From: Rhodocyclaceae bacterium
GTDB taxonomy: Bacteria; Pseudomonadota; Gammaproteobacteria; Burkholderiales; Rhodocyclaceae
NCBI GenBank assembly: GCA_030824115.1
Contig: JAVBYI010000004.1
Span: 310,001 to 374,000 of the forward strand
DNA: 64,000 nt
Direction: 5' to 3'
Part shown: piece after piece, positions 1 to 64,000 of the stretch
How the letters are laid out: every line of letters begins with the position of its first letter
How positions within the stretch are numbered: the first letter of the stretch is position 1
Made by a program: the position numbers and the translations under genes
Notes under the pieces: generated by a model
The model's database searches: none
Seen by the model: the letters and a program-made list of their open reading frames with translations, nothing else
Told to the model about the DNA's origin: nothing

Positions 1-520
1 CCACTTGCTGCTTGGGCAGCAACGATTCGGCGAGTTGCCAGAGCCGATTGTCCACTTGGGCGCCGCTGCCTTCAATAGCGAAGCAACGACACAGCAGCCG
101 CTTGACGTTGCCATCGAGAATCGCGGCGCGCGCACCAAAACAGAACACCGCAATGGCATGGGCCGTCGACTGGCCGATCCCCGGCAGGCGGGCGATTTCC
201 GCTGGCGTGCGCGGGAAATGCCCGGCATGTGCCGCGATGATTGCCTGCGCACATTGGTGCAGATTGCGTGCGCGGGCGTAGTAGCCTAGCCCGCTCCACA
301 GGGCCATCACCTCATCGACAGGCGCTGCGGCCAGATCAGCCAGGGTCGGGAAGCGCGCCAGAAAGCGTGCGTAATAGGGGATTACCGTGCTTACCTGCGT
401 TTGCTGCAGCATGATTTCGGAGAGCCAGACGCGATAAGGATCGTCCGTACCTTGCCACGGCAGATCGTGGCGACCGTGGCGGCGATGCCAGTCGATGAGG
501 CGCTGGGCGAAACTGGGCAT
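1..520 (-). CDS. mutY: A/G-specific adenine glycosylase MutY (partial, N-terminal part)
   Basis: Base-excision repair enzyme that removes adenine mispaired with 8-oxoguanine or guanine. I translated this stretch by hand: it reads from an ATG at 518-520 and stays open to the window edge, giving about 173 residues. Visible are the family motif WLSEIMLQQTQV with the catalytic Glu at about residue 35, the helix-hairpin-helix segment LPGIGQSTAHAI (about 112-123), and ILDGNVKRLL with the catalytic Asp at about 136. The iron-sulfur loop and the C-terminal NUDIX-like domain lie beyond the window. It is transcribed away from the tRNA-Gly gene on the same strand. Confidence 0.93.
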   Translation of the reverse strand, partial: MPSFAQRLIDWHRRHGRHDLPWQGTDDPYRVWLSEIMLQQTQVSTVIPYYARFLARFPTLADLAAAPVDEVMALWSGLGYYARARNLHQCAQAIIAAHAGHFPRTPAEIARLPGIGQSTAHAIAVFCFGARAAILDGNVKRLLCRCFAIEGSGAQVDNRLWQLAESLLPKQQV

Positions 521-529
521 GGGGAGGGG

Positions 530-603
530 TGGAGCGGGTGAAGGGAGTCGAACCCTCTTCATTAGCTTGGGAAGCTAAGGTAATGCCGTTATACGACACC
601 CGC
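530..603 (-). tRNA. tRNA-Gly(CCC)
   Basis: The minus strand folds as a cloverleaf. The acceptor arm is GCGGGTG paired with CACCCGC. The anticodon stem TTAGC/GCTAA encloses the loop TTCCCAA, giving anticodon CCC, and the T arm is GAGGGTTCGACTCCCTTC. The discriminator base is T, followed by an encoded CCA at 530-532. It lies between mutY and thiS. Confidence 0.95.
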
Positions 604-650
604 GTGCTTGCTCACGTTGGAGGGACAAATTGTAAAGGTAAAATTGGCGC

Positions 651-854
651 ATGATCGAAATCATCCTCAACGGCGCGCCCAGACAGTTTGCCAACCCGCT
701 CAGCGTGGCTGAATTGCTGGCGGCGGAAGGCTTGGTCGGCAAGCGGGTTGCGGTGGAACGCAATGGCGAAATCGTGCCGAAAAGTCAGCATGCCGCAACG
801 TCCCTCGTCGCGGGCGATCGGCTTGAAATTGTCGTCGCCGTCGGCGGCGGCTAG
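651..854 (+). CDS. thiS: Sulfur carrier protein ThiS
   Basis: Ubiquitin-like sulfur carrier for thiazole synthesis in thiamine biosynthesis. Its C-terminal thiocarboxylate donates sulfur to the ThiG reaction. The protein has 67 residues, the usual family length, and ends in GGG, so it has the required C-terminal Gly-Gly. thiG follows after 10 bases, and the pair is a standard operon. A possible TTGGAG / TAAAAT promoter at 617-644 would put the transcript start close to the ATG. No THI-box riboswitch fits in the short gap to the tRNA. Confidence 0.93.
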
Positions 855-864
855 AAAGGACACC

Positions 865-1650
865 ATGCAAGACATACTCACGCTCGCCGGCAAGGCCTAT
901 ACATCGCGCCTGCTCGTTGGCACTGGCAAATACAAGGATTTCGATGAAACGCGCCGTGCCGTCGAGGCCAGCGGCGCCGAGATCGTCACGGTCGCCATCC
1001 GCCGCACCAACATCGGCCAGGAGCCCGGCCAGCCTTCACTGCTGGATGCCCTACCGCCGTCGAAATACACTTACCTGCCGAATACCGCCGGCTGCTATTC
1101 TGCGGACGATGCGGTGCGTACCCTGCGCCTTGCACGTGAGTTGCTCGATGGCCATGCCCTCGTCAAGCTCGAAGTGCTCGGGGATAAGGAAACGCTGTTC
1201 CCCAACATGCCGGAAACTCTCAAGGCGGCCGAAACACTGGTCAAGGACGGCTTTCAGGTCATGGTCTATTGCTCGGACGATCCGATTCAGGCCAAGCTGC
1301 TCGAAGGCATCGGTTGCGTGGCGGTGATGCCGCTTGCCTCGCTGATCGGTTCGGGCATGGGCATTCTCAATCCCTGGAATTTGAAACTGATTATCGACGC
1401 GGCCAAGGTGCCGGTGTTTGTCGATGCCGGCGTCGGCACGGCGTCGGATGCGGCGATTGCGATGGAACTCGGCTGCGATGGCGTGCTGATGAACACGGCG
1501 ATTGCCGGCGCGAAGGATCCGGTGCGGATGGCCGGCGCCATGAAGAAAGCCGTTGAGGCGGGGCGCGAGGCTTTCCTGGCGGGCCGCATGCCGAAGAAGT
1601 TCTACACCGCCAGCCCGAGTTCGCCGACGTTGGGCATGATTGGTTCGTGA
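865..1650 (+). CDS. thiG: Thiazole synthase ThiG
   Basis: Forms the thiazole phosphate moiety of thiamine from deoxyxylulose 5-phosphate, dehydroglycine and ThiS thiocarboxylate. It is a TIM-barrel protein of 261 residues. The Schiff-base Lys is probably in VKLEVLGD (about residue 97). The phosphate-binding segments [12 protein letters not shown] and [12 protein letters not shown] are intact, and the C-terminus is conserved. I chose the ATG at 865, which is preceded by an AAAGGA ribosome site; a longer upstream frame overlaps thiS and has no family similarity. The stop overlaps the GTG start of the next gene. Confidence 0.95.
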
Positions 1651-2075
1651 AGCGTTTTTTGGCGCTGGCCTGCGCGTTTGCCTGGGCCGGCACGGCGCAA
1701 GCCCAATATGCCTTCGACCAGCCCGAGATCCTCGCCGCGCAGCGCTTGTGGGGTATCGCCCATGGTGCGCGCCTGCTGGCGCATGCCTGCAGCCAGGCGG
1801 GCAAGGGTGAGGCGGCAGAAGCCTGGGTCGAGTGGCACGAGCGCGAACTGCCGCAGATCCTGAGCGCCGGCCGTTTGCTGGCACAGCATCACTTCGGTGA
1901 AGACGCTGCACCGCCGGATGCGCTGGCGACTGCGCTGGGTCTCAAGCCGGCGCTGGCCCTGCCACCCGAGCAGCTTGAGCCGGCCTGTGCCAGCCTTGCC
2001 GAAGCATTAAATCAGCCGCGCTACGATCTGACCAAAAGACGCGAGGAATTGTTGAAGGACGAACCGAAGCCATGA
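1647..2075 (+). CDS. Hypothetical exported protein
   Basis: Protein of 142 residues that I do not recognise. It starts at a GTG overlapping the thiG stop (GTGA), so it is probably translationally coupled. Residues 1-19 form a clear signal peptide ending TAQA-Q, so the mature protein should be periplasmic. The rest is rich in Ala, Leu and Glu, predicted mostly helical, with two Cys. Its stop overlaps the trmB start (ATGA). It sits in a thiS-thiG-trmB operon, but its function cannot be inferred from that. Confidence 0.8.
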
Positions 2076-2773
2076 GTGACATGCCCCCCCCCTCCATTTC
2101 CCAGCGTCCGATTCGCAGCTTCGTGTTGCGTCAGGGACGTGTCTCGAATGCCCAGCAGCGCTACTTCGATGAAGGCATGCCGCGGTATGGCATTCCCTAT
2201 GCCGTCGCGCCACTCGATTTCGCCGCAGCGTTCGGTCGTAAGGCGCCGACTTTCCTTGAGATCGGTTGCGGCATGGGCGAGACGACCGCGATCATCGCGG
2301 CGGCTCATCCCGAGAACAACTACATCGGCATTGAGGTGCATGCACCGGGCGTGGGCAGCCTGCTCAAGGAAATCGCCACGCGCGAGTTGACCAACCTGCG
2401 CGTGGTGCGCCACGATGCCGTCGAGGTGGTGCGCGACATGATTCCGGAAAATTCGCTGGCCGGCATTCATATCTACTTTCCCGACCCGTGGCCGAAAAAG
2501 CGGCAGCAGAAGCGCCGGCTGATCCAGTCGCCCTTCGTTGCGCTGCTGGCCTCGCGCCTGGCGCCGGGCGGCTATCTGCACTGCGCGACGGACTGGGAGG
2601 AATATGCACAGCAGATGCTCGACGTATTGAGCGGCGAACCGTTGCTGCAAAACACGGCAGCGGGGTTTGCACCGCAACCCGAGTGGCGCCCGCAGACCAA
2701 GTTCGAGACGCGCGGTTTGCGCCTCGGCCACGGCGTTTGGGACGTGCTGTTTACGCGTCGAGAAACAGCGTAA
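2072..2773 (+). CDS. trmB: tRNA (guanine-N7-)-methyltransferase TrmB
   Basis: Methylates G46 in the variable loop of tRNAs using SAM. It has 233 residues. The SAM-binding motif is [12 protein letters not shown] (about 65-76), followed by IGIEVHAPG, and the family signature [19 protein letters not shown] lies at about 131-149. The start overlaps the stop of the preceding gene, so it is coupled. The last 23 bases overlap the convergent hemW gene on the other strand. Confidence 0.95.
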
Positions 2774-3908
2774 TCAGGCGATTGAGGAAGCGCCGGCCAT
2801 GCGAGGTCGGCTTCAGCCGGTTATCCACGACTTCCAGTAGATCTTCCTGCCGTCCTGCCAGCGCCGACTTTTCGATGGCAGTGAGCGGCAGGCCGGTGCG
2901 TTCGGTAAACCATGCGAGCGGCACGCCATCGGTGAGGCGCAGTGCGTTCATCATGAATTCGCCGGGCAGATCTTCCGGCGCAACGAGTTGCCAGTTCCGG
3001 GTGGTCGGGTCGGCGAGATAGTCCTTCGGATGGCGCGGTCGCGCTTCGCGGCGAATGCCCGCGTGGTCGGAAAGTTTCGAGTGCGCCCCGGCGCCGATGC
3101 CGAGATAGTCGCCGAAGCCCCAGTAGTTGAGGTTGTGCTGGCAACGCTGTCCAGGTTTGGCGAAGGCCGAAGTTTCGTAGTGCTGGTAGCCGGCAGTGGC
3201 GAGCATTTCCTCGACCATCTCCTGCATGTCCGCCGCGAGATCGTCGTCGGGCAGCGGCGGCGGGGCATGGTGGAAGGGCGTATTCGGTTCCAGCGTCAGG
3301 TGATAGGCGGAGAGGTGCGAGACGCCGATCGCGATGGCGGTGGCGAGGTCGCGCTGCGCTTCGGGCAGCGTTTGCTCAGGCAGTGCATACATCAGGTCGA
3401 GATTGACACGCTCGAAATGCTTCTGCGCGATGTCGATGGCCCGCTGTGCTTCGTCGCCGGAATGGATACGGCCCAGTGCGGCGAGTTTCCTGTCATCAAA
3501 ACTCTGGATGCCGAGCGAGAGGCGATTGACGCCGGCGTCGCGATAGGCGGCGAAGCGCGCCGCCTCAACCGTGCCGGGATTCGCTTCGAGGGTGATTTCG
3601 GCGTCGGGCAGCAGCGGCAGGCGCATGCGCAATGCGGCCAGCAGGGCATCGATGGTTGCGCCCGACATCAGGCTGGGCGTACCGCCGCCGATGAAAACCG
3701 AGATGATCGGGCGGCCCCAGATGGTCGGGAGTGCGGCTTCGAGGTCGGCGATCAGCGCGGCGAGATAGGCCGCCTCCTGTGGTGCCGATTCATGCGAGTT
3801 GAAATCGCAGTATGGGCACTTCCTGACACACCACGGCCAGTGCACGTAGAACGATAGCGGCACCGATTGAATTGTCGGCGCTGAGCCGACGGCATGGATA
3901 GGAATCAA
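2751..3908 (-). CDS. hemW: Radical SAM heme chaperone HemW
   Basis: HemN-like radical SAM protein thought to insert or traffic heme; it is not a true coproporphyrinogen oxidase. It has 385 residues. The cluster motif CVRKCPYC lies at about residues 27-34 and the SAM-binding GGGTPS at about 74-79. The start is a TTG overlapping the rdgB stop (TTGA), which suggests coupling; an in-frame GTG at residue 17 is an alternative. A 25-bp dispersed repeat (2848-2872) is read in frame near the C-terminus as KSALAGRQ (about 345-353), between the catalytic part and the C-terminal winged region. Confidence 0.93.
2848..2872 (-). repeat. Dispersed 25-bp repeat, copy 1 (in hemW)
   Basis: Matches the consensus (A-run plus GTCGGCGCTGGCRGGACGGC) without mismatch, with A at the R position. 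It lies in sense orientation relative to hemW and is translated KSALAGRQ. Confidence 0.9.
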
Positions 3909-4495
3909 ACGTCGAGCTTCAGCCGTTCCATCAACTGCACCAGCGCCTTGCCGCGATGGGAGCGTTTGTTCTTCTCCTCGGCGGCGATTTCGGCGGCGGT
4001 CTGATTCAGGTCAGGCACGAGGAAGTAGGGGTCGTAGCCAAAACCGTTGGCGCCGCGCGGCGTGTCGATGATTTCGCCGTGCCATTCGCCTTCGCAGATG
4101 ATCGGTTGTGGGGCGTCGGCGTGATGGACAAACACCAGCACGGCGACGTAATGGGCGCGGCGATCCGCTTGGCCCTGCAGGTCGGCGATCAGTTTCTGGT
4201 TGTTCCTGTCGTCCGATTTTGGTTCGCCGGCGAAGCGTGCCGAGAACACGCCGGGTGCGCCACCGAGCGCCTTGACGCAGATGCCCGAATCGTCGGCGAG
4301 CGCCGGCAGGCCGGTGAGCTTGGCCGCATGGCGTGCCTTGGCCAGTGCGTTCTCGACAAAGGTGACGTGCGGCTCTTCAGCCTCGGGAATATTGAAGTGT
4401 GCTTGCGGCAGCACTTCGATATCGACCTTGGCGAGCATCTGGCTGAACTCGCGCAGCTTGCCGGCATTGTTGGAAGCGAGGACGATTTGTTTCAT
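3905..4495 (-). CDS. rdgB: dITP/XTP pyrophosphatase RdgB
   Basis: House-cleaning NTPase (Ham1 family) that hydrolyses dITP, ITP and XTP to the monophosphates and keeps damaged purines out of DNA. It has 196 residues. The N-terminal signature [13 protein letters not shown] (5-17), [17 protein letters not shown] and the substrate loop [15 protein letters not shown] are all present. The start overlaps the rph stop (ATGA) and the stop overlaps the hemW start, giving a tightly coupled rph-rdgB-hemW block. Confidence 0.95.
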
Positions 4496-5226
4496 GATCC
4501 CTGCCGTCCTGCCAACGCCGACTTTTGCGCGGCGATGATTTCGCCGATGCCTTTTTGCGCAAGCACCAGCAGTGCATCGAGTTCGGCGCGGGTGAAGGGC
4601 GCGCCTTCGGCGGTGCCCTGAATCTCGACCATGCCGCCAGCGCCGGTGACGACCACGTTCATGTCGGTATCGCAGCCTGAATCCTCGTCGTAGTTGAGGT
4701 CGAGGACCGGCGTGCCCTCAACGATGCCGACCGAGACGGCGGCGACGAAGTCGCGCATTGGGTGGGCAGTCAGTTTTCCCGCAGCGACGAGACCTGCGAG
4801 CGCGTCGTGCAGTGCCACGCAGGCACCGGTGATTGAGGCGCAGCGCGTGCCGCCGTCGGCCTGCAGCACGTCGCAATCGAGCGTGACCTGCCGTTCGCCC
4901 AGCGCCGACAAATCGGTGACGGCGCGCAAGGAACGGCCGATCAGGCGCTGGATTTCCTGCGTACGGCCGGACTGCTTGCCCTTGGCGGCTTCGCGGTCGG
5001 TGCGTGTGTGCGTCGAACGCGGCAGCATGCCGTATTCGGCGGTGACCCAGCCTTGTCCCTTGCCCTTGAGGAAACCGGGTACGCGCTCCTCGACGCTGGC
5101 GGTGCACAGTACTTTGGTGTGGCCGAATTCAACCAGCACGCTGCCTTCAGCGTGGCGGGTGTAGTGGCGGGTGATCGTTAGCGGACGCAGCGCATCGGCG
5201 GCGCGGCCATCGGGTCTAGATGACAT
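4492..5226 (-). CDS. rph: Ribonuclease PH
   Basis: Phosphorolytic 3'-5' exoribonuclease that trims tRNA 3' ends. It has 244 residues counted from the ATG at 5224-5226, which has an AGGAG ribosome site; a longer frame upstream runs into the kinase gene. Family segments include [20 protein letters not shown] at the start and [13 protein letters not shown]. The E. coli protein ends near QKAALEN. Here the tail is [11 protein letters not shown], and that ending is supplied by a 25-bp dispersed repeat (4502-4526), so the repeat has rewritten the C-terminus. The stop codon is shared with the rdgB start. Confidence 0.95.
4502..4526 (-). repeat. Dispersed 25-bp repeat, copy 2 (3' end of rph)
   Basis: One mismatch in the core (GGCGTTGGC instead of GGCGCTGGC). 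It forms the last coding bases of rph, read as KSALAGRQ just before the stop. Confidence 0.88.
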
Positions 5227-5228
5227 GA

Positions 5229-6122
5229 TTACTCCTGTGGAGGTGCGGTATAAGGTGCCGCCAGCATGCGCTGCAGGGAGAAGGCGCTTTGCGGGCGGGT
5301 GAGCGGGTCGAGGCGCATGCACTGGTCGATGATGTCGAGCAGTTGCGGCGAGTATTGGCCGGCCCAGCGGGTCGAGGCCGGCACAAGTTTATCGTCCAGC
5401 AGGCGCAGATCGGCGGGCTGCGGGGCGGCCGAGGCGAGGCAGGCATACATGCTGGCACCGACGGCATAGACATCGGTCCACGGGCCTTGATCAGGCCGGT
5501 TGCCATACTGTTCCGGGGCCGCATAGCCGGGGGTGTAGGTGGGGCGTAGATCGGGATCGCTCTGCTGCAGGGTCTGACGGGCAGCGCCGAAATCGATCAG
5601 CACCGGCGAACCGTCCGTGCGCAGATAAATGTTGGAGGGCTTGATGTCGAGGTGCAGCAGCTTGTTGGCATGTACTTCGCGCAGCCCCGAGAGCAGACGG
5701 GTGAACATGCCGCGCACGAAGTTCTCGCGAAACTGACCGTGATGCTTGCGGATTTGCTCGTGCAGGGTGCGGCCGTCCTCGTAGCGCATCACCAGATAGA
5801 CGGTATCGTTTGCCCGCAGGAAGTTGATGACGCGCACGATGTTCGGATGATTGAGGCGCGCCAGCGCGATGCCTTCCTCGTAGAAGGCCATCATGCCGCT
5901 CTGGAAGGCCTCGCGGTTGGCGGCAGTCACCTGCGGCAACAGCCCCACCTTGCGCTGCGCCAGCGCCTGCGGCAGATATTCCTTGATCGCCACCGGCACA
6001 CCCTGCGGATCGGTCGCCAGATAGACGATCGCAAAGCCGCCCATCGAGAGCTGGCGTTCGAAAACGTAGCCATCGATGACGTGACCGGCAGGCAGGGGGA
6101 TATTGGTTTGCGGCGGGGGCAT
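5229..6122 (-). CDS. Eukaryotic-like serine/threonine protein kinase
   Basis: Single soluble kinase domain of 297 residues, with no transmembrane or PASTA segment. The glycine loop is [10 protein letters not shown] (25-34). The catalytic Lys is K47 in VAIKEYLP, the catalytic loop is [11 protein letters not shown] (about 157-167), DFGAA is the DFG motif, and [11 protein letters not shown] is the activation/P+1 segment. All residues needed for activity are present. The stop lies two bases before the rph start, with the rph ribosome site between, so it heads the rph-rdgB-hemW operon. No PP2C phosphatase partner is in the window. Substrate unknown. Confidence 0.93.
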
Positions 6123-6187
6123 CGGGCTGCATTCTAAAACTGGTAAGCTCGCCGACCTACAAGGTTTTCAACCATATACGACTCGCC

Positions 6188-7057
6188 ATGACCATTCACA
6201 GCATGACCGGCTATGCCGCGCAGGATCGCGACCTCGGCCAGGCCAGCCTGCATCTTGAACTGAAAAGCGTCAATAGCCGCTTTCTCGATCTCAATTTCCG
6301 CTGTGCGGAAGAGCTGCGCTTTCTCGAGATGCCGATCCGCGAGAAGCTGACCACCGCCATCGGACGCGGCAAGCTCGATTTCCGGCTCTACCTGCAGATG
6401 CGCGATGGTGCCAGCGCCCAGCTCACGCCCAATCTGGAACTGGTCGGCCAGCTTTCTGCGCTGGCGAAGCAAGTTCAAGGCATCCTGCCGGCAGCGCCGC
6501 CGCTCACCGTGGCGGACATCTTGCGCTGGCCGGGGGTACTGGCCAATGAGGCGATTTCCCCCGAGCGCCTGCAGACCGAATGCATGAGTCTGCTGGATGC
6601 CGTGCTGGCCGAGTTCCTTGCTAGCCGCGCCCGCGAGGGCGCGCGCCTGGCTGACGTGCTACGTGAGCGCGCTACCCGCATGCGCGCCGCAGTGGCGCAG
6701 GTCGAGCCAATGGTGCCGGTGGCGATTGCCGACTATGCCGAGCGCTTGGCGACCAAGCTGCGCGAGGCCGTGGCGGCGCTCGATGAAGATCGCATCCGTC
6801 AGGAAATCGGCGTGTTTGCCGCCAAGATTGATGTGGCCGAGGAACTGGCGCGGCTGGTAACGCATCTGACCGAAGTCGAGCGCGTGCTCGCCAAGGGCGG
6901 CGCGGTCGGCAAGCGGCTGGATTTCCTGATGCAGGAACTCAACCGCGAAGCCAATACGCTGGCCTCGAAATCGGTGTCGGCTGCCGTGACGGCGATTGCC
7001 CTCGAACTCAAGTTGCTGATCGAGCAAATGCGTGAACAAGTGCAGAACCTGGAGTAA
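6188..7057 (+). CDS. yicC: YicC family endoribonuclease/stress protein
   Basis: Conserved protein of 289 residues beginning MTIHSMTGYA, the YicC signature. The C-terminal DUF1732 segment includes GKRLDFLMQELNREANTL and ends IEQMREQVQN. YicC of E. coli is an endoribonuclease. It lies 9 bases before gmk, the arrangement common in Proteobacteria, and is divergent from the kinase gene with 65 bases between that must hold both promoters. Confidence 0.95.
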   Translation: MTIHSMTGYAAQDRDLGQASLHLELKSVNSRFLDLNFRCAEELRFLEMPIREKLTTAIGRGKLDFRLYLQMRDGASAQLTPNLELVGQLSALAKQVQGILPAAPPLTVADILRWPGVLANEAISPERLQTECMSLLDAVLAEFLASRAREGARLADVLRERATRMRAAVAQVEPMVPVAIADYAERLATKLREAVAALDEDRIRQEIGVFAAKIDVAEELARLVTHLTEVERVLAKGGAVGKRLDFLMQELNREANTLASKSVSAAVTAIALELKLLIEQMREQVQNLE

Positions 7058-7066
7058 GCTAACGCC

Positions 7067-7717
7067 ATGAATATCAAGAACGATTCCTCCGCCGAGCCAG
7101 CAACTGCCGGTGCCCTGTTCATCGTTTCCGCGCCTTCCGGCGCAGGCAAGACGACACTGGTCAAGCTGTTGATGGACCACGATCAGGGCATCCGCCATTC
7201 GATCTCCTACACCACGCGCCAGCCGCGTCCGGGCGAGGTGCATGGCAAGGACTATCACTTCATCGATATCCAGACCTTTCTGGCGATGCGTGAGCGCAGC
7301 GAATTTCTCGAGTGGGCCGAGGTGCATGGCAATTTTTATGGCACATCGCGTACCTGGCTGGCGGATGAAATGCGTGCCGGTCGCGATACGCTGCTGGAAA
7401 TCGACTGGCAGGGTGCCCAGCAGGTGCGCCAGTTGATGCCGCAGGCGGTGACGATTTTCATCGTGCCACCCTCGATCGAGGAACTGGAACGGCGCCTGCG
7501 TGGTCGCGGACAGGACAGCGAAGAAGTGATCCAGCGCCGCGTGGCCGCTGCCCTGGGTGAACTTCGCCATGTGGATGAGTTCGATTTTGTTATAATCAAC
7601 AATGACTTGCAGGAGGCTCTGGGAGACTTGGCCGCTGCCGTGCGGGCGTCGCGCCTGAACTTTTCGCGTCAGCGCATTCGCCACCCTGATGTCTTTCGTT
7701 TCTTATCATCCTGTTGA
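7067..7717 (+). CDS. gmk: Guanylate kinase
   Basis: Phosphorylates GMP to GDP with ATP, which feeds GTP and also (p)ppGpp pools. It has 216 residues with the P-loop [12 protein letters not shown] (21-32), the GMP-binding [19 protein letters not shown] segment and the lid region [16 protein letters not shown]. It is followed by rpoZ and spoT, a classic gmk-rpoZ-spoT order. Confidence 0.96.
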
Positions 7718-7737
7718 ATATAAAAAGGATTCCTTGT

Positions 7738-7944
7738 ATGGCTCGCATCACTGTCGAAGATTGTCTGAAGCAAATCCCCAACCGTTTCCAGATGACTCTG
7801 GCAGCGACTTATCGTGCGCGCCAGATCACCATGGGCAGTACGCCGCAGGTCGAAATCAACCATGACAAGGCCACCGTCCTGGCACTGCGCGAGCTGGCGG
7901 AAGGCAAGTACGGCGTCGAAATTCTGCATCGCGCGCAGTCCTGA
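7738..7944 (+). CDS. rpoZ: RNA polymerase omega subunit
   Basis: Small RNA polymerase subunit of 68 residues that helps assemble beta-prime and forms part of a ppGpp site. It begins [17 protein letters not shown], the family signature. I chose the ATG at 7738, preceded by AAAAAGGA; an in-frame upstream start at 7714 would add residues not found in the family. It sits between gmk and spoT. Confidence 0.96.
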
Positions 7945-7966
7945 CGCGATGAACTAGGGGGCTCAG

Positions 7967-10234
7967 ATGCTGGCGGCGTCGCTGTCTCCCTCGGTGAAAT
8001 CCCCTGCCGTCGCAGGTGCCGCCCATGATGCGCCACTCGACGATATCGACTCGCCGCCGATCATTCCGGTCGATATGCACCCGCCGGTCGATCTGGCGGA
8101 AGACCTCGAACACTTCCTGGCGCAGTTGCATGCCTATCTGAAGCAGGAAGACATCGACCAGATCGAGTCGGCCTACCACTTCTCCGCCAATGCCCACCGT
8201 GGGCAGTTCCGTTCCAGCGGCGACCCCTATATTTCCCATCCGCTCGCCGTGGCGGAAACACTGGCGCACTGGCGGCTCGATCCACAGGCGCTGACGGCCG
8301 CGTTGCTCCATGACGTGATGGAAGATACGACCATCACCAAGGTGCAGATTGCGCAGAATTTCGGCAATGTAACGGCCGAGCTGGTCGATGGCGTTTCCAA
8401 ACTCGACCGGCTGGAGCACCAGTCCTACGAAGAGGCGCAGGCAGAGAATTTCCGCAAGATGCTGCTGGCGATGGCGCAGGATGTGCGCGTCATCCTGATC
8501 AAGCTGGCCGATCGTCTGCACAACATGCGCACGCTTGATGCCGTGCGGCCGGACAAGCGCCGCCGTGTCTCGCGCGAAACGCTCGAAATTTATGCGCCGA
8601 TCGCCAACCGGCTCGGCCTCAATACGCTCTATCGCGAGCTGCAGGAACTCTCCTTCCGCAATACCAATCCGCTGCGCTATCGCGTGTTGGCCAAAGCAGT
8701 GCGTTCGGCGCGCGGCAATCGGCGCGAAGGGGTGGGCAAGGTGCTGGAGTCGATTGTGGCGCGCCTGCCGGCATGCCAGATCAAAGCCGAGGTGATGGGG
8801 CGCGAAAAGCACCTGTATGGCATTTATCGCAAGATGCGCGACAAGCATCTCTCCTTCTCGCAGGTACTCGACATCTATGGTTTCCGCATCATCGTCGAGG
8901 ATGTGCCGAACTGCTATCTCGCGCTTGGTGCCCTGCATGGCCTGTTCAAGCCGGTGCCGGGCAAGTTCAAGGACTACATCGCGATTCCCAAGGCCAACGG
9001 CTATCAGTCCCTGCACACCACCCTGATTGGCCCTTACGGCATGCCGGTGGAATTGCAGATCCGCACGCGCGAGATGCATCACGTCGCGGAATCGGGCGTC
9101 GCATCACACTGGCTTTACAAGGACGAGGATGCGCTCAACGAACTGCAGCGCACCACGCATCAATGGCTGCAATCGCTGATCGATTTGCAGACGGCCACGC
9201 CGGATTCCGCCGAGTTCCTCGAACATGTGAAGGTCGACCTGTTCCCCGGCGAGGTCTATGTGTTCACGCCCGCCGGCAAGATCCTGTCGCTGCGCCGTGG
9301 CGCGACGGCCGTCGATTTCGCCTATGCGGTGCATACCGATATCGGCAACCGCTGCATCGCCTGCAAGATCAACCACGAACACATGCCATTGCGCACCGAG
9401 TTGCGCAATGGCGATCGCGTCGAAATCATCACCGCCCCGAATGCCGCGCCCAACCCCAACTGGCTGGGCTTCGTCAAGAGCGGCAAGGCGCGGGCGCAGA
9501 TTCGCCATTTCCTGAAAACCCGCCAGAACGGCGAGTCGGCCGCGCTGGGCGAGCATCTGCTGTCGCAGGCGCTGCACAACCTCGGCCATCGACTGGAAGA
9601 ACTTGGCAGCAATGCGTGGCATCGTTTCCTCAAGACCTTCTCGGGCAAGACGCAGAATGAGGTGTTGACCGATATTGGCCTGGGCAAACGCTTGCCTGCC
9701 ATCGTGGCGCGGCGCCTGCTGGATGGCCGTGCCTCCGGCGGGCCGGTGGCCCAGAGTGCCGGTGCGATTCGCATTGCCGGCAGTCAGGGCATGGCCATGC
9801 AACTGGCGCGTTGCTGCCGGCCAATCCCCGGCGACCCGATCGTCGGCATCATCAAGGCAGGCCAGGGACTGATTGTGCATACCCACGATTGCCCGAATCT
9901 GCGCACTGGCAAGGCCGGGCGTGGGCCGGGTGGCGGCAAGGAGTGGGTCGATGTTGAGTGGGATGCGGCGGCGGCCGGACCTTTCGAGGTCCTCATCAAG
10001 GTGGTGGCCCAGAATGCGCCGGGTGTGCTGGCGCGTCTTGCCAGCGCGATTGCCGAGCACGAGGTCAACATCACCGATGTGCGCATGGACGACGATAGCG
10101 GTTCGACCACCTCGCTGTACTTCACCCTGCAGGTTGGTGGACGCATGCACTTGGCGCGCATTCTCAAGAGCGTGCGCCGCCTGCCCGCCGTGACGCGCAT
10201 TTCGCGGCTCAAGGAAGATCAAACACAACGGTAA
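7967..10234 (+). CDS. spoT: Bifunctional (p)ppGpp synthetase/hydrolase SpoT/RelA
   Basis: Makes and degrades (p)ppGpp in the stringent response. It has 755 residues. The HD hydrolase domain carries LLHDVMEDT (about 111-119), and the synthetase domain carries GREKHLYGIYRKM, YGFRIIV and FKDYIAIPKANGYQSLHT. The TGS domain starts at VFTPAGKILSL, and a C-terminal ACT domain holds the segment around EHEVNITDVRMDDD. Both active sites look intact, so it should be bifunctional. It starts at the ATG at 7967 after a GGGGG-rich site. Confidence 0.95.
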   Translation: MLAASLSPSVKSPAVAGAAHDAPLDDIDSPPIIPVDMHPPVDLAEDLEHFLAQLHAYLKQEDIDQIESAYHFSANAHRGQFRSSGDPYISHPLAVAETLAHWRLDPQALTAALLHDVMEDTTITKVQIAQNFGNVTAELVDGVSKLDRLEHQSYEEAQAENFRKMLLAMAQDVRVILIKLADRLHNMRTLDAVRPDKRRRVSRETLEIYAPIANRLGLNTLYRELQELSFRNTNPLRYRVLAKAVRSARGNRREGVGKVLESIVARLPACQIKAEVMGREKHLYGIYRKMRDKHLSFSQVLDIYGFRIIVEDVPNCYLALGALHGLFKPVPGKFKDYIAIPKANGYQSLHTTLIGPYGMPVELQIRTREMHHVAESGVASHWLYKDEDALNELQRTTHQWLQSLIDLQTATPDSAEFLEHVKVDLFPGEVYVFTPAGKILSLRRGATAVDFAYAVHTDIGNRCIACKINHEHMPLRTELRNGDRVEIITAPNAAPNPNWLGFVKSGKARAQIRHFLKTRQNGESAALGEHLLSQALHNLGHRLEELGSNAWHRFLKTFSGKTQNEVLTDIGLGKRLPAIVARRLLDGRASGGPVAQSAGAIRIAGSQGMAMQLARCCRPIPGDPIVGIIKAGQGLIVHTHDCPNLRTGKAGRGPGGGKEWVDVEWDAAAAGPFEVLIKVVAQNAPGVLARLASAIAEHEVNITDVRMDDDSGSTTSLYFTLQVGGRMHLARILKSVRRLPAVTRISRLKEDQTQR

Positions 10235-10248
10235 CTGAAGGAGAAAAG

Positions 10249-10434
10249 ATGGCTTACGAATCCGAACACACCAAGTTCATGCGCGACTGGCTGGTGCAGC
10301 ATCCGGTGGAACTTGAGGTCCAGCAAAGCGGCCGCGCGCTGTGGTGGGATCGCGGTATGCGCGACATGGACGAGCAGGCCCGTCTGACCGCCGCCAAGGT
10401 GCCGCAAAAACCCTATTACTATGACGTCAATTAA
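10249..10434 (+). CDS. DUF3460 family protein
   Basis: Small protein of 61 residues beginning MAYESEHTKFMRDWLVQHP, which matches the DUF3460 family that I know mainly from Betaproteobacteria. It has a strong GGAG ribosome site and lies 14 bases after spoT. It has no signal peptide or Cys and is rich in charged and aromatic residues (WWDR, KPYYYDVN at the end). Function unknown. Confidence 0.88.
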   Translation: MAYESEHTKFMRDWLVQHPVELEVQQSGRALWWDRGMRDMDEQARLTAAKVPQKPYYYDVN

Positions 10435-10450
10435 CGGAGGGAGTGTTTAT

Positions 10451-10753
10451 ATGAAGAAGCTTGTGTGCGTGTTTGCGCTTGGGTTGGCATTTGCCGGCCC
10501 GGCGGCTGCCGATTTGCAACTGGCCCAGAAGGAAGGCTGCCTGGGCTGCCATTCGGTCGACAAGAAACTGGTCGGCCCGGCCTGGAAGGATGTTGCCGCT
10601 AAGTACAAGGGCGATGCCGGTGCCCAGGCCAAGCTGGAGAAAAAGGTTCGCGAAGGTGGCAAGGGCGTATGGGGCGATATCGTTCAGCCGCCCAACACCA
10701 CGGCGTCCGATGCGAACATCAAGACGCTGGTGAAGTTCGTCCTGGCGCTGTAA
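10451..10753 (+). CDS. Small class I c-type cytochrome with no axial Met
   Basis: Periplasmic cytochrome c of the c551/c552 type, 100 residues. A signal peptide covers 1-20 (ending GPAAA-D) and one heme site CLGCH lies at about 33-37. The start is the ATG at 10451 with a GGAGG site. In c551/c552 the sixth heme ligand is the Met of WGxxPMPPN. Here the same place reads WGDIVQPPNT, so the Met is replaced by Gln, and no other Met exists in the mature protein. The fold is otherwise conserved. It converges on the ccm operon that would mature it. Confidence 0.92.
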   Translation: MKKLVCVFALGLAFAGPAAADLQLAQKEGCLGCHSVDKKLVGPAWKDVAAKYKGDAGAQAKLEKKVREGGKGVWGDIVQPPNTTASDANIKTLVKFVLAL

Positions 10754-10759
10754 TTGCCG

Positions 10760-10784
10760 AAAAGTCGGCGCTGGCCATACGGCG
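10760..10784 (+). repeat. Dispersed 25-bp repeat, copy 3 (between cytochrome c and ccmI)
   Basis: The core GTCGGCGCTGGC is exact, the next three bases diverge (CAT), then ACGGCG is as in the consensus. It lies in the 35-bp gap between two convergent stop codons. Confidence 0.8.
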
Positions 10785-10788
10785 GCGC

Positions 10789-11619
10789 CTACTTTTTCTG
10801 GCCGGCCTTCAGCTTGCGTGCCTCGGCGATATTCGCCTTGACCGCACCCGCTTCCTCGGACTCGGGCGGCAAGCCCTTCAAGAGCACTTCCCAGTCGGCA
10901 ATCGCCTTGTCGTAGCGCCTGCCTTCGAAGGCCGCCGTACCGCGTAACCAGAGACCCTGCAGGTTATTCGGCTCGATCTTGAGCGCGCGATTGAGCAGGT
11001 CGAGTGCCTTGGTATCGAAGCCATTGATGGCGGCCTGCGTGTCCGCATAATCCACCAGCAGTTCCGCACTCGTTTGCAGCATCTCGCCGGTGCGCTCATA
11101 GGCTTTGACGGCTTCCGGGAAGCGTCCCATCATCTTGTAGGAGCGGGCGAGCATGGCCCAGCCCTTGAAGTTCTCGGGTTCTTTTTCCAGCTTGGCGGCC
11201 AAGCCGGCAACCATCTTTTCGATGTCATCCTGACTGAAGCGCTGCTGCGCGGGGGCATCAATCGCCTGCGGCATGCCGATCACGAGGTATAGCAGGATCG
11301 CCGCCACCGGCAGTGCCAGTGCCAGACCAATCGGCAGAGCGCGACTGACGGGTGCCGCAGGAGTGGTGGCGGCCGTTTCAGCAGCGGTGTCATCGAGCAG
11401 CCGCCGTTGCAGTTCGGCGCGCGCCTGCTCGTAGTCGGTTTGCGCAACGGCGCCCTCGCTGCGGTCACGTTCCAGCTCGGCCAACTGGTCGCGATAGATC
11501 ACCGCATTCAGTTGCTGGCGCGAAAAGTTGGCGCTGGCCGGACGGCGTCTGAGGGGCCAGACGATGACCGCGACGGTGAAGAGAATGAGCAGCGCGGCCC
11601 CGATGAGAAAACCGATCAT
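10789..11619 (-). CDS. ccmI: Cytochrome c maturation protein CcmI
   Basis: Apocytochrome c chaperone that presents the CxxCH protein to the heme lyase. It has 276 residues. TM1 is at about 3-22, a cytoplasmic loop with the family motif NAVIYRDQLAELERD follows, TM2 is at about 96-115, and then a periplasmic TPR domain (about 130-270). A dispersed repeat (11523-11547) lies in antisense orientation and is read RRPASANF just after TM1. It is the last gene of the ccmABCDEFGHI operon, overlapping ccmH by 4 bases. Confidence 0.93.
   Translation of the reverse strand: MIGFLIGAALLILFTVAVIVWPLRRRPASANFSRQQLNAVIYRDQLAELERDRSEGAVAQTDYEQARAELQRRLLDDTAAETAATTPAAPVSRALPIGLALALPVAAILLYLVIGMPQAIDAPAQQRFSQDDIEKMVAGLAAKLEKEPENFKGWAMLARSYKMMGRFPEAVKAYERTGEMLQTSAELLVDYADTQAAINGFDTKALDLLNRALKIEPNNLQGLWLRGTAAFEGRRYDKAIADWEVLLKGLPPESEEAGAVKANIAEARKLKAGQKK
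11523..11547 (+). repeat. Dispersed 25-bp repeat, copy 4 (in ccmI)
   Basis: GTTGGCGCTGGCCGGACGGC with the 5' A-run. It is antisense to ccmI and is translated PASANF in the cytoplasmic loop after TM1. Confidence 0.85.
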
Positions 11620-12074
11620 GATTGGATATCCTTGAGCAGGGCTTCGGCGCGTTGTTTCTCAGCTTCCGACAGGGGGGCATCCGCGACGACCTTGCTGCGT
11701 TGCTTCAGATAGCGGATCAGTGCGAACAGGCCGATGATCAGCAGCAGGAAGGGACCGGCCCACAGCAGGTAGGTGGTCGGCTTGATCTGCGGGCGGTACA
11801 GCACGAAGTCGCCATAGCGGCTGACCAGAAAATCCTTGACCTCGTTATCCGTCTTGCCTTCCTTGATCAGGCCGCGCACCTCTTCGCGCAGATCCTTGGC
11901 CAGATCGGCTTGCGAGCCGGCCAGCGATTCGTTCTGACAGACGAGGCAACGCAGTTCCTCGGCGATGTGGATGAGGCGCTGCTCGACCACCGGATCGGCG
12001 GCCAGCGGGGCGGCTTCCTTGGCAAGCGCGATGGAGAAACTTAGCGCCAGCGAGAGCGCAATCAGCAGCTTCAT
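11616..12074 (-). CDS. ccmH: Cytochrome c maturation protein CcmH
   Basis: Membrane-anchored periplasmic thiol reductase that keeps the apocytochrome c Cys pair reduced. It has 152 residues, with signal peptide 1-18, the redox motif LRCLVCQNES at about 42-51, and one transmembrane helix at about 103-122. It is the short CcmH form, with the TPR part encoded separately by ccmI. The start overlaps the ccmG stop. Confidence 0.95.
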   Translation of the reverse strand: MKLLIALSLALSFSIALAKEAAPLAADPVVEQRLIHIAEELRCLVCQNESLAGSQADLAKDLREEVRGLIKEGKTDNEVKDFLVSRYGDFVLYRPQIKPTTYLLWAGPFLLLIIGLFALIRYLKQRSKVVADAPLSEAEKQRAEALLKDIQS

Positions 12075-12598
12075 GTGTTCAGCTCCTTGACGAGGGGCAG
12101 AATCTTTTTCTCCAGCACCTCGGGGGTGATCGGACCGATCTGCTTGAAGCGGATCACGCCGGCCTTGTCGATCAGATAGGTTTCCGGCACGCCATAGACG
12201 CCGTAGTTGATGCCGACGCGACCGTCGCCATCGAAGGCCGAGAGCAGATAGGGATCGCCGAAGCGGGCCAGCCAGCGCAGGCCGTCGTCGCGCTTGTCCT
12301 TGTAGTTGAGACCTACGACGGGGATCGCGCCGGCGGTTTTCGAATACTCGACCAGAATCGGATGCTCTTCACGACAGGAGACGCACCACGAGGCCCAGAC
12401 GTTGAACAGCCAGACTTTGCCCTGCATGTCCTTGGGCGAGAAGTTTTTATCGGGGTTGCTCAGCAGGGGCACATTGAATGCCGGTGCCGGCTTGCCGACT
12501 AGCGGCGAGGGGACTTCGCGCGGATTGAGTCCCAGACCGACAGCCAGCAGGGCAATCAGCGCAATAAAAGCACCGAGGGGAAGAAGGAACTTGTTCAT
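12071..12598 (-). CDS. ccmG: Thiol:disulfide interchange protein CcmG/DsbE
   Basis: Membrane-tethered thioredoxin-fold reductase in the cytochrome c maturation pathway. It has 175 residues. An N-terminal anchor covers about 4-23 and the active site is WASWCVSCREEHP (about 69-81). The family GVYGVPETYLID with the cis-Pro loop is present. It overlaps ccmF by 4 bases. Confidence 0.95.
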   Translation of the reverse strand: MNKFLLPLGAFIALIALLAVGLGLNPREVPSPLVGKPAPAFNVPLLSNPDKNFSPKDMQGKVWLFNVWASWCVSCREEHPILVEYSKTAGAIPVVGLNYKDKRDDGLRWLARFGDPYLLSAFDGDGRVGINYGVYGVPETYLIDKAGVIRFKQIGPITPEVLEKKILPLVKELNT

Positions 12599-14547
12599 GC
12601 AAGGGCTCCGGCGGTCACAGGCGCTGATGCTTTTACTCTGAGGCGATAACGACGGTCACCTGCGGCAATCAGGCCACCCAGGGCCATCAGGAAGCAGCCG
12701 CCCCAGATCCAGTCGACGAAGGGTTTGAAATAGACGCGCACCGCCCAAGCGCCGTTTTCGCGGTCGGGGGTCAGCGGTTCGCCGAGCGATACATAGACGT
12801 CGCGCGTCAGGCTCGCATCAATGGCCGCTTCGGTCATCGGCATGGAGGAGCTTTGATAGTCGCGCTTCTCAGGATGGAGAATGCGCTCCAGCTTGCCGTC
12901 CTTGACCAGATCAAAGCTGCCAACCGAGGCGCGGTAATTGGGGCCATCCGCCAGATGGACGCCATTGAACTTGAAGTTGTAGCCGCCGACGCTGACCGTA
13001 TCGCCCGGCTCCATGCGCACGTCGCGTTCTTCCTGATAGGTGCCGACCATGGCCACGCCGACGACAAATGCCGCGAGGCCGAAGTGGGCGAGTTGCATGC
13101 CCCACCAGGAGGCGGTGGGTGTGCCGGCCTTCATGCGCTCGATGGTTTGCAGCACGAGGGCGGCGACCATCCAGCCGACCAGCGCCAGGGCAATCGCCAC
13201 ATAGGCGTGCCATGCGCCGGCGAGCATAGGCAGCGCAACCCCGGCGATAACGGCCGCCACGGCGGCGGGCCAGAGCTTGAAGAGGATGGTTTTCAGGTCG
13301 GCCTGTTTCCAGCGCGCCACCGGCCCGATGGCCACCAGTACCAGCAGCGGCAGCATGATCGGCACGAACACGGCATTGAAGTAGGGTGGGCCGACGGAGA
13401 TCTTGCCTAGGCCGAAGGCGTCCACAATCAGTGGGTACAGGGTGCCGAGCAGCACCGCGCCGCAGGCGACGACCAGCAGCACGTTGTTGATCAGCAGAAA
13501 AGTTTCGCGCGAGACCAGCTCGAAGCGGCCGCCGAGGCTGACCTTGGGCGCGCGCAGGGCAAACAGGAACAGCGAACCGCCGACGACAATGGCGAGCAGC
13601 ATCAGGATGAAAATGCCGCGGCGCGGGTCGGTGGCGAAGGCGTGCACCGAAGTGAGCACGCCCGAGCGTACCAGGAAGGTACCGAGCAGCGAGAGCGAGA
13701 AGGCGGCGATGGCCAGCAGCACCGTCCAGTTCTTGAAGCTGCCGCGCTTCTCGGTCACGGCCAGCGAATGGATCAGCGCGGTGGCCACCAGCCAGGGCAT
13801 GAACGAGGCGTTCTCGACCGGGTCCCAGAACCACCAGCCGCCCCAGCCGAGTTCGTAATAGGCCCACCAGGAACCGAGCGCGATGCCGAGGGTGAGGAAG
13901 ACCCAGGCTACCGTGGTCCAGGGGCGCGACCAGCGCGCCCAGGCCGCATCGAGCTGGCCGGCCAGCAAGGCGGCGATGGCGAAGGCAAAGACCACCGACA
14001 TACCGACATAACCCATGTAGAGCAGTGGCGGGTGATAAACGAGACCGGGGTCCTGCAGCAGCGGGTTGAGCGAACGACCTTCCTCGGCACCGGGGAGCAT
14101 GCGGTCGAAGGGATTGGAGGTGAGCAGCACGAAGGCCAGCAGGCCAACCGCGACGAGGCCCAGAACCGCCAGCACGCGCGCGACCATGACTTCGGGCAAC
14201 TGACGCGAGAACAGCGCGACGGTCATTGCCCAACCGGTCAGCATGAGCACCCACAGCAGCAGCGAGCCTTCATGACCGCCCCAGACGGCAGAGACGCGGT
14301 ACATCGTCGGCATCTGCGTGTTCGAGTGCGCGGCGGCGTACTGAACGGTGAAGTCGTTGGTGTAGAAGACCCAGGTCAGGCAGGCGAAGGAAAACGCCAC
14401 CAGCAGGAACGCGGCGGCGGTCGCCGGCCGCGCCACGGCGACCCACTCGGCACGGTTGCGCTGGGCGCCGAGCAGCGGCAGGACGCCTTGCACCAGCGTG
14501 ACGAAAAAGGCGAGGATCAGGGCGAAGTGGCCGAGTTCAGGGATCAT
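12595..14547 (-). CDS. ccmF: Heme lyase subunit CcmF
   Basis: Large polytopic membrane protein that forms the holocytochrome c synthetase with CcmH/CcmI, of 650 residues. The tryptophan-rich heme-handling segment (WGGWWFWDPVENASFMPW, about 236-253) is intact, and many transmembrane helices are visible. I chose the ATG at 14545-14547 (MIPELGHFAL), since the extra upstream frame overlaps ccmE and does not look like CcmF. Confidence 0.95.
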   Translation of the reverse strand: MIPELGHFALILAFFVTLVQGVLPLLGAQRNRAEWVAVARPATAAAFLLVAFSFACLTWVFYTNDFTVQYAAAHSNTQMPTMYRVSAVWGGHEGSLLLWVLMLTGWAMTVALFSRQLPEVMVARVLAVLGLVAVGLLAFVLLTSNPFDRMLPGAEEGRSLNPLLQDPGLVYHPPLLYMGYVGMSVVFAFAIAALLAGQLDAAWARWSRPWTTVAWVFLTLGIALGSWWAYYELGWGGWWFWDPVENASFMPWLVATALIHSLAVTEKRGSFKNWTVLLAIAAFSLSLLGTFLVRSGVLTSVHAFATDPRRGIFILMLLAIVVGGSLFLFALRAPKVSLGGRFELVSRETFLLINNVLLVVACGAVLLGTLYPLIVDAFGLGKISVGPPYFNAVFVPIMLPLLVLVAIGPVARWKQADLKTILFKLWPAAVAAVIAGVALPMLAGAWHAYVAIALALVGWMVAALVLQTIERMKAGTPTASWWGMQLAHFGLAAFVVGVAMVGTYQEERDVRMEPGDTVSVGGYNFKFNGVHLADGPNYRASVGSFDLVKDGKLERILHPEKRDYQSSSMPMTEAAIDASLTRDVYVSLGEPLTPDRENGAWAVRVYFKPFVDWIWGGCFLMALGGLIAAGDRRYRLRVKASAPVTAGALA

Positions 14548-14569
14548 GGGGAACCTTTTAGCCGGCTGG

Positions 14570-15010
14570 CTATTGTTTGATGGTTTTTTGCGCCTTTTGC
14601 GCTTGATCGACGGCGTGCTGCGCTTCCGGCGGCATGTAGTTCTCGTCGTGCTTGGCCAGCACTTCGGTGGCGGCGAAGGTGCCATCCGGCTGGATGCGGC
14701 CTTGGGCGACGGCGCCTTTGCCTTCCATGAACAGGTCGGGCAGGATGCCGGTATAAGTCACCGGCACTTCCTTGGCCGTGTCGGTAATGGCGAAATGCAC
14801 GGTCAGGTTTTCACGCCGTAGCGAACCTTCCTTGACCATGCCGCCGACACGGAAAATCTGCCCTTGCGGTGCCTTGCCTGCGGCCACCTCCGTGGGGGTG
14901 ACGAAAAAGGCGATGTTGCTGTTGAGGGCGTTGAGGACCAGTGCGGCGGCAACGCCAATCGTGGCGAGTCCGCCGGTGATGAGGGCGATGCGTTTGTGGC
15001 GTGGTTTCAT
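14570..15010 (-). CDS. ccmE: Heme chaperone CcmE
   Basis: Periplasmic heme chaperone anchored by one N-terminal helix (about 8-27). It has 146 residues. The covalent heme-binding His is in [12 protein letters not shown] (about residue 122), and the downstream Tyr of the HxxxY motif is present. It has the usual beta-barrel length. The start overlaps ccmD by 4 bases. Confidence 0.95.
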
Positions 15011-15189
15011 GGTTGTTCCAGGTTTTCCGCGATGCGCTCGCGGCGCAGACTGCGCAAAATATCATTACGACGCTTGCTGGCCAGAATTGGTTCCACAATC
15101 ATTAAAACGGCGCAGACACCGAAGCTGCCCCACACATAGAGGCCGTAGCCACCCATGGCAAAGAATGCGGCAGGGGATTCCCAGTTCAT
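15007..15189 (-). CDS. ccmD: Heme exporter protein CcmD
   Basis: Small membrane protein of 60 residues that stabilises the CcmABCD-CcmE complex. It has the family [11 protein letters not shown] segment at about 14-24, one transmembrane helix at about 15-36, and a basic cytoplasmic tail ([18 protein letters not shown]). It overlaps ccmC and ccmE by 4 bases each. Confidence 0.92.
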
Positions 15190-15938
15190 GCTTTCACCTC
15201 ATCCAGTTCCTTGACCCATTCGGTGTGCGCTTCGCGTTCAAGAATGATGGCGCGAACCCGGGTTAGTGCGACCGCAATCGAATACATCCAGAAGGCCAAT
15301 GCCATCAGCAACATGCCCCACAGCATCGTCGCGGCCATGGTCGGCGCCTTGGTCAGCGAGACGGAGGCGCCCTGATGCAGGGTGTTCCACCACTTCACCG
15401 AGAAATAGATGATCGGCACATTGACGACACCGACGAGCGCGAGGATCGCCCCGGCCTTGTCGGCGCGGCGTGCATCGTCAATGGCGGCTTGCAGCGCGAT
15501 GAAGCCGATATAGAGGAAGAACAGGATCAGCGCCGATGTCAGGCGCGCATCCCACACCCACCACGCGCCCCACATCGGCTTGCCCCAGAAGGCGCCAGTC
15601 CATAGCGAGACGAAGGCCATGATCGCACCAGTGGGGGCGAGTCCCTGCGCCATCATGCCCGACAGGCGCGTGTTCAAGGCGAGGCCGAGTCCCGCCCAGG
15701 CGGCCATCACGATGTAGATGAACATTGACATCCAGGCTGCCGGCACGTGGATGAAGATGATGCGGTAGCCCTCGCCCTGCTGGGCATCGGTCGGCGCGGC
15801 GAAAAAGGTGATCCACAGACCCGGGATGAGAAACACGGCGGTCAATCCCCAGAACCACGGGATCAGCTTGCCGGCGAGCGGGTAGAAGCTCTGTGGCGAC
15901 GCGTACTTGAACCAGTGAATGATCTTGTTATTACTCAT
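15186..15938 (-). CDS. ccmC: Heme transport protein CcmC
   Basis: Six-helix membrane protein that loads heme onto CcmE. It has 250 residues. The tryptophan-rich WWD segment WGAWWVWDARLTSALILF is at about 118-135, flanked by His residues in IFIHVPAAWMS and WNTLHQGAS that should ligate heme. The ccmB stop is directly upstream of the start codon. Confidence 0.95.
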   Translation of the reverse strand: MSNNKIIHWFKYASPQSFYPLAGKLIPWFWGLTAVFLIPGLWITFFAAPTDAQQGEGYRIIFIHVPAAWMSMFIYIVMAAWAGLGLALNTRLSGMMAQGLAPTGAIMAFVSLWTGAFWGKPMWGAWWVWDARLTSALILFFLYIGFIALQAAIDDARRADKAGAILALVGVVNVPIIYFSVKWWNTLHQGASVSLTKAPTMAATMLWGMLLMALAFWMYSIAVALTRVRAIILEREAHTEWVKELDEVKA

Positions 15939-16604
15939 TTACTCCAGCGCAATCCTCAAGGCGGCCGTGGTGGCCCACGGCGCAAAAAATACAGCCAGCG
16001 CCAGCAGCGCGGCCAACAACGACAAGTGTCCGCCGGCACCCAGCCCGGAAATGTGGGCTTCGACGGCGCCGGCACCGAAAATCAGGGCGGGCACGTACAA
16101 GGGCAATACCAGCAGGGACAGTAACACGCCACCCCCGCGTACCCCCAGCGTCAGGGCCGCACCAATCGCACCGATCAGCGACAGCAAGGGCGTACCGATC
16201 AGCAACGCGATCATCAGGACGCCCAACGCCCCGCTATCGAGGTCGAACTGAATGCCGAGCACCGGCGCCAGCAGAACCAAGGGTAAACCCGTGGTGATCC
16301 AGTGGGCGATGATTTTACCGGTTACCAGCAGGCCCAGCGGGGAGGGGGCCAGCACCATCTGCTCAAGCGTGCCGTCGGCGTGATCGGGGGCGAACAGGCG
16401 CGAAAGACCGAGCATGGTGGCGAGCAGGGCGGCCACCCAGAGGATGCCCGGGGCAATTTTTCTCAGGAGCGCCGTTTCCGGCCCGATGCCGAGCGGAAAC
16501 AGGCTGACGACGATGATGAAGAAGAATAGCGCGGTGAGCACCTCACTCTTCCGGCGCATCGCGAGCAGCAAATCGCGGCGGATGATGGCCAGAATGGCGT
16601 TCAT
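15939..16604 (-). CDS. ccmB: Heme exporter permease CcmB
   Basis: Permease of the CcmAB ABC module that releases holo-CcmE from CcmC. It has 221 residues with six hydrophobic helices and begins MNAILAIIRRDLLLAMRRKSE, as in the family. I chose the ATG at 16602-16604, because the longer frame reads through ccmA. It overlaps ccmA by 4 bases. Confidence 0.94.
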   Translation of the reverse strand: MNAILAIIRRDLLLAMRRKSEVLTALFFFIIVVSLFPLGIGPETALLRKIAPGILWVAALLATMLGLSRLFAPDHADGTLEQMVLAPSPLGLLVTGKIIAHWITTGLPLVLLAPVLGIQFDLDSGALGVLMIALLIGTPLLSLIGAIGAALTLGVRGGGVLLSLLVLPLYVPALIFGAGAVEAHISGLGAGGHLSLLAALLALAVFFAPWATTAALRIALE

Positions 16605-17206
16605 ATCTTCAGCACTCTGCCATTGGGCAGCGGCATGCTCTGGTGGCTGGTGAGAATGCAGATGCCACCGGCCTTGACGTGTTCCTCGATCAGGCCGGAC
16701 AACATGTCGACCGCCTTGACATCTAGGGCGGTGAAAGGCTCGTCGAGAATCCATAGCGTGGCCTGACGTACTGCCAGTCGCGCCAGCAGCACGCGACGCT
16801 TCTGACCGGCGGACAAAAAGCGTACGGCGAGGTCTTCGCGGCCGCGCAGGCCGAAACGTGCGAGTGCCTTGAGCGCGGCGGTTTCATCCAGCGGCGCACC
16901 GTCGAGCTTGGCGGCCAGCGTCAGGTTCTCGAAAGGCGTCAGTTCTTCCTTGACCGCACCGTGATGGCCGAGGAACAGCATGTCGCGGTGGTAGTCCTCG
17001 GCGAGCGTCCTGATCGGTGCATTCTTCCAGTGAATTTCACCTTCCGCCGGCGGTGAGAGACTGGCAAGAATGCGTAGCAGGCTGGTTTTGCCGGCACCGT
17101 TCTCGCCCTGCACGTGCAGCCATTCCCCCGGCCCGACCGCAAGATCGAGCCCGGAAAACAGGCAGCGTTCGCCGCGAACGCAGGAGAGGCCGGTAGCGGT
17201 CAGCAT
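16601..17206 (-). CDS. ccmA: Heme exporter ATPase CcmA
   Basis: ATPase of the CcmAB ABC transporter, 201 residues. The Walker A is GENGAGKTSL (about 34-43), the signature is LSAGQKRRVLLARL, Walker B is LWILDEPFTALD, and the switch His is in TSHQSM. I chose the ATG at 17204-17206; the upstream extension in the frame contains the 17264 repeat and is not conserved. It is the first gene of the ccm operon. Confidence 0.94.
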   Translation of the reverse strand: MLTATGLSCVRGERCLFSGLDLAVGPGEWLHVQGENGAGKTSLLRILASLSPPAEGEIHWKNAPIRTLAEDYHRDMLFLGHHGAVKEELTPFENLTLAAKLDGAPLDETAALKALARFGLRGREDLAVRFLSAGQKRRVLLARLAVRQATLWILDEPFTALDVKAVDMLSGLIEEHVKAGGICILTSHQSMPLPNGRVLKI

Positions 17207-17263
17207 GGGGGGCGAATTTTGCCTGAAATAACATCCGATTGACTTGTTGTCCGTCAAGTATGT

Positions 17264-17288
17264 AAAAGTCGGCGCTGGCAGGACGGCG
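17264..17288 (+). repeat. Dispersed 25-bp repeat, copy 5 (upstream of ccmA)
   Basis: Perfect match to the consensus with A and G at the two R positions. Intergenic, 58 bases upstream of the ccmA start. Confidence 0.9.
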
Positions 17289-17378
17289 ATAGCCAAGCAA
17301 AATAGTCGGGAAAAATTTATTTATCCAGTAAATTAAAAGCCTTGTTTGCTGCGCTGCCGCAATGTTGCCTATACTCCG

Positions 17379-17520
17379 AAACATCACGAACAGGCGTAGG
17401 GCGCAACCCGGCGCGTGTCTTCATGAAAAGGCAATAAGCCGCCTTTTTCTTCCCGTTGGCCGGGCAACCCCGGCCACGCCGTGATGGTTTAGGAAAGTCA
17501 TGCCCGCAAGGCGTGTCTTT
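17379..17520 (+). ncRNA. Possible structured leader RNA upstream of rnfB (untyped)
   Basis: Several stems can be drawn by eye on the plus strand. CATCACG (17382-17388) pairs with CGTGATG (17480-17486) and encloses three hairpins. The first is GCG-TA-GGG / CCC-GG-CGC with loop CGCAA. The second is AAAAGGC/GCCTTTT (17426-17447), which is terminator-like because a T-run follows. The third is TGGCCGGG/CCCGGCCA (17457-17476). A further hairpin CATGCC/GGCGTG, again with loop CGCAA, follows at about 17499-17515. It lies about 90-220 bases upstream of rnfB. I could not match it to a known riboswitch. GC-rich DNA forms stems by chance, so confidence is low. Confidence 0.35.
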
Positions 17521-17602
17521 GTTGGACCACAGAGTTCGTTCTTGCTGCGTGGCAGGAACGTTTTTTCGGTCACGGTAATCTCTACGGGAGAGCTTTTTTC
17601 TC

Positions 17603-18481
17603 ATGGAAGCGTTTTCGAGTCTTGCGACTGCCGGATTTTTCATGGCCGCATTGGGCGTCGTGCTCGCGGGTTTGCTCGCCTTCGCCAATCGCAAGTTGTA
17701 CGTCTATGAAGACCCGCGCATCGGCGAGGTTGAAGATTTGTTGCCGAAGTCGAACTGTGGTGCTTGCGGGCAGCCCGGCTGTCGCGGCTTTGCCGAGAAG
17801 GTGGTCACTGGCGATGTTGTGCCGGCGCAATGCACGGTGAGTTCGCCCGAGCAACGCCAGGGCATTGCCGATCTGCTGGGTGTTGTCGCCGGCAACATCG
17901 AGAAAAAGGTCGCTCGGCTGGCCTGTGCCGGCGGCAAGCATGTCGCGTTCATCCGCGCTCGTTATGCGGGTCTCAAGACCTGTCGTGCAGCGGCCGTCGT
18001 CGGCGGTGGCGGCAAGGAGTGCGCCTGGGGCTGTCTTGGCCTGGGCGACTGTGAGGCCGTTTGCGAGTTCGATGCGTTGCATCTGGATGCGCACGGCTTG
18101 CCCGTGGTCGATGCCGACAAATGTTCGGCCTGCAACGACTGCGTCGAGGTCTGCCCCAAGGGCTTGTTCAGTCTGGAGCCGATCAGTCATCGCCTGTGGG
18201 TCGCCTGCAAAAATCAGGCGGACGGTGATACGGCTGAAAAATCCTGCGAAGTGGCCTGCACTGCCTGTGGCAAGTGCGTGGCCGATGCCGCGCCCGGCCT
18301 GATCCGCCTCGACGGTCTGCTCGCGACCGTGCGCTACGAATTGAACCAGTGGGCGACCCGAGGGCCGACGGAACGTTGTCCGACCGGCGCGATCGTCTGG
18401 TTCGACACCCCCAATCACGCGCTCAAGGGCGCTGCCGCCAAACGCATCCTGAGGCAGGACGCCCTGCCTCAGTTGCATTGA
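17603..18481 (+). CDS. rnfB: Rnf complex ferredoxin subunit RnfB
   Basis: Iron-sulfur subunit of the ion-translocating ferredoxin:NAD+ oxidoreductase. It has 292 residues. One N-terminal membrane helix (about 7-27) is followed by the 4Fe-4S motif NCGACGQPGC (about 51-60). A 4Fe-4S pair follows around CGLGDCEAVC-like spacing and CSACNDCVEVCP, plus a further CEVACTACGKC cluster. It is longer than the E. coli protein (about 190 residues), with the extra clusters at the C-terminus as in many Rnf systems. It is the first gene of the operon. Confidence 0.92.
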   Translation: MEAFSSLATAGFFMAALGVVLAGLLAFANRKLYVYEDPRIGEVEDLLPKSNCGACGQPGCRGFAEKVVTGDVVPAQCTVSSPEQRQGIADLLGVVAGNIEKKVARLACAGGKHVAFIRARYAGLKTCRAAAVVGGGGKECAWGCLGLGDCEAVCEFDALHLDAHGLPVVDADKCSACNDCVEVCPKGLFSLEPISHRLWVACKNQADGDTAEKSCEVACTACGKCVADAAPGLIRLDGLLATVRYELNQWATRGPTERCPTGAIVWFDTPNHALKGAAAKRILRQDALPQLH

Positions 18482-18509
18482 GATGTACCGGATTCTTTAG
18501 GAGTTTGCC

Positions 18510-21500
18510 ATGTTGATGAAATTGTTCCAGTCTGCCAATAACGAAACCGGCAAGGGTCATGAAAAGGTGAAATATCCCGGCGTGCGCGATGCCGTCGATG
18601 GCAACACCGCCGTCATCCATGTCGAGCGCGAAGCCTCCGATGCGGCCGGTGCTTACCCGATTACGCCCTCGACGCAGATGGGCGAATACTGGGCCGAGGA
18701 AGTCGCCAAGGGCCACCTTAACATTTCCGACAAGCCGCTGATCTTCATCGAGCCAGAATCCGAGCATGCGGCTGCAGGCGTGACCGCCGGCATGGCGATG
18801 ACCGGCCTGCGCGCGACGAACTTCTCTTCGGCACAGGGTGTGGCCTTCATGCACGAGTCGCTCTACGGCGCGGTCGGCAAGCGCTTGCCCTACATCCTCA
18901 ACATGGGCTGCCGCGCCATCACCAAGGCGTCGCTCAACGTGCATTGCAGCCATGACGATTACCATTGCATCGACGACACCGGCTTTATCCAGGTCATGGC
19001 GAAGAACGCCACCGAGTGCGCCGACCTGAACCTGATCGGCCGCAAGATTGCCGAACTGTCGCTGACGCCGGCGATCATCGGTCAGGATGGTTTCATCACC
19101 ACCCACCTGATCGAATCGGCCATCCTGCCCGAACGCGAGCTGATCGAGGAGTTTGTCGGCAAGCCGGACGACCTGATCGATACGCCGACGCCGGCGCAGC
19201 AAATGCTTTATGGTCCAAAGCGCCGCCGCGTGCCGGCCATCTGGGACGTCGATGTGCCGCTCGTCTCAGGCACGGTGCAGAACCAGGATGCCTACATGCA
19301 GGCCACCGCCGGTCAGCGCCCTTACTTTTTCGATCACATTGAACAGATCACCGATACCTGCATGGCGGAATACGCCGGCCTGACCGGCCGTCAGTATCAG
19401 CGCGTGGCGACCTACAAGATTGAAGATGCCGATTACATCCTCGTCGGCATGGGCAGCATGATCGTGCAGGCCGAGGTCGTCGCCGACTATCTGCGCGAGA
19501 CGCGCAAGCTCAAGGTGGGCGTCGTCAACATCACCATGTTCCGCCCCTTCCCCGGCGACCTGATTGGCAGCATCCTGAAGGGCCGCAAGGGCGTCGCCGT
19601 GCTGGAGCGCACCGACCAGCCGCTGGCCGAAGACCTGCCGCTGATGCGTGAAGTGCGCGCGACGGTCAGCAAGTGTTTTGAAAACGGCATGGGCAGTGAG
19701 GCGGAGAAACCCTTCCCCGGTTATGCGTCCTACGCGGCGAACGAAATGCCGCGCCTGTATTCCGGCTGCTATGGCCTCGGTTCACGCGACCTGCAGCCCG
19801 AGGGCCTGATCGCCGCCGTCGAGAACATGCTGCCCGACGGCGCGAAGCGCAAGTTTTATTACCTCTCGATCGACTTCGCCCGCGACCCGCTCAACCCGAA
19901 GGATGAAATCCATCAGCAGGATTTGCAGGAGAAGTATCCGCAGATCAAGGCGCTGGGCATCCGTGGTAGCGAGAATCCCAACCTGTTGCCCAAGGGCGCG
20001 ATCACCGTGCGCATGCATTCCGTGGGCGGCTGGGGCGCGATCACCACCGGCAAGAACCTGGCGATGACCTTGTTCGAACTGCTCGGCTATGACATCAAGG
20101 CCAACCCGAAATACGGTTCGGAAAAGAAGGGCCAGCCGACCACCTACTACCTGTCGGCCGCACCGGAGCCGATTCGCATCAACTGCGAATACACCTTTGT
20201 AGATGTCGTGCTCTCGCCCGACCCCAATGTCTTCGGTCACTCGAATCCGCTCTCCGGCCTCAAGCAGGGCGGCGTCTTCATCATCCAGTCCAATCTGGGC
20301 GAGGAGACCTGGGCGAACTTCCCGCTCTGGGCGCAGAAGTTCATCGTCGATAACGAGATCAAGGTGTTCTTCATCGATGCCTTCAAGGTGGCACGCGAGG
20401 AGGCCGGTTCGGCCGAGTTGCAGTTGCGCATGCAGGGTATTGCCTTCCAGGGCGCCTTCTTCGCGGCCAGTCCGACCATGGCCAATGCCGGCCTGACCGA
20501 GAACGCGCTGTTCGCGGCCATCGAGGCACAGTTGGAATCGAAGTTCGGCAAGAAGGGCGCCCGCGTGGTGCAGGACAACCTGCGCGTGGTCAAGCGCGGC
20601 TTCACCGAACTGACCGAAATTACCGAGAAAGAAGTCGGCAAGACCCGTAAGGGCTTGGTCAAGAAGGATGCTGGCCTGCCGATCATGCTGCAGCAGTTCC
20701 CGGCCGGTGACGGCAAGGTAGCCGACATCCATCGTTTCTGGGAGCAGACCGGCAATTTCTATCTGACCGGCAAAGGCAACGACAACCTCGTCGACCCGTT
20801 CATCGGCGCTTCGCTGATGCCCGCCGCCACCGGTGTGTTCCGCGACATGACCGGCATCCGCTTCGAGCATCCAGTGTGGCTCGCCGAGAACTGCACGGCT
20901 TGCGGCAACTGCTACACCGAATGTCCTGATAGCGCGATTCCCGGCCTGGTCAGCTCGATCGGCGATGTGCTCAACACCTGTATCAATCGTATCGAAACCA
21001 GTGGCACGCCGACGCGCTTCCTGCGTCGGGCCACGCGTACTGTCGACAAGAAGCTGCGCGGTCTGATCGAGAGCGTCGGCGGTGCCGTGCGTCCCCTGAT
21101 GGACCGTGCCATGAGCGAGACCGTGGCCGAGGCGCCCGAGGCCGATCGTCATGCGATGTCGGCCGAGTTCACGCTGCTGCAGGTGCAACTCGCCGGCTTC
21201 CAGTTTGCGGCGACCAAGCCCTATTGGCAGCAGAAGGAGAAGAAGGCCAAGGGCAGCGGTGGTCTGTTCTCGATCACCATCAACCCCTATACCTGCAAGG
21301 CCTGTGCGCTGTGCGTGACGGTCTGCGAGGACAATGCGCTGCAGATGGTGACGCAGACCGACGAGTCGACCGACAAGCTGCGCCGCGACTGGAATTTCTG
21401 GCTCGATCTGCCGACCACGCCGCCCGAGTACAGCCGCATCGACAGCCTCGATGAGAAGATCGGTGCGCTGGAGACCCTGCTGCTCGACAAGAAGAACTAC

Positions 21501-23426
21501 AACTCGATGGCCTGCGGCGATGGTGCCTGCCTCGGTTGCGGCGAGAAGACGGCGATCCACCTGTTCACCTCGACCGTCACCGCGCTGATGCAGCCGCGCG
21601 TCAAGGCATTTACCGAAAAGCTCGACGACCTGATCGCCAAGCTCGAACAGCACATGCGCATCAAGCTCGCATCGGCCGTCGATCTCACCGACACCAATGC
21701 GGTGGTGCGCGCGGTTGAAGCCACCGGCCAGCACGATCTCACCCTCTCGAACCTTGCCTCCAAGCTCAACGAGAACAAGCCGTCGCAGTTGCTCGACCCG
21801 GCCTGGGTGAAGAACATTGCCCAGATGCTTGAGAAGCTCAAGGATCTGAAGTGGCGCTATGTCGAAGGCCCGACCGGCCGTGGCCGTGCCGACATGGGCG
21901 TGGTGAACTCCACCGGCTGTACCTCCGTGTGGGGCGCGACCTATCCCTTCCACCCCTACCCCTTCCCCTGGACCTCGCATCTGTTCCAGGATTCGCCGAG
22001 TGTGGCGATGGGCCTCTTCGAAGGTCACATGGCGAAGATGGCTGATGGCTTCAAGGCCGTGCGCATGGCCGAGAAGGAACTGGCCGGCGACTACCTGCCG
22101 GATCGTGACGACGACTTTTTCCGGCGCTTTACCTGGAGCAAGTTCTCGGCAGAGGAATGGGAATTGTGCCCGCCGGTCGTGGCCATCGGCGGCGATGGTG
22201 CGATGTACGACATCGGCTTCCAGAACCTCTCGCGCGCCATGATGTCCGGCATGCCGATCAAGGTGCTGATCGTCGATACGCAGGTGTATTCGAATACCGG
22301 TGGTCAGGCCTGTACCTCGGGCTTCATCTCGCAGGTATCCGACATGGCGCCCTACGGCCAGGCGATGCGCGGCAAGCAGGAGACCCGCAAGGAAATCTCG
22401 CTGATCGGCATGGCGCATCGCACGTCGTATGTGATGTCGGGCACCATCGCCCACGTCAATCACCTGATCGAGAGCTATATCGACGGCCTGAATTCGCGTC
22501 GTCCGGCGCTGTTCAATATCTACGCCGTCTGCCCGCCCGAGCATGGCGTCGGCGACGACAAGAGCGTCGATCAGAGCAAGCTGGCGGTCGAAGGCCGTGC
22601 CTATCCGTTGTTCCGTTTCGATCCTGATGCGGGCACCACCTTTGCCGAGTGCGTTTCGCTCGAAGGCAACCCGGCGCTTGACGAGGATTGGCCGACCTAC
22701 ACGCTGAAGTACCGCGACGAGGCGGGCGCCGAGCAGACCATGACGCTGCCGATGACCTTCGCCGATTTCGCCGCTACCGAAGCGCGCTTCCTCAAGCAGT
22801 TCAAGAAGGCACCGCCGGAGACCTGGAACGACAACATGGTGATGCTGGCCGACTTCCTGAAACTGGATGCCGATGAGCGTGAGGGCAAGTTCCCGTTCAT
22901 CTGGGGCGTGGATCAGAAGAACCGCTTGACGCGTCTGCTGGTTACTGAAGATCTCGTGCGTTCTGCCGAAGAGCGTCTCGCCTTCTGGCGCCAGCTCAAG
23001 GGCATTGCCGGGGTAGATGCGCGTGCGGGCGACGAAAGCGCGGTGGCCGAACGGATACGCGCCGATCTGCTGGCGAAGATTTCGGCCAGCCTGGGGCTGG
23101 GTGGTGGCGATGCTACTGCCGCAAATGTCGGCGCTGGCGAGACGGCACAAGTCGCTGCCAGTGGCGCCAGTGGTGACTACGAGCCGGTCTGGGTCGAGTC
23201 CCCCGAGTGCACGGCCTGCGACGAGTGCATCAACCTTGCACCGAAGACCTTTGCCTACAACGACCAGAAGCTGGCGATTGTCATCAACCCGAAGGGCGGC
23301 AAGTTTGCCGATATCGTCAAGGCCGCCGAGAAGTGCACGGCTGCTTGTATCCATCCGGGCACCCCGTGGAACATGGGCGAAGCGGGTGTCGACAAGCTGA
23401 TGGCACGGGCGGCCAAGTTTAACTAA
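18510..23426 (+). CDS. Pyruvate:ferredoxin (2-oxoacid) oxidoreductase, single-chain with C-terminal ferredoxin domain
   Basis: TPP- and iron-sulfur-dependent enzyme that oxidises pyruvate (or another 2-oxoacid) to the acyl-CoA and reduces ferredoxin. It has 1638 residues, against about 1170-1200 for NifJ. In order: pyrimidine-binding domain (AYPITPSTQMGEYW near 50), domain with FRPFPGDLIG, gamma domain (about 500-700), two 4Fe-4S motifs (CTACGNCYTEC near 794, CKACALCVTVC near 929), GACLGCGEKTA near 1006, and the TPP site GGDGAMYDIGFQN near 1227. Additions are a helical insert of roughly 80 residues at about 1020-1110 and a C-terminal ferredoxin-like domain (CTACDEC near 1567). A dispersed repeat encodes VGAGETA in the linker before that domain. 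The gene lies between rnfB and rnfC. Substrate is inferred. Confidence 0.9.
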   Translation: MLMKLFQSANNETGKGHEKVKYPGVRDAVDGNTAVIHVEREASDAAGAYPITPSTQMGEYWAEEVAKGHLNISDKPLIFIEPESEHAAAGVTAGMAMTGLRATNFSSAQGVAFMHESLYGAVGKRLPYILNMGCRAITKASLNVHCSHDDYHCIDDTGFIQVMAKNATECADLNLIGRKIAELSLTPAIIGQDGFITTHLIESAILPERELIEEFVGKPDDLIDTPTPAQQMLYGPKRRRVPAIWDVDVPLVSGTVQNQDAYMQATAGQRPYFFDHIEQITDTCMAEYAGLTGRQYQRVATYKIEDADYILVGMGSMIVQAEVVADYLRETRKLKVGVVNITMFRPFPGDLIGSILKGRKGVAVLERTDQPLAEDLPLMREVRATVSKCFENGMGSEAEKPFPGYASYAANEMPRLYSGCYGLGSRDLQPEGLIAAVENMLPDGAKRKFYYLSIDFARDPLNPKDEIHQQDLQEKYPQIKALGIRGSENPNLLPKGAITVRMHSVGGWGAITTGKNLAMTLFELLGYDIKANPKYGSEKKGQPTTYYLSAAPEPIRINCEYTFVDVVLSPDPNVFGHSNPLSGLKQGGVFIIQSNLGEETWANFPLWAQKFIVDNEIKVFFIDAFKVAREEAGSAELQLRMQGIAFQGAFFAASPTMANAGLTENALFAAIEAQLESKFGKKGARVVQDNLRVVKRGFTELTEITEKEVGKTRKGLVKKDAGLPIMLQQFPAGDGKVADIHRFWEQTGNFYLTGKGNDNLVDPFIGASLMPAATGVFRDMTGIRFEHPVWLAENCTACGNCYTECPDSAIPGLVSSIGDVLNTCINRIETSGTPTRFLRRATRTVDKKLRGLIESVGGAVRPLMDRAMSETVAEAPEADRHAMSAEFTLLQVQLAGFQFAATKPYWQQKEKKAKGSGGLFSITINPYTCKACALCVTVCEDNALQMVTQTDESTDKLRRDWNFWLDLPTTPPEYSRIDSLDEKIGALETLLLDKKNYNSMACGDGACLGCGEKTAIHLFTSTVTALMQPRVKAFTEKLDDLIAKLEQHMRIKLASAVDLTDTNAVVRAVEATGQHDLTLSNLASKLNENKPSQLLDPAWVKNIAQMLEKLKDLKWRYVEGPTGRGRADMGVVNSTGCTSVWGATYPFHPYPFPWTSHLFQDSPSVAMGLFEGHMAKMADGFKAVRMAEKELAGDYLPDRDDDFFRRFTWSKFSAEEWELCPPVVAIGGDGAMYDIGFQNLSRAMMSGMPIKVLIVDTQVYSNTGGQACTSGFISQVSDMAPYGQAMRGKQETRKEISLIGMAHRTSYVMSGTIAHVNHLIESYIDGLNSRRPALFNIYAVCPPEHGVGDDKSVDQSKLAVEGRAYPLFRFDPDAGTTFAECVSLEGNPALDEDWPTYTLKYRDEAGAEQTMTLPMTFADFAATEARFLKQFKKAPPETWNDNMVMLADFLKLDADEREGKFPFIWGVDQKNRLTRLLVTEDLVRSAEERLAFWRQLKGIAGVDARAGDESAVAERIRADLLAKISASLGLGGGDATAANVGAGETAQVAASGASGDYEPVWVESPECTACDECINLAPKTFAYNDQKLAIVINPKGGKFADIVKAAEKCTAACIHPGTPWNMGEAGVDKLMARAAKFN
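23123..23147 (+). repeat. Dispersed 25-bp repeat, copy 6 (in PFOR gene)
   Basis: AAATGTCGGCGCTGGCGAGA then CGGCA: two differences from the consensus. Sense orientation, translated NVGAGETA in the linker between the TPP region and the C-terminal ferredoxin domain. Confidence 0.88.
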
Positions 23427-24790
23427 TGAAACTGCTCTCCTACTTCCGCGGCGAGGCCTTCCAGCGCGGCGTGCATCCGCCGTCACAGAAGCTGACGGCG
23501 CAGACACGCATCCGCCGCCTGCCGTACCCGGCCCGGGTGACGGTACCGCTGTCGCAGCATATCGGCAAGGTGCCGCACGCCATCGTCAAGGTGGGGCAGG
23601 AAGTGGTGCGCGGTGAGCCGATCGCGCGTTCCGATGATTGGCTGTCGGTGCCGCATCATGCACCGGTGACAGGCGTGGTCGAGTTTGTCGGTTTGCGCCC
23701 TTCGGCACGCGGCCCGTGGATCGAGTCCATCGTCATCCGCGCCCATCCCGGTGCGACGCAGGATGATTTGTGGGGCCAGCCTCGCGACCTCTCTGAGGCC
23801 ACAAGTGGCGACATCCTGCAGATGATCTGGGATACCGGCATGGTCGGTCTCGGCGGTGCCGCATTCCCGACCCACGCCAAGCTGACGGTGCCGAAGCAGG
23901 CCAAGGTGCATACGCTGGTGGTGAATGGCTGCGAGTGCGAGCCGTATCTGACTTGCGACCATCGCGTGATGGTGGAACAGGCCGACGATCTGATCACCGG
24001 CATTCGCTATGGCATGCGGGCGACGGGGGCGGTGCGTGCCATCGTCGGCATCGAGGACAATAAACCGGATGCCTTGCTGGCGGTGCGTGCCGCCATCGAG
24101 CGCGCAGGCACGGTTCCGGAGGGGGAAATCCACGCCGAGCTGGTGCCGACGAAGTATCCGCAGGGTTCCGAGAAGATGCTGATCATGGCGCTGTTCGGCG
24201 TGGAGATCCCGGCCGGCGGTTTGCCGGTGGCGCTCGGCATGGTGGTCAACAACGTCGGCACGCTGGCAGCGCTGGGCAAGTTGCTGCCGGCTGGCCGTGG
24301 CTTGACCGAACGTGTCGTTACCATCACCGGCCCGGGCGTGGCCAAGCCGGGCGATTACATCGTGCCGCTGGGCACGCCGTTGCGCTTTGTGCTCGACTAC
24401 GCGGGCGCACCGGATGTCGATGCCAAGCAGATCATTCTTGGCGGGCCGATGATGGGTCAGGCGGCGGCCTCGCTCGACGTGCCGATTACCAAGGGCATGT
24501 CCGGCGTGCTGGTGATGCGCGGCGACGAGATGGCCGCGCAGGCGGACCGCAAGACCTATCCGTGCATCAAATGCGCGGAATGTGTCGAGTCCTGCCCGAT
24601 GGGGCTGAATCCCTCAACGCTCGGCATGCTCGCCGCCAAGCGCGAATACGACCTGATGGGCAGTGCTTATCACCTCGGCGAATGCTTCGAGTGCGGCTGC
24701 TGCTCTTATGTCTGTCCCTCGAACATCCCGCTGGTGCAGCAGTTCCGGGTGGCCAAACAGATCCTGCGCGAGAAAGCGATCGCCAAATGA
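23426..24790 (+). CDS. rnfC: Rnf complex subunit RnfC
   Basis: Peripheral NADH/FMN-binding subunit of the Rnf complex, 454 residues. The FMN/NAD region carries GMVGLGGAAFPTHAKL (about 138-153), and NGCECEPYLTCDHRVM is conserved. Two 4Fe-4S motifs lie at about 379-437 (CIKCAECVESCP and CFECGCCSYVCPSNIP). The start overlaps the PFOR stop (TAATG), which argues for one transcript and coupled translation. Confidence 0.95.
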   Translation: MKLLSYFRGEAFQRGVHPPSQKLTAQTRIRRLPYPARVTVPLSQHIGKVPHAIVKVGQEVVRGEPIARSDDWLSVPHHAPVTGVVEFVGLRPSARGPWIESIVIRAHPGATQDDLWGQPRDLSEATSGDILQMIWDTGMVGLGGAAFPTHAKLTVPKQAKVHTLVVNGCECEPYLTCDHRVMVEQADDLITGIRYGMRATGAVRAIVGIEDNKPDALLAVRAAIERAGTVPEGEIHAELVPTKYPQGSEKMLIMALFGVEIPAGGLPVALGMVVNNVGTLAALGKLLPAGRGLTERVVTITGPGVAKPGDYIVPLGTPLRFVLDYAGAPDVDAKQIILGGPMMGQAAASLDVPITKGMSGVLVMRGDEMAAQADRKTYPCIKCAECVESCPMGLNPSTLGMLAAKREYDLMGSAYHLGECFECGCCSYVCPSNIPLVQQFRVAKQILREKAIAK

Positions 24791-25950
24791 GTATCGAAAT
24801 CCGTTCCGCCCCGCACATCAAGGCACCGCGCAGCGTCGAGATGATCATGCGCCATGTCGTCTGGTCGTTGATGCCGATTTGTGCGTTCTATATCTACCAG
24901 TACGGCTTGTCGGCTTTTGCTTCTCTGGTGGTGGTGACAGGGAGCTGTCTGCTGACCGAGCGCTGGTTCACCAAGACCGGTACGCAATCGGGGGATATTA
25001 GCGACTACTCGGCCGTGATCACCGGCCTGTTGCTGGCCTTGTCGCTACCGCCCGGCTTCCCTTTGTGGATGGGGGCGGTCGCCGGTTTTGTCGCCATCGC
25101 GCTGGGCAAGGCGCTGTTCGGCGGCATCGGCTTCAACGTTTTCAACCCGGCGTTGGTCGGTCGTGCCTTTGTGCAAGCCGCCTTCCCGCAGGCGATTGCC
25201 ACCTACACACCGTCTTTCCTGCCCGGCCGTTTCCACGAGATGGTTCCCTCGTCGATGGCGGTTCCGTTCATGCAACCGGCTGACGTGCTTGAGTGGCTGA
25301 AGCTCAAGCAACTCGATGCGCTGGCCGGTGCCACGCCGCTCGCCAAGTGGAAGTTCGAGGGCGTGCTGGCGGGCGCCGAGGAATTGGTGACTTCGCTGTC
25401 CGGCCATATGGCGGTCGGCCCGTCACCGGCGTTGATCCTCGTCTGTGGTATCTATCTGGCGATGCGCCGCTTTATGGACTGGCGCATCCCGGCGGCGATT
25501 CTCGGCAGTGCCGGCCTGACGGCGTGGATCCTGTTCGCGATCAGCCCCGAGCGTTTCCCCAATCCCTTCTTCATGCTGTTCTCGGGTGGTCTGATTCTCG
25601 GTGCGGTGTATATGGCCACCGACATGGCCACGTCGCCAGTGACGCCCAAGGGCATGTGGGTCTATGGCGCATTCATCGGCCTGATGACGGTGGTGATCCG
25701 TTACTACAGCGGACTGCCGGAAGGCGTGATGTATGCGATTCTGCTGGGCAATGCCGCCACGCCGCTGATCGAACGCATCACCCAGCCGACGCCTTTCGGC
25801 AAGAGCGCATTGGCGCGACTCGGGCAGGTCAAGCGTGGGGCATCCTATCCGTTGCATCCGGGCTACATTTCGCGCGAGGATGCCGGGGCGGTGACACCGA
25901 AGAAACGCTTTTTGCCGAATAAGCCAAAACGTGAGGATCGGGAATCATGA
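24787..25950 (+). CDS. rnfD: Rnf complex subunit RnfD
   Basis: Membrane subunit with covalently bound FMN, 387 residues with about nine or ten hydrophobic helices. The FMN-bearing Thr is probably in LAGATPLAKW (about residue 182). FNVFNPALVGRAF and the C-terminal YAILLGNAATPLIER are family segments. I chose the ATG at 24787 (MSIEIRSAPHIKAPRS), overlapping the rnfC stop; the longer frame reads into rnfC. Confidence 0.95.
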   Translation: MSIEIRSAPHIKAPRSVEMIMRHVVWSLMPICAFYIYQYGLSAFASLVVVTGSCLLTERWFTKTGTQSGDISDYSAVITGLLLALSLPPGFPLWMGAVAGFVAIALGKALFGGIGFNVFNPALVGRAFVQAAFPQAIATYTPSFLPGRFHEMVPSSMAVPFMQPADVLEWLKLKQLDALAGATPLAKWKFEGVLAGAEELVTSLSGHMAVGPSPALILVCGIYLAMRRFMDWRIPAAILGSAGLTAWILFAISPERFPNPFFMLFSGGLILGAVYMATDMATSPVTPKGMWVYGAFIGLMTVVIRYYSGLPEGVMYAILLGNAATPLIERITQPTPFGKSALARLGQVKRGASYPLHPGYISREDAGAVTPKKRFLPNKPKREDRES

Positions 25951-26636
25951 GCGCCGAGGTTACGATGGTTCCGCAAACAACCCCAACGGCTGCAATGATT
26001 CGTACCCTTGGCCTGATTTCGGCGATCTGCGGCCTGATCATCGTCGGGGCCTATCAAAGCACTTACGACGCGGTGCAGGAAAACAAACGCATCGCCGTGG
26101 AACGGGCGGTGTTCAAGGTGATTCCCTCGGCCAAGTCGATCGTCGAGTATTGGGCCTTATCGGACGGACAGATTGAAAAAGTCGGCGCTGGCGGGACGGC
26201 ACAAGCTGGCGCCATCAAATTCTTCGCTGGCTATGACGAGCCGGGCAAACTCGTCGGCCTCGCCGCCGAAGGCGCCGCCAAGGGCTATTCGGACTATGTG
26301 CGGATTCTGTTTGCCTATGATCCCTCGGCCGCTACCGTTACAGGCTTCGGCGTCGTATCCGCACGCGAAACACCGGGGATTGGCGACAAGATCACCGTTG
26401 ACAAGGCGTTCCTCGCCAATTTTCCGCTGGAGGCAAAGCTGTCGGATGATGGCATGGTGCTGGCCCATGAAATTCGTACCGTGAAACATGGCAGCAAAAC
26501 CAATCCGTGGGAGATCGATGCCATTTCCGGTGCGACGATTACGTCGCGCGCCGTCGGTAAAGGAATCAACGATACGGCGCAAACCCTGTTGCCACGGATC
26601 GCGCCGCACCTCGAAAAATTAAAGGAAAAGTCATGA
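25947..26636 (+). CDS. rnfG: Rnf complex subunit RnfG
   Basis: Periplasm-facing flavoprotein subunit with covalent FMN, 229 residues. It has one N-terminal helix (about 19-40) and the FMN-attachment motif ISGATITS at about 194-201. FGVVSARETPGIGDKI is a family segment. A perfect dispersed repeat (26173-26197) is read KVGAGGTA at about 76-83, a region that varies in length in the family. Overlaps rnfD and rnfE by 4 bases each. Confidence 0.94.
   Translation: MSAEVTMVPQTTPTAAMIRTLGLISAICGLIIVGAYQSTYDAVQENKRIAVERAVFKVIPSAKSIVEYWALSDGQIEKVGAGGTAQAGAIKFFAGYDEPGKLVGLAAEGAAKGYSDYVRILFAYDPSAATVTGFGVVSARETPGIGDKITVDKAFLANFPLEAKLSDDGMVLAHEIRTVKHGSKTNPWEIDAISGATITSRAVGKGINDTAQTLLPRIAPHLEKLKEKS
26173..26197 (+). 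repeat. Dispersed 25-bp repeat, copy 7 (in rnfG)
   Basis: Perfect consensus match. Sense orientation, translated KVGAGGTA inside RnfG. Confidence 0.92.
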
Positions 26637-27271
26637 GCCAGCCGACCGCCAAAACCTGGGACGAGTTCATGGAAGGCGTCTGGCGCCAGAACCCGGTGTT
26701 CGTGATGGTGCTGGGCATGTGCCCAGCGCTGGCGGTGACCGTCTCGGCGATCAATGCACTCTCCATGGGCGTGGCGACGACCTTTGTGCTGATCTGTTCC
26801 TGCGCGCTGGTGTCGATGACGCGGCGCTTTACCCCGAAGGAAGTGCGGATTGCGGTCTACATCGTCATCATCGCCACCTTTGTCACGGCGGTCGATTACG
26901 CCATCCAGGCCATCAGCCTGGCGCTCTACGATGCACTGGGTGCCTTCATTCAGCTGATCGTGGTGAACTGCATCATCCTCGGCCGTGCCGAAGCGCATGC
27001 CGCCAAGAATCCCCCGCTCCCGGCGATGATCAATGCGGCGGGCATGGGCCTTGGGTTTACCATCGGCCTGTTCGCACTGGGTTCGGTGCGCGAAATCTTC
27101 GGCGCCGGTGCATTGTTTGGCGTGCCGCTCTTTGGCGAAGGTTTTCAGCCGTGGGTGGTGATGGTCTTGCCGCCGGGCGGCTTTTTTGTGCTGGGCTGCT
27201 GGTTGCTGCTGTTCGCAGCGATCGAGCGGCGCAAGCAACGCAAGCTGGTGGAGGTGACTGAAAATGTCTGA
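26633..27271 (+). CDS. rnfE: Rnf complex subunit RnfE
   Basis: Integral membrane subunit homologous to NqrD, 212 residues with six helices. The conserved Cys in GMCPALAVT (about 29) and VNCIILGRAEAHAAKNPP (about 112) match the positions that hold the intramembrane iron-sulfur centre with the partner subunit RnfA. Overlaps rnfG and rnfA. Confidence 0.95.
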   Translation: MSQPTAKTWDEFMEGVWRQNPVFVMVLGMCPALAVTVSAINALSMGVATTFVLICSCALVSMTRRFTPKEVRIAVYIVIIATFVTAVDYAIQAISLALYDALGAFIQLIVVNCIILGRAEAHAAKNPPLPAMINAAGMGLGFTIGLFALGSVREIFGAGALFGVPLFGEGFQPWVVMVLPPGGFFVLGCWLLLFAAIERRKQRKLVEVTENV

Positions 27272-27842
27272 GTCCGCCTTCCAGATTTTCATCAATGCCC
27301 TGCTCGCCAACAACTTCGTGCTGGCGATGTTCCTCGGCCTGTGCCCCTTCCTCGGCGTCTCGGGCAAGCTCGACACGGCTTTCCCGATGGGCGTGGCGAC
27401 CACCTTCGTGATGCTGGTCGCCTCACTGTGTGCCTATGGCCTGAACCTGTTGCTAACGGCGTTTGGCCTCGAATTCCTGCGCCTGATTTCCTACATCGTC
27501 ATCATCGCCTCGGCGGTGCAACTCGTCGAGATGGTGCTGAAGAAATACAGCCCGACCCTGTTCCGCGCCTTGGGCATCTACCTGCCGCTGATTACGACCA
27601 ACTGTGCGGTGTTGGGTGTCGCACTGTTCCAGACGGCGCGTGATTACGACTTTATTCAGTCAGTGACCTTTGCCATTGGCGGCGGTGCCGGCTTCACTTT
27701 GGCGCTGGTGCTGATGGCCAGCGTGCGCGAACGCCTGCAGCTTTCCGATGTGCCCTCGGTGGCACAAGGCACGGCGTTATCGCTGATGCTGGCGGGTGTC
27801 CTGTCGTTGGCCTTCATGGGTTTTGCGGGCCTGGGGGGCTGA
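27264..27842 (+). CDS. rnfA: Rnf complex subunit RnfA
   Basis: Integral membrane subunit homologous to NqrE, 192 residues with six helices. The Cys in GLCPFLGVSGKLDTA (about 27) and TTNCAVLGVAL (about 113) should complete the iron centre shared with RnfE. It is placed last among the core rnf genes, next to a Cys-rich small protein. Confidence 0.95.
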   Translation: MSESAFQIFINALLANNFVLAMFLGLCPFLGVSGKLDTAFPMGVATTFVMLVASLCAYGLNLLLTAFGLEFLRLISYIVIIASAVQLVEMVLKKYSPTLFRALGIYLPLITTNCAVLGVALFQTARDYDFIQSVTFAIGGGAGFTLALVLMASVRERLQLSDVPSVAQGTALSLMLAGVLSLAFMGFAGLGG

Positions 27843-28025
27843 GTGGGGACTTACCTCGTCACCATTGGCTTGATCTTCAGTCTGATGATCGGCGCCATTG
27901 CCGTCGAACGTTTGTACCGTGCTTTTGCGGCGCGCAATCCACAGCTGGGCCCGTTCCGTTCACCGGATGGCTGCGGCTGCTGTGCGAACAAAAAGTCAGG
28001 CTGCAGCGATAGCGGTTGCCAGTGA
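27843..28025 (+). CDS. Small Cys-rich single-helix membrane protein, possible NqrM-like assembly factor
   Basis: Protein of 60 residues with a GTG start directly after the rnfA stop. It has one N-terminal helix (about 4-22) and then a short soluble tail with six Cys, DGCGCCANK...GCSDSGC. This layout resembles NqrM, a small membrane protein needed for iron insertion between NqrD and NqrE, the homologues of RnfE and RnfA. The sequence match is not close enough to name it. The 3' end overlaps the convergent diguanylate cyclase gene by about 30 bases. Confidence 0.72.
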   Translation: MGTYLVTIGLIFSLMIGAIAVERLYRAFAARNPQLGPFRSPDGCGCCANKKSGCSDSGCQ

Positions 28026-29216
28026 GTCTGCCGATTCCGGCAGCAGCACCTCGCCCGCACTGAAGACACAGCGTGCTCGTCCCGATTGCTTGGCCACGTA
28101 CATCCGTTCGTCCGCCAGCTTGACCAGTTCGGCCCAGTCGTCGATGCCATCGGTGATGCGTTCGGCAATCCCGATACTTGCCGTCAGTGGTGCGCCATCC
28201 GGGCGTTTTCCCAGCCACTCCTGCAGCATTCGGTGCATGACGATGCGCACACCGGCGTTGTCCGTGCTGGTCATGACGATGACGAATTCCTCGCCGCCCC
28301 AGCGCACAATCGTATCGGCCTTGCGCAGCAGTTGATGCAACGCGGCCGCCGCATCGCGCAGGGCAATGTCACCGGCATCATGTCCATGGACATCATTGAT
28401 CGTCTTGAAGTGGTCGAGGTCGATGAAGGCAATGGCCAGGGCGGTGTTTTGTTCGTTGGCCAGGCGGAACTGCAGGTCGATCACCTCGACGCCACTGCGA
28501 CGGGTCAATGCGCTGGTCAGCGGGTCGTAGCTGGCGCGATGCAGCAGGGCCATCATGTAATGCAACTGAGTGGCGCAGGCGAGCAGATAAACCCCGAGGG
28601 CGAGACCGAGTATCCACAGTGTGGAAAACAACTGCACCAGATCGAGACCGGCGGAATTGATCTGTACTGCCACGACCACGACGAGTACCGGCAGTGCAAA
28701 CAGGAGACCTTCGAGCATCACCAGCGGGAAGATGCACAAGCCCGCCAGCACAATAAAGGGCAGCGCATCGTAAAGGCGGATATTGACCGCCGCCAGCCCA
28801 CTCACGTCAGCGCCATGGAAGAGATAGCTCGCGAGGACATACAGCACCAGCGGGGCCGCAAGCAGGGTGGCCAACAGGGCCAGAGCTTGCGGTAGGGTGC
28901 GTTCCTGGTCCGGAACCAGGGCCAGCGAAAGGAAGATGATCACCGACAGGATGCGTGCCATTGCCAGCGTTTGCCATTGCTCGACGGGGAGGGTGGCCGC
29001 ATCGAGGGCAATCCAGAGCAGGGTGAAGCCGGAGAACGCCATGGCAACCAGCCGCGTCCGCGCAATAATGGAAATGGTGCGGTGGCGCGTCAGGTAAGGC
29101 GCGTGCGTGCGGGAAGACAGCAAGTCCAGCAACTCGCCCGCCTGGAAACGCGTCAGCAACTGACGTAGGTTGGCGATTAGCCCCCCGTGGTTTGGGTGGA
29201 TGGCAGACTCTGTCAT
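27996..29216 (-). CDS. Membrane-bound diguanylate cyclase (GGDEF)
   Basis: Makes c-di-GMP from GTP. It has 406 residues. Five or six membrane helices (about 50-215) form an uncharacterised sensor region, followed by a GGDEF domain (about 232-390). The active site is GGEEF, and an RKAD inhibitory I-site lies five residues before it, so product inhibition is likely. Convergent with the rnf operon and slightly overlapping its last gene. Confidence 0.92.
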   Translation of the reverse strand: MTESAIHPNHGGLIANLRQLLTRFQAGELLDLLSSRTHAPYLTRHRTISIIARTRLVAMAFSGFTLLWIALDAATLPVEQWQTLAMARILSVIIFLSLALVPDQERTLPQALALLATLLAAPLVLYVLASYLFHGADVSGLAAVNIRLYDALPFIVLAGLCIFPLVMLEGLLFALPVLVVVVAVQINSAGLDLVQLFSTLWILGLALGVYLLACATQLHYMMALLHRASYDPLTSALTRRSGVEVIDLQFRLANEQNTALAIAFIDLDHFKTINDVHGHDAGDIALRDAAAALHQLLRKADTIVRWGGEEFVIVMTSTDNAGVRIVMHRMLQEWLGKRPDGAPLTASIGIAERITDGIDDWAELVKLADERMYVAKQSGRARCVFSAGEVLLPESADSLATAIAAA

Positions 29217-29394
29217 GATGGCCCTTCGGGGTATATATAACTTTCATCATACGCCCTCGCAGCGTCTCGGACGGGAAATGTGCAACTACCCAAAGTAATG
29301 TTTTTGCAGCGATAAACCGCCCTGCTTTGCGTTTGCCGGGCGCAAGGCAGAAAATGAATGCCCTTTGCATCGCCTTTGCCCAAGGATTCATCTG

Positions 29395-29772
29395 GTGAAC
29401 TGGTTCTTCCCCGCGTTGTTTTCGCTCCTGCTGTCCACGACGGCGCTGGCCCTTGATGTTGTTCCGTATCAGGCCAATGCCTTTGCGGCGGCACGCGGTG
29501 CCGGCAAGGTCACGGCCCTGCAGTTTCATAGTGGCTGGTGTCCGGTCTGTGTGATGCAGGCGCGTGGCGTAAAAGCGCTGCACGACGACAAGGCATTTGC
29601 CGAGGTGGTGGTTTTTCAGGCCGACTATTTCAAGGAAGAAGCCTTGCGTAAGCAATACGGGGTAAGCAGCTTCTCCACCCTGGTGATCTTCCGTGGTGAC
29701 CAGGAGCGCGCCCGTACCACCGGCGATTTCAAGCCGGAGCAACTCCGTCCGCTGTTTGCCAAGGCGCTCTGA
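29395..29772 (+). CDS. Periplasmic thioredoxin-like protein
   Basis: Thioredoxin-fold protein of 125 residues with signal peptide 1-20 (ending TALA-L) and the redox motif GWCPVC at about 45-50, so likely a periplasmic thiol reductase. I chose the GTG at 29395, preceded by AAGGA; a TTG 30 bases upstream is possible. The CcdA-like gene that follows after 10 bases is its probable electron donor. Confidence 0.87.
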   Translation: MNWFFPALFSLLLSTTALALDVVPYQANAFAAARGAGKVTALQFHSGWCPVCVMQARGVKALHDDKAFAEVVVFQADYFKEEALRKQYGVSSFSTLVIFRGDQERARTTGDFKPEQLRPLFAKAL

Positions 29773-29782
29773 TCCTGCCCGC

Positions 29783-30529
29783 GTGACCCCCATCGTCGAA
29801 CCTTTCCTGCCGGCCAGTGCCGGGATCACCTATGCGGCAGGCGTGCTGACAACCCTGTCGCCTTGCGTGTTGCCCCTACTGCCTATCGTCGTTGGTGGTG
29901 CCATGGAGAACCACCGTGCCGCGCCCCTGATGATGGGCCTCGGCATGACCACTGCCTTCGCCATGGGCGGCTGGCTGTTGGGCACCCTTGGACCGGTTTT
30001 GGGCCTCGATCCCGAGTGGATGCATCAGGCGGCGGCCGTCAGCCTGATCATTTTCGGCATCGCCCTTTGGTACGAACCACTGACGCGCCTGATCTCGCGC
30101 ATGGTGCAGCCGCTGGCGATTCGCGCAGACCTGATGGCCGAGGAAATTGGCCAGAACCGCTCGCCACTGGCCGCCTTTTTCTTTGGTGGACTGTTGGGTC
30201 TGGCCTGGAGCCCCTGTGCCGGCCCCATGCTGGTCTCGTCGGTGGCCCTTGTCGCCACCGGGCGCGATGGTGGCCTGGGGGCCTTACTGCTGGGCCTGTT
30301 CGGTCTGGGCGCGGCGACTCCCTTGGTCATGGCAGCCTATGCGTCGCGTGCTGGGTTCAAACGCCTGCGTAATTGGGCCTTGGGCAACACCACGCGCCTG
30401 CGCCATGGTTTTGGCCTGCTGGCCATCCTCTCCGGATTTTTTATCGCGACGGGGGCCGACAAGCAGATTGCGACCCAACTCATCGCTATCCTGCCCGATA
30501 GCTGGCTGGAGTTGATCACCCGTTTCTGA
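29783..30529 (+). CDS. CcdA/DsbD-like membrane electron transporter
   Basis: Polytopic protein of 248 residues with six or more helices. It carries the two Pro-Cys motifs of the CcdA family, TLSPCVLPLLPIVVGG (about 26-41) and WSPCAGPM (about 142-149), which pass electrons from cytoplasmic thioredoxin to the periplasm. I chose the GTG at 29783 as the start; the upstream frame overlaps the thioredoxin gene. It probably works with the upstream protein; a role in cytochrome c maturation or oxidative defence is a guess. Confidence 0.88.
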   Translation: MTPIVEPFLPASAGITYAAGVLTTLSPCVLPLLPIVVGGAMENHRAAPLMMGLGMTTAFAMGGWLLGTLGPVLGLDPEWMHQAAAVSLIIFGIALWYEPLTRLISRMVQPLAIRADLMAEEIGQNRSPLAAFFFGGLLGLAWSPCAGPMLVSSVALVATGRDGGLGALLLGLFGLGAATPLVMAAYASRAGFKRLRNWALGNTTRLRHGFGLLAILSGFFIATGADKQIATQLIAILPDSWLELITRF

Positions 30530-30718
30530 TCCGGTCTGAGCGGGGTGCCGGTGCGTTGCAATCGACTGACTCAGGTTCGCGATATGGAAATGCGCGAGGA
30601 CTCTGGTGGGCTGACCCTACTGCAAAAAAATAATGATAGAGTCGCAGGACGAGTACATCAGTTTGCCTCGACCCCAATGAACATGAAGCAAGACACATGA
30701 CTTGGCGCTCAGGACCGC

Positions 30719-31411
30719 ATGAAAATTAAGGAACCGGGCCGTATTGAAGAACTCCTGAAGGGAGTGCCTGTATTTGCTCAGTTGCCCCCGAGCCAACTGA
30801 CCCGTGTTGCCGTTAACACCCAAGGACGGCAATTTGATAAAGGGCAGGTTCTTTTCCGGGCTGAAGACCATCCGGAGTACCTGTTCGCCGTCATCTTCGG
30901 CCAAGTGAAACTGTCTATTTCCTCGGCGGATGGTCACGAAAAGGTCGTCAACATTGCTGAAGCCAATCAAATCTTTGGCGAGGCGTCCATATTTCTGGAC
31001 AAGCCCTATCAGTTCTGCGCCGAAGCACTCACCAACAGCCTGATTCTTTGTGTCGCCAAAGAAGAAATTGTCGGGTTAATACATAGTAATACCCAGTTTG
31101 CCGAATGTTTTTGCGCAGTGCTCTGCACAAGCGTTCACTTTCTGGTCAGGGAGATCGGCACCTGCTCATTGAAGAATGCGTCCCAGCGGGTCGCAGATTA
31201 CCTGCTTCAGCATTGCCATGAAAAGTCACCCCAAGCCCCGGTGGAAATCATCCTGCCCTTTACAAAGCAAATCATTGCCTCTCTGCTGAACCTGACCCCG
31301 GAATCCATTTCACGGGTATTTCACGATCTTAGTGAAGCAAAGATTCTCAAGACCGAGGGCAGACACGTTCTCATCATGGACGTGAACGGATTGCGGCAAT
31401 TCAGTTCTTGA
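30719..31411 (+). CDS. Crp/Fnr family transcriptional regulator
   Basis: Regulator of 230 residues. An N-terminal cyclic-nucleotide-type beta-roll (about 15-135, with GQVKLSISSADGHEKVVNI and FGEASIF) is followed by a dimer helix and a C-terminal winged HTH (LPFTKQIIASLLNLTPESISRVFHDL, about 179-204). It lacks the N-terminal Cys cluster of FNR, so it is not a classical oxygen sensor; a DNR- or Crp-like ligand is possible. The 189-base upstream gap holds an A-rich stretch with TAATGAT that could be a promoter. Targets unknown. Confidence 0.9.
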   Translation: MKIKEPGRIEELLKGVPVFAQLPPSQLTRVAVNTQGRQFDKGQVLFRAEDHPEYLFAVIFGQVKLSISSADGHEKVVNIAEANQIFGEASIFLDKPYQFCAEALTNSLILCVAKEEIVGLIHSNTQFAECFCAVLCTSVHFLVREIGTCSLKNASQRVADYLLQHCHEKSPQAPVEIILPFTKQIIASLLNLTPESISRVFHDLSEAKILKTEGRHVLIMDVNGLRQFSS

Positions 31412-31448
31412 GTTATTGTTTCCTGCGACGTTCCTTCGGTCCCAAAAG

Positions 31449-31481
31449 GCAACGGCCTGACTATGGAAGTCAGGCCGTTGC
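31449..31481. terminator. Strong hairpin, bidirectional terminator
   Basis: Perfect 13-bp stem GCAACGGCCTGAC / GTCAGGCCGTTGC with a 7-base loop. On the minus strand it is followed by CCTTTT, so it should end the tRNA-Lys transcript. It also lies just after the Crp/Fnr gene on the plus strand. Confidence 0.85.
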
Positions 31482-31487
31482 ATTGTT

Positions 31488-31563
31488 TGGTGGGCCGTGA
31501 GTGGATCGAACACTCGACAAACGGATTAAGAGTCCGCTGCTCTACCAGCTGAGCTAACGGCCC
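31488..31563 (-). tRNA. tRNA-Lys(CTT)
   Basis: Minus-strand cloverleaf beginning GGGCCGTTAGCTCAGC. The anticodon loop CTCTTAA gives anticodon CTT, the T arm contains GTTCGATCC, and an encoded CCA lies at 31488-31490. It is four bases from the next tRNA gene. Confidence 0.96.
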
Positions 31564-31567
31564 GATT

Positions 31568-31643
31568 TGGTGGGTGGTACAGGATTTGAACCTGTGACCA
31601 ATTGGTTAAAAGCCAACTGCTCTACCGACTGAGCTAACCACCC
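31568..31643 (-). tRNA. tRNA-Lys(TTT)
   Basis: Minus-strand cloverleaf beginning GGGTGGTTAGCTCAGT. The anticodon loop CTTTTAA gives anticodon TTT, the T arm contains GTTCAAATCC, and the CCA is encoded at 31568-31570. It is co-transcribed with tRNA-Lys(CTT). Confidence 0.96.
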
Positions 31644-31714
31644 ATGAAAGAGGCGCGGATTATAAGGACGCCCCCAAAAGGTGTCAAACCGGTCGGGGAC
31701 TTTTTATTTCGCGC

Positions 31715-32434
31715 CTAGAACTCGCCGTTGGCGCCGGCGCGCATGATCTTGTCGATGGCTTCACGAACCATGATGGATTTTTCGCGCAGGGATGCCGATA
31801 CCTGGTTGGGATTCTTGCTGCTATCGAGCCAGCGTACATCCCAGTCGAGGGTGAGTATCCATATCTTCTTGTTAGCATCCTCGACGACGGCGATACGGCA
31901 GGGCAGGAAGATGGCGAACTCCAGCGAGAGATCGAGCAGTTCGCGTGCAACCATGGCATCACAGAAGCTGAGGAACTCGACGCGTGGCGTGTCCTGTTTG
32001 CCGCTGATGGCGACGACATCTTTCCAGAGCTGGCTGACGCCGACATACTTGAAGTTGAGTTCGTTGGCTTTCGTCTTCATGGAGGTGATGACGTCCTCAA
32101 AGCTCAGGCCTTCCTTCGCCGGGTACTTGATCGCCATCATCGCGACCATTTCCTGCATCGAGAAGGGGTTCACTGCCATCATGCTGGAGATGAAGTTGGC
32201 ACGCGCCTCGGGACTGATCGACTCGCGCATGGTGTTGGGCACGGCCGTTTCCTTGGCTCGGGTCGGTGGCATCTGGATGTTGAAGGGCATGGGGCTGCCC
32301 TGCAGGTTTTGCGATGGCAACTGACTGGGCTTGCCATCACGCTTGACACCCTCGTCTGCGGCCCCGGCGAATGAACTGGCCAGGGTGGCACACATGAAAG
32401 CGGTAGCGAGTTTCTTATGGATGTTACGCGGCAT
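31715..32434 (-). CDS. Exported DUF302 family protein
   Basis: Protein of 239 residues with signal peptide 1-25 (ending FAGA-A) and a C-terminal DUF302 domain (about 115-220). Within it, FLPCRIAVVEDANKKIWILTLDW matches the usual CR(I/V)xVxED...WI core. The N-terminal part is rich in Met and Pro. It has a good GGAGG site. DUF302 proteins are often found near sulfur metabolism genes, and here it follows a YeeE-type transporter and the Met-rich repeat protein on the same strand. Function unknown. Confidence 0.85.
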   Translation of the reverse strand: MPRNIHKKLATAFMCATLASSFAGAADEGVKRDGKPSQLPSQNLQGSPMPFNIQMPPTRAKETAVPNTMRESISPEARANFISSMMAVNPFSMQEMVAMMAIKYPAKEGLSFEDVITSMKTKANELNFKYVGVSQLWKDVVAISGKQDTPRVEFLSFCDAMVARELLDLSLEFAIFLPCRIAVVEDANKKIWILTLDWDVRWLDSSKNPNQVSASLREKSIMVREAIDKIMRAGANGEF

Positions 32435-32497
32435 GGAAACCGTCCTCCAAAAGGGAAAAACCGGCGCGGAAACCCAGGTGGGCTCCCACGCCTTGCA

Positions 32498-32515
32498 CGC
32501 CTCGAAAAAGAGGCG
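32498..32515 (-). terminator. Short hairpin after the Met-rich gene
   Basis: CGCCTC / GAGGCG, 6-bp stem with a 6-base A-rich loop, in the gap between the Met-rich gene stop and the DUF302 start. It has no T-run after it, so it may only be a processing or stability hairpin. Confidence 0.4.
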
Positions 32516-32523
32516 CAGAGGAT

Positions 32524-33756
32524 TTACTTCTTGACGGCGTCGGCAGTGGCCTTGGCCGCATCGGTGCCGGCCTTGGCACCCGACTTGGCCATGTCAGCGC
32601 CCGACTTGGCGGCAGTCTTGGCGGCCTTGGTGCCGGCCTTCATGCCTGTCTTGGCGGCGCCGGTCATCGACTTGTTCATGTCGGTGGCCATTTTCGGCAT
32701 GGCGGTCATGGCGACCGACATGGCGTTCATCATCTGCACCATGAGCGCCGGGTTCATCATCTTCATCATGGCGTCCATCATCTGCGGGTTGGTCATCATG
32801 CCCATCCACTGATTCATCATCTCAGGCGATGCCATCTGCATCATGCTGTTCATGAGCTTGGGATCGGTCATGGTGGACATGAAGGGCGTCAACATCTTCG
32901 GATCCATCATGCCCATCATGCTGTTGATCATCTGCGGATTGGTCATGGCATTCATCCATGGCGTCATGATGGCGGGATCCATCATCTTCATCATGGAATC
33001 CATCATCTTCGGATCCAGCATGGCGTTCATCCATGGCGTCATGACCTTGGGGTCCATCATGGCGGTCATGCTGTTCATGAGCTTGGGATCGGTCATGGCG
33101 GTCATCCAGGGACCAATGACCTTGGGATCCATCATGCCCATCATCGAGTTCATGAGCTTGGGATCGGTCATGGTGGTGACGAAGGGCATCCAGACCTTCG
33201 GTTCAACCATGCCCATCATGGCGTTCATCATCTTTGGGTCGGTCATGCTGGTGATGAAAGGTGTCCAAACCTTGGGATCCACCACAGACATCATGCTGGT
33301 CATCATCTTTGGATCGGTCATCGTCGTGATGAAGGGCGTCCACATCTTGGGGTCGCCCATGGCGATCATCGAGTTCATGAACTTGGGATCGGTCATGGTG
33401 TTCATCCACGGCGTCCAGATTTTCGGATCGGCCATCGCCATCATGCTGTTCATCAGCTTCGGATCGGTCATGCTCTTGATCCAGGTATTCATCATCGCAG
33501 GATCCATCATCTTCATCATGGATTCCATCATCTTTGGATCGGTCATGGCGGACATCCACGGACCCATGACCTTCGGATCCATCATGCCCATCATCGAGTT
33601 CATCATCTGCGGATTGGTCATGGCGGTCATCCAGCCACCCATGTCTTTCGACCAGCCGTCCATGGCAGGCATCTGCATGGTTTGAGCCATGCCGGAAACG
33701 GGGGCTTGCAACAGGGTGACGAGCGCTGCGGTCATCAGGGATTTACGGAATTGCAT
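32524..33756 (-). CDS. Secreted methionine-rich protein of twelve 25-residue repeats
   Basis: Protein of 410 residues that I do not recognise. Signal peptide at about 1-24 (SGMAQ). Residues 42-341 are twelve exact-length repeats of 25 residues. Each has two related halves, roughly W-MTAMTDPKLMNSMM and GMMDPKVWTP. I count about 90 Met in these 300 residues. The tail (about 366-410) is rich in Lys, Ala, Thr and Gly (AAKTGMKAGTKAAKTAAKSG), like phasin or H1-like tails. It has no Cys and no His. It has a strong GGAGG site. It lies between a YeeE-type transporter and a DUF302 gene. Metal (copper) binding by Met, or coating of a periplasmic inclusion, are possible roles; both are guesses. Confidence 0.88.
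   Translation of the reverse strand: MQFRKSLMTAALVTLLQAPVSGMAQTMQMPAMDGWSKDMGGWMTAMTNPQMMNSMMGMMDPKVMGPWMSAMTDPKMMESMMKMMDPAMMNTWIKSMTDPKLMNSMMAMADPKIWTPWMNTMTDPKFMNSMIAMGDPKMWTPFITTMTDPKMMTSMMSVVDPKVWTPFITSMTDPKMMNAMMGMVEPKVWMPFVTTMTDPKLMNSMMGMMDPKVIGPWMTAMTDPKLMNSMTAMMDPKVMTPWMNAMLDPKMMDSMMKMMDPAIMTPWMNAMTNPQMINSMMGMMDPKMLTPFMSTMTDPKLMNSMMQMASPEMMNQWMGMMTNPQMMDAMMKMMNPALMVQMMNAMSVAMTAMPKMATDMNKSMTGAAKTGMKAGTKAAKTAAKSGADMAKSGAKAGTDAAKATADAVKK
32734..33633 (-). repeat. Twelve tandem 75-bp coding repeats
   Basis: Encodes residues 42-341 of the Met-rich protein: 12 units with no length change between them. Each unit carries two NPQ/DPK/DPA-type corners about 12-13 residues apart. The first position of each unit is aromatic (W in eight, F in four). 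Units differ enough at the base level to show they are old rather than freshly duplicated. Confidence 0.92.
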
Positions 33757-33805
33757 CTTGTTACCTCCAAAGATTAAGATGATTTAGAACATCGGTGGAG
33801 GCAGC

Positions 33806-33830
33806 AAAAGTCGGCGCTCGCGGGACGGCG
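33806..33830 (+). repeat. Dispersed 25-bp repeat, copy 8 (upstream of the Met-rich gene)
   Basis: One core mismatch (GGCGCTCGC). Intergenic, between the yeeE-type gene and the Met-rich gene, 50 bases upstream of the latter's start. Confidence 0.85.
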
Positions 33831-33892
33831 CTCTTCTGTTCCTCCTTACAGCGCTGCGTGGCCGGTACATTGCCAGCCATGCTTGTCATGAC

Positions 33893-33916
33893 GGCAGACG
33901 CCTTGAGGCGCCTGCC
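33893..33916 (-). terminator. Hairpin downstream of the YeeE-type gene
   Basis: GGCAG-A-CGCC / GGCG-C-CTGCC with loop TTGA, one internal mismatch, 21 bases past the stop of the transporter gene. No T-run follows, so termination is uncertain. Confidence 0.4.
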
Positions 33917-33937
33917 GCTGCGTGCTACATGTGCTAC

Positions 33938-35059
33938 TTAGCCTTCTTCGCGCATCATGCGCCAGTATTCGTATTTCATCGTCGCAGTGGCGCCAATCAC
34001 AATGGCGATGAAGGTGATGATCGCGCCGATCGACAATGTCGAGAAACCGGTGATGCCCTGGCCGACGGTACAGCCCATCGCCGTCACGCCGCCGAAGCCC
34101 ATCATGACGCCGCCAATGATGTGACGGAACATGTCCTGTGCGGAGACGAAGTGCTCCCAGCGGAAGGCCTTGGTGGCGATGGCGTAGAGGAAGGAGCCGA
34201 TGCCGACGCCGAAGACGGTAGCGATGCCCCAACTGACCACGGTGCCCTTGTCGGTCCACAGTGACCAGAGTTCCAGCGTATAGCCGGCGGGAGCAACGAA
34301 GGAGAAGGATTCGGCCAGCTTGGAGTTAGTGCCGATTGCCATTTCGGTGAGCGTCTCAGGGTTCTCAGCCCAGCCGAGCTTGCCGGTGATATACCAGCCG
34401 GCCACGACGATGCTGCCAAGGACGATGCCGGCGATGAAGTTTTCCTTGTTTTCCCAGAACGATTTGCTGAACAGCACAAAAGCCATCAATGCGCCTGCTA
34501 TGACGATGGCCAGGGTCAGTTCGGCCATTGGCAGTTCCATGCCGAGGCTTTGGTGCAGCAAGTACGGCAGGGTCTGATGGGTCGGCAGGTTGATGGTGAC
34601 GCTGGGATGCTGCAGCCACTCGGTGCGCGGTACGGCAAAGATGCCGCGCAAGGTGACGTTGGCGGCGTAAGCCATGTAGATGAAAACGACGACTGCCTTG
34701 AGATTGCCGCCGCCGACGCGCACCAGCGTCTTATTGCCGCAACCCGAACCAAGCGTCATGCCGATACCGAAAATCAGACCGCCGACGATGTGGGCCAGCC
34801 ACGGCAGACTCTGGCCGGTGTAGATGGTATTGGCGAGGTTGATGGTACCGTTATAGGCGAGATAGTTGGTGCCGAGAATGGCGACGGCGATGGTCAGGAT
34901 CCACGCGCGCATGCGCCCCCAGTCGCCCATATTCACGACATCCGATATGGCACCCATGGTGCAGAAGTTGGTTTTGTTGGCGAAGAAGCCAAAAATCAGG
35001 CCGAGCCCGAATCCCCACCAGACGACGGTGCTGGCGATCCCTTGCAATTCCTGCGGCAT
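33938..35059 (-). CDS. YeeE/YedE (TsuA-like) thiosulfate/sulfur transporter
   Basis: Inner-membrane transporter of 373 residues with about nine or ten hydrophobic helices. The three Cys that mark the family and relay thiosulfate in TsuA are present: NFCTMGAI (about 33), GSGCGNK (about 107) and MGCTVGQG (about 332). Together with the DUF302 gene downstream this suggests uptake of inorganic sulfur compounds. Substrate is inferred from the family. It starts at the ATG at 35057-35059 with GAGGAG upstream. Confidence 0.9.
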   Translation of the reverse strand: MPQELQGIASTVVWWGFGLGLIFGFFANKTNFCTMGAISDVVNMGDWGRMRAWILTIAVAILGTNYLAYNGTINLANTIYTGQSLPWLAHIVGGLIFGIGMTLGSGCGNKTLVRVGGGNLKAVVVFIYMAYAANVTLRGIFAVPRTEWLQHPSVTINLPTHQTLPYLLHQSLGMELPMAELTLAIVIAGALMAFVLFSKSFWENKENFIAGIVLGSIVVAGWYITGKLGWAENPETLTEMAIGTNSKLAESFSFVAPAGYTLELWSLWTDKGTVVSWGIATVFGVGIGSFLYAIATKAFRWEHFVSAQDMFRHIIGGVMMGFGGVTAMGCTVGQGITGFSTLSIGAIITFIAIVIGATATMKYEYWRMMREEG

Positions 35060-35158
35060 GCAATCTCCTCAATGCGTTGCGTAGTTTTAGAAAAACTGAT
35101 TTTGCGCTAAAGCCTGTGACCATAGCATTCAAAGCATCGCGCGAAAAATAATCCCGCT

Positions 35159-35848
35159 CTATATTAGCTTGACCTGATACTTTGTAGGGTCATGAAGATG
35201 CGCCGCCGCAAAACCTTCGCGGCGCAGGCGGCAGGAATCACAGATGCCACAGGCGTGTCCATCTGCATCGGCCTGGTAACACGAGACGGTCAGTGCGTAA
35301 TCGACGCCCAAGGCCAGCCCGCGCTGGATGATGGCGGCTTTAGAGAGGTCGATGAGCGGCGCATGCACCCGTAGCGCATGGCCTTCGACGCCTGCCTTGG
35401 TGGCGAGATTGGCCATTTGTTCGAAAGCCTGGATGAAGGCCGGTCGGCAGTCCGGGTAGCCGGAGTAATCGACGGCATTGACGCCGACAAAGATGTCCTG
35501 CGCGCCCAGCACCTCGGCCCAGCCCAGCGCTAGGGAGAGCATGATGGTGTTGCGGGCGGGCACGTAGGTGACGGGGATGCCCGGTTGCACGCCACCCGTC
35601 GGGACGGCAATGGCGGCATCGGTCAGCGCGGAACCGCCGAACTGGCCCATGTCGAGATGGACGGTGCGATGGCTGCGCGCACCGAGAGCGGCGGCGACGC
35701 GGTTGGCCGCGTTGAGTTCGACGGCATGTCTTTGCCCATAGTCGACCGAGAGACAGTGACAAACGAAGCCGGCAGCACGGGCGATGGCGAGGCAGGTGGC
35801 CGAATCGAGCCCGCCGGAGAGGAGGACGACGGCTGGTTTAGCGTCCAC
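35159..35848 (-). CDS. queC: 7-cyano-7-deazaguanine synthase QueC
   Basis: Converts 7-carboxy-7-deazaguanine to preQ0 with ATP and ammonia in queuosine synthesis. It has 229 residues from the GTG at 35846-35848, which sits 10 bases after a GGAGG and overlaps the queE 3' end. The PP-loop is [13 protein letters not shown] (about 8-20), and the C-terminal zinc site is [14 protein letters not shown] with the upstream SCY. A longer frame exists upstream but overlaps queE and is not conserved. Confidence 0.94.
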
Positions 35849-36482
35849 GGGCTTCCCTCCATAGAATCTTGTGCAACTGGAGTTGAAAGCGCACATTCAG
35901 CCGGTCGTCGAGTATCCATTGCGCGAGATCGGCCGGTGCCAGCCGATCCCACACGGGAGAAAGGAGGATAGGGCAGGGAATCTGCCGTCCTGTCAGCGCC
36001 GACTTTTTGGCCCAATCGTAATCGGCGCGTGAAGCCAGTACGAGCTTCAATTCATCCGTAGGCCGTAGCAGGGCAAGATTCTCCCAGCGGTTCTTGTCGG
36101 CCTCTCCAGAGTCCGGTGCCTTGAGATCGACAATGCGTGAGACGCGCGCATCGACTTTGCCAATATCGAGAGCGCCCGAGGTTTCCAGCGAGACCGCGTA
36201 GCCGGCATCACAGAGCGCGGTGAGCAGCGGCAGGCAGTTCGCCTGCGCGAGTGGTTCACCGCCAGTGACGCAAACGGTCGGGCAAGCGTAAGTCGCCACG
36301 CGTCCAAGAACCGCATCGAGCGTCAGTGTTTCGCCACCTGTGAACGCATAGGCCGTGTCGCACCAGACGCAGCGTAGCGGACAACCCGCCAGTCGAATGA
36401 AAACGGTGGGCAGCCCGACGCGGGTCGATTCGCCCTGCAGGGAATGAAAGATTTCGCTGATGCGCAGCGCCGCTGCCGCCAT
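35838..36482 (-). CDS. queE: 7-carboxy-7-deazaguanine synthase QueE
   Basis: Radical SAM enzyme of queuosine synthesis that makes 7-carboxy-7-deazaguanine. It has 214 residues. The cluster motif is CPLRCVWC (about 34-41), and [10 protein letters not shown] and CVTGGEP are family segments. A dispersed repeat (35983-36007) is read [11 protein letters not shown] at about 158-168, close to the C-terminal part. Coupled to queC by overlap. Confidence 0.94.
35983..36007 (-). repeat. Dispersed 25-bp repeat, copy 9 (in queE)
   Basis: One core mismatch (GGCGCTGAC). Sense orientation, translated KSALTGRQ. Confidence 0.88.
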
Positions 36483-36490
36483 GACCGGAC

Positions 36491-37285
36491 TCAGCGCTTC
36501 TTCTTCGGCGCGAGCGTCTTGAGCCGCGAACGTGCGGTTTCCACGGCCGGACTGGTGGGGAATTTCTCGACCAGCGTTTCCAGCACTTTGATCGCGCCAT
36601 TCACGTCTTTGGCTGCGACGAGGGCATTGGCCTGTTGCAACAGCGCATCCGGGGCCTTGCTGTCATTTGGCCAGTTGGCGGCGACTTTGCCGAAACTGGC
36701 CGCCGCACCGAGGAAGCCTTTTTGCTGGTAAAGGCTGGAGCCCAGCCAGTAATGCGCGCTGGGTTGCAGTGTCGATTGCGGATGTTTGGCGATGAAGCCC
36801 TCGAAACTGGCTTGTGCGTCCTTGTAGCGCGTTTCGCGGAAGAGGCCGAGCGCAGCCTCATAGTCGCGCATTTCGGCCTGCGGATCAGCCTTGGCCGGTG
36901 CCGGTGTACCTGCCGCTGTATCTTGGGCGGGACTGGGCGCGGCCGTCTCGGCACCATGCCCGGGGGTTTCCAGCTTGCGCAGCCGGTTGTCGAGGTCGAC
37001 ATAAAAATCCTGCTGGCGCTTGTGGGCCGATTCAAGGGAGTGGGTCAGTTCTTCGACCTGTCCGCGCAGGCGGGCCACCTCGCTCTTCAGCGTCTCGATC
37101 TGGTTCGCGAAATCGAGCTGATTTTGCGCGCCGCCATCGACCCGTTGCGTCAGTGCTTCAACGGACTTTTTCAGCTCGGCGACCTGCTTACGCGCTTCGT
37201 CATCGCCGAAAAAAGCAAATGTCGGCGCTGACGCGACGGCAAGTAGCAGGCACAACAGTGTGCCAAGCGGCGCGCGTAAGCGCAT
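36491..37285 (-). CDS. cpoB: Tol-Pal system protein CpoB (YbgF)
   Basis: Periplasmic protein that coordinates Tol-Pal with peptidoglycan synthesis at division. It has 264 residues. Signal peptide 1-24, an N-terminal coiled coil (about 30-105) and a C-terminal TPR domain (about 140-255, with AHYWLGSSLYQQKGF). A dispersed repeat (37217-37241) lies in antisense orientation inside the signal peptide and encodes AVASAPTF, so it makes up much of the export signal and cleavage region. It is the last gene of the tol-pal run. Confidence 0.93.
   Translation of the reverse strand: MRLRAPLGTLLCLLLAVASAPTFAFFGDDEARKQVAELKKSVEALTQRVDGGAQNQLDFANQIETLKSEVARLRGQVEELTHSLESAHKRQQDFYVDLDNRLRKLETPGHGAETAAPSPAQDTAAGTPAPAKADPQAEMRDYEAALGLFRETRYKDAQASFEGFIAKHPQSTLQPSAHYWLGSSLYQQKGFLGAAASFGKVAANWPNDSKAPDALLQQANALVAAKDVNGAIKVLETLVEKFPTSPAVETARSRLKTLAPKKKR
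37217..37241 (+). repeat. Dispersed 25-bp repeat, copy 10 (in cpoB signal peptide)
   Basis: AAATGTCGGCGCTGACGCGA then CGGCA: three differences from the consensus. Antisense to cpoB, translated AVASAPTF. Confidence 0.85.
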
Positions 37286-37818
37286 CAGAACTCACCCGAG
37301 TAGAGCATGTCGCCACGGCGGTTCTGCGCCCAGCAGGATTCGGTTTGATCCATGCAAGCCGGCTTTTCCTCGCCGAGGCTGACGGATTCCAGTTGGGCTT
37401 CCTGCACGCCGAGCAGTTGCAGCGCCTTCTTCACGGCTTCGGCACGCTTCTGGCCGAGTGCCAGGTTGTATTCACGGCTGCCACGCTCGTCGGCATTGCC
37501 CTGGATCAGCATCTTGAATTGGGTGTTCTTGGCCAGGAATTTGGCATGGTGGTCGAGCAGGGCCTTGTATTCGTCCTTCACCACGAAGCTGTCGTAGTCG
37601 AAATAAACGCTGCGCTTTGAGAGCGGGCTCTTCGGGTCTTTCAGTGCGGCCAGGCTGTAGGGGTCAATGCCCGAGGTGCCGACGCCGGCGCTGACGGCAT
37701 TCGGATTGCGGTCTTCAACGCCGGCACCGGCTTGTTCGGGCGCGGCGGGTTGGCTGCTGCAGCCGACGAGCGAAAGAATGGCAGCCAGGGTGAGCAGGGA
37801 GCTAAGTGTTTTGCGCAT
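37285..37818 (-). CDS. pal: Peptidoglycan-associated lipoprotein Pal
   Basis: Outer-membrane lipoprotein that binds peptidoglycan and TolB, 177 residues. The lipobox LVGC has the lipidated Cys at residue 20. The OmpA-like domain (about 65-170) carries the peptidoglycan-binding segment NADERGSREYNLALGQKRAEAV. It lies between tolB and cpoB as usual. Confidence 0.95.
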   Translation of the reverse strand: MRKTLSSLLTLAAILSLVGCSSQPAAPEQAGAGVEDRNPNAVSAGVGTSGIDPYSLAALKDPKSPLSKRSVYFDYDSFVVKDEYKALLDHHAKFLAKNTQFKMLIQGNADERGSREYNLALGQKRAEAVKKALQLLGVQEAQLESVSLGEEKPACMDQTESCWAQNRRGDMLYSGEF

Positions 37819-37841
37819 GATGATTTCCTGATGAAAAGAGG

Positions 37842-39119
37842 TTACTGAATGAAAGGACCCCAGGCCGGTTCGCGAACATCCGCGTTTTGCCCGGAGGAGA
37901 GACGCTGCTTGACGCGACCATCGGTTGATACTGCCGCCAGCACGCCGCGTCCGCCCACTTCGGTGGCAAACAGGATCATGCGGCCATTCGGCGAGAAGCT
38001 CGGCGATTCGTCCTTGGCGGTGTCGGTGAGCACTTGCGTCTGGCGCGTGGCGAGATCCATGATGGTGACGCGGAAGCGGCCACTGTCGCGTGTGACGTAG
38101 GCGAGCTTCTTGCCATCGGGCGACAGGCGCGGTGTGACGTTGTAGCTGCCCTCGAAGGTGACGCGCTGCGCGGCGCCTCCGGCGGTCGGCAGGCGATAAA
38201 CCTGTGGGCTGCCGCCGCGATCCGAGGTGAAGTAGATGAACTCGCCATCCGGCGAGAACTGCGGCTCGGTGTCGATGCCGCTCGAGCTCGCCAGCCGGGA
38301 TACGCCGCTGCCATCGGCATTGACGAGATAGAGTTGCGAGCTGCCGTCCTTGGTCAGCACCACAGCCAGTTTCTTGCCGTCCGGCGACCAGGCGGGCGCG
38401 GAGTTGGAGCCCTTGAAGTTGGCGGCAACGTGACGCTTGCCGGTGGCGAGGTCATGCACATAGATGATCGGCTTCTTGGCCTCGAAGGAGACATAGGCCA
38501 GCTTGCCACCATCGGGCGACCAGGCGGGCGAGATGATCGGCTCCTTGGACGCCAGTGCCGCTTGCGCCCCATTGCCATCGGCATCGGCGATTTGTAGTTC
38601 GAAGCGGCCGGGGTGTTTCACGACATAGGCGATGCGGGTCGAAAAGATGCCGCGTTCGCCGGTCAGCTTTTCGTAGATGACATCCGAAATACGGTGGGCA
38701 GTGGCGCGGATCTGCTGGGTGCTGTGCGCGTAGGCCTGGCCGGCAATGGCGCCCTGCTTTTGCGTGTCGTGCAGACGGAAGCGGGTTTCATAGCGGCCGT
38801 CCGGTGCTGTGCGGACGCTGCCGGCCACCAGGGCATCGGCGCCGCGGCCTTTCCAGTCGGCGTAGTTGGGCGCGGTGTTTTCATCCATGGCTACGCCGGC
38901 CGTATCCTGCAGGTTGAACAAGCCGCTGCGTTCGAGATCGGCGCGGACGACGGAAACGAGGGCTTGCGAGATACCACGCTCACCGGCGAAATCGGTGACA
39001 GCAATCGGTAGACGCTGGCTACCCGAGCCGGTAATGACGATATCGAGCTGTGCCTGGGACGCGACGGCGGTGCAGGCCAACAGCAAGCCGCCGATCAGGC
39101 GAGAAGTGAGTGATTTCAT
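37842..39119 (-). CDS. tolB: Tol-Pal system protein TolB
   Basis: Periplasmic beta-propeller of 425 residues with signal peptide 1-23 (VASQA-Q). The N-terminal domain contacts TolA. The propeller carries repeated WSPDGKKLA / FSPDG motifs (about 198-410). Ends WGPFIQ. Standard place between tolA and pal. Confidence 0.95.
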   Translation of the reverse strand: MKSLTSRLIGGLLLACTAVASQAQLDIVITGSGSQRLPIAVTDFAGERGISQALVSVVRADLERSGLFNLQDTAGVAMDENTAPNYADWKGRGADALVAGSVRTAPDGRYETRFRLHDTQKQGAIAGQAYAHSTQQIRATAHRISDVIYEKLTGERGIFSTRIAYVVKHPGRFELQIADADGNGAQAALASKEPIISPAWSPDGGKLAYVSFEAKKPIIYVHDLATGKRHVAANFKGSNSAPAWSPDGKKLAVVLTKDGSSQLYLVNADGSGVSRLASSSGIDTEPQFSPDGEFIYFTSDRGGSPQVYRLPTAGGAAQRVTFEGSYNVTPRLSPDGKKLAYVTRDSGRFRVTIMDLATRQTQVLTDTAKDESPSFSPNGRMILFATEVGGRGVLAAVSTDGRVKQRLSSGQNADVREPAWGPFIQ

Positions 39120-39133
39120 AGGGTTGAATTATA

Positions 39134-39157
39134 ACCCGTCCTGCCAGTCAGTCTTCC
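39134..39157 (-). repeat. Degenerate copy of the dispersed repeat at the tolA 3' end
   Basis: CCGTCCTGCCAG matches the right half of the repeat exactly on this strand, but the rest (TCAGTCTT) is diverged. It spans the tolA stop codon and the tolB leader. Confidence 0.45.
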
Positions 39158-39906
39158 TGCGGGCGGAAGGTCAGGGTCAGCGTACGGCTGAAGAGTTCAG
39201 GTTTCGAGGGCTTGGGCAACGGGCTGGACTTGTGGATCGCGCGCTCGGTAGCGGCATCCCAGGCGGCATTGCCCGAGGACTTCTTGAGTTTTACATTCAG
39301 CACATCGCCGCTGGGCAGTTGCGTGACCTCGAACTGTGCCTCGGGGTTGCCCTTGATGTCCGGCGGCAGAACGATGTTGCCGCGCACCTTGCCGCGGATG
39401 GCGGCAATGTACTTGTCGATTTCACCCGCTTGTGCCGCCGAGGCTTGGTGAGCCTTCAGATCCGCCAGTTCGCGGGCAGCTGCATTGGAGGCCTCACTCG
39501 TTGCCTTACGCTTTTCGGCTTCCTTCAACTCACGCTCAAGCTGCTCCTTGAACGGGTCGGGTTTGGGTTCCGGCTTGGGTTCAGGTTTTGGCTTTTCCTT
39601 TTGCGCGATATCCGGCTTGATGGGCGGCTTTGGGTTCGGCTTGGGCGGTTCCGGCTTTGGTTCAGGTTTGGGCTCTGGCTTCGGCTCGGGTTTTGGCTCT
39701 GGCTTTGGTTCCGGGGGCGTTGGTGCAGATGTCGGCGCTGGCGGGACGGCACTGACCAGGTCGACCGCCACCGTCGTCGGTTGCTCGGTCTGCCAGCTGA
39801 TGCCATAGATCAGCACGATGGCCAGCAACACGTGCATCAACACGGCGAGGGCGAACGCGATGCGTTTGCCCGGTGCGGGACGCGGCTGGGCGGGGGCCTC
39901 GGTCAT
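39148..39906 (-). CDS. tolA: Cell envelope integrity protein TolA
   Basis: Links the TolQR motor to TolB/Pal across the periplasm, 252 residues. TM helix at about 14-34, then a Pro-rich arm with many EPKP units (about 60-120), a charged helix, and a TonB-type C-terminal domain (about 165-252). A dispersed repeat (39727-39751) in antisense orientation gives AVPPAPTS at about 53-60, at the start of the Pro-rich arm. Confidence 0.93.
   Translation of the reverse strand: MTEAPAQPRPAPGKRIAFALAVLMHVLLAIVLIYGISWQTEQPTTVAVDLVSAVPPAPTSAPTPPEPKPEPKPEPKPEPKPEPKPEPPKPNPKPPIKPDIAQKEKPKPEPKPEPKPDPFKEQLERELKEAEKRKATSEASNAAARELADLKAHQASAAQAGEIDKYIAAIRGKVRGNIVLPPDIKGNPEAQFEVTQLPSGDVLNVKLKKSSGNAAWDAATERAIHKSSPLPKPSKPELFSRTLTLTFRPQED
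39727..39751 (+). repeat. Dispersed 25-bp repeat, copy 11 (in tolA)
   Basis: The core of 20 bases is perfect; two differences in the A-run (AGAT). Antisense to tolA, translated AVPPAPTS. Confidence 0.88.
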
Positions 39907-40319
39907 CGATTTCCCTTCGGCTGAACGAGCAGGCCGATGCGGGCCACCTGCGCGCGCTGCAGTTCGTCCATGACGTTCAGCACGGCTTCGTACTTGGCGT
40001 TCTTGTCGCCAGCGATCAGTACTGGCTGGTCGGGATGTTTTTCCTGCAGCTCCTTGATGCGGCTGGCGAGCTCAACGCGTCCGACCGTGACTTCGGCGCC
40101 GCCGAGGAGGCGATCCTTCATCGACATCGAACCATCGGCCTTGACGGTGATTTCGAGCGGTTCGACTGGCGGTGTGGACGCCTTGCCGACACTCGGCAAC
40201 TCGACGCTGGCAGGCTGGATCATCGGCGCGGTGACCATGAAGATCACCAGCAGCACCAGCATCACATCGATATAAGGCACGACGTTGATTTCGTGCTTGA
40301 GACGGCGCGGACGACGCAT
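39903..40319 (-). CDS. tolR: TolR (ExbD-type) motor subunit
   Basis: Ion-driven motor subunit of 138 residues with one TM helix at about 17-36 holding the proton-binding Asp (NVVPYIDVMLVLLVIFM, Asp at about 14), and a periplasmic domain. Its stop overlaps the tolA start. Confidence 0.95.
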   Translation of the reverse strand: MRRPRRLKHEINVVPYIDVMLVLLVIFMVTAPMIQPASVELPSVGKASTPPVEPLEITVKADGSMSMKDRLLGGAEVTVGRVELASRIKELQEKHPDQPVLIAGDKNAKYEAVLNVMDELQRAQVARIGLLVQPKGNR

Positions 40320-40322
40320 GGT

Positions 40323-41000
40323 TTACTTCAGCTGACGTTGCAGGATGTTCGAGAACTCTTCCATGAAGCTCTCGAAGCGCACGGCGATGCGATCCGTGTC
40401 GTGGGCGAAGCGGTTGTAGGCCACCACGGCCGGAATCGCCGCGAACAGGCCGATGGCCGTCGCCACCAGCGCTTCGGCAATGCCGGGCGCCACGGCGGAG
40501 AGCGTGGCCGTGGTCATGCTGGCGAGGCCTCGGAACGAGTGCATGATGCCCCACACCGTGCCGAACAGACCGACGTAGGGTGAGACCGAACCGACCGAAG
40601 CAAGGAAGGCGAGGTGGGCTTCGATGTCGTCGACCTCGCGCTGATAGGTGGCGCGCATGGCGCGCCGCACGCCATCGATGGCGGTGGACGCGTCGAGTGA
40701 CTTTTGGCCACGCAGCTTGGTGAACTCGCGAAAGCCCGCCTCAAAGATGCGCTCCATTGCGCCGCTGTGGTGGCGGTCATTCACGGCGCTTTGATAGAGG
40801 CTTTGCAGGTCGCCGCCGCTCCAGAAGTCGCGCTCGAACTTGTCAGTGCGCTGGCGTGCATCGCGGATCTGGAACCACTTGCGGAAGATCCAGTACCACG
40901 ACATGACGGAAACATAAGCGAGGATGCCCATCACCAGCTTGACGATCAGGCTGGCCTGCAGGATGAGATCGACAATGGCGAGGTCTTGCGAAACGTTCAT
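40323..41000 (-). CDS. tolQ: TolQ (ExbB-type) motor subunit
   Basis: Three-helix motor subunit of 225 residues. Helices at about 16-38, 133-155 and 165-190. The conserved segment SVSPYVGLFGTVWGIMHSF and the helix EALVATAIGLFAAIPAVVAYN with the Thr lining the ion path are intact. Overlaps ybgC by 4 bases. Confidence 0.95.
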   Translation of the reverse strand: MNVSQDLAIVDLILQASLIVKLVMGILAYVSVMSWYWIFRKWFQIRDARQRTDKFERDFWSGGDLQSLYQSAVNDRHHSGAMERIFEAGFREFTKLRGQKSLDASTAIDGVRRAMRATYQREVDDIEAHLAFLASVGSVSPYVGLFGTVWGIMHSFRGLASMTTATLSAVAPGIAEALVATAIGLFAAIPAVVAYNRFAHDTDRIAVRFESFMEEFSNILQRQLK

Positions 41001-41404
41001 ATCAGTGCTTTGAAAAGTTCATGGAGTTGCTTTGGCATCGCGGCCGGCTTGCCCTTGGCAAGGACGAGACAGGCGACGCGGACGGTGGCGGTGAGCAGAA
41101 TTTCGTCACCGCGCAAAATCGACTGCGCGAATGTTACCTGAGCGCGACCGAGGTCTTCGATGCGGGTGTGTACGTCGAGCAGGTCGTCGAGCTTTGCCGA
41201 CCGGAGATATTCGGCGGATAGCGAACGCACGGCAAAGGCCAGACCGGTTTCTTCCACCAGTTTCTGTTGCTCGAAACCCAGCGTGCGCAGAAACTCGGTG
41301 CGGCCTCGTTCGAGGTACTTGAGATAGTTGGCGTAATAGACGACACCGCCGGAATCAGTGTCTTCGTAATAGATGCGGATGGAGAGAATGGATGGGGGAC
41401 TCAT
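40997..41404 (-). CDS. ybgC: Tol-Pal system acyl-CoA thioesterase YbgC
   Basis: Hot-dog thioesterase of 135 residues. The family signature YYEDTDSGGVVYYANYLKYLERGRTE has the catalytic Asp in DTDSGG (about 16). First gene of the ybgC-tolQRAB-pal-cpoB run. Confidence 0.94.
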   Translation of the reverse strand: MSPPSILSIRIYYEDTDSGGVVYYANYLKYLERGRTEFLRTLGFEQQKLVEETGLAFAVRSLSAEYLRSAKLDDLLDVHTRIEDLGRAQVTFAQSILRGDEILLTATVRVACLVLAKGKPAAMPKQLHELFKALI

Positions 41405-41422
41405 CGATAATGGCAGGAAGAT

Positions 41423-43243
41423 TCAGCAGCAGACACGGTAGCCATCGAGCCAGGCAGGCAACTGCCAAGTGATGCGTGGATCGGGAATATGTTTGAGTGG
41501 TACAGCCTTACCGCGCCAGGCGACGCCCATCAACTGCATGGTGAGATAAACCATTGTCTGCCAACCGCGCGCGCGGAAATACGCCAAGCCTTGTACCACA
41601 TCGGGAAATGCGAGATCGTGGAACAGTACCATCGCATCCTCGGCAGCATAGGCCTCGACGATGCGCGCATCTTCTAATGGCCCAGGGGCGAAATGATTGC
41701 CATCAATGAAGATTAAGTTCCAGCGTCGCCCGCTGCCTTCAGCCAGCGTAGCTACCATGTCGGGGCTGCTGCCGGCATGTAGCGCGCAATTTGACATCAC
41801 TCCGGCGGCAGTCAGCGAAGCGGTTACGCTTCCGGCAACACTGGTATCCGCCAGGAGCGGGTCGACAATATCGAGCGCAACGCCACCCAAGGCCAGATGG
41901 CAGGCCGACCAGCCCATCCATGCGCCGATTTCAAGTGCTGGCTGACCAGCGAATAGGCGAGCCGTGTTGTGGAGTAGCAGCGCTTCATCGCGGCTGATGA
42001 AGCCGTTGGCAGGTTGGCGGATGTCGACGTACCACTTGTGTGGCACTTCCTTGCGCAGGAAAGGAGCATTTTGCCGGTGGCGGTTGCCCTCGACCATGTT
42101 GGGAAAGGCTGCATCAGGCGTTACGATCTGATAACCGGGAGAGACGTAATCGTAGGTATGAAAATCTGCTGCCAGGTTTTCCACCGCAGCGCGGCGCAGG
42201 AAGGGTGAGGCATCGAGCCGCTTGCCCGCCATCTGGAGCTTCATAAATGCACGCCGCTCGTAAGGTGAAATTGGTGTGCCGTCGGCGAAATGCGTGTATT
42301 TGTAGGGGTGCGGGAAAGCCTCGCGCGCCTGCGCCAGCTCGTCGGCATAGCCGGCTGAAAATGAGCGCCACCAAGCGTTGTCGGAAAGGTCGCGGGGGAA
42401 TAGCTTCGACAGGATGTGCGGGCGTTCCGCTTGCCAACCACTTAGGTGTAGAAGGACGATCGCGTCCTGCCCGACTTGAGGGCCGCCGCTGGATGTAGCT
42501 TCGAAATTCTCTCCCGGTCGCAGGCACCAAGGGCCGAAATTCAAACCGCGTGCCTTCTGTATCAGTACCTTGTCAAAATAGGTCGGTACCAATGCCAGCC
42601 AGGTTTGGTCGGCAAAAAATACAAAGCGCTGGTGCGGCTGCAATTCGCGCGGCAAAAAAGCATCGACCTGCCCATGCTTCAGCATACGCTCGCGGAACCA
42701 GACGGCGAAGGCCTGCGCGACCGGACCGCGCCGCAGGCCGAGTACGCCACCGTTGTAGGGACCGTACATCGCCAGGATCAAGTCCTCGTCGACGTCGGCC
42801 CCAGGCTGGGCACGGTGGGCGGAGAGGACGATATCGTGATCGGCGAGCGGAGCGAACAGAGCGTCGAGCGGGCCGAAGCACACCATGTCCCCATCGAGAT
42901 AGACCCAGTTTCTTAGCGTCGTGCGCTCACACAGCCAATGGTGCAAGCCGCCGCGCGCGACGTTGCACAACTCGAAGGCGTCGTAGCGGAACCGTAGCGC
43001 GTCGACCTCATCGCCATAGACCGCGTCGAGAGACAGTATCGTCAGCGTTAGCGCGGGGCTACCGACGAAGGCGGTGGCGCGCGCGGCAATTTCCGGTATC
43101 TCCCCCGGCGTCGCGTCGATGACCAGTAGATATACAGCAAGCGCCTTCTCGTGGCGCAGGATGCTGCGCACCAGTACGAGGAACTGCCCGATGTGGCTTT
43201 GCGAAGCGACTGTACAAATAGCCTTGGGGGTTGTCGGATTCAT
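41423..43243 (-). CDS. Fusion of a GT8-like glycosyltransferase and a class I SAM methyltransferase
   Basis: Protein of 606 residues. The N-terminal half (about 5-290) resembles family-8 nucleotide-sugar transferases: [13 protein letters not shown] holds the DxD metal site (about 117-119), and [11 protein letters not shown] is like the C-terminal HxxGxxKPW motif. The C-terminal half (about 400-600) is a class I methyltransferase with [17 protein letters not shown] (about 433-449) and [10 protein letters not shown]. No signal peptide or membrane helix is seen. It lies between ruvB and ybgC, overlapping ruvB by 4 bases. Acceptor unknown; a surface-glycan role is a guess. Confidence 0.82.
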
Positions 43244-44298
43244 TGTCCGTTATCAGCAAACAGCGAGCCGTTTTGCACGCTGTTGGGGGCCGCTAGCCCA
43301 AAATGCCGCCAGATGCTCGCTGTCGCCACGCGTCCGCGCGGCGTACGCTGCAGGTAGCCCTGCTGGATCAGGTAGGGTTCCAGCACGTCCTCGATGGTGT
43401 CGCGTGCTTCGCCAATGGCGGCGGCGAGGTTGTCGACACCGACGGGGCCGCCACCAAATTTTTCCAGCATCGCGCCGAGCAGCTTGCGGTCCATCACATC
43501 GAGACCGAGATGGTCTACGTCGAGCATGATCAGCGCCGCATCGGCGATGTCGCGCGTGATGGCGCCGTCGTGTTTCACCTCGGCGAAGTCGCGCACGCGG
43601 CGCAACAGGCGGTTGGCGATGCGCGGCGTGCCGCGGCTGCGTTTGGCGATTTCGAATGCGCCGTCGTCGGCAATCGCACAATTGAGCAGGTGGGCCGAGC
43701 GGTGCACGATCAGGCCAAGCTCCTCGGGCGTATAGAACTCCAGCCGGGCGACGATGCCGAAGCGGTCGCGCAGCGGATTGGTCAGCATGCCGGCGCGCGT
43801 GGTGGCGCCCACCAGCGTGAACGGCGGCAGATCGAGCTTGACCGAGCGTGCCGCCGGGCCTTCGCCGATCATGATGTCGAGCTGGAAATCCTCCAGCGCC
43901 GGGTAGAGAATTTCTTCGACAACCGGCGAGAGACGATGAATCTCGTCAATGAACAGCACGTCGTGCGGTTCGAGGTTGGTCAGCAGCGCGGCGAGGTCGC
44001 CGGCGCGCTCCAGCACCGGGCCGGAGGTCTGGCGCAGATTGACGCCCAGTTCATGCGCGACGATGTGGGCCAGCGTGGTCTTGCCGAGACCGGGCGGGCC
44101 GAACAGCAGCACGTGGTCAAGCGCTTCCTTGCGCTTCTTGGCGGCCTCGATGAAGATTTCCAGTTGGCCGCGAATCTTTTGCTGGCCCACGTAGTCGGCG
44201 AGCTTCTTCGGCCGTAGGGCGCGTTCGAGGGCCTCCTCCTGCGTGGTGGCTTTTTCAGCCGTAATCAGCCGGCTGGCAAACGAGTCGGTTTCGATCAT
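43240..44298 (-). CDS. ruvB: Holliday junction branch migration ATPase RuvB
   Basis: AAA+ motor of the RuvABC resolvasome, 352 residues. Walker A is [15 protein letters not shown] (about 63-77), Walker B is [10 protein letters not shown], sensor 1 is in LVGATTRAG, and a C-terminal winged helix ends RTPRGRVAT. It is separated from ruvA by an AI-2E family transporter gene. Confidence 0.96.
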
Positions 44299-45341
44299 GA
44301 TTCTAAGGTGGCTGTTTTTGACCAGCTTTCGACAAGGGTAAGGGCGAGAGCAAGAATGACCGGGCCGAGGAAGATGCCGACGAAGCCAAAGGCCAGAATG
44401 CCGCCGAAGACGCCCAGTGCGATCAGCAGGATCGGCAGGCTGGAGGTGCGGCTGATGAGGATGGGCTTGACGAAGTTATCGACACTGCTGATGACGGCCA
44501 CACCCCAGATCACCATGAAGATGGCCCAACCGGTCTGCCCCTGGTCATACAGCCACCAGGCGGCGCCACCCCAGATCAGCGGTGGGCCGACCGGCACCAT
44601 GGAGAGGAAGAATGTCCCCGCACTGAGTAGCAGTGCCGCAGGGACGCCTGCAATCAGAAAGCCGATCAGCGCCACGATGCCTTGCGCGGCGGCGGTGCCG
44701 ACGATGCCGATCATGACGCCCATGATGGTGGTGCGGGTCAGGGCCAGCATGCGTTCCCCCAGTTCGCCGCCGATCTTGTCAGCCAGCAGGGCGGCGCGGC
44801 CGGCCAGCGCACGGCCATCGCGATAAAAGAAAAAGGCAATGAAGACAACCAGGGTCAGTTCAAGCAGACCCTGGCCGATCAGCCCGACGCTGGCGAGGAG
44901 GAATTTGCGGGTCGGCTCGAACAGTTGCTGACCAAGGCGGGTCAACTCTTCCTGGCTGGTGGCGAGCTGGCGCCAATAAGTATCGAGGGGTTCGCCAATC
45001 AGCGGCAGCGTGACGAGCCAGCTAGGCGGCGGATGGTCGCCCGACTCGAACCAGGGACGTAGCAGCGCGAGCAACTGGGTGACGCCATCGGTGACCGTGG
45101 CGGCGAGGTAGGACATCGGCAGCAAGATGGCCATGGCGAGCAGCAGGGTGAGCAACAGGGCGGCCAGCGTCGTGCGTCCCTTGAGCCGCGCTTCAATCCA
45201 GGCAAACAACGGCCAAGTGGTCAGGCACAGGATGGCCGAAAACAGTAGCGCGGCAAGGAAGGGGGCCAGCACCCAGGCGGTGCCGATGCCGAGCAGGGCA
45301 ACCAGGGCGATGCGGGCGTTACGGCGCGTGGTTTCGTTCAT
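44295..45341 (-). CDS. AI-2E family transporter (PerM-like)
   Basis: Membrane protein of 348 residues with seven or eight hydrophobic helices. It has the family arrangement: two N-terminal helices, a helix-loop domain around residues 85-145, and the C-terminal segment [28 protein letters not shown]. Family members export or exchange small molecules or ions; the substrate here is unknown. Overlaps ruvB by 4 bases. Confidence 0.9.
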
Positions 45342-45348
45342 GTCTCGT

Positions 45349-45951
45349 TCATGGCTTGGCGAGGGATTTTAGGGCCTGGCGGATGCCCTCCGAAACGCCG
45401 ATGTCGGCAGGCAGGATTTTTAATGCGGCGGCGGCTTCGCGTTCGCTGTAACCCAGTGCCAGCAGGGCATTGAGAATGTCGCTCATGGCATCCGGGACTG
45501 CCGTAAATGCCGTCCCGCCAGCGCCGACTTTTATGCCGCCCCCTGTTCCGACCGGCAGCTTGCCTTTCAGTTCAAGCAGGAGGCGTTCGGCGGTTTTTTT
45601 GCCAATGCCCGGAATTTTCACCAGCCGTCCGGTTTCCTGCAGCGCTACGGCCTGCGCCAACTCGCCAACCGAGAGGCCGGAGAGGACCGCCAGCGCCATG
45701 CGTGCGCCGATGCCGGAAATTTTCAGCAACTGGCGGAACAGGGCACGCTCCGCCTCGGTGAGAAAACCGAACAGCAGATGGGCATCCTCGCGCACGACTA
45801 GGTGGGTGACGAGCGCGACCTTCTCGCCGAGATTTGGCAGATTGTAGAAGGTGCTCATCGGCACATCGATTTCGTAGCCGACGCCACTGACGTCGATGAG
45901 AATTTGCGGCGGGTTTTTTTCCAGCAGGGTGCCGGTGATGCGGCCGATCAT
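45349..45951 (-). CDS. ruvA: Holliday junction DNA-binding protein RuvA
   Basis: Binds four-way junctions and loads RuvB. It has 200 residues from the ATG at 45949-45951 ([10 protein letters not shown]); the longer frame overlaps the upstream glycosyltransferase. N-terminal OB domain (1-62), two helix-hairpin-helix motifs ([25 protein letters not shown]), and a C-terminal three-helix domain (about 155-200). A perfect dispersed repeat (45508-45532) encodes KVGAGGTA at about 141-148, inside the flexible linker that joins the C-terminal domain. Confidence 0.95.
45508..45532 (-). repeat. Dispersed 25-bp repeat, copy 12 (in ruvA linker)
   Basis: Perfect consensus match. Sense orientation, translated KVGAGGTA. 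Confidence 0.92.
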
Positions 45952-47135
45952 GGGCATAGCTCCTCGATGCGTCGCACGAGGTTGTTGATCACCACCTCTT
46001 GCGGAAATGCCGCGTATTTTCGCGCAAAGGCCTGGGCATTGCCGGCGAATAAGGGATCGAAAACCACCCGTTGCAGTTTTTGTGGCAGGTCGTCCGCTGG
46101 TTTTTCCGGATCGACGAGCAGGCCGGCACCCATTTCCTCGACGCGACGTGCCATCAGGAATTGTTCGAGATGCCATGGCAATAGCAGAACCGGTTTGCCC
46201 TTGAGCAGGAAGCGCGTCGTCGTGGACAGGCTTCCATAGGTGATGGCGATATCGGCTTCCTGGCCGGTTCTGGCCAGATCGACCGGGGCCTGTGTGAATG
46301 TCAGATGGGGTGCAGCAAAACGCGCGATGAGCGTCTCGGGGGCACCCGGGAAGAACACCACCGTTGGAAGTCCGAGGGCGTACAAGGCAGCAAGGACGGC
46401 TTCATGGTGGCGTGCCTCGGTGCGCAAATAGGCGAAGATGCGCTTGCCGGGCACATCGGGCCAAGGTGCGGGGGCGCCTACCCCTGCATCTGGCAGATTG
46501 CCCCAGTAGCGTGCCGGCCCGCGCTGGGCATAGTGATCCAACTCCGGAAAACCGAGCAGGGTATCCTCGGCAACGTCGAACAACTGGGTGACGCCTTTTA
46601 GAGGCGATTTGCCGAAATGGGCCAGCACGGCATTGACGCTGGTCAGTGCCGGTTGCTCGATGGCGACGAATTGATCCGCCGGAATGGCCTGCCAGGGCCG
46701 CATATTGGGGGCAGGAATCTGGCGCGGCGGTACACAGAACCCACTGGAAAAGAGTACGGCCGGCAGGCCGAGACTGCGTGCAGCCAGAAGTGCCGTGGGG
46801 GCGTGGTCGGCGAGGAGGATGTCCGCCTGCGTCAGGCGCATCAATTCGCGCCAAGCAACGGTTAGGCCAAGCAAGTCGGCAGCATGGGCATAGCCGAAGC
46901 GCAGCAGGATGTCGGCATAGGACAGCGGAGGCCCTTGCTGGCCTTGCTCGGGAAAGGTGGGCGCCTGTAGCCAGGTAAATCCTTCCTGATCGAGCAGACG
47001 AGCTGCTGCAATGCTTGAAGCAACGCCCCAATGCACATGATGTCCTTGATCACGCAGGGCGCGCGCTAGTGGCAGGAAAGCACCCAGATGGCCTAGCCCG
47101 GCGCCAAACTCCCACGCATAAAGAATGTTCGCCAT
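45948..47135 (-). CDS. GT1-like (MGT-type) glycosyltransferase
   Basis: Protein of 395 residues with a GT-B look. The N-terminal half starts [24 protein letters not shown], as in UDP-glycosyltransferases acting on macrolides or lipids. The C-terminal half (about 225-390) has [20 protein letters not shown] and [25 protein letters not shown], the nucleotide-sugar-binding segment. The usual HGG is replaced by YGS, which may alter donor binding. It lies between ruvC and ruvA, sharing overlapping start/stop codons with ruvA. Acceptor unknown. Confidence 0.85.
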
Positions 47136-47665
47136 CAGACCAGTCGCCCATTTTTAACGCGATAGCCCTGTGTGGCCATGGACCCCAACTGCCCGCCATG
47201 GGCATGGCAAATCGCGCAGGCAAGTGCATCGGCAGCATCGGCCGAAGGTTCGCCCGGCAGTTGCAGCAGGCGGGTGACCATGTGGCTGACCTGTTCCTTG
47301 GCCGCCTTGCCATGGCCGACCACGGCCTGCTTGATCTGCAGGGCGGTGTATTCCGCCACGGGCAGGCCGGCGAGGACGAGGGCGGCGATGGCCGCCCCAC
47401 GTGCCTGACCGAGCAGCAGGGTCGATTGCGGATTGACGTTGACGAATACCTTTTCGATGGCGGCTTCGTCGGGTTGATGGGCCGCGATCACCTCACTGAT
47501 GCCGTCGAGCAGGGTCTTGAGGCGCAGTGGCAGGCTGTCCTTCTCGTTGCTGCGAATGCAGCCACTGGTGACGTAGGCGAGCTTCTGGCCGGTCTTGTCG
47601 ATGATGCCGAAGCCGGTGATGCGCAGGCCAGGATCGATGCCGAGGATACGGGTAGTCGTGCTCAT
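47135..47665 (-). CDS. ruvC: Crossover junction endodeoxyribonuclease RuvC
   Basis: Holliday junction resolvase of 176 residues. RNase H fold with acidic catalytic residues in [14 protein letters not shown] (Asp at about 11), AIEKVFVN (Glu at about 70) and the late [14 protein letters not shown] (Asp pair at about 142-145). First gene of the ruv group; its stop touches the glycosyltransferase start. Confidence 0.95.
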
Positions 47666-47835
47666 GTTGACTGTGAAGATACACCAGCGTGCCAGACGGC
47701 TTCCTGGCGCGGTAGGATTGGGCGGTTTGATGCGTATATCGAAAGCACGAATTGGTGGGCGTTGCTGTTTGCGCGGAAACTAGCCAAAAAATCGGAGTGG
47801 ATGCATATCGACATCTGCCTGACGAGGAGGGTTCC

Positions 47836-49461
47836 ATGAACCAGATGAAGATCAAGACCCGGTTCTATATATTGATCGGGTTCTCTGCACTGATGCTGCT
47901 CTGGGTCGGTATGACCGGCCTGACGGGCATTGGTGCGTCGAACATGACGGTGGCTGCGCTTTACAACGACAACCTGCTGTCGATCGAGCGGCTGAACGAG
48001 ATCCGCAACAACCAGATGCAGATCCACATCACCCTTGCGGCGGCTCGCCAGGAGAGTGATGCGTTCGAGATCATCGCGCATACCGACAAGATCGCGGGCA
48101 TGATTTTTCGCATCGATGGTTTGCTCAAGGAGTACGAGGCGCGCACCCTGGCGTCCGATGAGCGTGCGTTGCTGGAGGCTTTCGTCAAGGCGCGCATAAA
48201 CTTCGGACGCACCGGCGTGATGCCGATGATTGACCTGCTGCAGGGGGAAAAGTTTGCCGAGGCGGATGAGTTACGCAAGACGGTGATGGAACCCGCTTAT
48301 GCAAAGGCCTCTGCCGCCATCGATACGCTGCTCAAATATCAGGTCGACCATGCGCGTGCCTCCTACGAGGAAGCGAGTACGGCCGCCGCGCAGGTGCGCA
48401 TGATCACGATTGGCAGCATGGTGGTCGGGCTGGCGCTGTCCATCCTGGCGGGGCTTTTCATCACGCGCGCGATCACTCGGAGTGTCGCCGAGCTGGTCAA
48501 GGCGGCCTCGGCGCTGGCGGAGGGCAATCTGGCGGCGCGTGCCGCCATTCGCGGTGGCTGCGAACTGGGTCAGGTGGGCCTGACATTCAACAAGATGGCG
48601 GAGGAGTTCTCGACCGTCTTGAGCCAGGTGCAGCAGGCATCGACACGCGTGGTCGATACCTCGGCGGGCGTGGCCGATACCGCGCGGCAGGTGGCCCAGT
48701 CTTCTCAAGGCCAGGCCGGGGAAGCGGCGGATGCCTCGGCCTCCGCCGAACGACTCAATCAGGCCATCGGCGATCTCGTCGCGCGCAGCGAACAGGCGGC
48801 CGGTGCGGCCGAAGAAACCAGCAACCTGGCGGTGCATGGGCAGCAGGTCGTCAATCAGGCAGTGGCCGGCATTCGCAACATTGCCGTTACCTTCGGCGAG
48901 TCGGCGCGGCTGGTGGATGCGCTGGGCAAGAGTTCCGACCAGATTGGCGCGATCGTCGCCGTCATCAAGGAGATCGCCGACCAGACCAATCTGCTGGCGC
49001 TCAATGCCGCCATTGAGGCGGCACGTGCGGGTGAGCAGGGCCGGGGATTTGCCGTGGTGGCGGACGAGGTACGCAAACTCGCCGAGCGCACAACCGGTGC
49101 GACGACAGAAATCTCGACCATGATTACGGCGATCCAGAGCGAAACACGGGGTGCCGTCCAGTACATGGAAGTCGGGGGGCGCCAGGTCGATAGCGGACTA
49201 CAACTGGCCGAACAGGCGGGTGAAGCGCTCGAACGCATTAACGCAAGCATCCGCGCCGTGGCGGCGGCGATTCGTGAAACGGCAGCGGCAACCTCCGAGC
49301 AAGCCGCCACCAGCCAAGATATTTCCGGGCGCGTCGACAGCATTGCCCGCATGGCGATATCCAACAGCAGTTCGGTGGCTGGCACCACCGATGCCGTGCA
49401 TGGCCTCAAGCAATTGGCTGAGGAACTGCAGGGACTGGTGTCGCGGTTCCGGCTGGCGTAA
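47836..49461 (+). CDS. Methyl-accepting chemotaxis protein
   Basis: Transmembrane chemoreceptor of 541 residues. TM1 at about 11-31, a periplasmic four-helix ligand domain (about 32-188), TM2 at about 191-212, HAMP (about 213-265), and a cytoplasmic coiled-coil signalling domain. The signalling tip [20 protein letters not shown] lies at about 378-397. I chose the ATG at 47836, with GAGGAGG upstream. No CheR-docking pentapeptide is at the C-terminus. Ligand unknown. Confidence 0.94.
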
Positions 49462-49487
49462 CAAGCCTGGCGGCGCGCGACCGCGCG

Positions 49488-50336
49488 TCAGCGACGCGCG
49501 ATATAGACGCCGCTGACCGCCAGTGCCATGCCAGCCAGCGCCAGACCACCCAAGGTTTCGCCGAACAGCAGCCAGGCCAGCAGCGCGGTGGTCGGCGGCG
49601 TGAGGTAGAACAGGCTGGCGACATTGACCGCGCTGCCGTGGCGGATCAGCCAGTTAAGCAGCGAAATGGCGCCAATCGACAGCACCAGCACCAGCCAGCC
49701 GAGGGCGAAGAGGAAGTCGCCGGTCCAGTTGATACGGAAACTGTCGGTGGCGAAGACGATGGCGCCGGTCACGATGGCACTGGGCAGAAATTGCGCCACC
49801 GAGCCGCTGCGCCAGTCGAAGTGTGGGCTGAAGCGTTTCTGGTAAAGCGTGCCGGCGGTGATGCCAAGCAGTGCTGCGAGGGCAGGCCACAGGGCATCGA
49901 ATGCGAAGCCTGCCCCCAGCTTGTTCGCCACCACCAGCGCGACACCGATGAAGCCCAGCCCCAGTCCGAGCCACTGGCGCGGCAATACGTTTTCGCCGAG
50001 CAGACGGCCGGCGACGGTGGCAGTGAGCAGGGGTTGAAGGCCGACCACCAGTGCGGTGATGCCGGCCGGCAGACCCTTGCCGATAGCCACAAAGACACCG
50101 CCGAGATAGAGCGCATGTACCAGTAGACCGCTGATGCCAATATGCAGCCATTGGCGGCCGTCTCTGGGCCAGGGGGCCCGCCAGGCCAGTGCAATGCTGG
50201 TCATCAGGGCAATGACCAGCAGGTAGCGGACGAACAGGAAGGCGAGCGGTTCGGCATGGGGCAGACCGAACTTGGCACCGAGAAAACCGGTGCTCCAGAG
50301 GAAGACAAAAAGGAAGGGCGCCGCCTTGGCAAGCAT
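49488..50336 (-). CDS. EamA/DMT family transporter
   Basis: Inner-membrane carrier of 282 residues with ten hydrophobic helices in two EamA repeats. Typical segments are FLFVFLWSTGFLGAKFGLP at the start and ALLAWLLFGETLGGLALAGMALAVSGVYIAR at the end. Substrate unknown; family members export amino acids or metabolites. Confidence 0.9.
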   Translation of the reverse strand: MLAKAAPFLFVFLWSTGFLGAKFGLPHAEPLAFLFVRYLLVIALMTSIALAWRAPWPRDGRQWLHIGISGLLVHALYLGGVFVAIGKGLPAGITALVVGLQPLLTATVAGRLLGENVLPRQWLGLGLGFIGVALVVANKLGAGFAFDALWPALAALLGITAGTLYQKRFSPHFDWRSGSVAQFLPSAIVTGAIVFATDSFRINWTGDFLFALGWLVLVLSIGAISLLNWLIRHGSAVNVASLFYLTPPTTALLAWLLFGETLGGLALAGMALAVSGVYIARR

Positions 50337-50344
50337 GGAAGATA

Positions 50345-50361
50345 GAGCTGGCGGGACGACG
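50345..50361 (+). repeat. Partial copy of the dispersed repeat, next to copy 13
   Basis: AGCTGGCGGGACGACG resembles the right half of the repeat and lies six bases before a full copy, so the two look like a tandem pair with the first one truncated. Confidence 0.5.
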
Positions 50362-50366
50362 CCGGC

Positions 50367-50391
50367 AAAAGTTGGCGCTGGCAGGACGGCG
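50367..50391 (+). repeat. Dispersed 25-bp repeat, copy 13 (between yebC and the EamA gene)
   Basis: One core mismatch (GTTGG). Intergenic, 12 bases past the yebC stop. Confidence 0.87.
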
Positions 50392-50402
50392 GCTAGCAGT
50401 CT

Positions 50403-51128
50403 TTATTCATCCATGACGGCAGTGGTATAGACCTCTTGCACGTCATCAAGGTTTTCCAGCGCATCGAGCAGCTTCTGCATCTTCACGGCGTCCTCGCCGG
50501 CCAGTTCGGATTCGTTCAGCGGCTTCATGGTGACTTCGGCGAACTCGGCCTTGAAGCCGGCCGCTTCCAGCGCTTCCTTGACGGCGAGGTAGTCACCGGG
50601 GCCGGTGACGATCTCGATTGATCCATCCTCATTGGTGGAGACATCCTCGGCGCCCGCCTCGATGGCGGCATCCATCAGCGCGGCTTCATCGGTGCCCGGC
50701 GCGAAGATCATCTGGCCACAGTGCTTGAACATGAAGGCCACGCTACCCTCGGTGCCCATGTTGCCGCCATGTTTGGCAAAAGCGTGGCGGACTTCGGCGA
50801 CGGTGCGCACCTTGTTGTCGGTCAGGCTATCCACCATCACGGCCGCGCCGCCGATGCCATAGCCTTCGTAGCGGATTTCCTCATAGTTGACGCCCTCGAG
50901 TTCGCCGGTGCCCTTCTTGATGGCGTTCTCGATCTTGTCCTTGGGCATGTTGACCGCCTTGCCCTTGTCCACGGCCATGCGCAGGCGTGGGTTAAAGCTC
51001 GCGTCGCCCCCGCCCATCTTGGCTGCCACGGTGATTTCCTTGGCGATCTTGGAGAAGGCGGCACCGCGCTTTTCGTCCTGACGACCCTTGCGGTGTTGGA
51101 TGTTTGCCCATTTGGAATGACCGGCCAT
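50403..51128 (-). CDS. yebC: YebC/PmpR family DNA-binding/translation factor
   Basis: Protein of 241 residues beginning [22 protein letters not shown], the family signature. [20 protein letters not shown] and the three-domain length fit. Family members act as transcriptional regulators or help ribosomes through proline-rich stretches. The usual ruvC neighbour is not adjacent here (about 2.7 kb away). Confidence 0.94.
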
Positions 51129-51202
51129 GATGTGTTTCCCTTGGTTTTTGGTTGTGCTGCGTACAATCCGCGAATTCTACAACCCCCTCTGTGAGAGCCG
51201 CC

Positions 51203-52708
51203 ATGATCCAGCCCTTGTCGATTGCCAAACATGGCGAAATTGAACTGCATCTTCTGCCCGCCCTTGCCAATCGCCACGGCCTGATTACCGGTGCCACCGG
51301 CACGGGCAAGACAGTCACCCTGCAACGCTTGACCGAGCAGTTCTCGGCGATTGGCGTACCGGTCTTTCTTGCCGATGTGAAGGGCGATCTTTCCGGTCTT
51401 GGGGCGGCGGGGACGCCCTCAGACAAGCTGCAGCAGCGACTGGACAGCCTGGGCGTGAGCGACTGGGCACCGCGCGCGAACCCCACCGTGTTCTGGGATG
51501 TGCTCGGTCAGTCCGGCCATCCGGTGCGGGCGACGATTTCCGACATGGGGCCGCTGCTGCTGGCGCGCCTGCTGGGGCTCAACGATACGCAAGAGGGCGT
51601 GCTGCAAATCATCTTTCGCGTGGCCGATGATGCCGGCCTGCTGCTGCTCGACCTTAAAGATCTGCGCACCATGGCGCAGTATGTCGGCGACAACGCCGCA
51701 CAGTTCAAGACGCAATACGGCAACATCTCGGCGGCTTCAGTGGGCGCCATCCAGCGCGGTCTGCTGACGCTTGAAGAGCAGGGCGGCGACCGGTTCTTCG
51801 GCGAGCCGATGCTCGATATCAGCGATCTGATGCAGACGCAGGATGGCAAGGGCGTGGTGAATGTCCTCGCTGCCGACCAACTGATGAACTCCCCCAAGCT
51901 CTATGCCACCTTCCTGCTGTGGCTGCTGGCGGAGCTGTTTGAACAGTTGCCCGAGGCTGGTGATCTGGAGAAGCCGAAGCTGGTGTTCTTCTTTGACGAG
52001 GCGCACCTGCTATTCAATGACGCACCGGCCGCACTGGTCGACAAGGTGGAGCAGGTGGTACGGCTGATCCGCTCCAAGGGTGTCGGCGTTTATTTCGTCA
52101 CGCAAAATCCGCTCGACGTCCCGGACAAGGTGCTTGGCCAGTTAGGCAACCGCGTGCAGCATGCCTTGCGTGCCTTCACGCCGCGCGACCAGAAAGCGGT
52201 GAAATCGGCCGCCGAGACGATGCGTGCCAATCCGGCCTTTGATGCGGCTGCAGTGATTACGGAATTGGGCGTGGGCGAGGCGCTGGTGTCTTTCCTCGAC
52301 GAAAAAGGCCGGCCCAGTGTCGTCGAGCGGGCATTTGTCTTGCCGCCGGCTTCGCGCCTCGGCCCGCTCACCGATGGCGAACGCCAGCAGGCGATCCGTT
52401 CCTCCGTGCTCTATGGCCATTACGAAAAGGCGGTAGATCGTGAGTCGGCCCATGAGAAGCTGACGGCGCGTGTGGCAGAAGCCACCCCAGATACTCCGCC
52501 ACAAAAAGTCGGCGCTGGCGAGACGGCACCCCAGCAAGGTGGTGGCCTGAGCGACCTGCTGTTCGGCCGCACCGGGCCGCGCGGCGGGCAGACCGATGGC
52601 CTCATGCAACTGGCGGCCAAGACCGTGGTGCGCACCATCGGTTCGCAGGTCGGCCGCGAGATCGTGCGTGGCGTGCTGGGGTCGCTGCTGGGCGGAAAGC
52701 GTCGCTGA
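51203..52708 (+). CDS. HerA-like ATPase, DUF853 family
   Basis: Predicted helicase-type ATPase of 501 residues. Walker A is [14 protein letters not shown] (about 30-43), Walker B is [13 protein letters not shown] (about 260-272), and an Arg/Gln-rich motif [27 protein letters not shown] follows. I chose the ATG at 51203 ([11 protein letters not shown]). A dispersed repeat (52504-52528) encodes KVGAGETA at about 435-442, in a linker before a Gly/Arg-rich C-terminus. Divergent from yebC. Confidence 0.92.
52504..52528 (+). repeat. Dispersed 25-bp repeat, copy 14 (in DUF853 gene)
   Basis: One difference from the consensus (GCGAGACGG). Sense orientation, translated KVGAGETA. Confidence 0.9.
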
Positions 52709-52796
52709 GAAAGCAGGTAATCCCTGAAATGTATGACCAAAGCTGGATTGCCAGCTTCGGGTCGACATGCAATCATCCTAAGTGATGCATCACAAT

Positions 52797-54689
52797 ATGA
52801 GAACAACCCAACAACTATTCCTTATGCCGCTCCTATCCGCCGCCAGTCTGGCCTGTGCCGCCGATCTATCCGAGCAGGACTACTTCACCGAGTTGCCCGA
52901 AGTGCTGACGGTGACACGCCTTGCTCAGCCATTGAGCGATACCCCAGGGGCGGTAACGATGATTGATCGTGAGGCCATCCGCCGCTCGGGCGCACGAGAC
53001 GTGACAGAGTTGTTGCGTTTGGCGCCGGGCTTTATTGTCAATCACAATGGAAGCGGCGCGCGTCCCGTCGCCAGTTATCACGCCGACTATGACGGCATTG
53101 TCAGACATCTGCAGGTTATGGTGGATGGGCGATCCCTGTATTCCAGCCTGTTGGTGGGAACCTCTAGCTATGCAATGATGGGCTTGGTGCTGGAGGATAT
53201 TGAGCGAATCGAAATTCTGCGCGGCTCAAACTCGGCGACTTTCGGGGCCAATGCATTCATGGGCGTCGTGAATATCGTCACACGCCATGCGATGGATAGT
53301 CACGGAAAAATGGTGGCAGTCAATCTAGGCGAAGGGGGCGTGCGGGATGGCATGGCACGTATCGGCTGGGGTGATCGTTCGGCATCTTATCGGCTGACGG
53401 TGGCTCGGCAGGGAGACGCCGGCTACGCTAACCAGGCGGATGACAAAAAAATCGAACAGGGTCACTTTCGAGCTGATTGGCGTCTTTCGTCAAGTGATGA
53501 ACTGATGCTTACCGCTGGCCATGCCCGATACGCCTTGGGGCTGCAAGATTCGACGACTGCCGCAGGGCGCACAGAGTTCTGGCGTAATAGCTATCTGAAC
53601 CTGAACTGGACACGCCAGCTCAATGCGACGGATGCACTCAAGCTGAGCGCCAATTTTGATAATGAACGGTATATCGACTTCTTCCCCTATTACAGAGCGG
53701 ATGGTGTCAGCCAGCGTAGCGAATTTGAAATGCAGCATGTTTTTTCTGCAGGTACCGACTGGCGCTTCGTCTGGGGTGGTCAGTATCGCCGTGAACAGGT
53801 TGTTTCTGGCGACCTGTTTCCTCAACAGCCGACTCAGCGCTTCCAGGTTTGGCGTGGCTTTGGCAACATCGAATGGCGGCCGCATACCCAGTGGGTGCTG
53901 AACGTTGGTGGCTTGGTGGAAAATCACTCGATTGTGGGGACATCCACTGCGCCACGCTTCATGGTGAATTTTCATGCACTCCCCGGTCATACCTTGCGTG
54001 CCGGGACAACTACCGCCTTCAAGCAGCCGACGCTGTTTGAGTTGCGTACCGACTGGCGCGACAGCAATGGGGTAGCCAAGTTCCGGGCAACGGGAAATGC
54101 ACGAGCCGAGCGAGTTGATGCCACTGAGCTGGGCTATTTCGGTAATTTTCATCGCTGGCGTTTGACGGCGGATGTGCGCGTCTTTAACGAACAGATTCAC
54201 AGTTTGCTGGGTTATTCGGTACCCCCGGGGGGTACCGCGAATGATGTGGTCAACAAGGTTGCCAATTCCCAGTACGGATGGGAATCGCAGTTGCGCTGGC
54301 GCCCATGGGATGGAACCGAGCTTTGGGCCAATTACACGCGGTTGCGCCTGATTCCAGAGGCTGCCTCTCCCGCACCGCAGGATCGCTATCGCGCACCCCG
54401 CAATATTTCTTCCATCGCCTGGTTCCAGTCGCTCCCCTATAACGTTGAGATGACGCTGATCCATTACATGGTGGCCGAACGCTTCGTGATTCGCCTCAGT
54501 GATCTTATTCCTGATTTCCAGCAGACCGACCTGCGCCTGGCGCGCAAGTTCAGCATGGGTACGACCAAGGCTGAGGCAGCCGTCATGGTTCGGGCAGCAG
54601 GTGGCGGCGACCTGGATTTCGTCGAGCGTAACAGGCCGGCTTACTATGTGGATCGCCGCATTCACGCTTCATTGAGGCTTGAATTCTGA
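52797..54689 (+). CDS. TonB-dependent outer membrane receptor
   Basis: Receptor of 630 residues. Signal peptide 1-22 (ASLACA-A), a TonB-box-like EVLTVTR near residue 35, a plug domain (about 45-160, with IERIEILRGSNSATFGANAFMGVVNIVT), and a beta-barrel ending in the C-terminal Phe (SLRLEF). I chose the ATG at 52797 for the signal peptide; in-frame ATG at 52785 and GTG at 52782 are possible. Ligand unknown. It is followed after 2 bases by a substrate-binding protein gene. Confidence 0.9.
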   Translation: MRTTQQLFLMPLLSAASLACAADLSEQDYFTELPEVLTVTRLAQPLSDTPGAVTMIDREAIRRSGARDVTELLRLAPGFIVNHNGSGARPVASYHADYDGIVRHLQVMVDGRSLYSSLLVGTSSYAMMGLVLEDIERIEILRGSNSATFGANAFMGVVNIVTRHAMDSHGKMVAVNLGEGGVRDGMARIGWGDRSASYRLTVARQGDAGYANQADDKKIEQGHFRADWRLSSSDELMLTAGHARYALGLQDSTTAAGRTEFWRNSYLNLNWTRQLNATDALKLSANFDNERYIDFFPYYRADGVSQRSEFEMQHVFSAGTDWRFVWGGQYRREQVVSGDLFPQQPTQRFQVWRGFGNIEWRPHTQWVLNVGGLVENHSIVGTSTAPRFMVNFHALPGHTLRAGTTTAFKQPTLFELRTDWRDSNGVAKFRATGNARAERVDATELGYFGNFHRWRLTADVRVFNEQIHSLLGYSVPPGGTANDVVNKVANSQYGWESQLRWRPWDGTELWANYTRLRLIPEAASPAPQDRYRAPRNISSIAWFQSLPYNVEMTLIHYMVAERFVIRLSDLIPDFQQTDLRLARKFSMGTTKAEAAVMVRAAGGGDLDFVERNRPAYYVDRRIHASLRLEF

Positions 54690-54691
54690 CC

Positions 54692-55630
54692 ATGCGCCGA
54701 TTCGCCACTCACCTTCTCCTCGTTTGCCTGCTGGTGCTGTCATTGCCCGCCGCAGCCAAGGACCGGGTCTGGGTGGTGATGTCCGGCGAGGAAGGTGTCT
54801 ATGCTGAAACGGCGATGGTGTTGCGTAGCGAACTGGAGGGCGAGGCTACCTTGAAGTTTGGCGTGCCCGGCAAGCTGCTGGATACGCAGGAGGCCCCGCC
54901 GGCACTGATCGTGACGGTGGGAACGGTGGCCTTTGATACGACACACAAGTGGCTGAGCGAACGCTATGCCATCTGGGGGCACGTGCCGGTGCTGGCCACC
55001 CTGCTGCCCCGTAGTGCCTACGACGCGCGGGTGGCCGAGGCGGGGCGCTCGGGGCGTGCCATGTCTGCGGTGGTGTTGGATCAGCCGATCAGCCGACAGA
55101 TGGCGCTGATCAAGCGCGCCTTGCCGAACTGGCTGCGGGTCGGCGTGCTGCTGGGGCCGCAGACGCGCCCCCATTTGCCGCTGCTTGAGCGCCAGGCGCG
55201 TCTGCGTGAATTGCGCCTGATCGCGAGTCCAGCCGTCGATAGCACTGAACAAATCTATCCGGCACTCAAGGAGGTTTTTGAATCTGCCGATGTGTTGCTT
55301 GCCTTGCCGGATTCGGTGCTTTACAGCAGCAGCAGCTTGCAAAACATCCTGCTGGCCAGCTACCGGGCACGCGTGCCGCTGGTGGCATTTTCACCGGCGT
55401 ACGTGAAGGCCGGGGCGCTGATGGCGGTCTACACCACGCCTGCCCAGGTGGCTCGCCATGCGGCGGGTGTCGTGCGCGGCTGGTTGGTTGGCCGTGGCTT
55501 GCCCGCAGCGCAGCCGCCGCGTGAATTCGAAGTGGTGACGAATGCCTCTGTAGCAAACTCGTTGGGGCTGCGGATTGACGAGGCGGCGCATATTGCCGAA
55601 GATTTGCGCCGGGAGGAGGCAAAACAATGA
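54692..55630 (+). CDS. Periplasmic ABC-type substrate-binding-like protein
   Basis: Protein of 312 residues with signal peptide 1-22 (LPAAA-K). It looks like the ABC_sub_bind/TrpX family: two-lobed layout with VGVLLGPQTRPHLPLLE and LALPDSVLYSSSSLQNILLASYRARVPLVAFSPAYVKAGAL. No permease or ATPase gene is nearby. It lies between and overlaps/abuts two TonB receptor genes, so it probably serves the same uptake or sensing task. Ligand unknown. Confidence 0.85.
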   Translation: MRRFATHLLLVCLLVLSLPAAAKDRVWVVMSGEEGVYAETAMVLRSELEGEATLKFGVPGKLLDTQEAPPALIVTVGTVAFDTTHKWLSERYAIWGHVPVLATLLPRSAYDARVAEAGRSGRAMSAVVLDQPISRQMALIKRALPNWLRVGVLLGPQTRPHLPLLERQARLRELRLIASPAVDSTEQIYPALKEVFESADVLLALPDSVLYSSSSLQNILLASYRARVPLVAFSPAYVKAGALMAVYTTPAQVARHAAGVVRGWLVGRGLPAAQPPREFEVVTNASVANSLGLRIDEAAHIAEDLRREEAKQ

Positions 55631-57597
55631 GTGCATTTCAGCGCTTCGGGCTACCGTGTTGCCTTGCGCTCTGGATGAGTCTGCCGGCCTGGGCCGAGAG
55701 CGCCACGTCGCTTGAATCGCTGATGCTGGCCAGCCTTGATGAACTGATGTCAATGCCTGTGACGATTGCCACGCAATCGCCGCAATCGGCTTCCCGGGCG
55801 CCTTCTGTGGTGTCGGTGATCTCCGCCGAGGATATCCGGGCGACCGGGGCGACCAATGTCCTCGATGTCTTGCAGAGCGTACCGGGTATCTCGCTGCGCC
55901 TTAATCACTTTGCCAACAAGCCGCTCGTGTCGGTGCGTGGCGCGGCGCCGAAATACACCCTGATGATGATCAACGGCGCACCGCTACGTGAACTGGTGTG
56001 GGGCACCGGTATTTATTGGCGTGGCCTGCCCGTCAGCATGATCGAGCGTATCGAGGTGATTCGTGGGCCCGGTTCAGCCCTCTATGGGGCGGACGCTGCT
56101 TCGGGGGTGATCAACATCGTGACCAAGACGGCCGGGCGGATACAGGGTTCCGAGGCAGGCGTGCGCCTCGGCAGCTTCGATACGCAAAATGTCTGGGCGC
56201 AACACGGCACGAACTGGCACGGCTTTGACATCGGCCTGACCCTTGATGCCATGACGACCGATGGCCATCGCCCCGACATTGCGGTGAACAAAGCCACCTA
56301 CAAACGAACAGAACGCGCCGACTATGGTTACGACAACCTTGATCTGCGGCTGTCGGTGAGCCGCGACAACTGGCGCGTGCTTGCCGATCACCGCGCCAAG
56401 GACAACCTGCGTGTTGGCCTGACCGGCGGCCGTTATTTCGATGACCAGACGCGAGGGAGTGAGAACGATACCAGCCTTGCCTGGCTGTACAGCAATGCCG
56501 GCCTTGGTACCGACTGGGGACTGGACGCGGAAGCGCGTTACCGTGTGGCTGAGTATTCCTCTGGCAATGGTTTTTTTGAAAGCCCTGGCGTTGTAAACCA
56601 CCAGCGCTCGGCCGAGCAGCGCTTCAATGCGGAAATCAGCAGTGTTTACCGCGGCTGGCAGAACCATGCCCTGCGCGTTGGCGGCGGTTATGTCTGGCAG
56701 GACATCTATTACGACAGCAAGGTGGATCAAAACGGTGTGGCTACCGTATTCGTTCCGGAAACGGATCGGCGCAATACGTATCTCTTTGCGCAGGATGTCT
56801 GGACCCTGTCCGACCGCTGGGAGGTGACGGCCGGCGCGCGCTACGACCACTATGCTGATTTTGGCGGCACCTTCAATCCCCGCTTGGCCGTGGTCTGGCG
56901 CACGACGGAGCGTCTGACCACCAAGCTGATGGCGGGCCGGGCCTTCCGCGCGCCCTCCTTCTTCGAGTTGTATGCCAATACCGGGGCGACGACGCCGAAC
57001 CCAACATTGAAGCCAGAGAAATCCGATACCGTGGAACTGGCCTTCGCGTGGCGCGCCAGCCGTGATCTCAACCTCAATGCCAATCTGTTCCATATGCACC
57101 AGGCGAATCCGATTGTTGCGATCGATCCCTTCCCGCAGAAATTTTTTAATGTCGATGCCCATGTGATTCGCGGCATTGAGCTGGAGGCGCAATGGCAGGC
57201 CACGCCGACCTTGCGCATGCAGGGCAATCTCACCGTGCGCCGCGCCGACCAGGAACAGTTCACGCGCCTGAAGGTGGTCGATCATTTCGCCATGGCTGAC
57301 CGCGATGCCTACCTGCGTGCGGACTGGGCCTTTCTGCCGAAATGGAACTGGAACCTGCAGGCGAACTGGACGGGCAAGCGTCCCCACCAGGCCAGCACGG
57401 ATACCCGGTCGACGCTCGGCAGCAACTGGGTGACGGACACGACGTTGCGCTACTACCATGGCAGTGAATGGGAGTTCGCCGCCAGCATCCGCAACCTGTT
57501 CAATACGGATGCACGGGTTTACTCGACCACGGATATCCCGGACTATCTGCCGCTGCCCCGGCGCAGTGTGTTTGCCGAGGTGCGCTACAAGTTCTGA
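55627..57597 (+). CDS. TonB-dependent outer membrane receptor (second)
   Basis: Receptor of 656 residues. Signal peptide 1-23 (PAWA-E), then an N-terminal segment LESLMLASLDELMSMPVTIATQ typical of receptors paired with ABC-type binding proteins. The plug domain contains IERIEVIRGPGSALYGADAASGVINIVTK, and the barrel ends in Phe (EVRYKF). Its start overlaps the preceding gene (ATGA), so the three genes form one transcript. The two receptors differ clearly and are not recent duplicates. Confidence 0.92.
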   Translation: MSAFQRFGLPCCLALWMSLPAWAESATSLESLMLASLDELMSMPVTIATQSPQSASRAPSVVSVISAEDIRATGATNVLDVLQSVPGISLRLNHFANKPLVSVRGAAPKYTLMMINGAPLRELVWGTGIYWRGLPVSMIERIEVIRGPGSALYGADAASGVINIVTKTAGRIQGSEAGVRLGSFDTQNVWAQHGTNWHGFDIGLTLDAMTTDGHRPDIAVNKATYKRTERADYGYDNLDLRLSVSRDNWRVLADHRAKDNLRVGLTGGRYFDDQTRGSENDTSLAWLYSNAGLGTDWGLDAEARYRVAEYSSGNGFFESPGVVNHQRSAEQRFNAEISSVYRGWQNHALRVGGGYVWQDIYYDSKVDQNGVATVFVPETDRRNTYLFAQDVWTLSDRWEVTAGARYDHYADFGGTFNPRLAVVWRTTERLTTKLMAGRAFRAPSFFELYANTGATTPNPTLKPEKSDTVELAFAWRASRDLNLNANLFHMHQANPIVAIDPFPQKFFNVDAHVIRGIELEAQWQATPTLRMQGNLTVRRADQEQFTRLKVVDHFAMADRDAYLRADWAFLPKWNWNLQANWTGKRPHQASTDTRSTLGSNWVTDTTLRYYHGSEWEFAASIRNLFNTDARVYSTTDIPDYLPLPRRSVFAEVRYKF

Positions 57598-57603
57598 TGT
57601 TTT

Positions 57604-58440
57604 CTACATCAGTTTCAGACGGCGCGCGATCTCCAGCGACAGGATCGACTGATTCAGCGTGTAAAAGTGCAGGCCGGGCGCACCCAGGGCGATCAGTTGC
57701 TCACAAAGCGCTGTGACGACGTCGAGACCGAAGGCACGGATCGAATCGGCATCGTCGCCAAAGCCCTCGAACTTCTTGCGCATCCAGCGTGGAATCTCGG
57801 CGCCACTGGAATCCGCAAAACGGGCGAGTTTGCTGAAGCTGCCAATTGGCATGATGCCCGGCACGATCGGGATGGTGATACCCAGCGCGCGCGCTTCGGC
57901 GACAAAGTGGGCGTAAGCATCCGCGTTGTAGAAGAACTGCGTGATGGCCGAGTCGGCGCCGGCATCGACCTTGCGTTTGAAGGCGCGCAGATCGTCGCGC
58001 GGGCTTTTGGCCTGCGGATGCCATTCCGGGTAGGCGGCGACTTCGATACGGAAGGTATCGCCGGTTTCCTGACGGATGAATTCGACCAACTCGTTAGCGT
58101 AGCGAAACTCGCCAGCGTCAGCCATGCCGGAAGGCAGGTCGCCTCTTAACGCCACAATGCGGCGGATGCCCTGTGCTCGGTAGGTGTCGAGGATTTCGCG
58201 CAGGCCGTCGCGCGTCGAACCGATGCACGACAAGTGTGGTGCGGCAGCGTGACCTTCAGCAGCAATTTCCATGACCACGTCGAAGGTGCGCTCGCGCGTC
58301 GAGCCGCCGGCGCCGTAGGTGACGGAAAAGAAGGTGGGCTTGGCAGCCGCCAGCTTGCTGCGCACGGCGCGCAGCTTGTCGATGCCGTCGGCCGATTGCG
58401 GTGGGAAAAATTCGAAAGAGATTTCAGTCGTCATGCTCAT
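57604..58440 (-). CDS. metF: 5,10-methylenetetrahydrofolate reductase
   Basis: Reduces methylene-THF to methyl-THF for methionine synthesis. It has 278 residues in the FAD-dependent TIM-barrel family. FEFFPPQ holds the catalytic Glu (about residue 9), SVTYGAGGSTRERT follows, and the FAD-binding RGDLP and ITQFFYNADAY segments are present. It converges on the TonB receptor gene and overlaps tlyA by 4 bases. It lies near ahcY, another methyl-cycle gene. Confidence 0.95.
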   Translation of the reverse strand: MSMTTEISFEFFPPQSADGIDKLRAVRSKLAAAKPTFFSVTYGAGGSTRERTFDVVMEIAAEGHAAAPHLSCIGSTRDGLREILDTYRAQGIRRIVALRGDLPSGMADAGEFRYANELVEFIRQETGDTFRIEVAAYPEWHPQAKSPRDDLRAFKRKVDAGADSAITQFFYNADAYAHFVAEARALGITIPIVPGIMPIGSFSKLARFADSSGAEIPRWMRKKFEGFGDDADSIRAFGLDVVTALCEQLIALGAPGLHFYTLNQSILSLEIARRLKLM

Positions 58441-59264
58441 TGACCATGTCTGGCGTGAAGGAAGAATTCGTGATTGCCGTCGGTGCCGGTGATCGGGCTG
58501 TCGAACCAGTCGAGGACGGTGAGGTGGTGGTCGGTGCAGCAGACCGTGAGCTTGTCGCGCACGGTGGGATAAAGCATTGGATCAGCCACAATGCCGCCCT
58601 TGCCAATGTGCTCAGGACCGACCTCGAACTGCGGCTTGACCAGCAGCAGCAGGTCGCCAAGCTTGGTGAGCAAGTGCGGCAGTTGCGGCAGGATAAGTGT
58701 GAGCGAGATGAAGGACACATCCCCGACAATCAAATCAAACTGCCGTCCCGCCAGCGCCGACTTTTCGAGATGGCGGGCATTGATGCCCTCGTGCGATTCG
58801 ACCCGCGGATCGGCGGCAATGCTTGCATGCAGTTGGCCATGGCCGACATCGATGCCGACTACTTTTGCGGCGCCATGCTGCAGCAGACAGTCGGTGAATC
58901 CGCCCGTCGATTGACCAATATCGAGACAGTCACGACCATGCACATCAATCCCCGTATGCCGCAGTGCGCCGACCAGTTTGAGGCCGCCACGCGAAACATA
59001 CTCGGCGTCCGGCGCTGGCGCGACGGCCAGTGGGGCATGTGCCGTCAGCAGCTGGGCGGGCTTGCGCAAAACATCGCCATCCAGACTGACTCTGTCTGCT
59101 TCGATCAGCCGCTGAGCTGCTGTTCGCGAAGGCGCGAGTCCTTGCTGGACGAGCAGCGCGTCTAGCCGCACCCCGTCATGCGGGATGAGGCTATGCGCCG
59201 CCGCGCGCACGGCGACCTTGGATTTCGGCCGTGCCGTGCGGGCATGAAACGAGTTCATGCTCAT
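58437..59264 (-). CDS. tlyA: TlyA family rRNA (cytidine-2'-O)-methyltransferase
   Basis: S4-domain RNA methyltransferase/hemolysin A family, 275 residues. The S4 domain (about 33-90) starts VRLDALLVQQGLAPSRTAAQRLI. The FtsJ-like domain has LDIGQSTGGFTDCLL (about 115-129) with Gln where Ala is common, and the KPQFE motif. Two dispersed-repeat copies fall in it: a clear one at 58741-58765 (KSALAGRQ, before the motif FDLIVGDVSF) and a degenerate one at 59003-59027 between the S4 domain and VSRGG. Confidence 0.92.
   Translation of the reverse strand: MSMNSFHARTARPKSKVAVRAAAHSLIPHDGVRLDALLVQQGLAPSRTAAQRLIEADRVSLDGDVLRKPAQLLTAHAPLAVAPAPDAEYVSRGGLKLVGALRHTGIDVHGRDCLDIGQSTGGFTDCLLQHGAAKVVGIDVGHGQLHASIAADPRVESHEGINARHLEKSALAGRQFDLIVGDVSFISLTLILPQLPHLLTKLGDLLLLVKPQFEVGPEHIGKGGIVADPMLYPTVRDKLTVCCTDHHLTVLDWFDSPITGTDGNHEFFLHARHGQ
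58741..58765 (-). repeat. Dispersed 25-bp repeat, copy 15 (in tlyA)
   Basis: Perfect consensus match. Sense orientation, translated KSALAGRQ at about residues 167-174 of TlyA. Confidence 0.92.
59003..59027 (+). repeat. Degenerate dispersed repeat (second copy in tlyA)
   Basis: GGCGCTGGCGCGACGGC matches 16 of 17 core bases, but the A-run is missing. Antisense to tlyA, translated AVAPAPDA in the joint between the S4 domain and the methyltransferase domain. Confidence 0.55.
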
Positions 59265-59273
59265 GCGGATTGC

Positions 59274-60665
59274 TTAGTAGCGATAGCTGTCGGTCTTGTA
59301 CGGGCCGGTCTTCGGTACGCCGATATAGGCGGCCTGCTGATCGGTCAGTTCGGACAGTTGCGCGTTGAGCTTCTTCAACTGCAGGCGTGCCACCTTCTCA
59401 TCCAGATGCTTGGGCAGGGTGTAGACGCCCACCGGATAGTCGGCGTTCTTGGTGAACAGCTCGATCTGCGCAATGGTCTGGTTGGCAAAGCTGGACGACA
59501 TCACGTAGCTCGGATGGCCGGTGCCGCAACCGAGGTTCACCAGACGACCCTTGGCCAGCAGGATGATGCGCTTGCCGTCGGGGAAGATCACGTGATCGAC
59601 CTGCGGCTTGATCTCTTCCCACTGGTACTTCTCGATCGAGGCGACGTCGATCTCATTGTCGAAGTGGCCGATGTTGCAGACGATGGCTTGATCCTTCATG
59701 CGCGCCATGTGGTCGTGGTTGATGACATGGTAGTTGCCGGTGCAGGTGACAAAGATGTCGGCCTTGTCGGCAGCGTAGTCCATGGTGACGACGCGGTAGC
59801 CTTCCATCGCCGCCTGCAGCGCACAGATCGGGTCGATCTCGGTGACCCAGACTTGTGCTGACAGGGCGCGCATGGCCTGCGCCGAACCCTTGCCCACATC
59901 GCCGTAGCCGGCGATCAGCGCGATCTTGCCGGCGATCATCACGTCGGTGGCGCGCTTGATGCCGTCGACCAGTGATTCGCGGCAGCCGTAGAGGTTGTCG
60001 AACTTCGACTTGGTGACCGAGTCATTGACGTTGATCGCGGGGATCTTCAGGTCGCCGCGCTCGTGCATCTGGTAGAGGCGATGCACGCCGGTGGTGGTTT
60101 CCTCGGTGACGCCCTTGATCTGGGCGAGGCGTGTCGAATACCACGTCTTGTCGGTCGCCAGCTTGGCCTTGATGGCGGCGAAGAGGATGGTTTCTTCTTC
60201 CGAGGTCGGCTTGGCGATGACGGAAATGTCCTTCTCGGCCTTGGCGCCGAGGTGCAGCAGCAGCGTGGCATCGCCGCCGTCGTCGAGGATCATGTTGGAA
60301 TAACCGCCGTCCTTCCACTCGAAGATGCGGTGGGTGTAGTCCCAGTAGTCGACCAGCGTCTCGCCCTTGACGGCGAAGACGGCGGTGCCGCCCGCAGCAA
60401 TCGCGGCGGCGGCGTGGTCCTGGGTCGAGAAGATGTTGCACGAAGCCCAGCGCACTTCGGCGCCGAGCGCGGTGAGCGTCTCGATCAGCACGGCGGTCTG
60501 GATCGTCATGTGCAGCGAACCGGTGATGCGTGCGCCCTTGAGCGGCTGGGCTTTGGCGTATTCCTCGCGGATTGCCATCAGGCCCGGCATTTCGGTTTCA
60601 GCGATGCGGATTTCCTTGCGGCCCCAGTCGGCGAGGCCGAGGTCGGCGATTACATAATCAGTCAT
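59274..60665 (-). CDS. ahcY: Adenosylhomocysteinase
   Basis: NAD-dependent hydrolase that removes S-adenosylhomocysteine, the product inhibitor of methyltransferases. It has 463 residues. [18 protein letters not shown] is at the N-terminal substrate region, the NAD site is [14 protein letters not shown] (about 253-266), and the C-terminus ends YKTDSYRY. I chose the ATG at 60663-60665, with AGGAG upstream. It is controlled by the SAH riboswitch in its leader. Confidence 0.97.
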
Positions 60666-60737
60666 GTTCAGGCTCCTTGAACGGTGACTGGGAGGGGCGA
60701 GGTCGCTATACATGCACGCCCACCCTTCCCAGTGCGG

Positions 60738-60810
60738 GTTGGGTGAGCGCCGTTAAAACAGTCCGAGCCTGGGGCCATGTGGCATGGAACCTCGCAACGC
60801 TCCTCGGAAT
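60738..60810 (-). promoter_or_regulatory. SAH riboswitch in the ahcY leader
   Basis: The minus strand carries the conserved parts of the S-adenosylhomocysteine riboswitch in order: CCGAGGAGCGTTGCGA, then CCAGGCTCGG, whose GGCTCGG/CCGAGG pairing closes the first stem, then AACGGCGCTCACC, whose GCGCTC can pair with the early GAGCGTT segment to form the pseudoknot. It lies about 70 bases before the ahcY start, its known target in Proteobacteria. SAH binding should switch ahcY on. Confidence 0.92.
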
Positions 60811-60817
60811 GCGCGGC

Positions 60818-60823
60818 ATTATA
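60818..60823 (-). promoter_or_regulatory. -10 element of the ahcY promoter
   Basis: Perfect TATAAT on the minus strand, about 8-10 bases before the start of the SAH riboswitch. The -35 region (CACAAG at 17-bp spacing) is weak. Confidence 0.65.
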
Positions 60824-60837
60824 CGCTGCCGGATGGT

Positions 60838-62997
60838 ATGCTTGTGACTATGACAAAAGGGATAGCCGGGCGCCCTGCCGCCACGCTGCAGCAGATCATG
60901 ATGGGAGTGCATGAGGGTGGCCCCAGCCTCTGTCCGGTGCTGCTTGAAGTGGATGAAGGCATCCAGCTTTGGGATGCCACGGGGCGTCGGCAGTTCTTCA
61001 ATCCGGCCACCTTGCGTCAGTTCGGCGCGCTGGCAGAGCCTGAAACGGTCGGTTTCGAGGAGCTGGCCTCTGTCTGTCTGGATGTTGGCGGCTTGCCCTT
61101 CCCGCAGCATGAGTTCCCCGTTGCACGCGTGCTGGCGGATGGCTTGCCCTGCAGCGATGTGCTGGTTCGCCTAGCCGATGCAAGCCTGCCGTGCCACTGG
61201 TTGCGTATCAATGCCCGGCCTCTGTATGCGCTGGGATCGACCGAAATGGTGGGTGTGCTGAGTTCGACGGTGGATGTGACGCAACTGATCGAGCGTGCCC
61301 AGGATTTGCAGCGCCAGGCGCATTACGATGCCCTGACCGGCCTGCCCAACCGCGTCTTGCTGGCTGACCGCATGAAGCTGGCGCTGGCCCACGCGCGTCG
61401 TACGGGCGACCGGCTGGCCGTGTGCCTGATGGATCTGGATGGCTTCAAGCCGGTGAATGACACGCTCGGCCACAAGGCCGGCGACCGGCTTTTGCAAGAG
61501 ATTGCGCGGCGGTTGGAAGAGGCCATGCGTGCCGACGATACGGCGGCGCGGCTGGGCGGCGATGAGTTCGCGTTGCTGCTGGGCGGGCTCAAGTCGCCGC
61601 AACAGGCCGAGCTTGCCCTGCAACGCGTGCTGGATGCGGTGGCGACGCCGCTGGTGATCGATGGCAGTCCGGTGCGGGTGACTGCGAGCATTGGGGTGAC
61701 CTTGTTCCCCGGTGATGCCGGCGAGGCCGACCAGTTGCTGCGCCACGCCGATCAGGCCATGTACAAGGCCAAGGAGGCGGGTAAGGGCCGTTTCCACATG
61801 TTCAATCCGGCGGTCGAGTCGCGTATCCGGGCCAATCAGGGATTGCTGAAGCGTATCGAGGAGGCTCTCGACAAGGGCCAGTTTGTCCTTTACTACCAGC
61901 CCAAGGTCGACTGCCGCAACGGCCATGTGGTCGGCATGGAAGCGCTGATCCGCTGGCAGCATCCGGTGCTGGGGCTGCGCTCGCCGGGCGAATTCCTGCC
62001 GCTTATCGAGCATGATGACATTATCGTGCGGCTTGGCGAGTGGGTGATTGCCGAGGCGCTGCGGCAGATGGCGTTGTGGCGCGAGAGCGGCATTGATGTC
62101 CATGTCAGCGTCAATGTCTCGGCCCGCCAGTTTTTGCGCGGCGGCTTCGATGACCGACTGGCCGTCATGCTTGCCCATCATCTGCCCGGTCTGGAACGCA
62201 AGCTGGAACTCGAACTGGTCGAGACGGCGGCGCTCGAAGATGTGATCGCCGTGCGCAAGGTGATGGAACATTACCAGCAGCTCGGCATGAGCTTCGCCCT
62301 CGACGATTTTGGCACCGGCTATTCCTCGCTGGTGCATCTCAAGCGGCTGGCGGTGGACGTGCTGAAAATCGACCAGACGTTTGTGCGCGACATGCTCGAC
62401 GACCCGGGCGATCTGGCGATCGTGCAGGGCGTGATCGGTCTTGCCGCCGCCTTCAGTCAGCAGGTGGTGGCCGAAGGCGTGGAGAGCATCGAGCAGATTC
62501 TGCTGCTGCTCGAACTGGGCTGCGATGTCATGCAGGGTTTCGGTATCGCCCGCCCGATGGCGGCTGAGCGCGTGCCGGGCTGGCTGACTGCCTTCCAGGC
62601 CGATCCGCGCTGGCAACTGGCGCGCAGCAGCTATCCGATGCGCGGCGATTTCGAATTGTTGTTGATGGAAGTGTCGCATCGTCACTGGCTGGAAAAAACT
62701 CGCCTGGCCTTGCAGCAGGGCACTGGTCTGCCGCTGGCCGACTACGGCAGTTGTCGCTTCACGCAGTGGTATGCCGAAGCGGGCATCCGTCGCTACGGCG
62801 GATTGGCGGAGTTTCGCGAAATCGACATGATCCACCGCAAGGTGCATCAACAGGCCGAAGCGCTGCATGCCTGTGTGCAGGCGGGCGATGACGCCGGAAT
62901 CGAGATGGCACGACAGGCACTCGAAGCTGTCAATGAAAGCCTGTTGCAGCAGCTACATGCCTTCCGCATTGGTTTGATCGGCAGTACCAGTGGATAA
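60838..62997 (+). CDS. GGDEF-EAL protein with C-terminal CZB zinc-sensing domain
   Basis: c-di-GMP enzyme of about 719 residues, probably cytosolic. A PAS-like region (about 20-160) is followed by GGDEF (about 170-330) with LGGDEF preceded by the I-site RADD. EAL (about 345-590) has GMEALIRW and DDFGTGYSS intact, so both activities are possible. The last ~110 residues resemble the chemoreceptor zinc-binding (CZB) domain: HRHWLEKTRLAL, GSCRFTQWY and IHRKVHQQA give His, Cys, His, His. The start is uncertain: ATG 60838 or 60850; the frame open further upstream lies in the ahcY riboswitch. Confidence 0.9.
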   Translation: MLVTMTKGIAGRPAATLQQIMMGVHEGGPSLCPVLLEVDEGIQLWDATGRRQFFNPATLRQFGALAEPETVGFEELASVCLDVGGLPFPQHEFPVARVLADGLPCSDVLVRLADASLPCHWLRINARPLYALGSTEMVGVLSSTVDVTQLIERAQDLQRQAHYDALTGLPNRVLLADRMKLALAHARRTGDRLAVCLMDLDGFKPVNDTLGHKAGDRLLQEIARRLEEAMRADDTAARLGGDEFALLLGGLKSPQQAELALQRVLDAVATPLVIDGSPVRVTASIGVTLFPGDAGEADQLLRHADQAMYKAKEAGKGRFHMFNPAVESRIRANQGLLKRIEEALDKGQFVLYYQPKVDCRNGHVVGMEALIRWQHPVLGLRSPGEFLPLIEHDDIIVRLGEWVIAEALRQMALWRESGIDVHVSVNVSARQFLRGGFDDRLAVMLAHHLPGLERKLELELVETAALEDVIAVRKVMEHYQQLGMSFALDDFGTGYSSLVHLKRLAVDVLKIDQTFVRDMLDDPGDLAIVQGVIGLAAAFSQQVVAEGVESIEQILLLLELGCDVMQGFGIARPMAAERVPGWLTAFQADPRWQLARSSYPMRGDFELLLMEVSHRHWLEKTRLALQQGTGLPLADYGSCRFTQWYAEAGIRRYGGLAEFREIDMIHRKVHQQAEALHACVQAGDDAGIEMARQALEAVNESLLQQLHAFRIGLIGSTSG

Positions 62998-63027
62998 TCT
63001 GAGTACCTACAACGCAAGGATCCTGAC

Positions 63028-63462
63028 ATGGATAACACAACGCAAAACCTGGTCTGGCGAGAGGATTTCGCTACAGGCGTGGCCGAGATCGACGAGCAGC
63101 ACATGATTCTGGTGCATACGCTCAACGAAGCCGCTACCAAGCTGAAACACGATACGAGTCAGGAGACGTTGGAGCAGATCACTCAGGATCTGTTGAGTTA
63201 TGCGCTTTATCACTTCGAGACCGAGGAAGAACTGATGCAGCGCTACGGCTATGCGGAAGCGGGCGATGATGCCGCCGAGCAGCATCTGTCACAGCACCGC
63301 GCCTTTTCGGCCAAGGTCGTTAGTGTGCGCGATGGCCTCAAGTCCGGGATGAAAATTGCCGCCAGCGACCTGCTCGACTTTCTCAACAACTGGCTGGTGA
63401 ATCACATCCTCAATACCGACAAGAAGCTTGGTGCCTTCATCGTCGCCAAGCGGCCGGTCTAG
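63028..63462 (+). CDS. Bacteriohemerythrin
   Basis: Single-domain oxygen-binding diiron protein of 144 residues. The ligand set is visible in order: His in DEQHMILVHTLN, H-x3-E in HFETEEELM, H-x3-H in HLSQHRAF, and H-x4-D in NHILNTDKKLG. It lies 30 bases after the GGDEF-EAL-CZB gene and is likely on the same transcript; a joint oxygen and c-di-GMP response is an inference. Confidence 0.93.
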   Translation: MDNTTQNLVWREDFATGVAEIDEQHMILVHTLNEAATKLKHDTSQETLEQITQDLLSYALYHFETEEELMQRYGYAEAGDDAAEQHLSQHRAFSAKVVSVRDGLKSGMKIAASDLLDFLNNWLVNHILNTDKKLGAFIVAKRPV

Positions 63463-63480
63463 ACGTTTTAGGCGCACTGG

Positions 63481-64000
63481 TTAGCCGAGCGGCTGGAACA
63501 GCACGTCGAGATCGTCGGCACCGAGCAGGTGCTTGCCTGCTTCCTTGCCCTGCACTAACTGATCAGCCAGGCCGCGCTTGCGTGCTTGCAGGGCGAGAAT
63601 CTTTTCCTCGACGGTACCCTGCGTCATCAGCTTATACACAAATACCGGTTTGTCCTGACCCATGCGGTGGGCGCGCGCAGTGGCCTGCTCCTCGACGGCC
63701 GGATTCCACCACGGGTCGTAGTGGATCACCGTGTCGGCGGCGGTGAGGTTGAGACCGGTGCCGCCGGCTTTCAGGCTGATCAGGAACAGCGGCACACGGC
63801 CCTGCTGGAAATCGTTGATCTGGGTTTCGCGATCCTTGGTCTGGCCGGTCAGTTTGGCGTAACGAATATTCTGCTTGTCCAGTTCGGCTTCGATCAGGCT
63901 GATCATGCTGGTGAATTGCGAGAACAGCAGAATCCGGCGGCCTTCGTCGAGCAGTTCTTCGAGCATGTCCATCAGCAGCGTCAGCTTGGCGGACTCGGCA
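63481..64000 (-). CDS. SNF2/RapA-type helicase (partial, C-terminal end)
   Basis: The last 172 residues of an SF2 DNA-translocase. The C-terminal helicase lobe carries [11 protein letters not shown] (motif IV region), [28 protein letters not shown] (motif V) and [20 protein letters not shown] (motif VI). The N-terminal half with Walker A lies beyond the window edge; the frame stays open to base 64000. Confidence 0.9.

Follow-up and report, generated by a model that had tools for sequence, protein, structure and literature searches.

The locus studied here raises the question why a gene for a pyruvate:ferredoxin oxidoreductase (PFOR) should lie inside an operon for the Rnf complex, i.e., whether the two work together and in which direction electrons would then flow. 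We analysed a window of 64,000 nt, meaning the whole stretch at positions 310,001-374,000 (forward strand) of contig JAVBYI010000004.1 from Rhodocyclaceae bacterium GCA_030824115.1. The list of open reading frames (ORFs) gives the order rnfB-PFOR-rnfC-D-G-E-A followed by a small Cys-rich gene at 17603-28025, all on the + strand, which confirms the order and single strand described in the first-pass annotation. The overlapping codons it had reported from PFOR onwards are also borne out: neighbouring genes there share 1-8 nt or adjoin directly. The gap between rnfB and PFOR is 28 nt, while rnfC and rnfD overlap by 4 nt with the ATG of rnfD on the rnfC stop. The ORF list also holds a longer rnfD with a GTG start at 24562. 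The features are as follows.

17603..18481, + strand: rnfB, long form (292 aa), with the Fe-S motif CGACGQPGC at residue 52, a ferredoxin-type motif at residue 174 and 20 Cys in total
18510..23426, + strand: PFOR-type 2-oxoacid:ferredoxin oxidoreductase (1638 aa), assigned by domains and motifs
20892..21326, + strand: ferredoxin-like part spanning PFOR residues 795-939, with two CxxCxxCxxxC motifs
22620..23108, + strand: middle part of the C-terminal extension of PFOR (residues 1371-1533), AlphaFold model mostly confident
23184..23423, + strand: tethered ferredoxin domain of PFOR (residues ~1559-1638), Cys 1567, 1570, 1573 and 1609
23426..24790, + strand: rnfC, GLGGAAFP motif and two 4Fe-4S motifs
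24787..25950, + strand: rnfD, AGATPL motif
25947..26636, + strand: rnfG, FMN_bind domain and SGATIT motif
26633..27271, + strand: rnfE, assigned by NCBIfam
27264..27842, + strand: rnfA, assigned by NCBIfam
27843..28025, + strand: small Cys-rich protein (60 aa, GTG start), hydrophobic N-terminal stretch and Cys-rich tail

Taking NCBIfam and Pfam together, RnfA, B, C, D, E and G are all encoded side by side. The products of rnfC, D, E and A score above the curated NCBIfam cut-offs and RnfB barely passes (68.9 vs 68.7 bits), while RnfG stays under its NCBIfam cut-off (92.5 vs 102) with its FMN_bind domain above the Pfam cut-off. SGATIT in RnfG and AGATPL in RnfD, which we take to be flavin-site motifs, are present, as are CxxCxxxxC and the two CxxCxxCxxxC motifs of RnfC; the Cys motifs of RnfB and RnfC are Fe-S motifs. 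The Rnf complexes of Rhodobacter capsulatus (nif), Acetobacterium and Clostridium share these six conserved subunits with their flavin and Fe-S motifs and, by analogy, the complex encoded here would carry out ferredoxin:NAD chemistry. In contrast to them, the window operon is ordered B-PFOR-C-D-G-E-A, has a dedicated enzyme and encodes the additional small Cys-rich protein. The latter has no NCBIfam or Pfam match (a relative run against Pfam gave just two hits, both below threshold and chance-like). Similar ORFs also follow rnfA in relatives, and the protein may resemble the Na+-NQR maturation factor NqrM. The terminal position of rnfA is shared with the rnf operons of Chlorobi and Bacteroidetes, as stated in the part of PMC4014512 consulted.

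The PFOR shows the domain order POR_N, PFOR_II, POR, two 4Fe-4S motifs, TPP domain and C-terminal extension. Its score against TIGR02176 is 401 bits with an equivalog cut-off of 911 bits, so that we consider it a divergent PFOR and name it a PFOR-type enzyme rather than a TIGR02176 equivalog. POR domains, the YPITPS and GDG...YSNTGG motifs (checked in the window PFOR and six other sequences of its kind, termed type-1) and 12 cluster cysteines place it with PFOR/NifJ enzymes. The 12 cysteines are found in 78/78 type-1 and 6/6 NifJ-type sequences, and the eight within the ferredoxin-like part are additionally kept in 6/6 of the catalytically dead type-2 PFORs described below. Domain order, TPP motif and cluster cysteines are shared with the PFORs of Desulfovibrio africanus (1b0p) and Moorella thermoacetica (6cin); the window enzyme is longer than these by about 400 residues and has an extra middle domain and, tethered at its C terminus, a domain resembling ferredoxin I.

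The four extra cysteines of this last domain occur in all 78 full-length type-1 PFORs and in 0/6 NifJ-type ones. The domain superimposes on D. africanus ferredoxin I (1fxr) with an rmsd of 0.8-1.0 over 58 columns, and both Foldseek (E 9.5e-3 and 1.4e-3, probability 1.00) and phmmer (E 1e-4) recover this ferredoxin. When the whole C-terminal extension is used in a fold search, the top 12 among the best 50 of 673 matches are all ferredoxins; the remainder of these 50 have E >=0.28 and probability <=0.25, except one hydrogenase at rank 37. A stretch with pLDDT <50 precedes the domain. For the middle part (residues 1371-1533), the fold search returned no convincing PDB match, and our guess is a candidate docking domain. 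Since residues 700-1638 were modelled with moderate confidence (pLDDT 73, pTM 0.66), we drew nothing from the large-scale layout of that model. The only testable locus without rnfC (L063; PFOR 74% identical) encodes a PFOR that stops near residue 1503 and has neither linker nor ferredoxin domain. Fused ferredoxin domains are also present at two loci with no Rnf in the fetched stretch (L138, adjoining a GltD/NfnB-like gene, and L128); the domain is thus not exclusive to Rnf-linked enzymes.

The first-pass annotation had suggested a search for the same gene order elsewhere. Carriers include cultured purple bacteria used in the laboratory, for example Rubrivivax gelatinosus and Rhodocyclus tenuis. 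Among the 80 best relatives in public genomes, which include named isolates, the order proved conserved: rnfB is directly upstream of PFOR in 73/76 testable loci, rnfC directly downstream in 65/66, and C-D-G-E-A is complete and ordered in 56 of the 57 loci of sufficient length. Judged by gene order, the arrangement is beyond chance and no local oddity. No Rnf was found in the fetched stretches, some of them short, around the split PFORs L109-L113, nor in those around the remote PFORs L136-L142 and L148. We also computed an RnfC tree from 30 of the 76 type-1 sequences, the sister type (see below) and 32 other RnfC, with clostridial and archaeal Rnf outside its sampling. Here, type-1 sequences form one clade (SH-aLRT 99), which groups with the sister type (SH-aLRT 100) separately from the 32 others; the genome of the window has two further Rnf copies, and these too fall outside the type-1 clade. 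Distances between PFORs correlate with those between Rnf subunits (Mantel r: RnfB 0.90, RnfC 0.83, RnfD 0.86, RnfE 0.75, RnfA 0.56). Conserved order, correlated distances and the tethered ferredoxin together support the earlier suggestion of a link between Rnf and a 2-oxoacid oxidoreductase of the ferredoxin type. The fused ferredoxin had escaped the first-pass annotation, and the sister operon was beyond its view.

A parallel is provided by a sister operon that combines KorGAB-type genes, an Rnf of the same larger clade and a dead PFOR. In the latter (type-2), 6/6 sequences have lost the TPP motifs as well as the four cysteines of the proximal cluster; only the Fe-S domains are retained, with the eight cysteines of the ferredoxin part intact, as expected if the scaffold serves as an electron conduit. 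As in Kor/Oor 2-oxoglutarate:ferredoxin oxidoreductases, the KorGAB proteins match the OAFO_sf model (above cut-off in locus L126) and the PorB_KorB model (below cut-off), but they are clustered with Rnf and the dead scaffold. The operon is accompanied by sucCD in 4/7 cases. In L126, FrdA-like and NuoF-like genes lie upstream, a gene content that would fit a route from fumarate to 2-oxoglutarate. In L114, korA and a C-terminal-like gene are each split over two frames, and stop codons occur within some sister-PFOR matches elsewhere, so damage or assembly errors may affect part of the copies (G259, G260, G265, G219, G102).

Given that the arrangement is kept in many relatives and has a parallel in the sister operon, it looks dedicated rather than a chance gene insertion. 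We consider it very probable that PFOR is coupled to Rnf and assign a probability of roughly 0.6 to our main reading, i.e., that the operon encodes a dedicated, reversible PFOR-Rnf electron-transfer unit. In such a unit, electrons would pass between the PFOR clusters, the tethered ferredoxin and Rnf (probably RnfB), bypassing the free ferredoxin pool, and the chain would be reversible. Driven by NADH and the ion gradient, Rnf would push electrons uphill to ferredoxin, and PFOR would carboxylate acetyl-CoA to pyruvate, which could be passed on to PEP synthase in loci where its gene follows. Run in the opposite direction, pyruvate would be oxidised, NADH made and ions pumped.

Pyruvate is the likely substrate on the evidence of motifs and fold. 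A PFOR-family enzyme acting on another 2-oxoacid would agree with the low TIGR02176 score and with the sister operon, which encodes genes for just such a substrate, but we regard this as unlikely given that the YPITPS and TPP motifs match NifJ-type enzymes, that the closest solved structures in both sequence and fold are pyruvate enzymes and that PEP synthase occurs as a neighbour. Less probable still is a NifJ-like supply, in which pyruvate electrons reach nitrogenase via ferredoxin and Rnf feeds that ferredoxin as well. Nitrogenase and benzoyl-CoA reductase had been put forward as recipients of low-potential electrons, with a genome search for their genes as the check. This search did find nifH above cut-off in the own genome and in 25/55 carrier genomes; however, 30/55 carriers have no match at E <= 1e-60, and the own nifH lies about 20 kb from an Rnf other than that of the window operon. 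In G082 (one contig, 99% complete), rnfC matches at E <= 1e-50 are limited to the PFOR-linked copy, and nifH has no match. Upstream of the window operon, no NifA-, sigma-54- or FNR-like pattern was found, and such patterns are rare among 71 upstream regions (3/71, 0/71 and 1/71, respectively). That is, neither co-occurrence, linkage nor nif-type regulation marks the operon as nif-dedicated, and nitrogenase supply is rejected as a general role. The same applies to benzoyl-CoA reductase, as bcrB is matched at E <= 1e-40 in only 4/55 carriers (3 above cut-off) and not in the own genome.

The strongest competitor concerns direction: the same machine run in reverse, with PFOR oxidising pyruvate to acetyl-CoA and Rnf yielding NADH and an ion gradient at low oxygen. 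In fermenters and acetogens, Rnf usually operates this way, from ferredoxin to NADH and ion gradient. In the part of PMC4287430 consulted, this reading is also adopted for the Solemya velum symbiont. Furthermore, aceE has no match at E <= 1e-60 in 10/55 carriers, seven of which belong to the 12 type-1 genomes of an evenly drawn class sample (single-subunit E1 being what the search covers), so PFOR may be the pyruvate oxidiser in these seven. On the other hand, 45/55 carriers, including the own genome, match aceE, and many thus own another pyruvate-oxidising enzyme. A general replacement of pyruvate and 2-oxoglutarate dehydrogenases was accordingly rejected (aceE 45/55, sucA 48/55), those 7/12 genomes notwithstanding. 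PEP synthase, a competitor for pyruvate, is above cut-off as the next sizeable gene 3' of rnfA in 15/57 loci, though it does not adjoin the operon in the window; PpsR lies within the stretch in 11/80 (counted where rnfA was found), and the L126 sister operon points to carboxylation as well. Another 21/57 loci carry an FNR-like reductase instead, which is compatible with NADPH exchange in either direction. We also rejected the idea that PEP synthase goes with a lack of isocitrate lyase, as the lyase is present in 3/11 vs 23/40 genomes, a weak trend only (Fisher p = 0.097, kinship uncorrected, groups hand-sorted); the own genome encodes isocitrate lyase. Overall, we consider a purely oxidative role possible but doubtful, and pyruvate synthesis by the reversible PFOR-Rnf unit somewhat more likely (about 55:45) as the selected direction.

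The statement that canonical rnf operons carry no oxidoreductase holds for textbook operons, but not for the Solemya velum symbiont, whose Rnf2 has PFOR genes between rnfB2 and rnfC2 of an rnfBCDGEA operon, i.e., placed as in the window, and for which the authors propose pyruvate as electron donor (BMC Genomics 2014, PMC4287430, as far as consulted). That paper treats one genome, and its consulted part mentions neither a fused ferredoxin nor a clade, a sister operon or operation in reverse. We found no other description of the operon in open-licence PMC literature; relative to it, the breadth of the arrangement, the tethered ferredoxin, the clade and the sister operon were not found in print.

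Tentatively, and with less confidence than in the unit itself, Proteobacteria may hold two membrane-bound CO2-fixing supercomplexes, namely an NADH-dependent, gradient-driven PFOR-Rnf pyruvate synthase and a 2-oxoglutarate synthase of KorGAB, dead PFOR and Rnf, both acting via tethered ferredoxin and the latter using the dead PFOR as an electron wire. If an Rnf clade is indeed hard-wired to 2-oxoacid enzymes, this could be tested directly on a single operon. A tethered ferredoxin would mean that low-potential electrons are channelled instead of shared, which would bear on ferredoxin chemistry in bacteria exposed to oxygen. If both supercomplexes exist, respiring bacteria could run ferredoxin-dependent carboxylations that are otherwise usual for strict anaerobes or depend on light.

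The first-pass annotation had placed a pyruvate:ferredoxin oxidoreductase (PFOR) gene inside an operon for Rnf, the membrane ferredoxin:NAD ion pump, and its gene order (rnfB, PFOR, rnfC, D, G, E, A and a small Cys-rich ORF; + strand, 17603-28025) is confirmed. All operon genes but the 60-residue Cys-rich ORF could be named by domain and family scans. Cytochrome c maturation genes lie upstream on the minus strand and a GGDEF protein is encoded downstream; the genome itself comprises 3.0 Mb in 24 contigs and is 92% complete.

10789-16754, minus strand: CcmH-like, Redoxin, CcmF and CcmB genes (cytochrome c maturation), divergent from the operon
24787 (start), plus strand: rnfD, read from the sequence
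27843-28025, plus strand: small Cys-rich ORF, 60 residues, after rnfA

A scan of genome contigs detected at least 591 PFOR relatives, from which the best 80 were used. The seven top-listed ones are 81-86% identical to the window's PFOR, and their records are titled Rhodocyclaceae, Rhodocyclales or Sulfuritalea. We call a locus testable if its stretch reaches far enough for the gene in question. The search for the same order in other genomes was successful: among these best 80 of at least 591 relatives, rnfB is directly upstream of PFOR in 73/76 testable loci, rnfC directly downstream in 65/66, and the full C-D-G-E-A series follows in order in 56/57. The three rnfB misses are L035 (rnfB behind rnfA), L065 (rnfB as two aligned pieces) and L063 (no rnf found), which alone also misses rnfC and the C-D-G-E-A series.

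Named isolates with this arrangement (type 1) include Sulfurisoma sediminicola, Rhodoferax antarcticus, Rhodocyclus tenuis, Rubrivivax gelatinosus, Sedimenticola hydrogenitrophicus, two Ectothiorhodospira species and Rhodoblastus acidophilus, an alphaproteobacterium; metagenome carriers are labelled Thiobacillus, Gallionellaceae and Candidatus Thiodiazotropha. Type-1 PFORs occur in 12/229 genomes of an even class sample (three of the 12 as fragments; gene order checked in eight, the source genome not counted) and, at ≥70% identity, in 3/398 genomes of a phylum sample, the source genome included. That is, the arrangement is a minority trait in both samples.

We aligned 78 full-length type-1 PFORs with 6 NifJ-type enzymes and 6 PFORs of a sister operon (type 2). 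YPITPS, GDG and YSNTGG motifs can be read in the seven type-1 sequences displayed, and 78/78 type-1 sequences keep all 12 cysteines of the PFOR clusters. Four additional cysteines (1567, 1570, 1573, 1609) are found in 78/78 type-1 and 0/6 NifJ-type sequences. The domain that holds them resembles ferredoxin I of Desulfovibrio africanus in sequence and fold. The sequence match has E 1e-4; in the fold comparisons with 1fxr, the rmsd across 58 columns is 0.8 and 1.0, and Foldseek gives E values of 9.5e-3 and 1.4e-3 at probability 1.00. As modelled (mean pLDDT 88, pTM 0.51), the C-terminal extension has a confident middle domain, for which the fold search gave no convincing PDB match, followed by a stretch with pLDDT <50 and then the ferredoxin, which we read as a putative tethered carrier. 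The orphan L063 PFOR (74% identical) ends near residue 1503, i.e., it has neither linker nor ferredoxin, and no Rnf is found in the 2.2 kb before it, where the contig ends, or in the 10 kb after it; it is a lone case that lacks Rnf together with the tethered ferredoxin.

We computed an RnfC tree (n=69; quick search, SH-aLRT support without bootstrap, midpoint root) from 30 type-1 sequences chosen from 76, 7 type-2 sequences and 32 others, i.e., both further copies of the source genome and the 30 best rnfC-model matches of a 143-genome sample. Type-1 and type-2 RnfC each form one clade (SH-aLRT 99 and 100), and one branch (100) splits both jointly from other Rnf. PFOR distances correlate with those of RnfB (0.90), C (0.83), D (0.86), E (0.75) and A (0.56), each value exceeding all of 500 permutations; common host descent also contributes.

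By a loose pattern, a small Cys-rich ORF follows rnfA in 57/59 type-1 loci, at least 4 of which (L029, L032, L050, L072) look spurious by eye, and in 7/7 type-2 loci. In the window (27843-28025) and related loci it is probably a single-span membrane protein; it has no Pfam match. Our guess, prompted by the Na+-NQR maturation factor NqrM, is that it may help to mature the membrane Fe-S site.

The type-2 operon reads korGA-korB-(PFOR C-terminal-like gene)-rnfB-(PFOR-like gene, about 1260-1600 aa)-[sucC-sucD]-rnfCDGEA. It is carried by six class-sample genomes (G034, G167, G218, G098, G219, G102) plus G260 and G265; the stretch is incomplete in G098 and G259. Its loci are L114, L115, L116, L117, L126, L127, L144 and L145. 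The whole rnf series is visible in seven, with sucCD present in four (L114, L116, L126, L127) and absent in L115, L144 and L145. SucC and SucD of L114 and KorA of L126 exceed NCBIfam cut-offs, while L114 KorB stays below. Upstream of the L126 operon, a FrdA-like flavoprotein and a NuoF-like protein are encoded, both below curated cut-offs.

All 6 aligned type-2 PFOR-like proteins (L143-L145 are outside this alignment) have lost the YPITPS and GDG motifs, the stretch with YSNTGG and all four cysteines of the proximal cluster and have kept the eight ferredoxin-part cysteines. Stop codons were counted inside some PFOR-like matches (G259, G260, G265, G219, G102), though the frames of L126 and L145 are open over 1258 and 1531 aa. 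In none of 6 cases does the C-terminal-like gene have the TPP motif or the proximal cysteines, and its protein is ~28-34% identical to the type-1 extension (E 1e-46 to 1e-52, 7 loci). The tethered ferredoxin is in frame in 5/6 and, in L114, just after in another frame; korA of L114 is likewise spread over two frames. The type-2 operon joins a 2-oxoglutarate-type oxidoreductase and a putatively dead PFOR to the sister Rnf clade. Since the dead enzyme keeps its Fe-S parts beside a presumably live 2-oxoacid enzyme, this is the strongest sign that the PFOR scaffold would act as electron conduit to Rnf.

Two further loci show no Rnf within their stretches. In L138 (7404-15342), a remote PFOR of 1677 aa bears a ferredoxin-like domain at its C terminus; it adjoins a GltD/NfnB-like gene (PRK12779) and is possibly wired to a different reductase. 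In L128 (8136-11067), a gene adjoining korGAB encodes three tandem ferredoxin domains on Ala/Pro-rich linkers.

The coupling of PFOR and Rnf is well supported by this anatomy; direction and substrate we infer. With a probability of about 0.6 for this reading as a whole, we consider the operon a dedicated, reversible PFOR-Rnf unit, somewhat more likely selected as a gradient-driven pyruvate synthase. For synthesis we count that PEP synthase (above cut-off) is the next sizeable same-strand gene after rnfA in 15/57 loci, that PpsR is within the stretch in 11/80, and that aceE is matched in 45/55 carrier genomes (44 above cut-off). These 55 carriers comprise 51 type-1 genomes, 12 from the class sample and 39 reached via as many of the 80 loci, and 4 genomes that have only type 2. 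The PEP synthase, PpsR and aceE counts also argue against the opposite net direction, in which PFOR would oxidise pyruvate and Rnf would turn the electrons into NADH and an ion gradient. This oxidative use, which we hold to be less probable, is favoured by 7/12 class-sample type-1 genomes without aceE match, where PFOR may thus be the pyruvate-oxidising enzyme; for this reason the figure for net synthesis is kept at about 55%. Also counted against synthesis are an FNR-like reductase in place of PEP synthase in 21/57 loci, the window having neither, isocitrate lyase in 26/55 carriers (source genome included), and a PEP synthase/isocitrate lyase trend among carriers that is not significant. A divergent LysR gene in 25/80 loci does not decide the direction.

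The gene order is not new, since the available text on the Solemya velum symbiont already places genes for PFOR behind rnfB2 and ahead of rnfC2, the same position as here, and proposes pyruvate as donor (PMC4287430). Within the respective excerpts, PFOR is described beside electron-transfer genes as possible NifJ in Rhodoferax antarcticus (PMC5374385), the role of three rnf clusters of Allochromatium vinosum is called entirely unclear by its authors (PMC3368242), Rnf is among the genes distinct to iron oxidisers in a Gallionellaceae pangenome, with function unknown there (PMC10734462), and an Rnf cluster is linked with nif genes in work on a Sideroxydans metagenome (PMC5178258). For the Kentron symbiont, PFOR is given the role of pyruvate synthase when storage polymer is used, with Rnf listed separately (PMC6593406); the consulted part of a Na+-NQR origin study lists rnf gene orders with no mention of pyruvate or PFOR (PMC4014512). 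The literature searches turned up neither the family-wide system nor the tethered ferredoxin, the Rnf clade or the sister operon with its dead PFOR.

Tentatively, these Proteobacteria might possess two Rnf-wired CO2-fixing supercomplexes, a pyruvate synthase and a 2-oxoglutarate synthase with dead PFOR. The operon is real, conserved and functionally telling, a variant of Rnf-linked energy metabolism.
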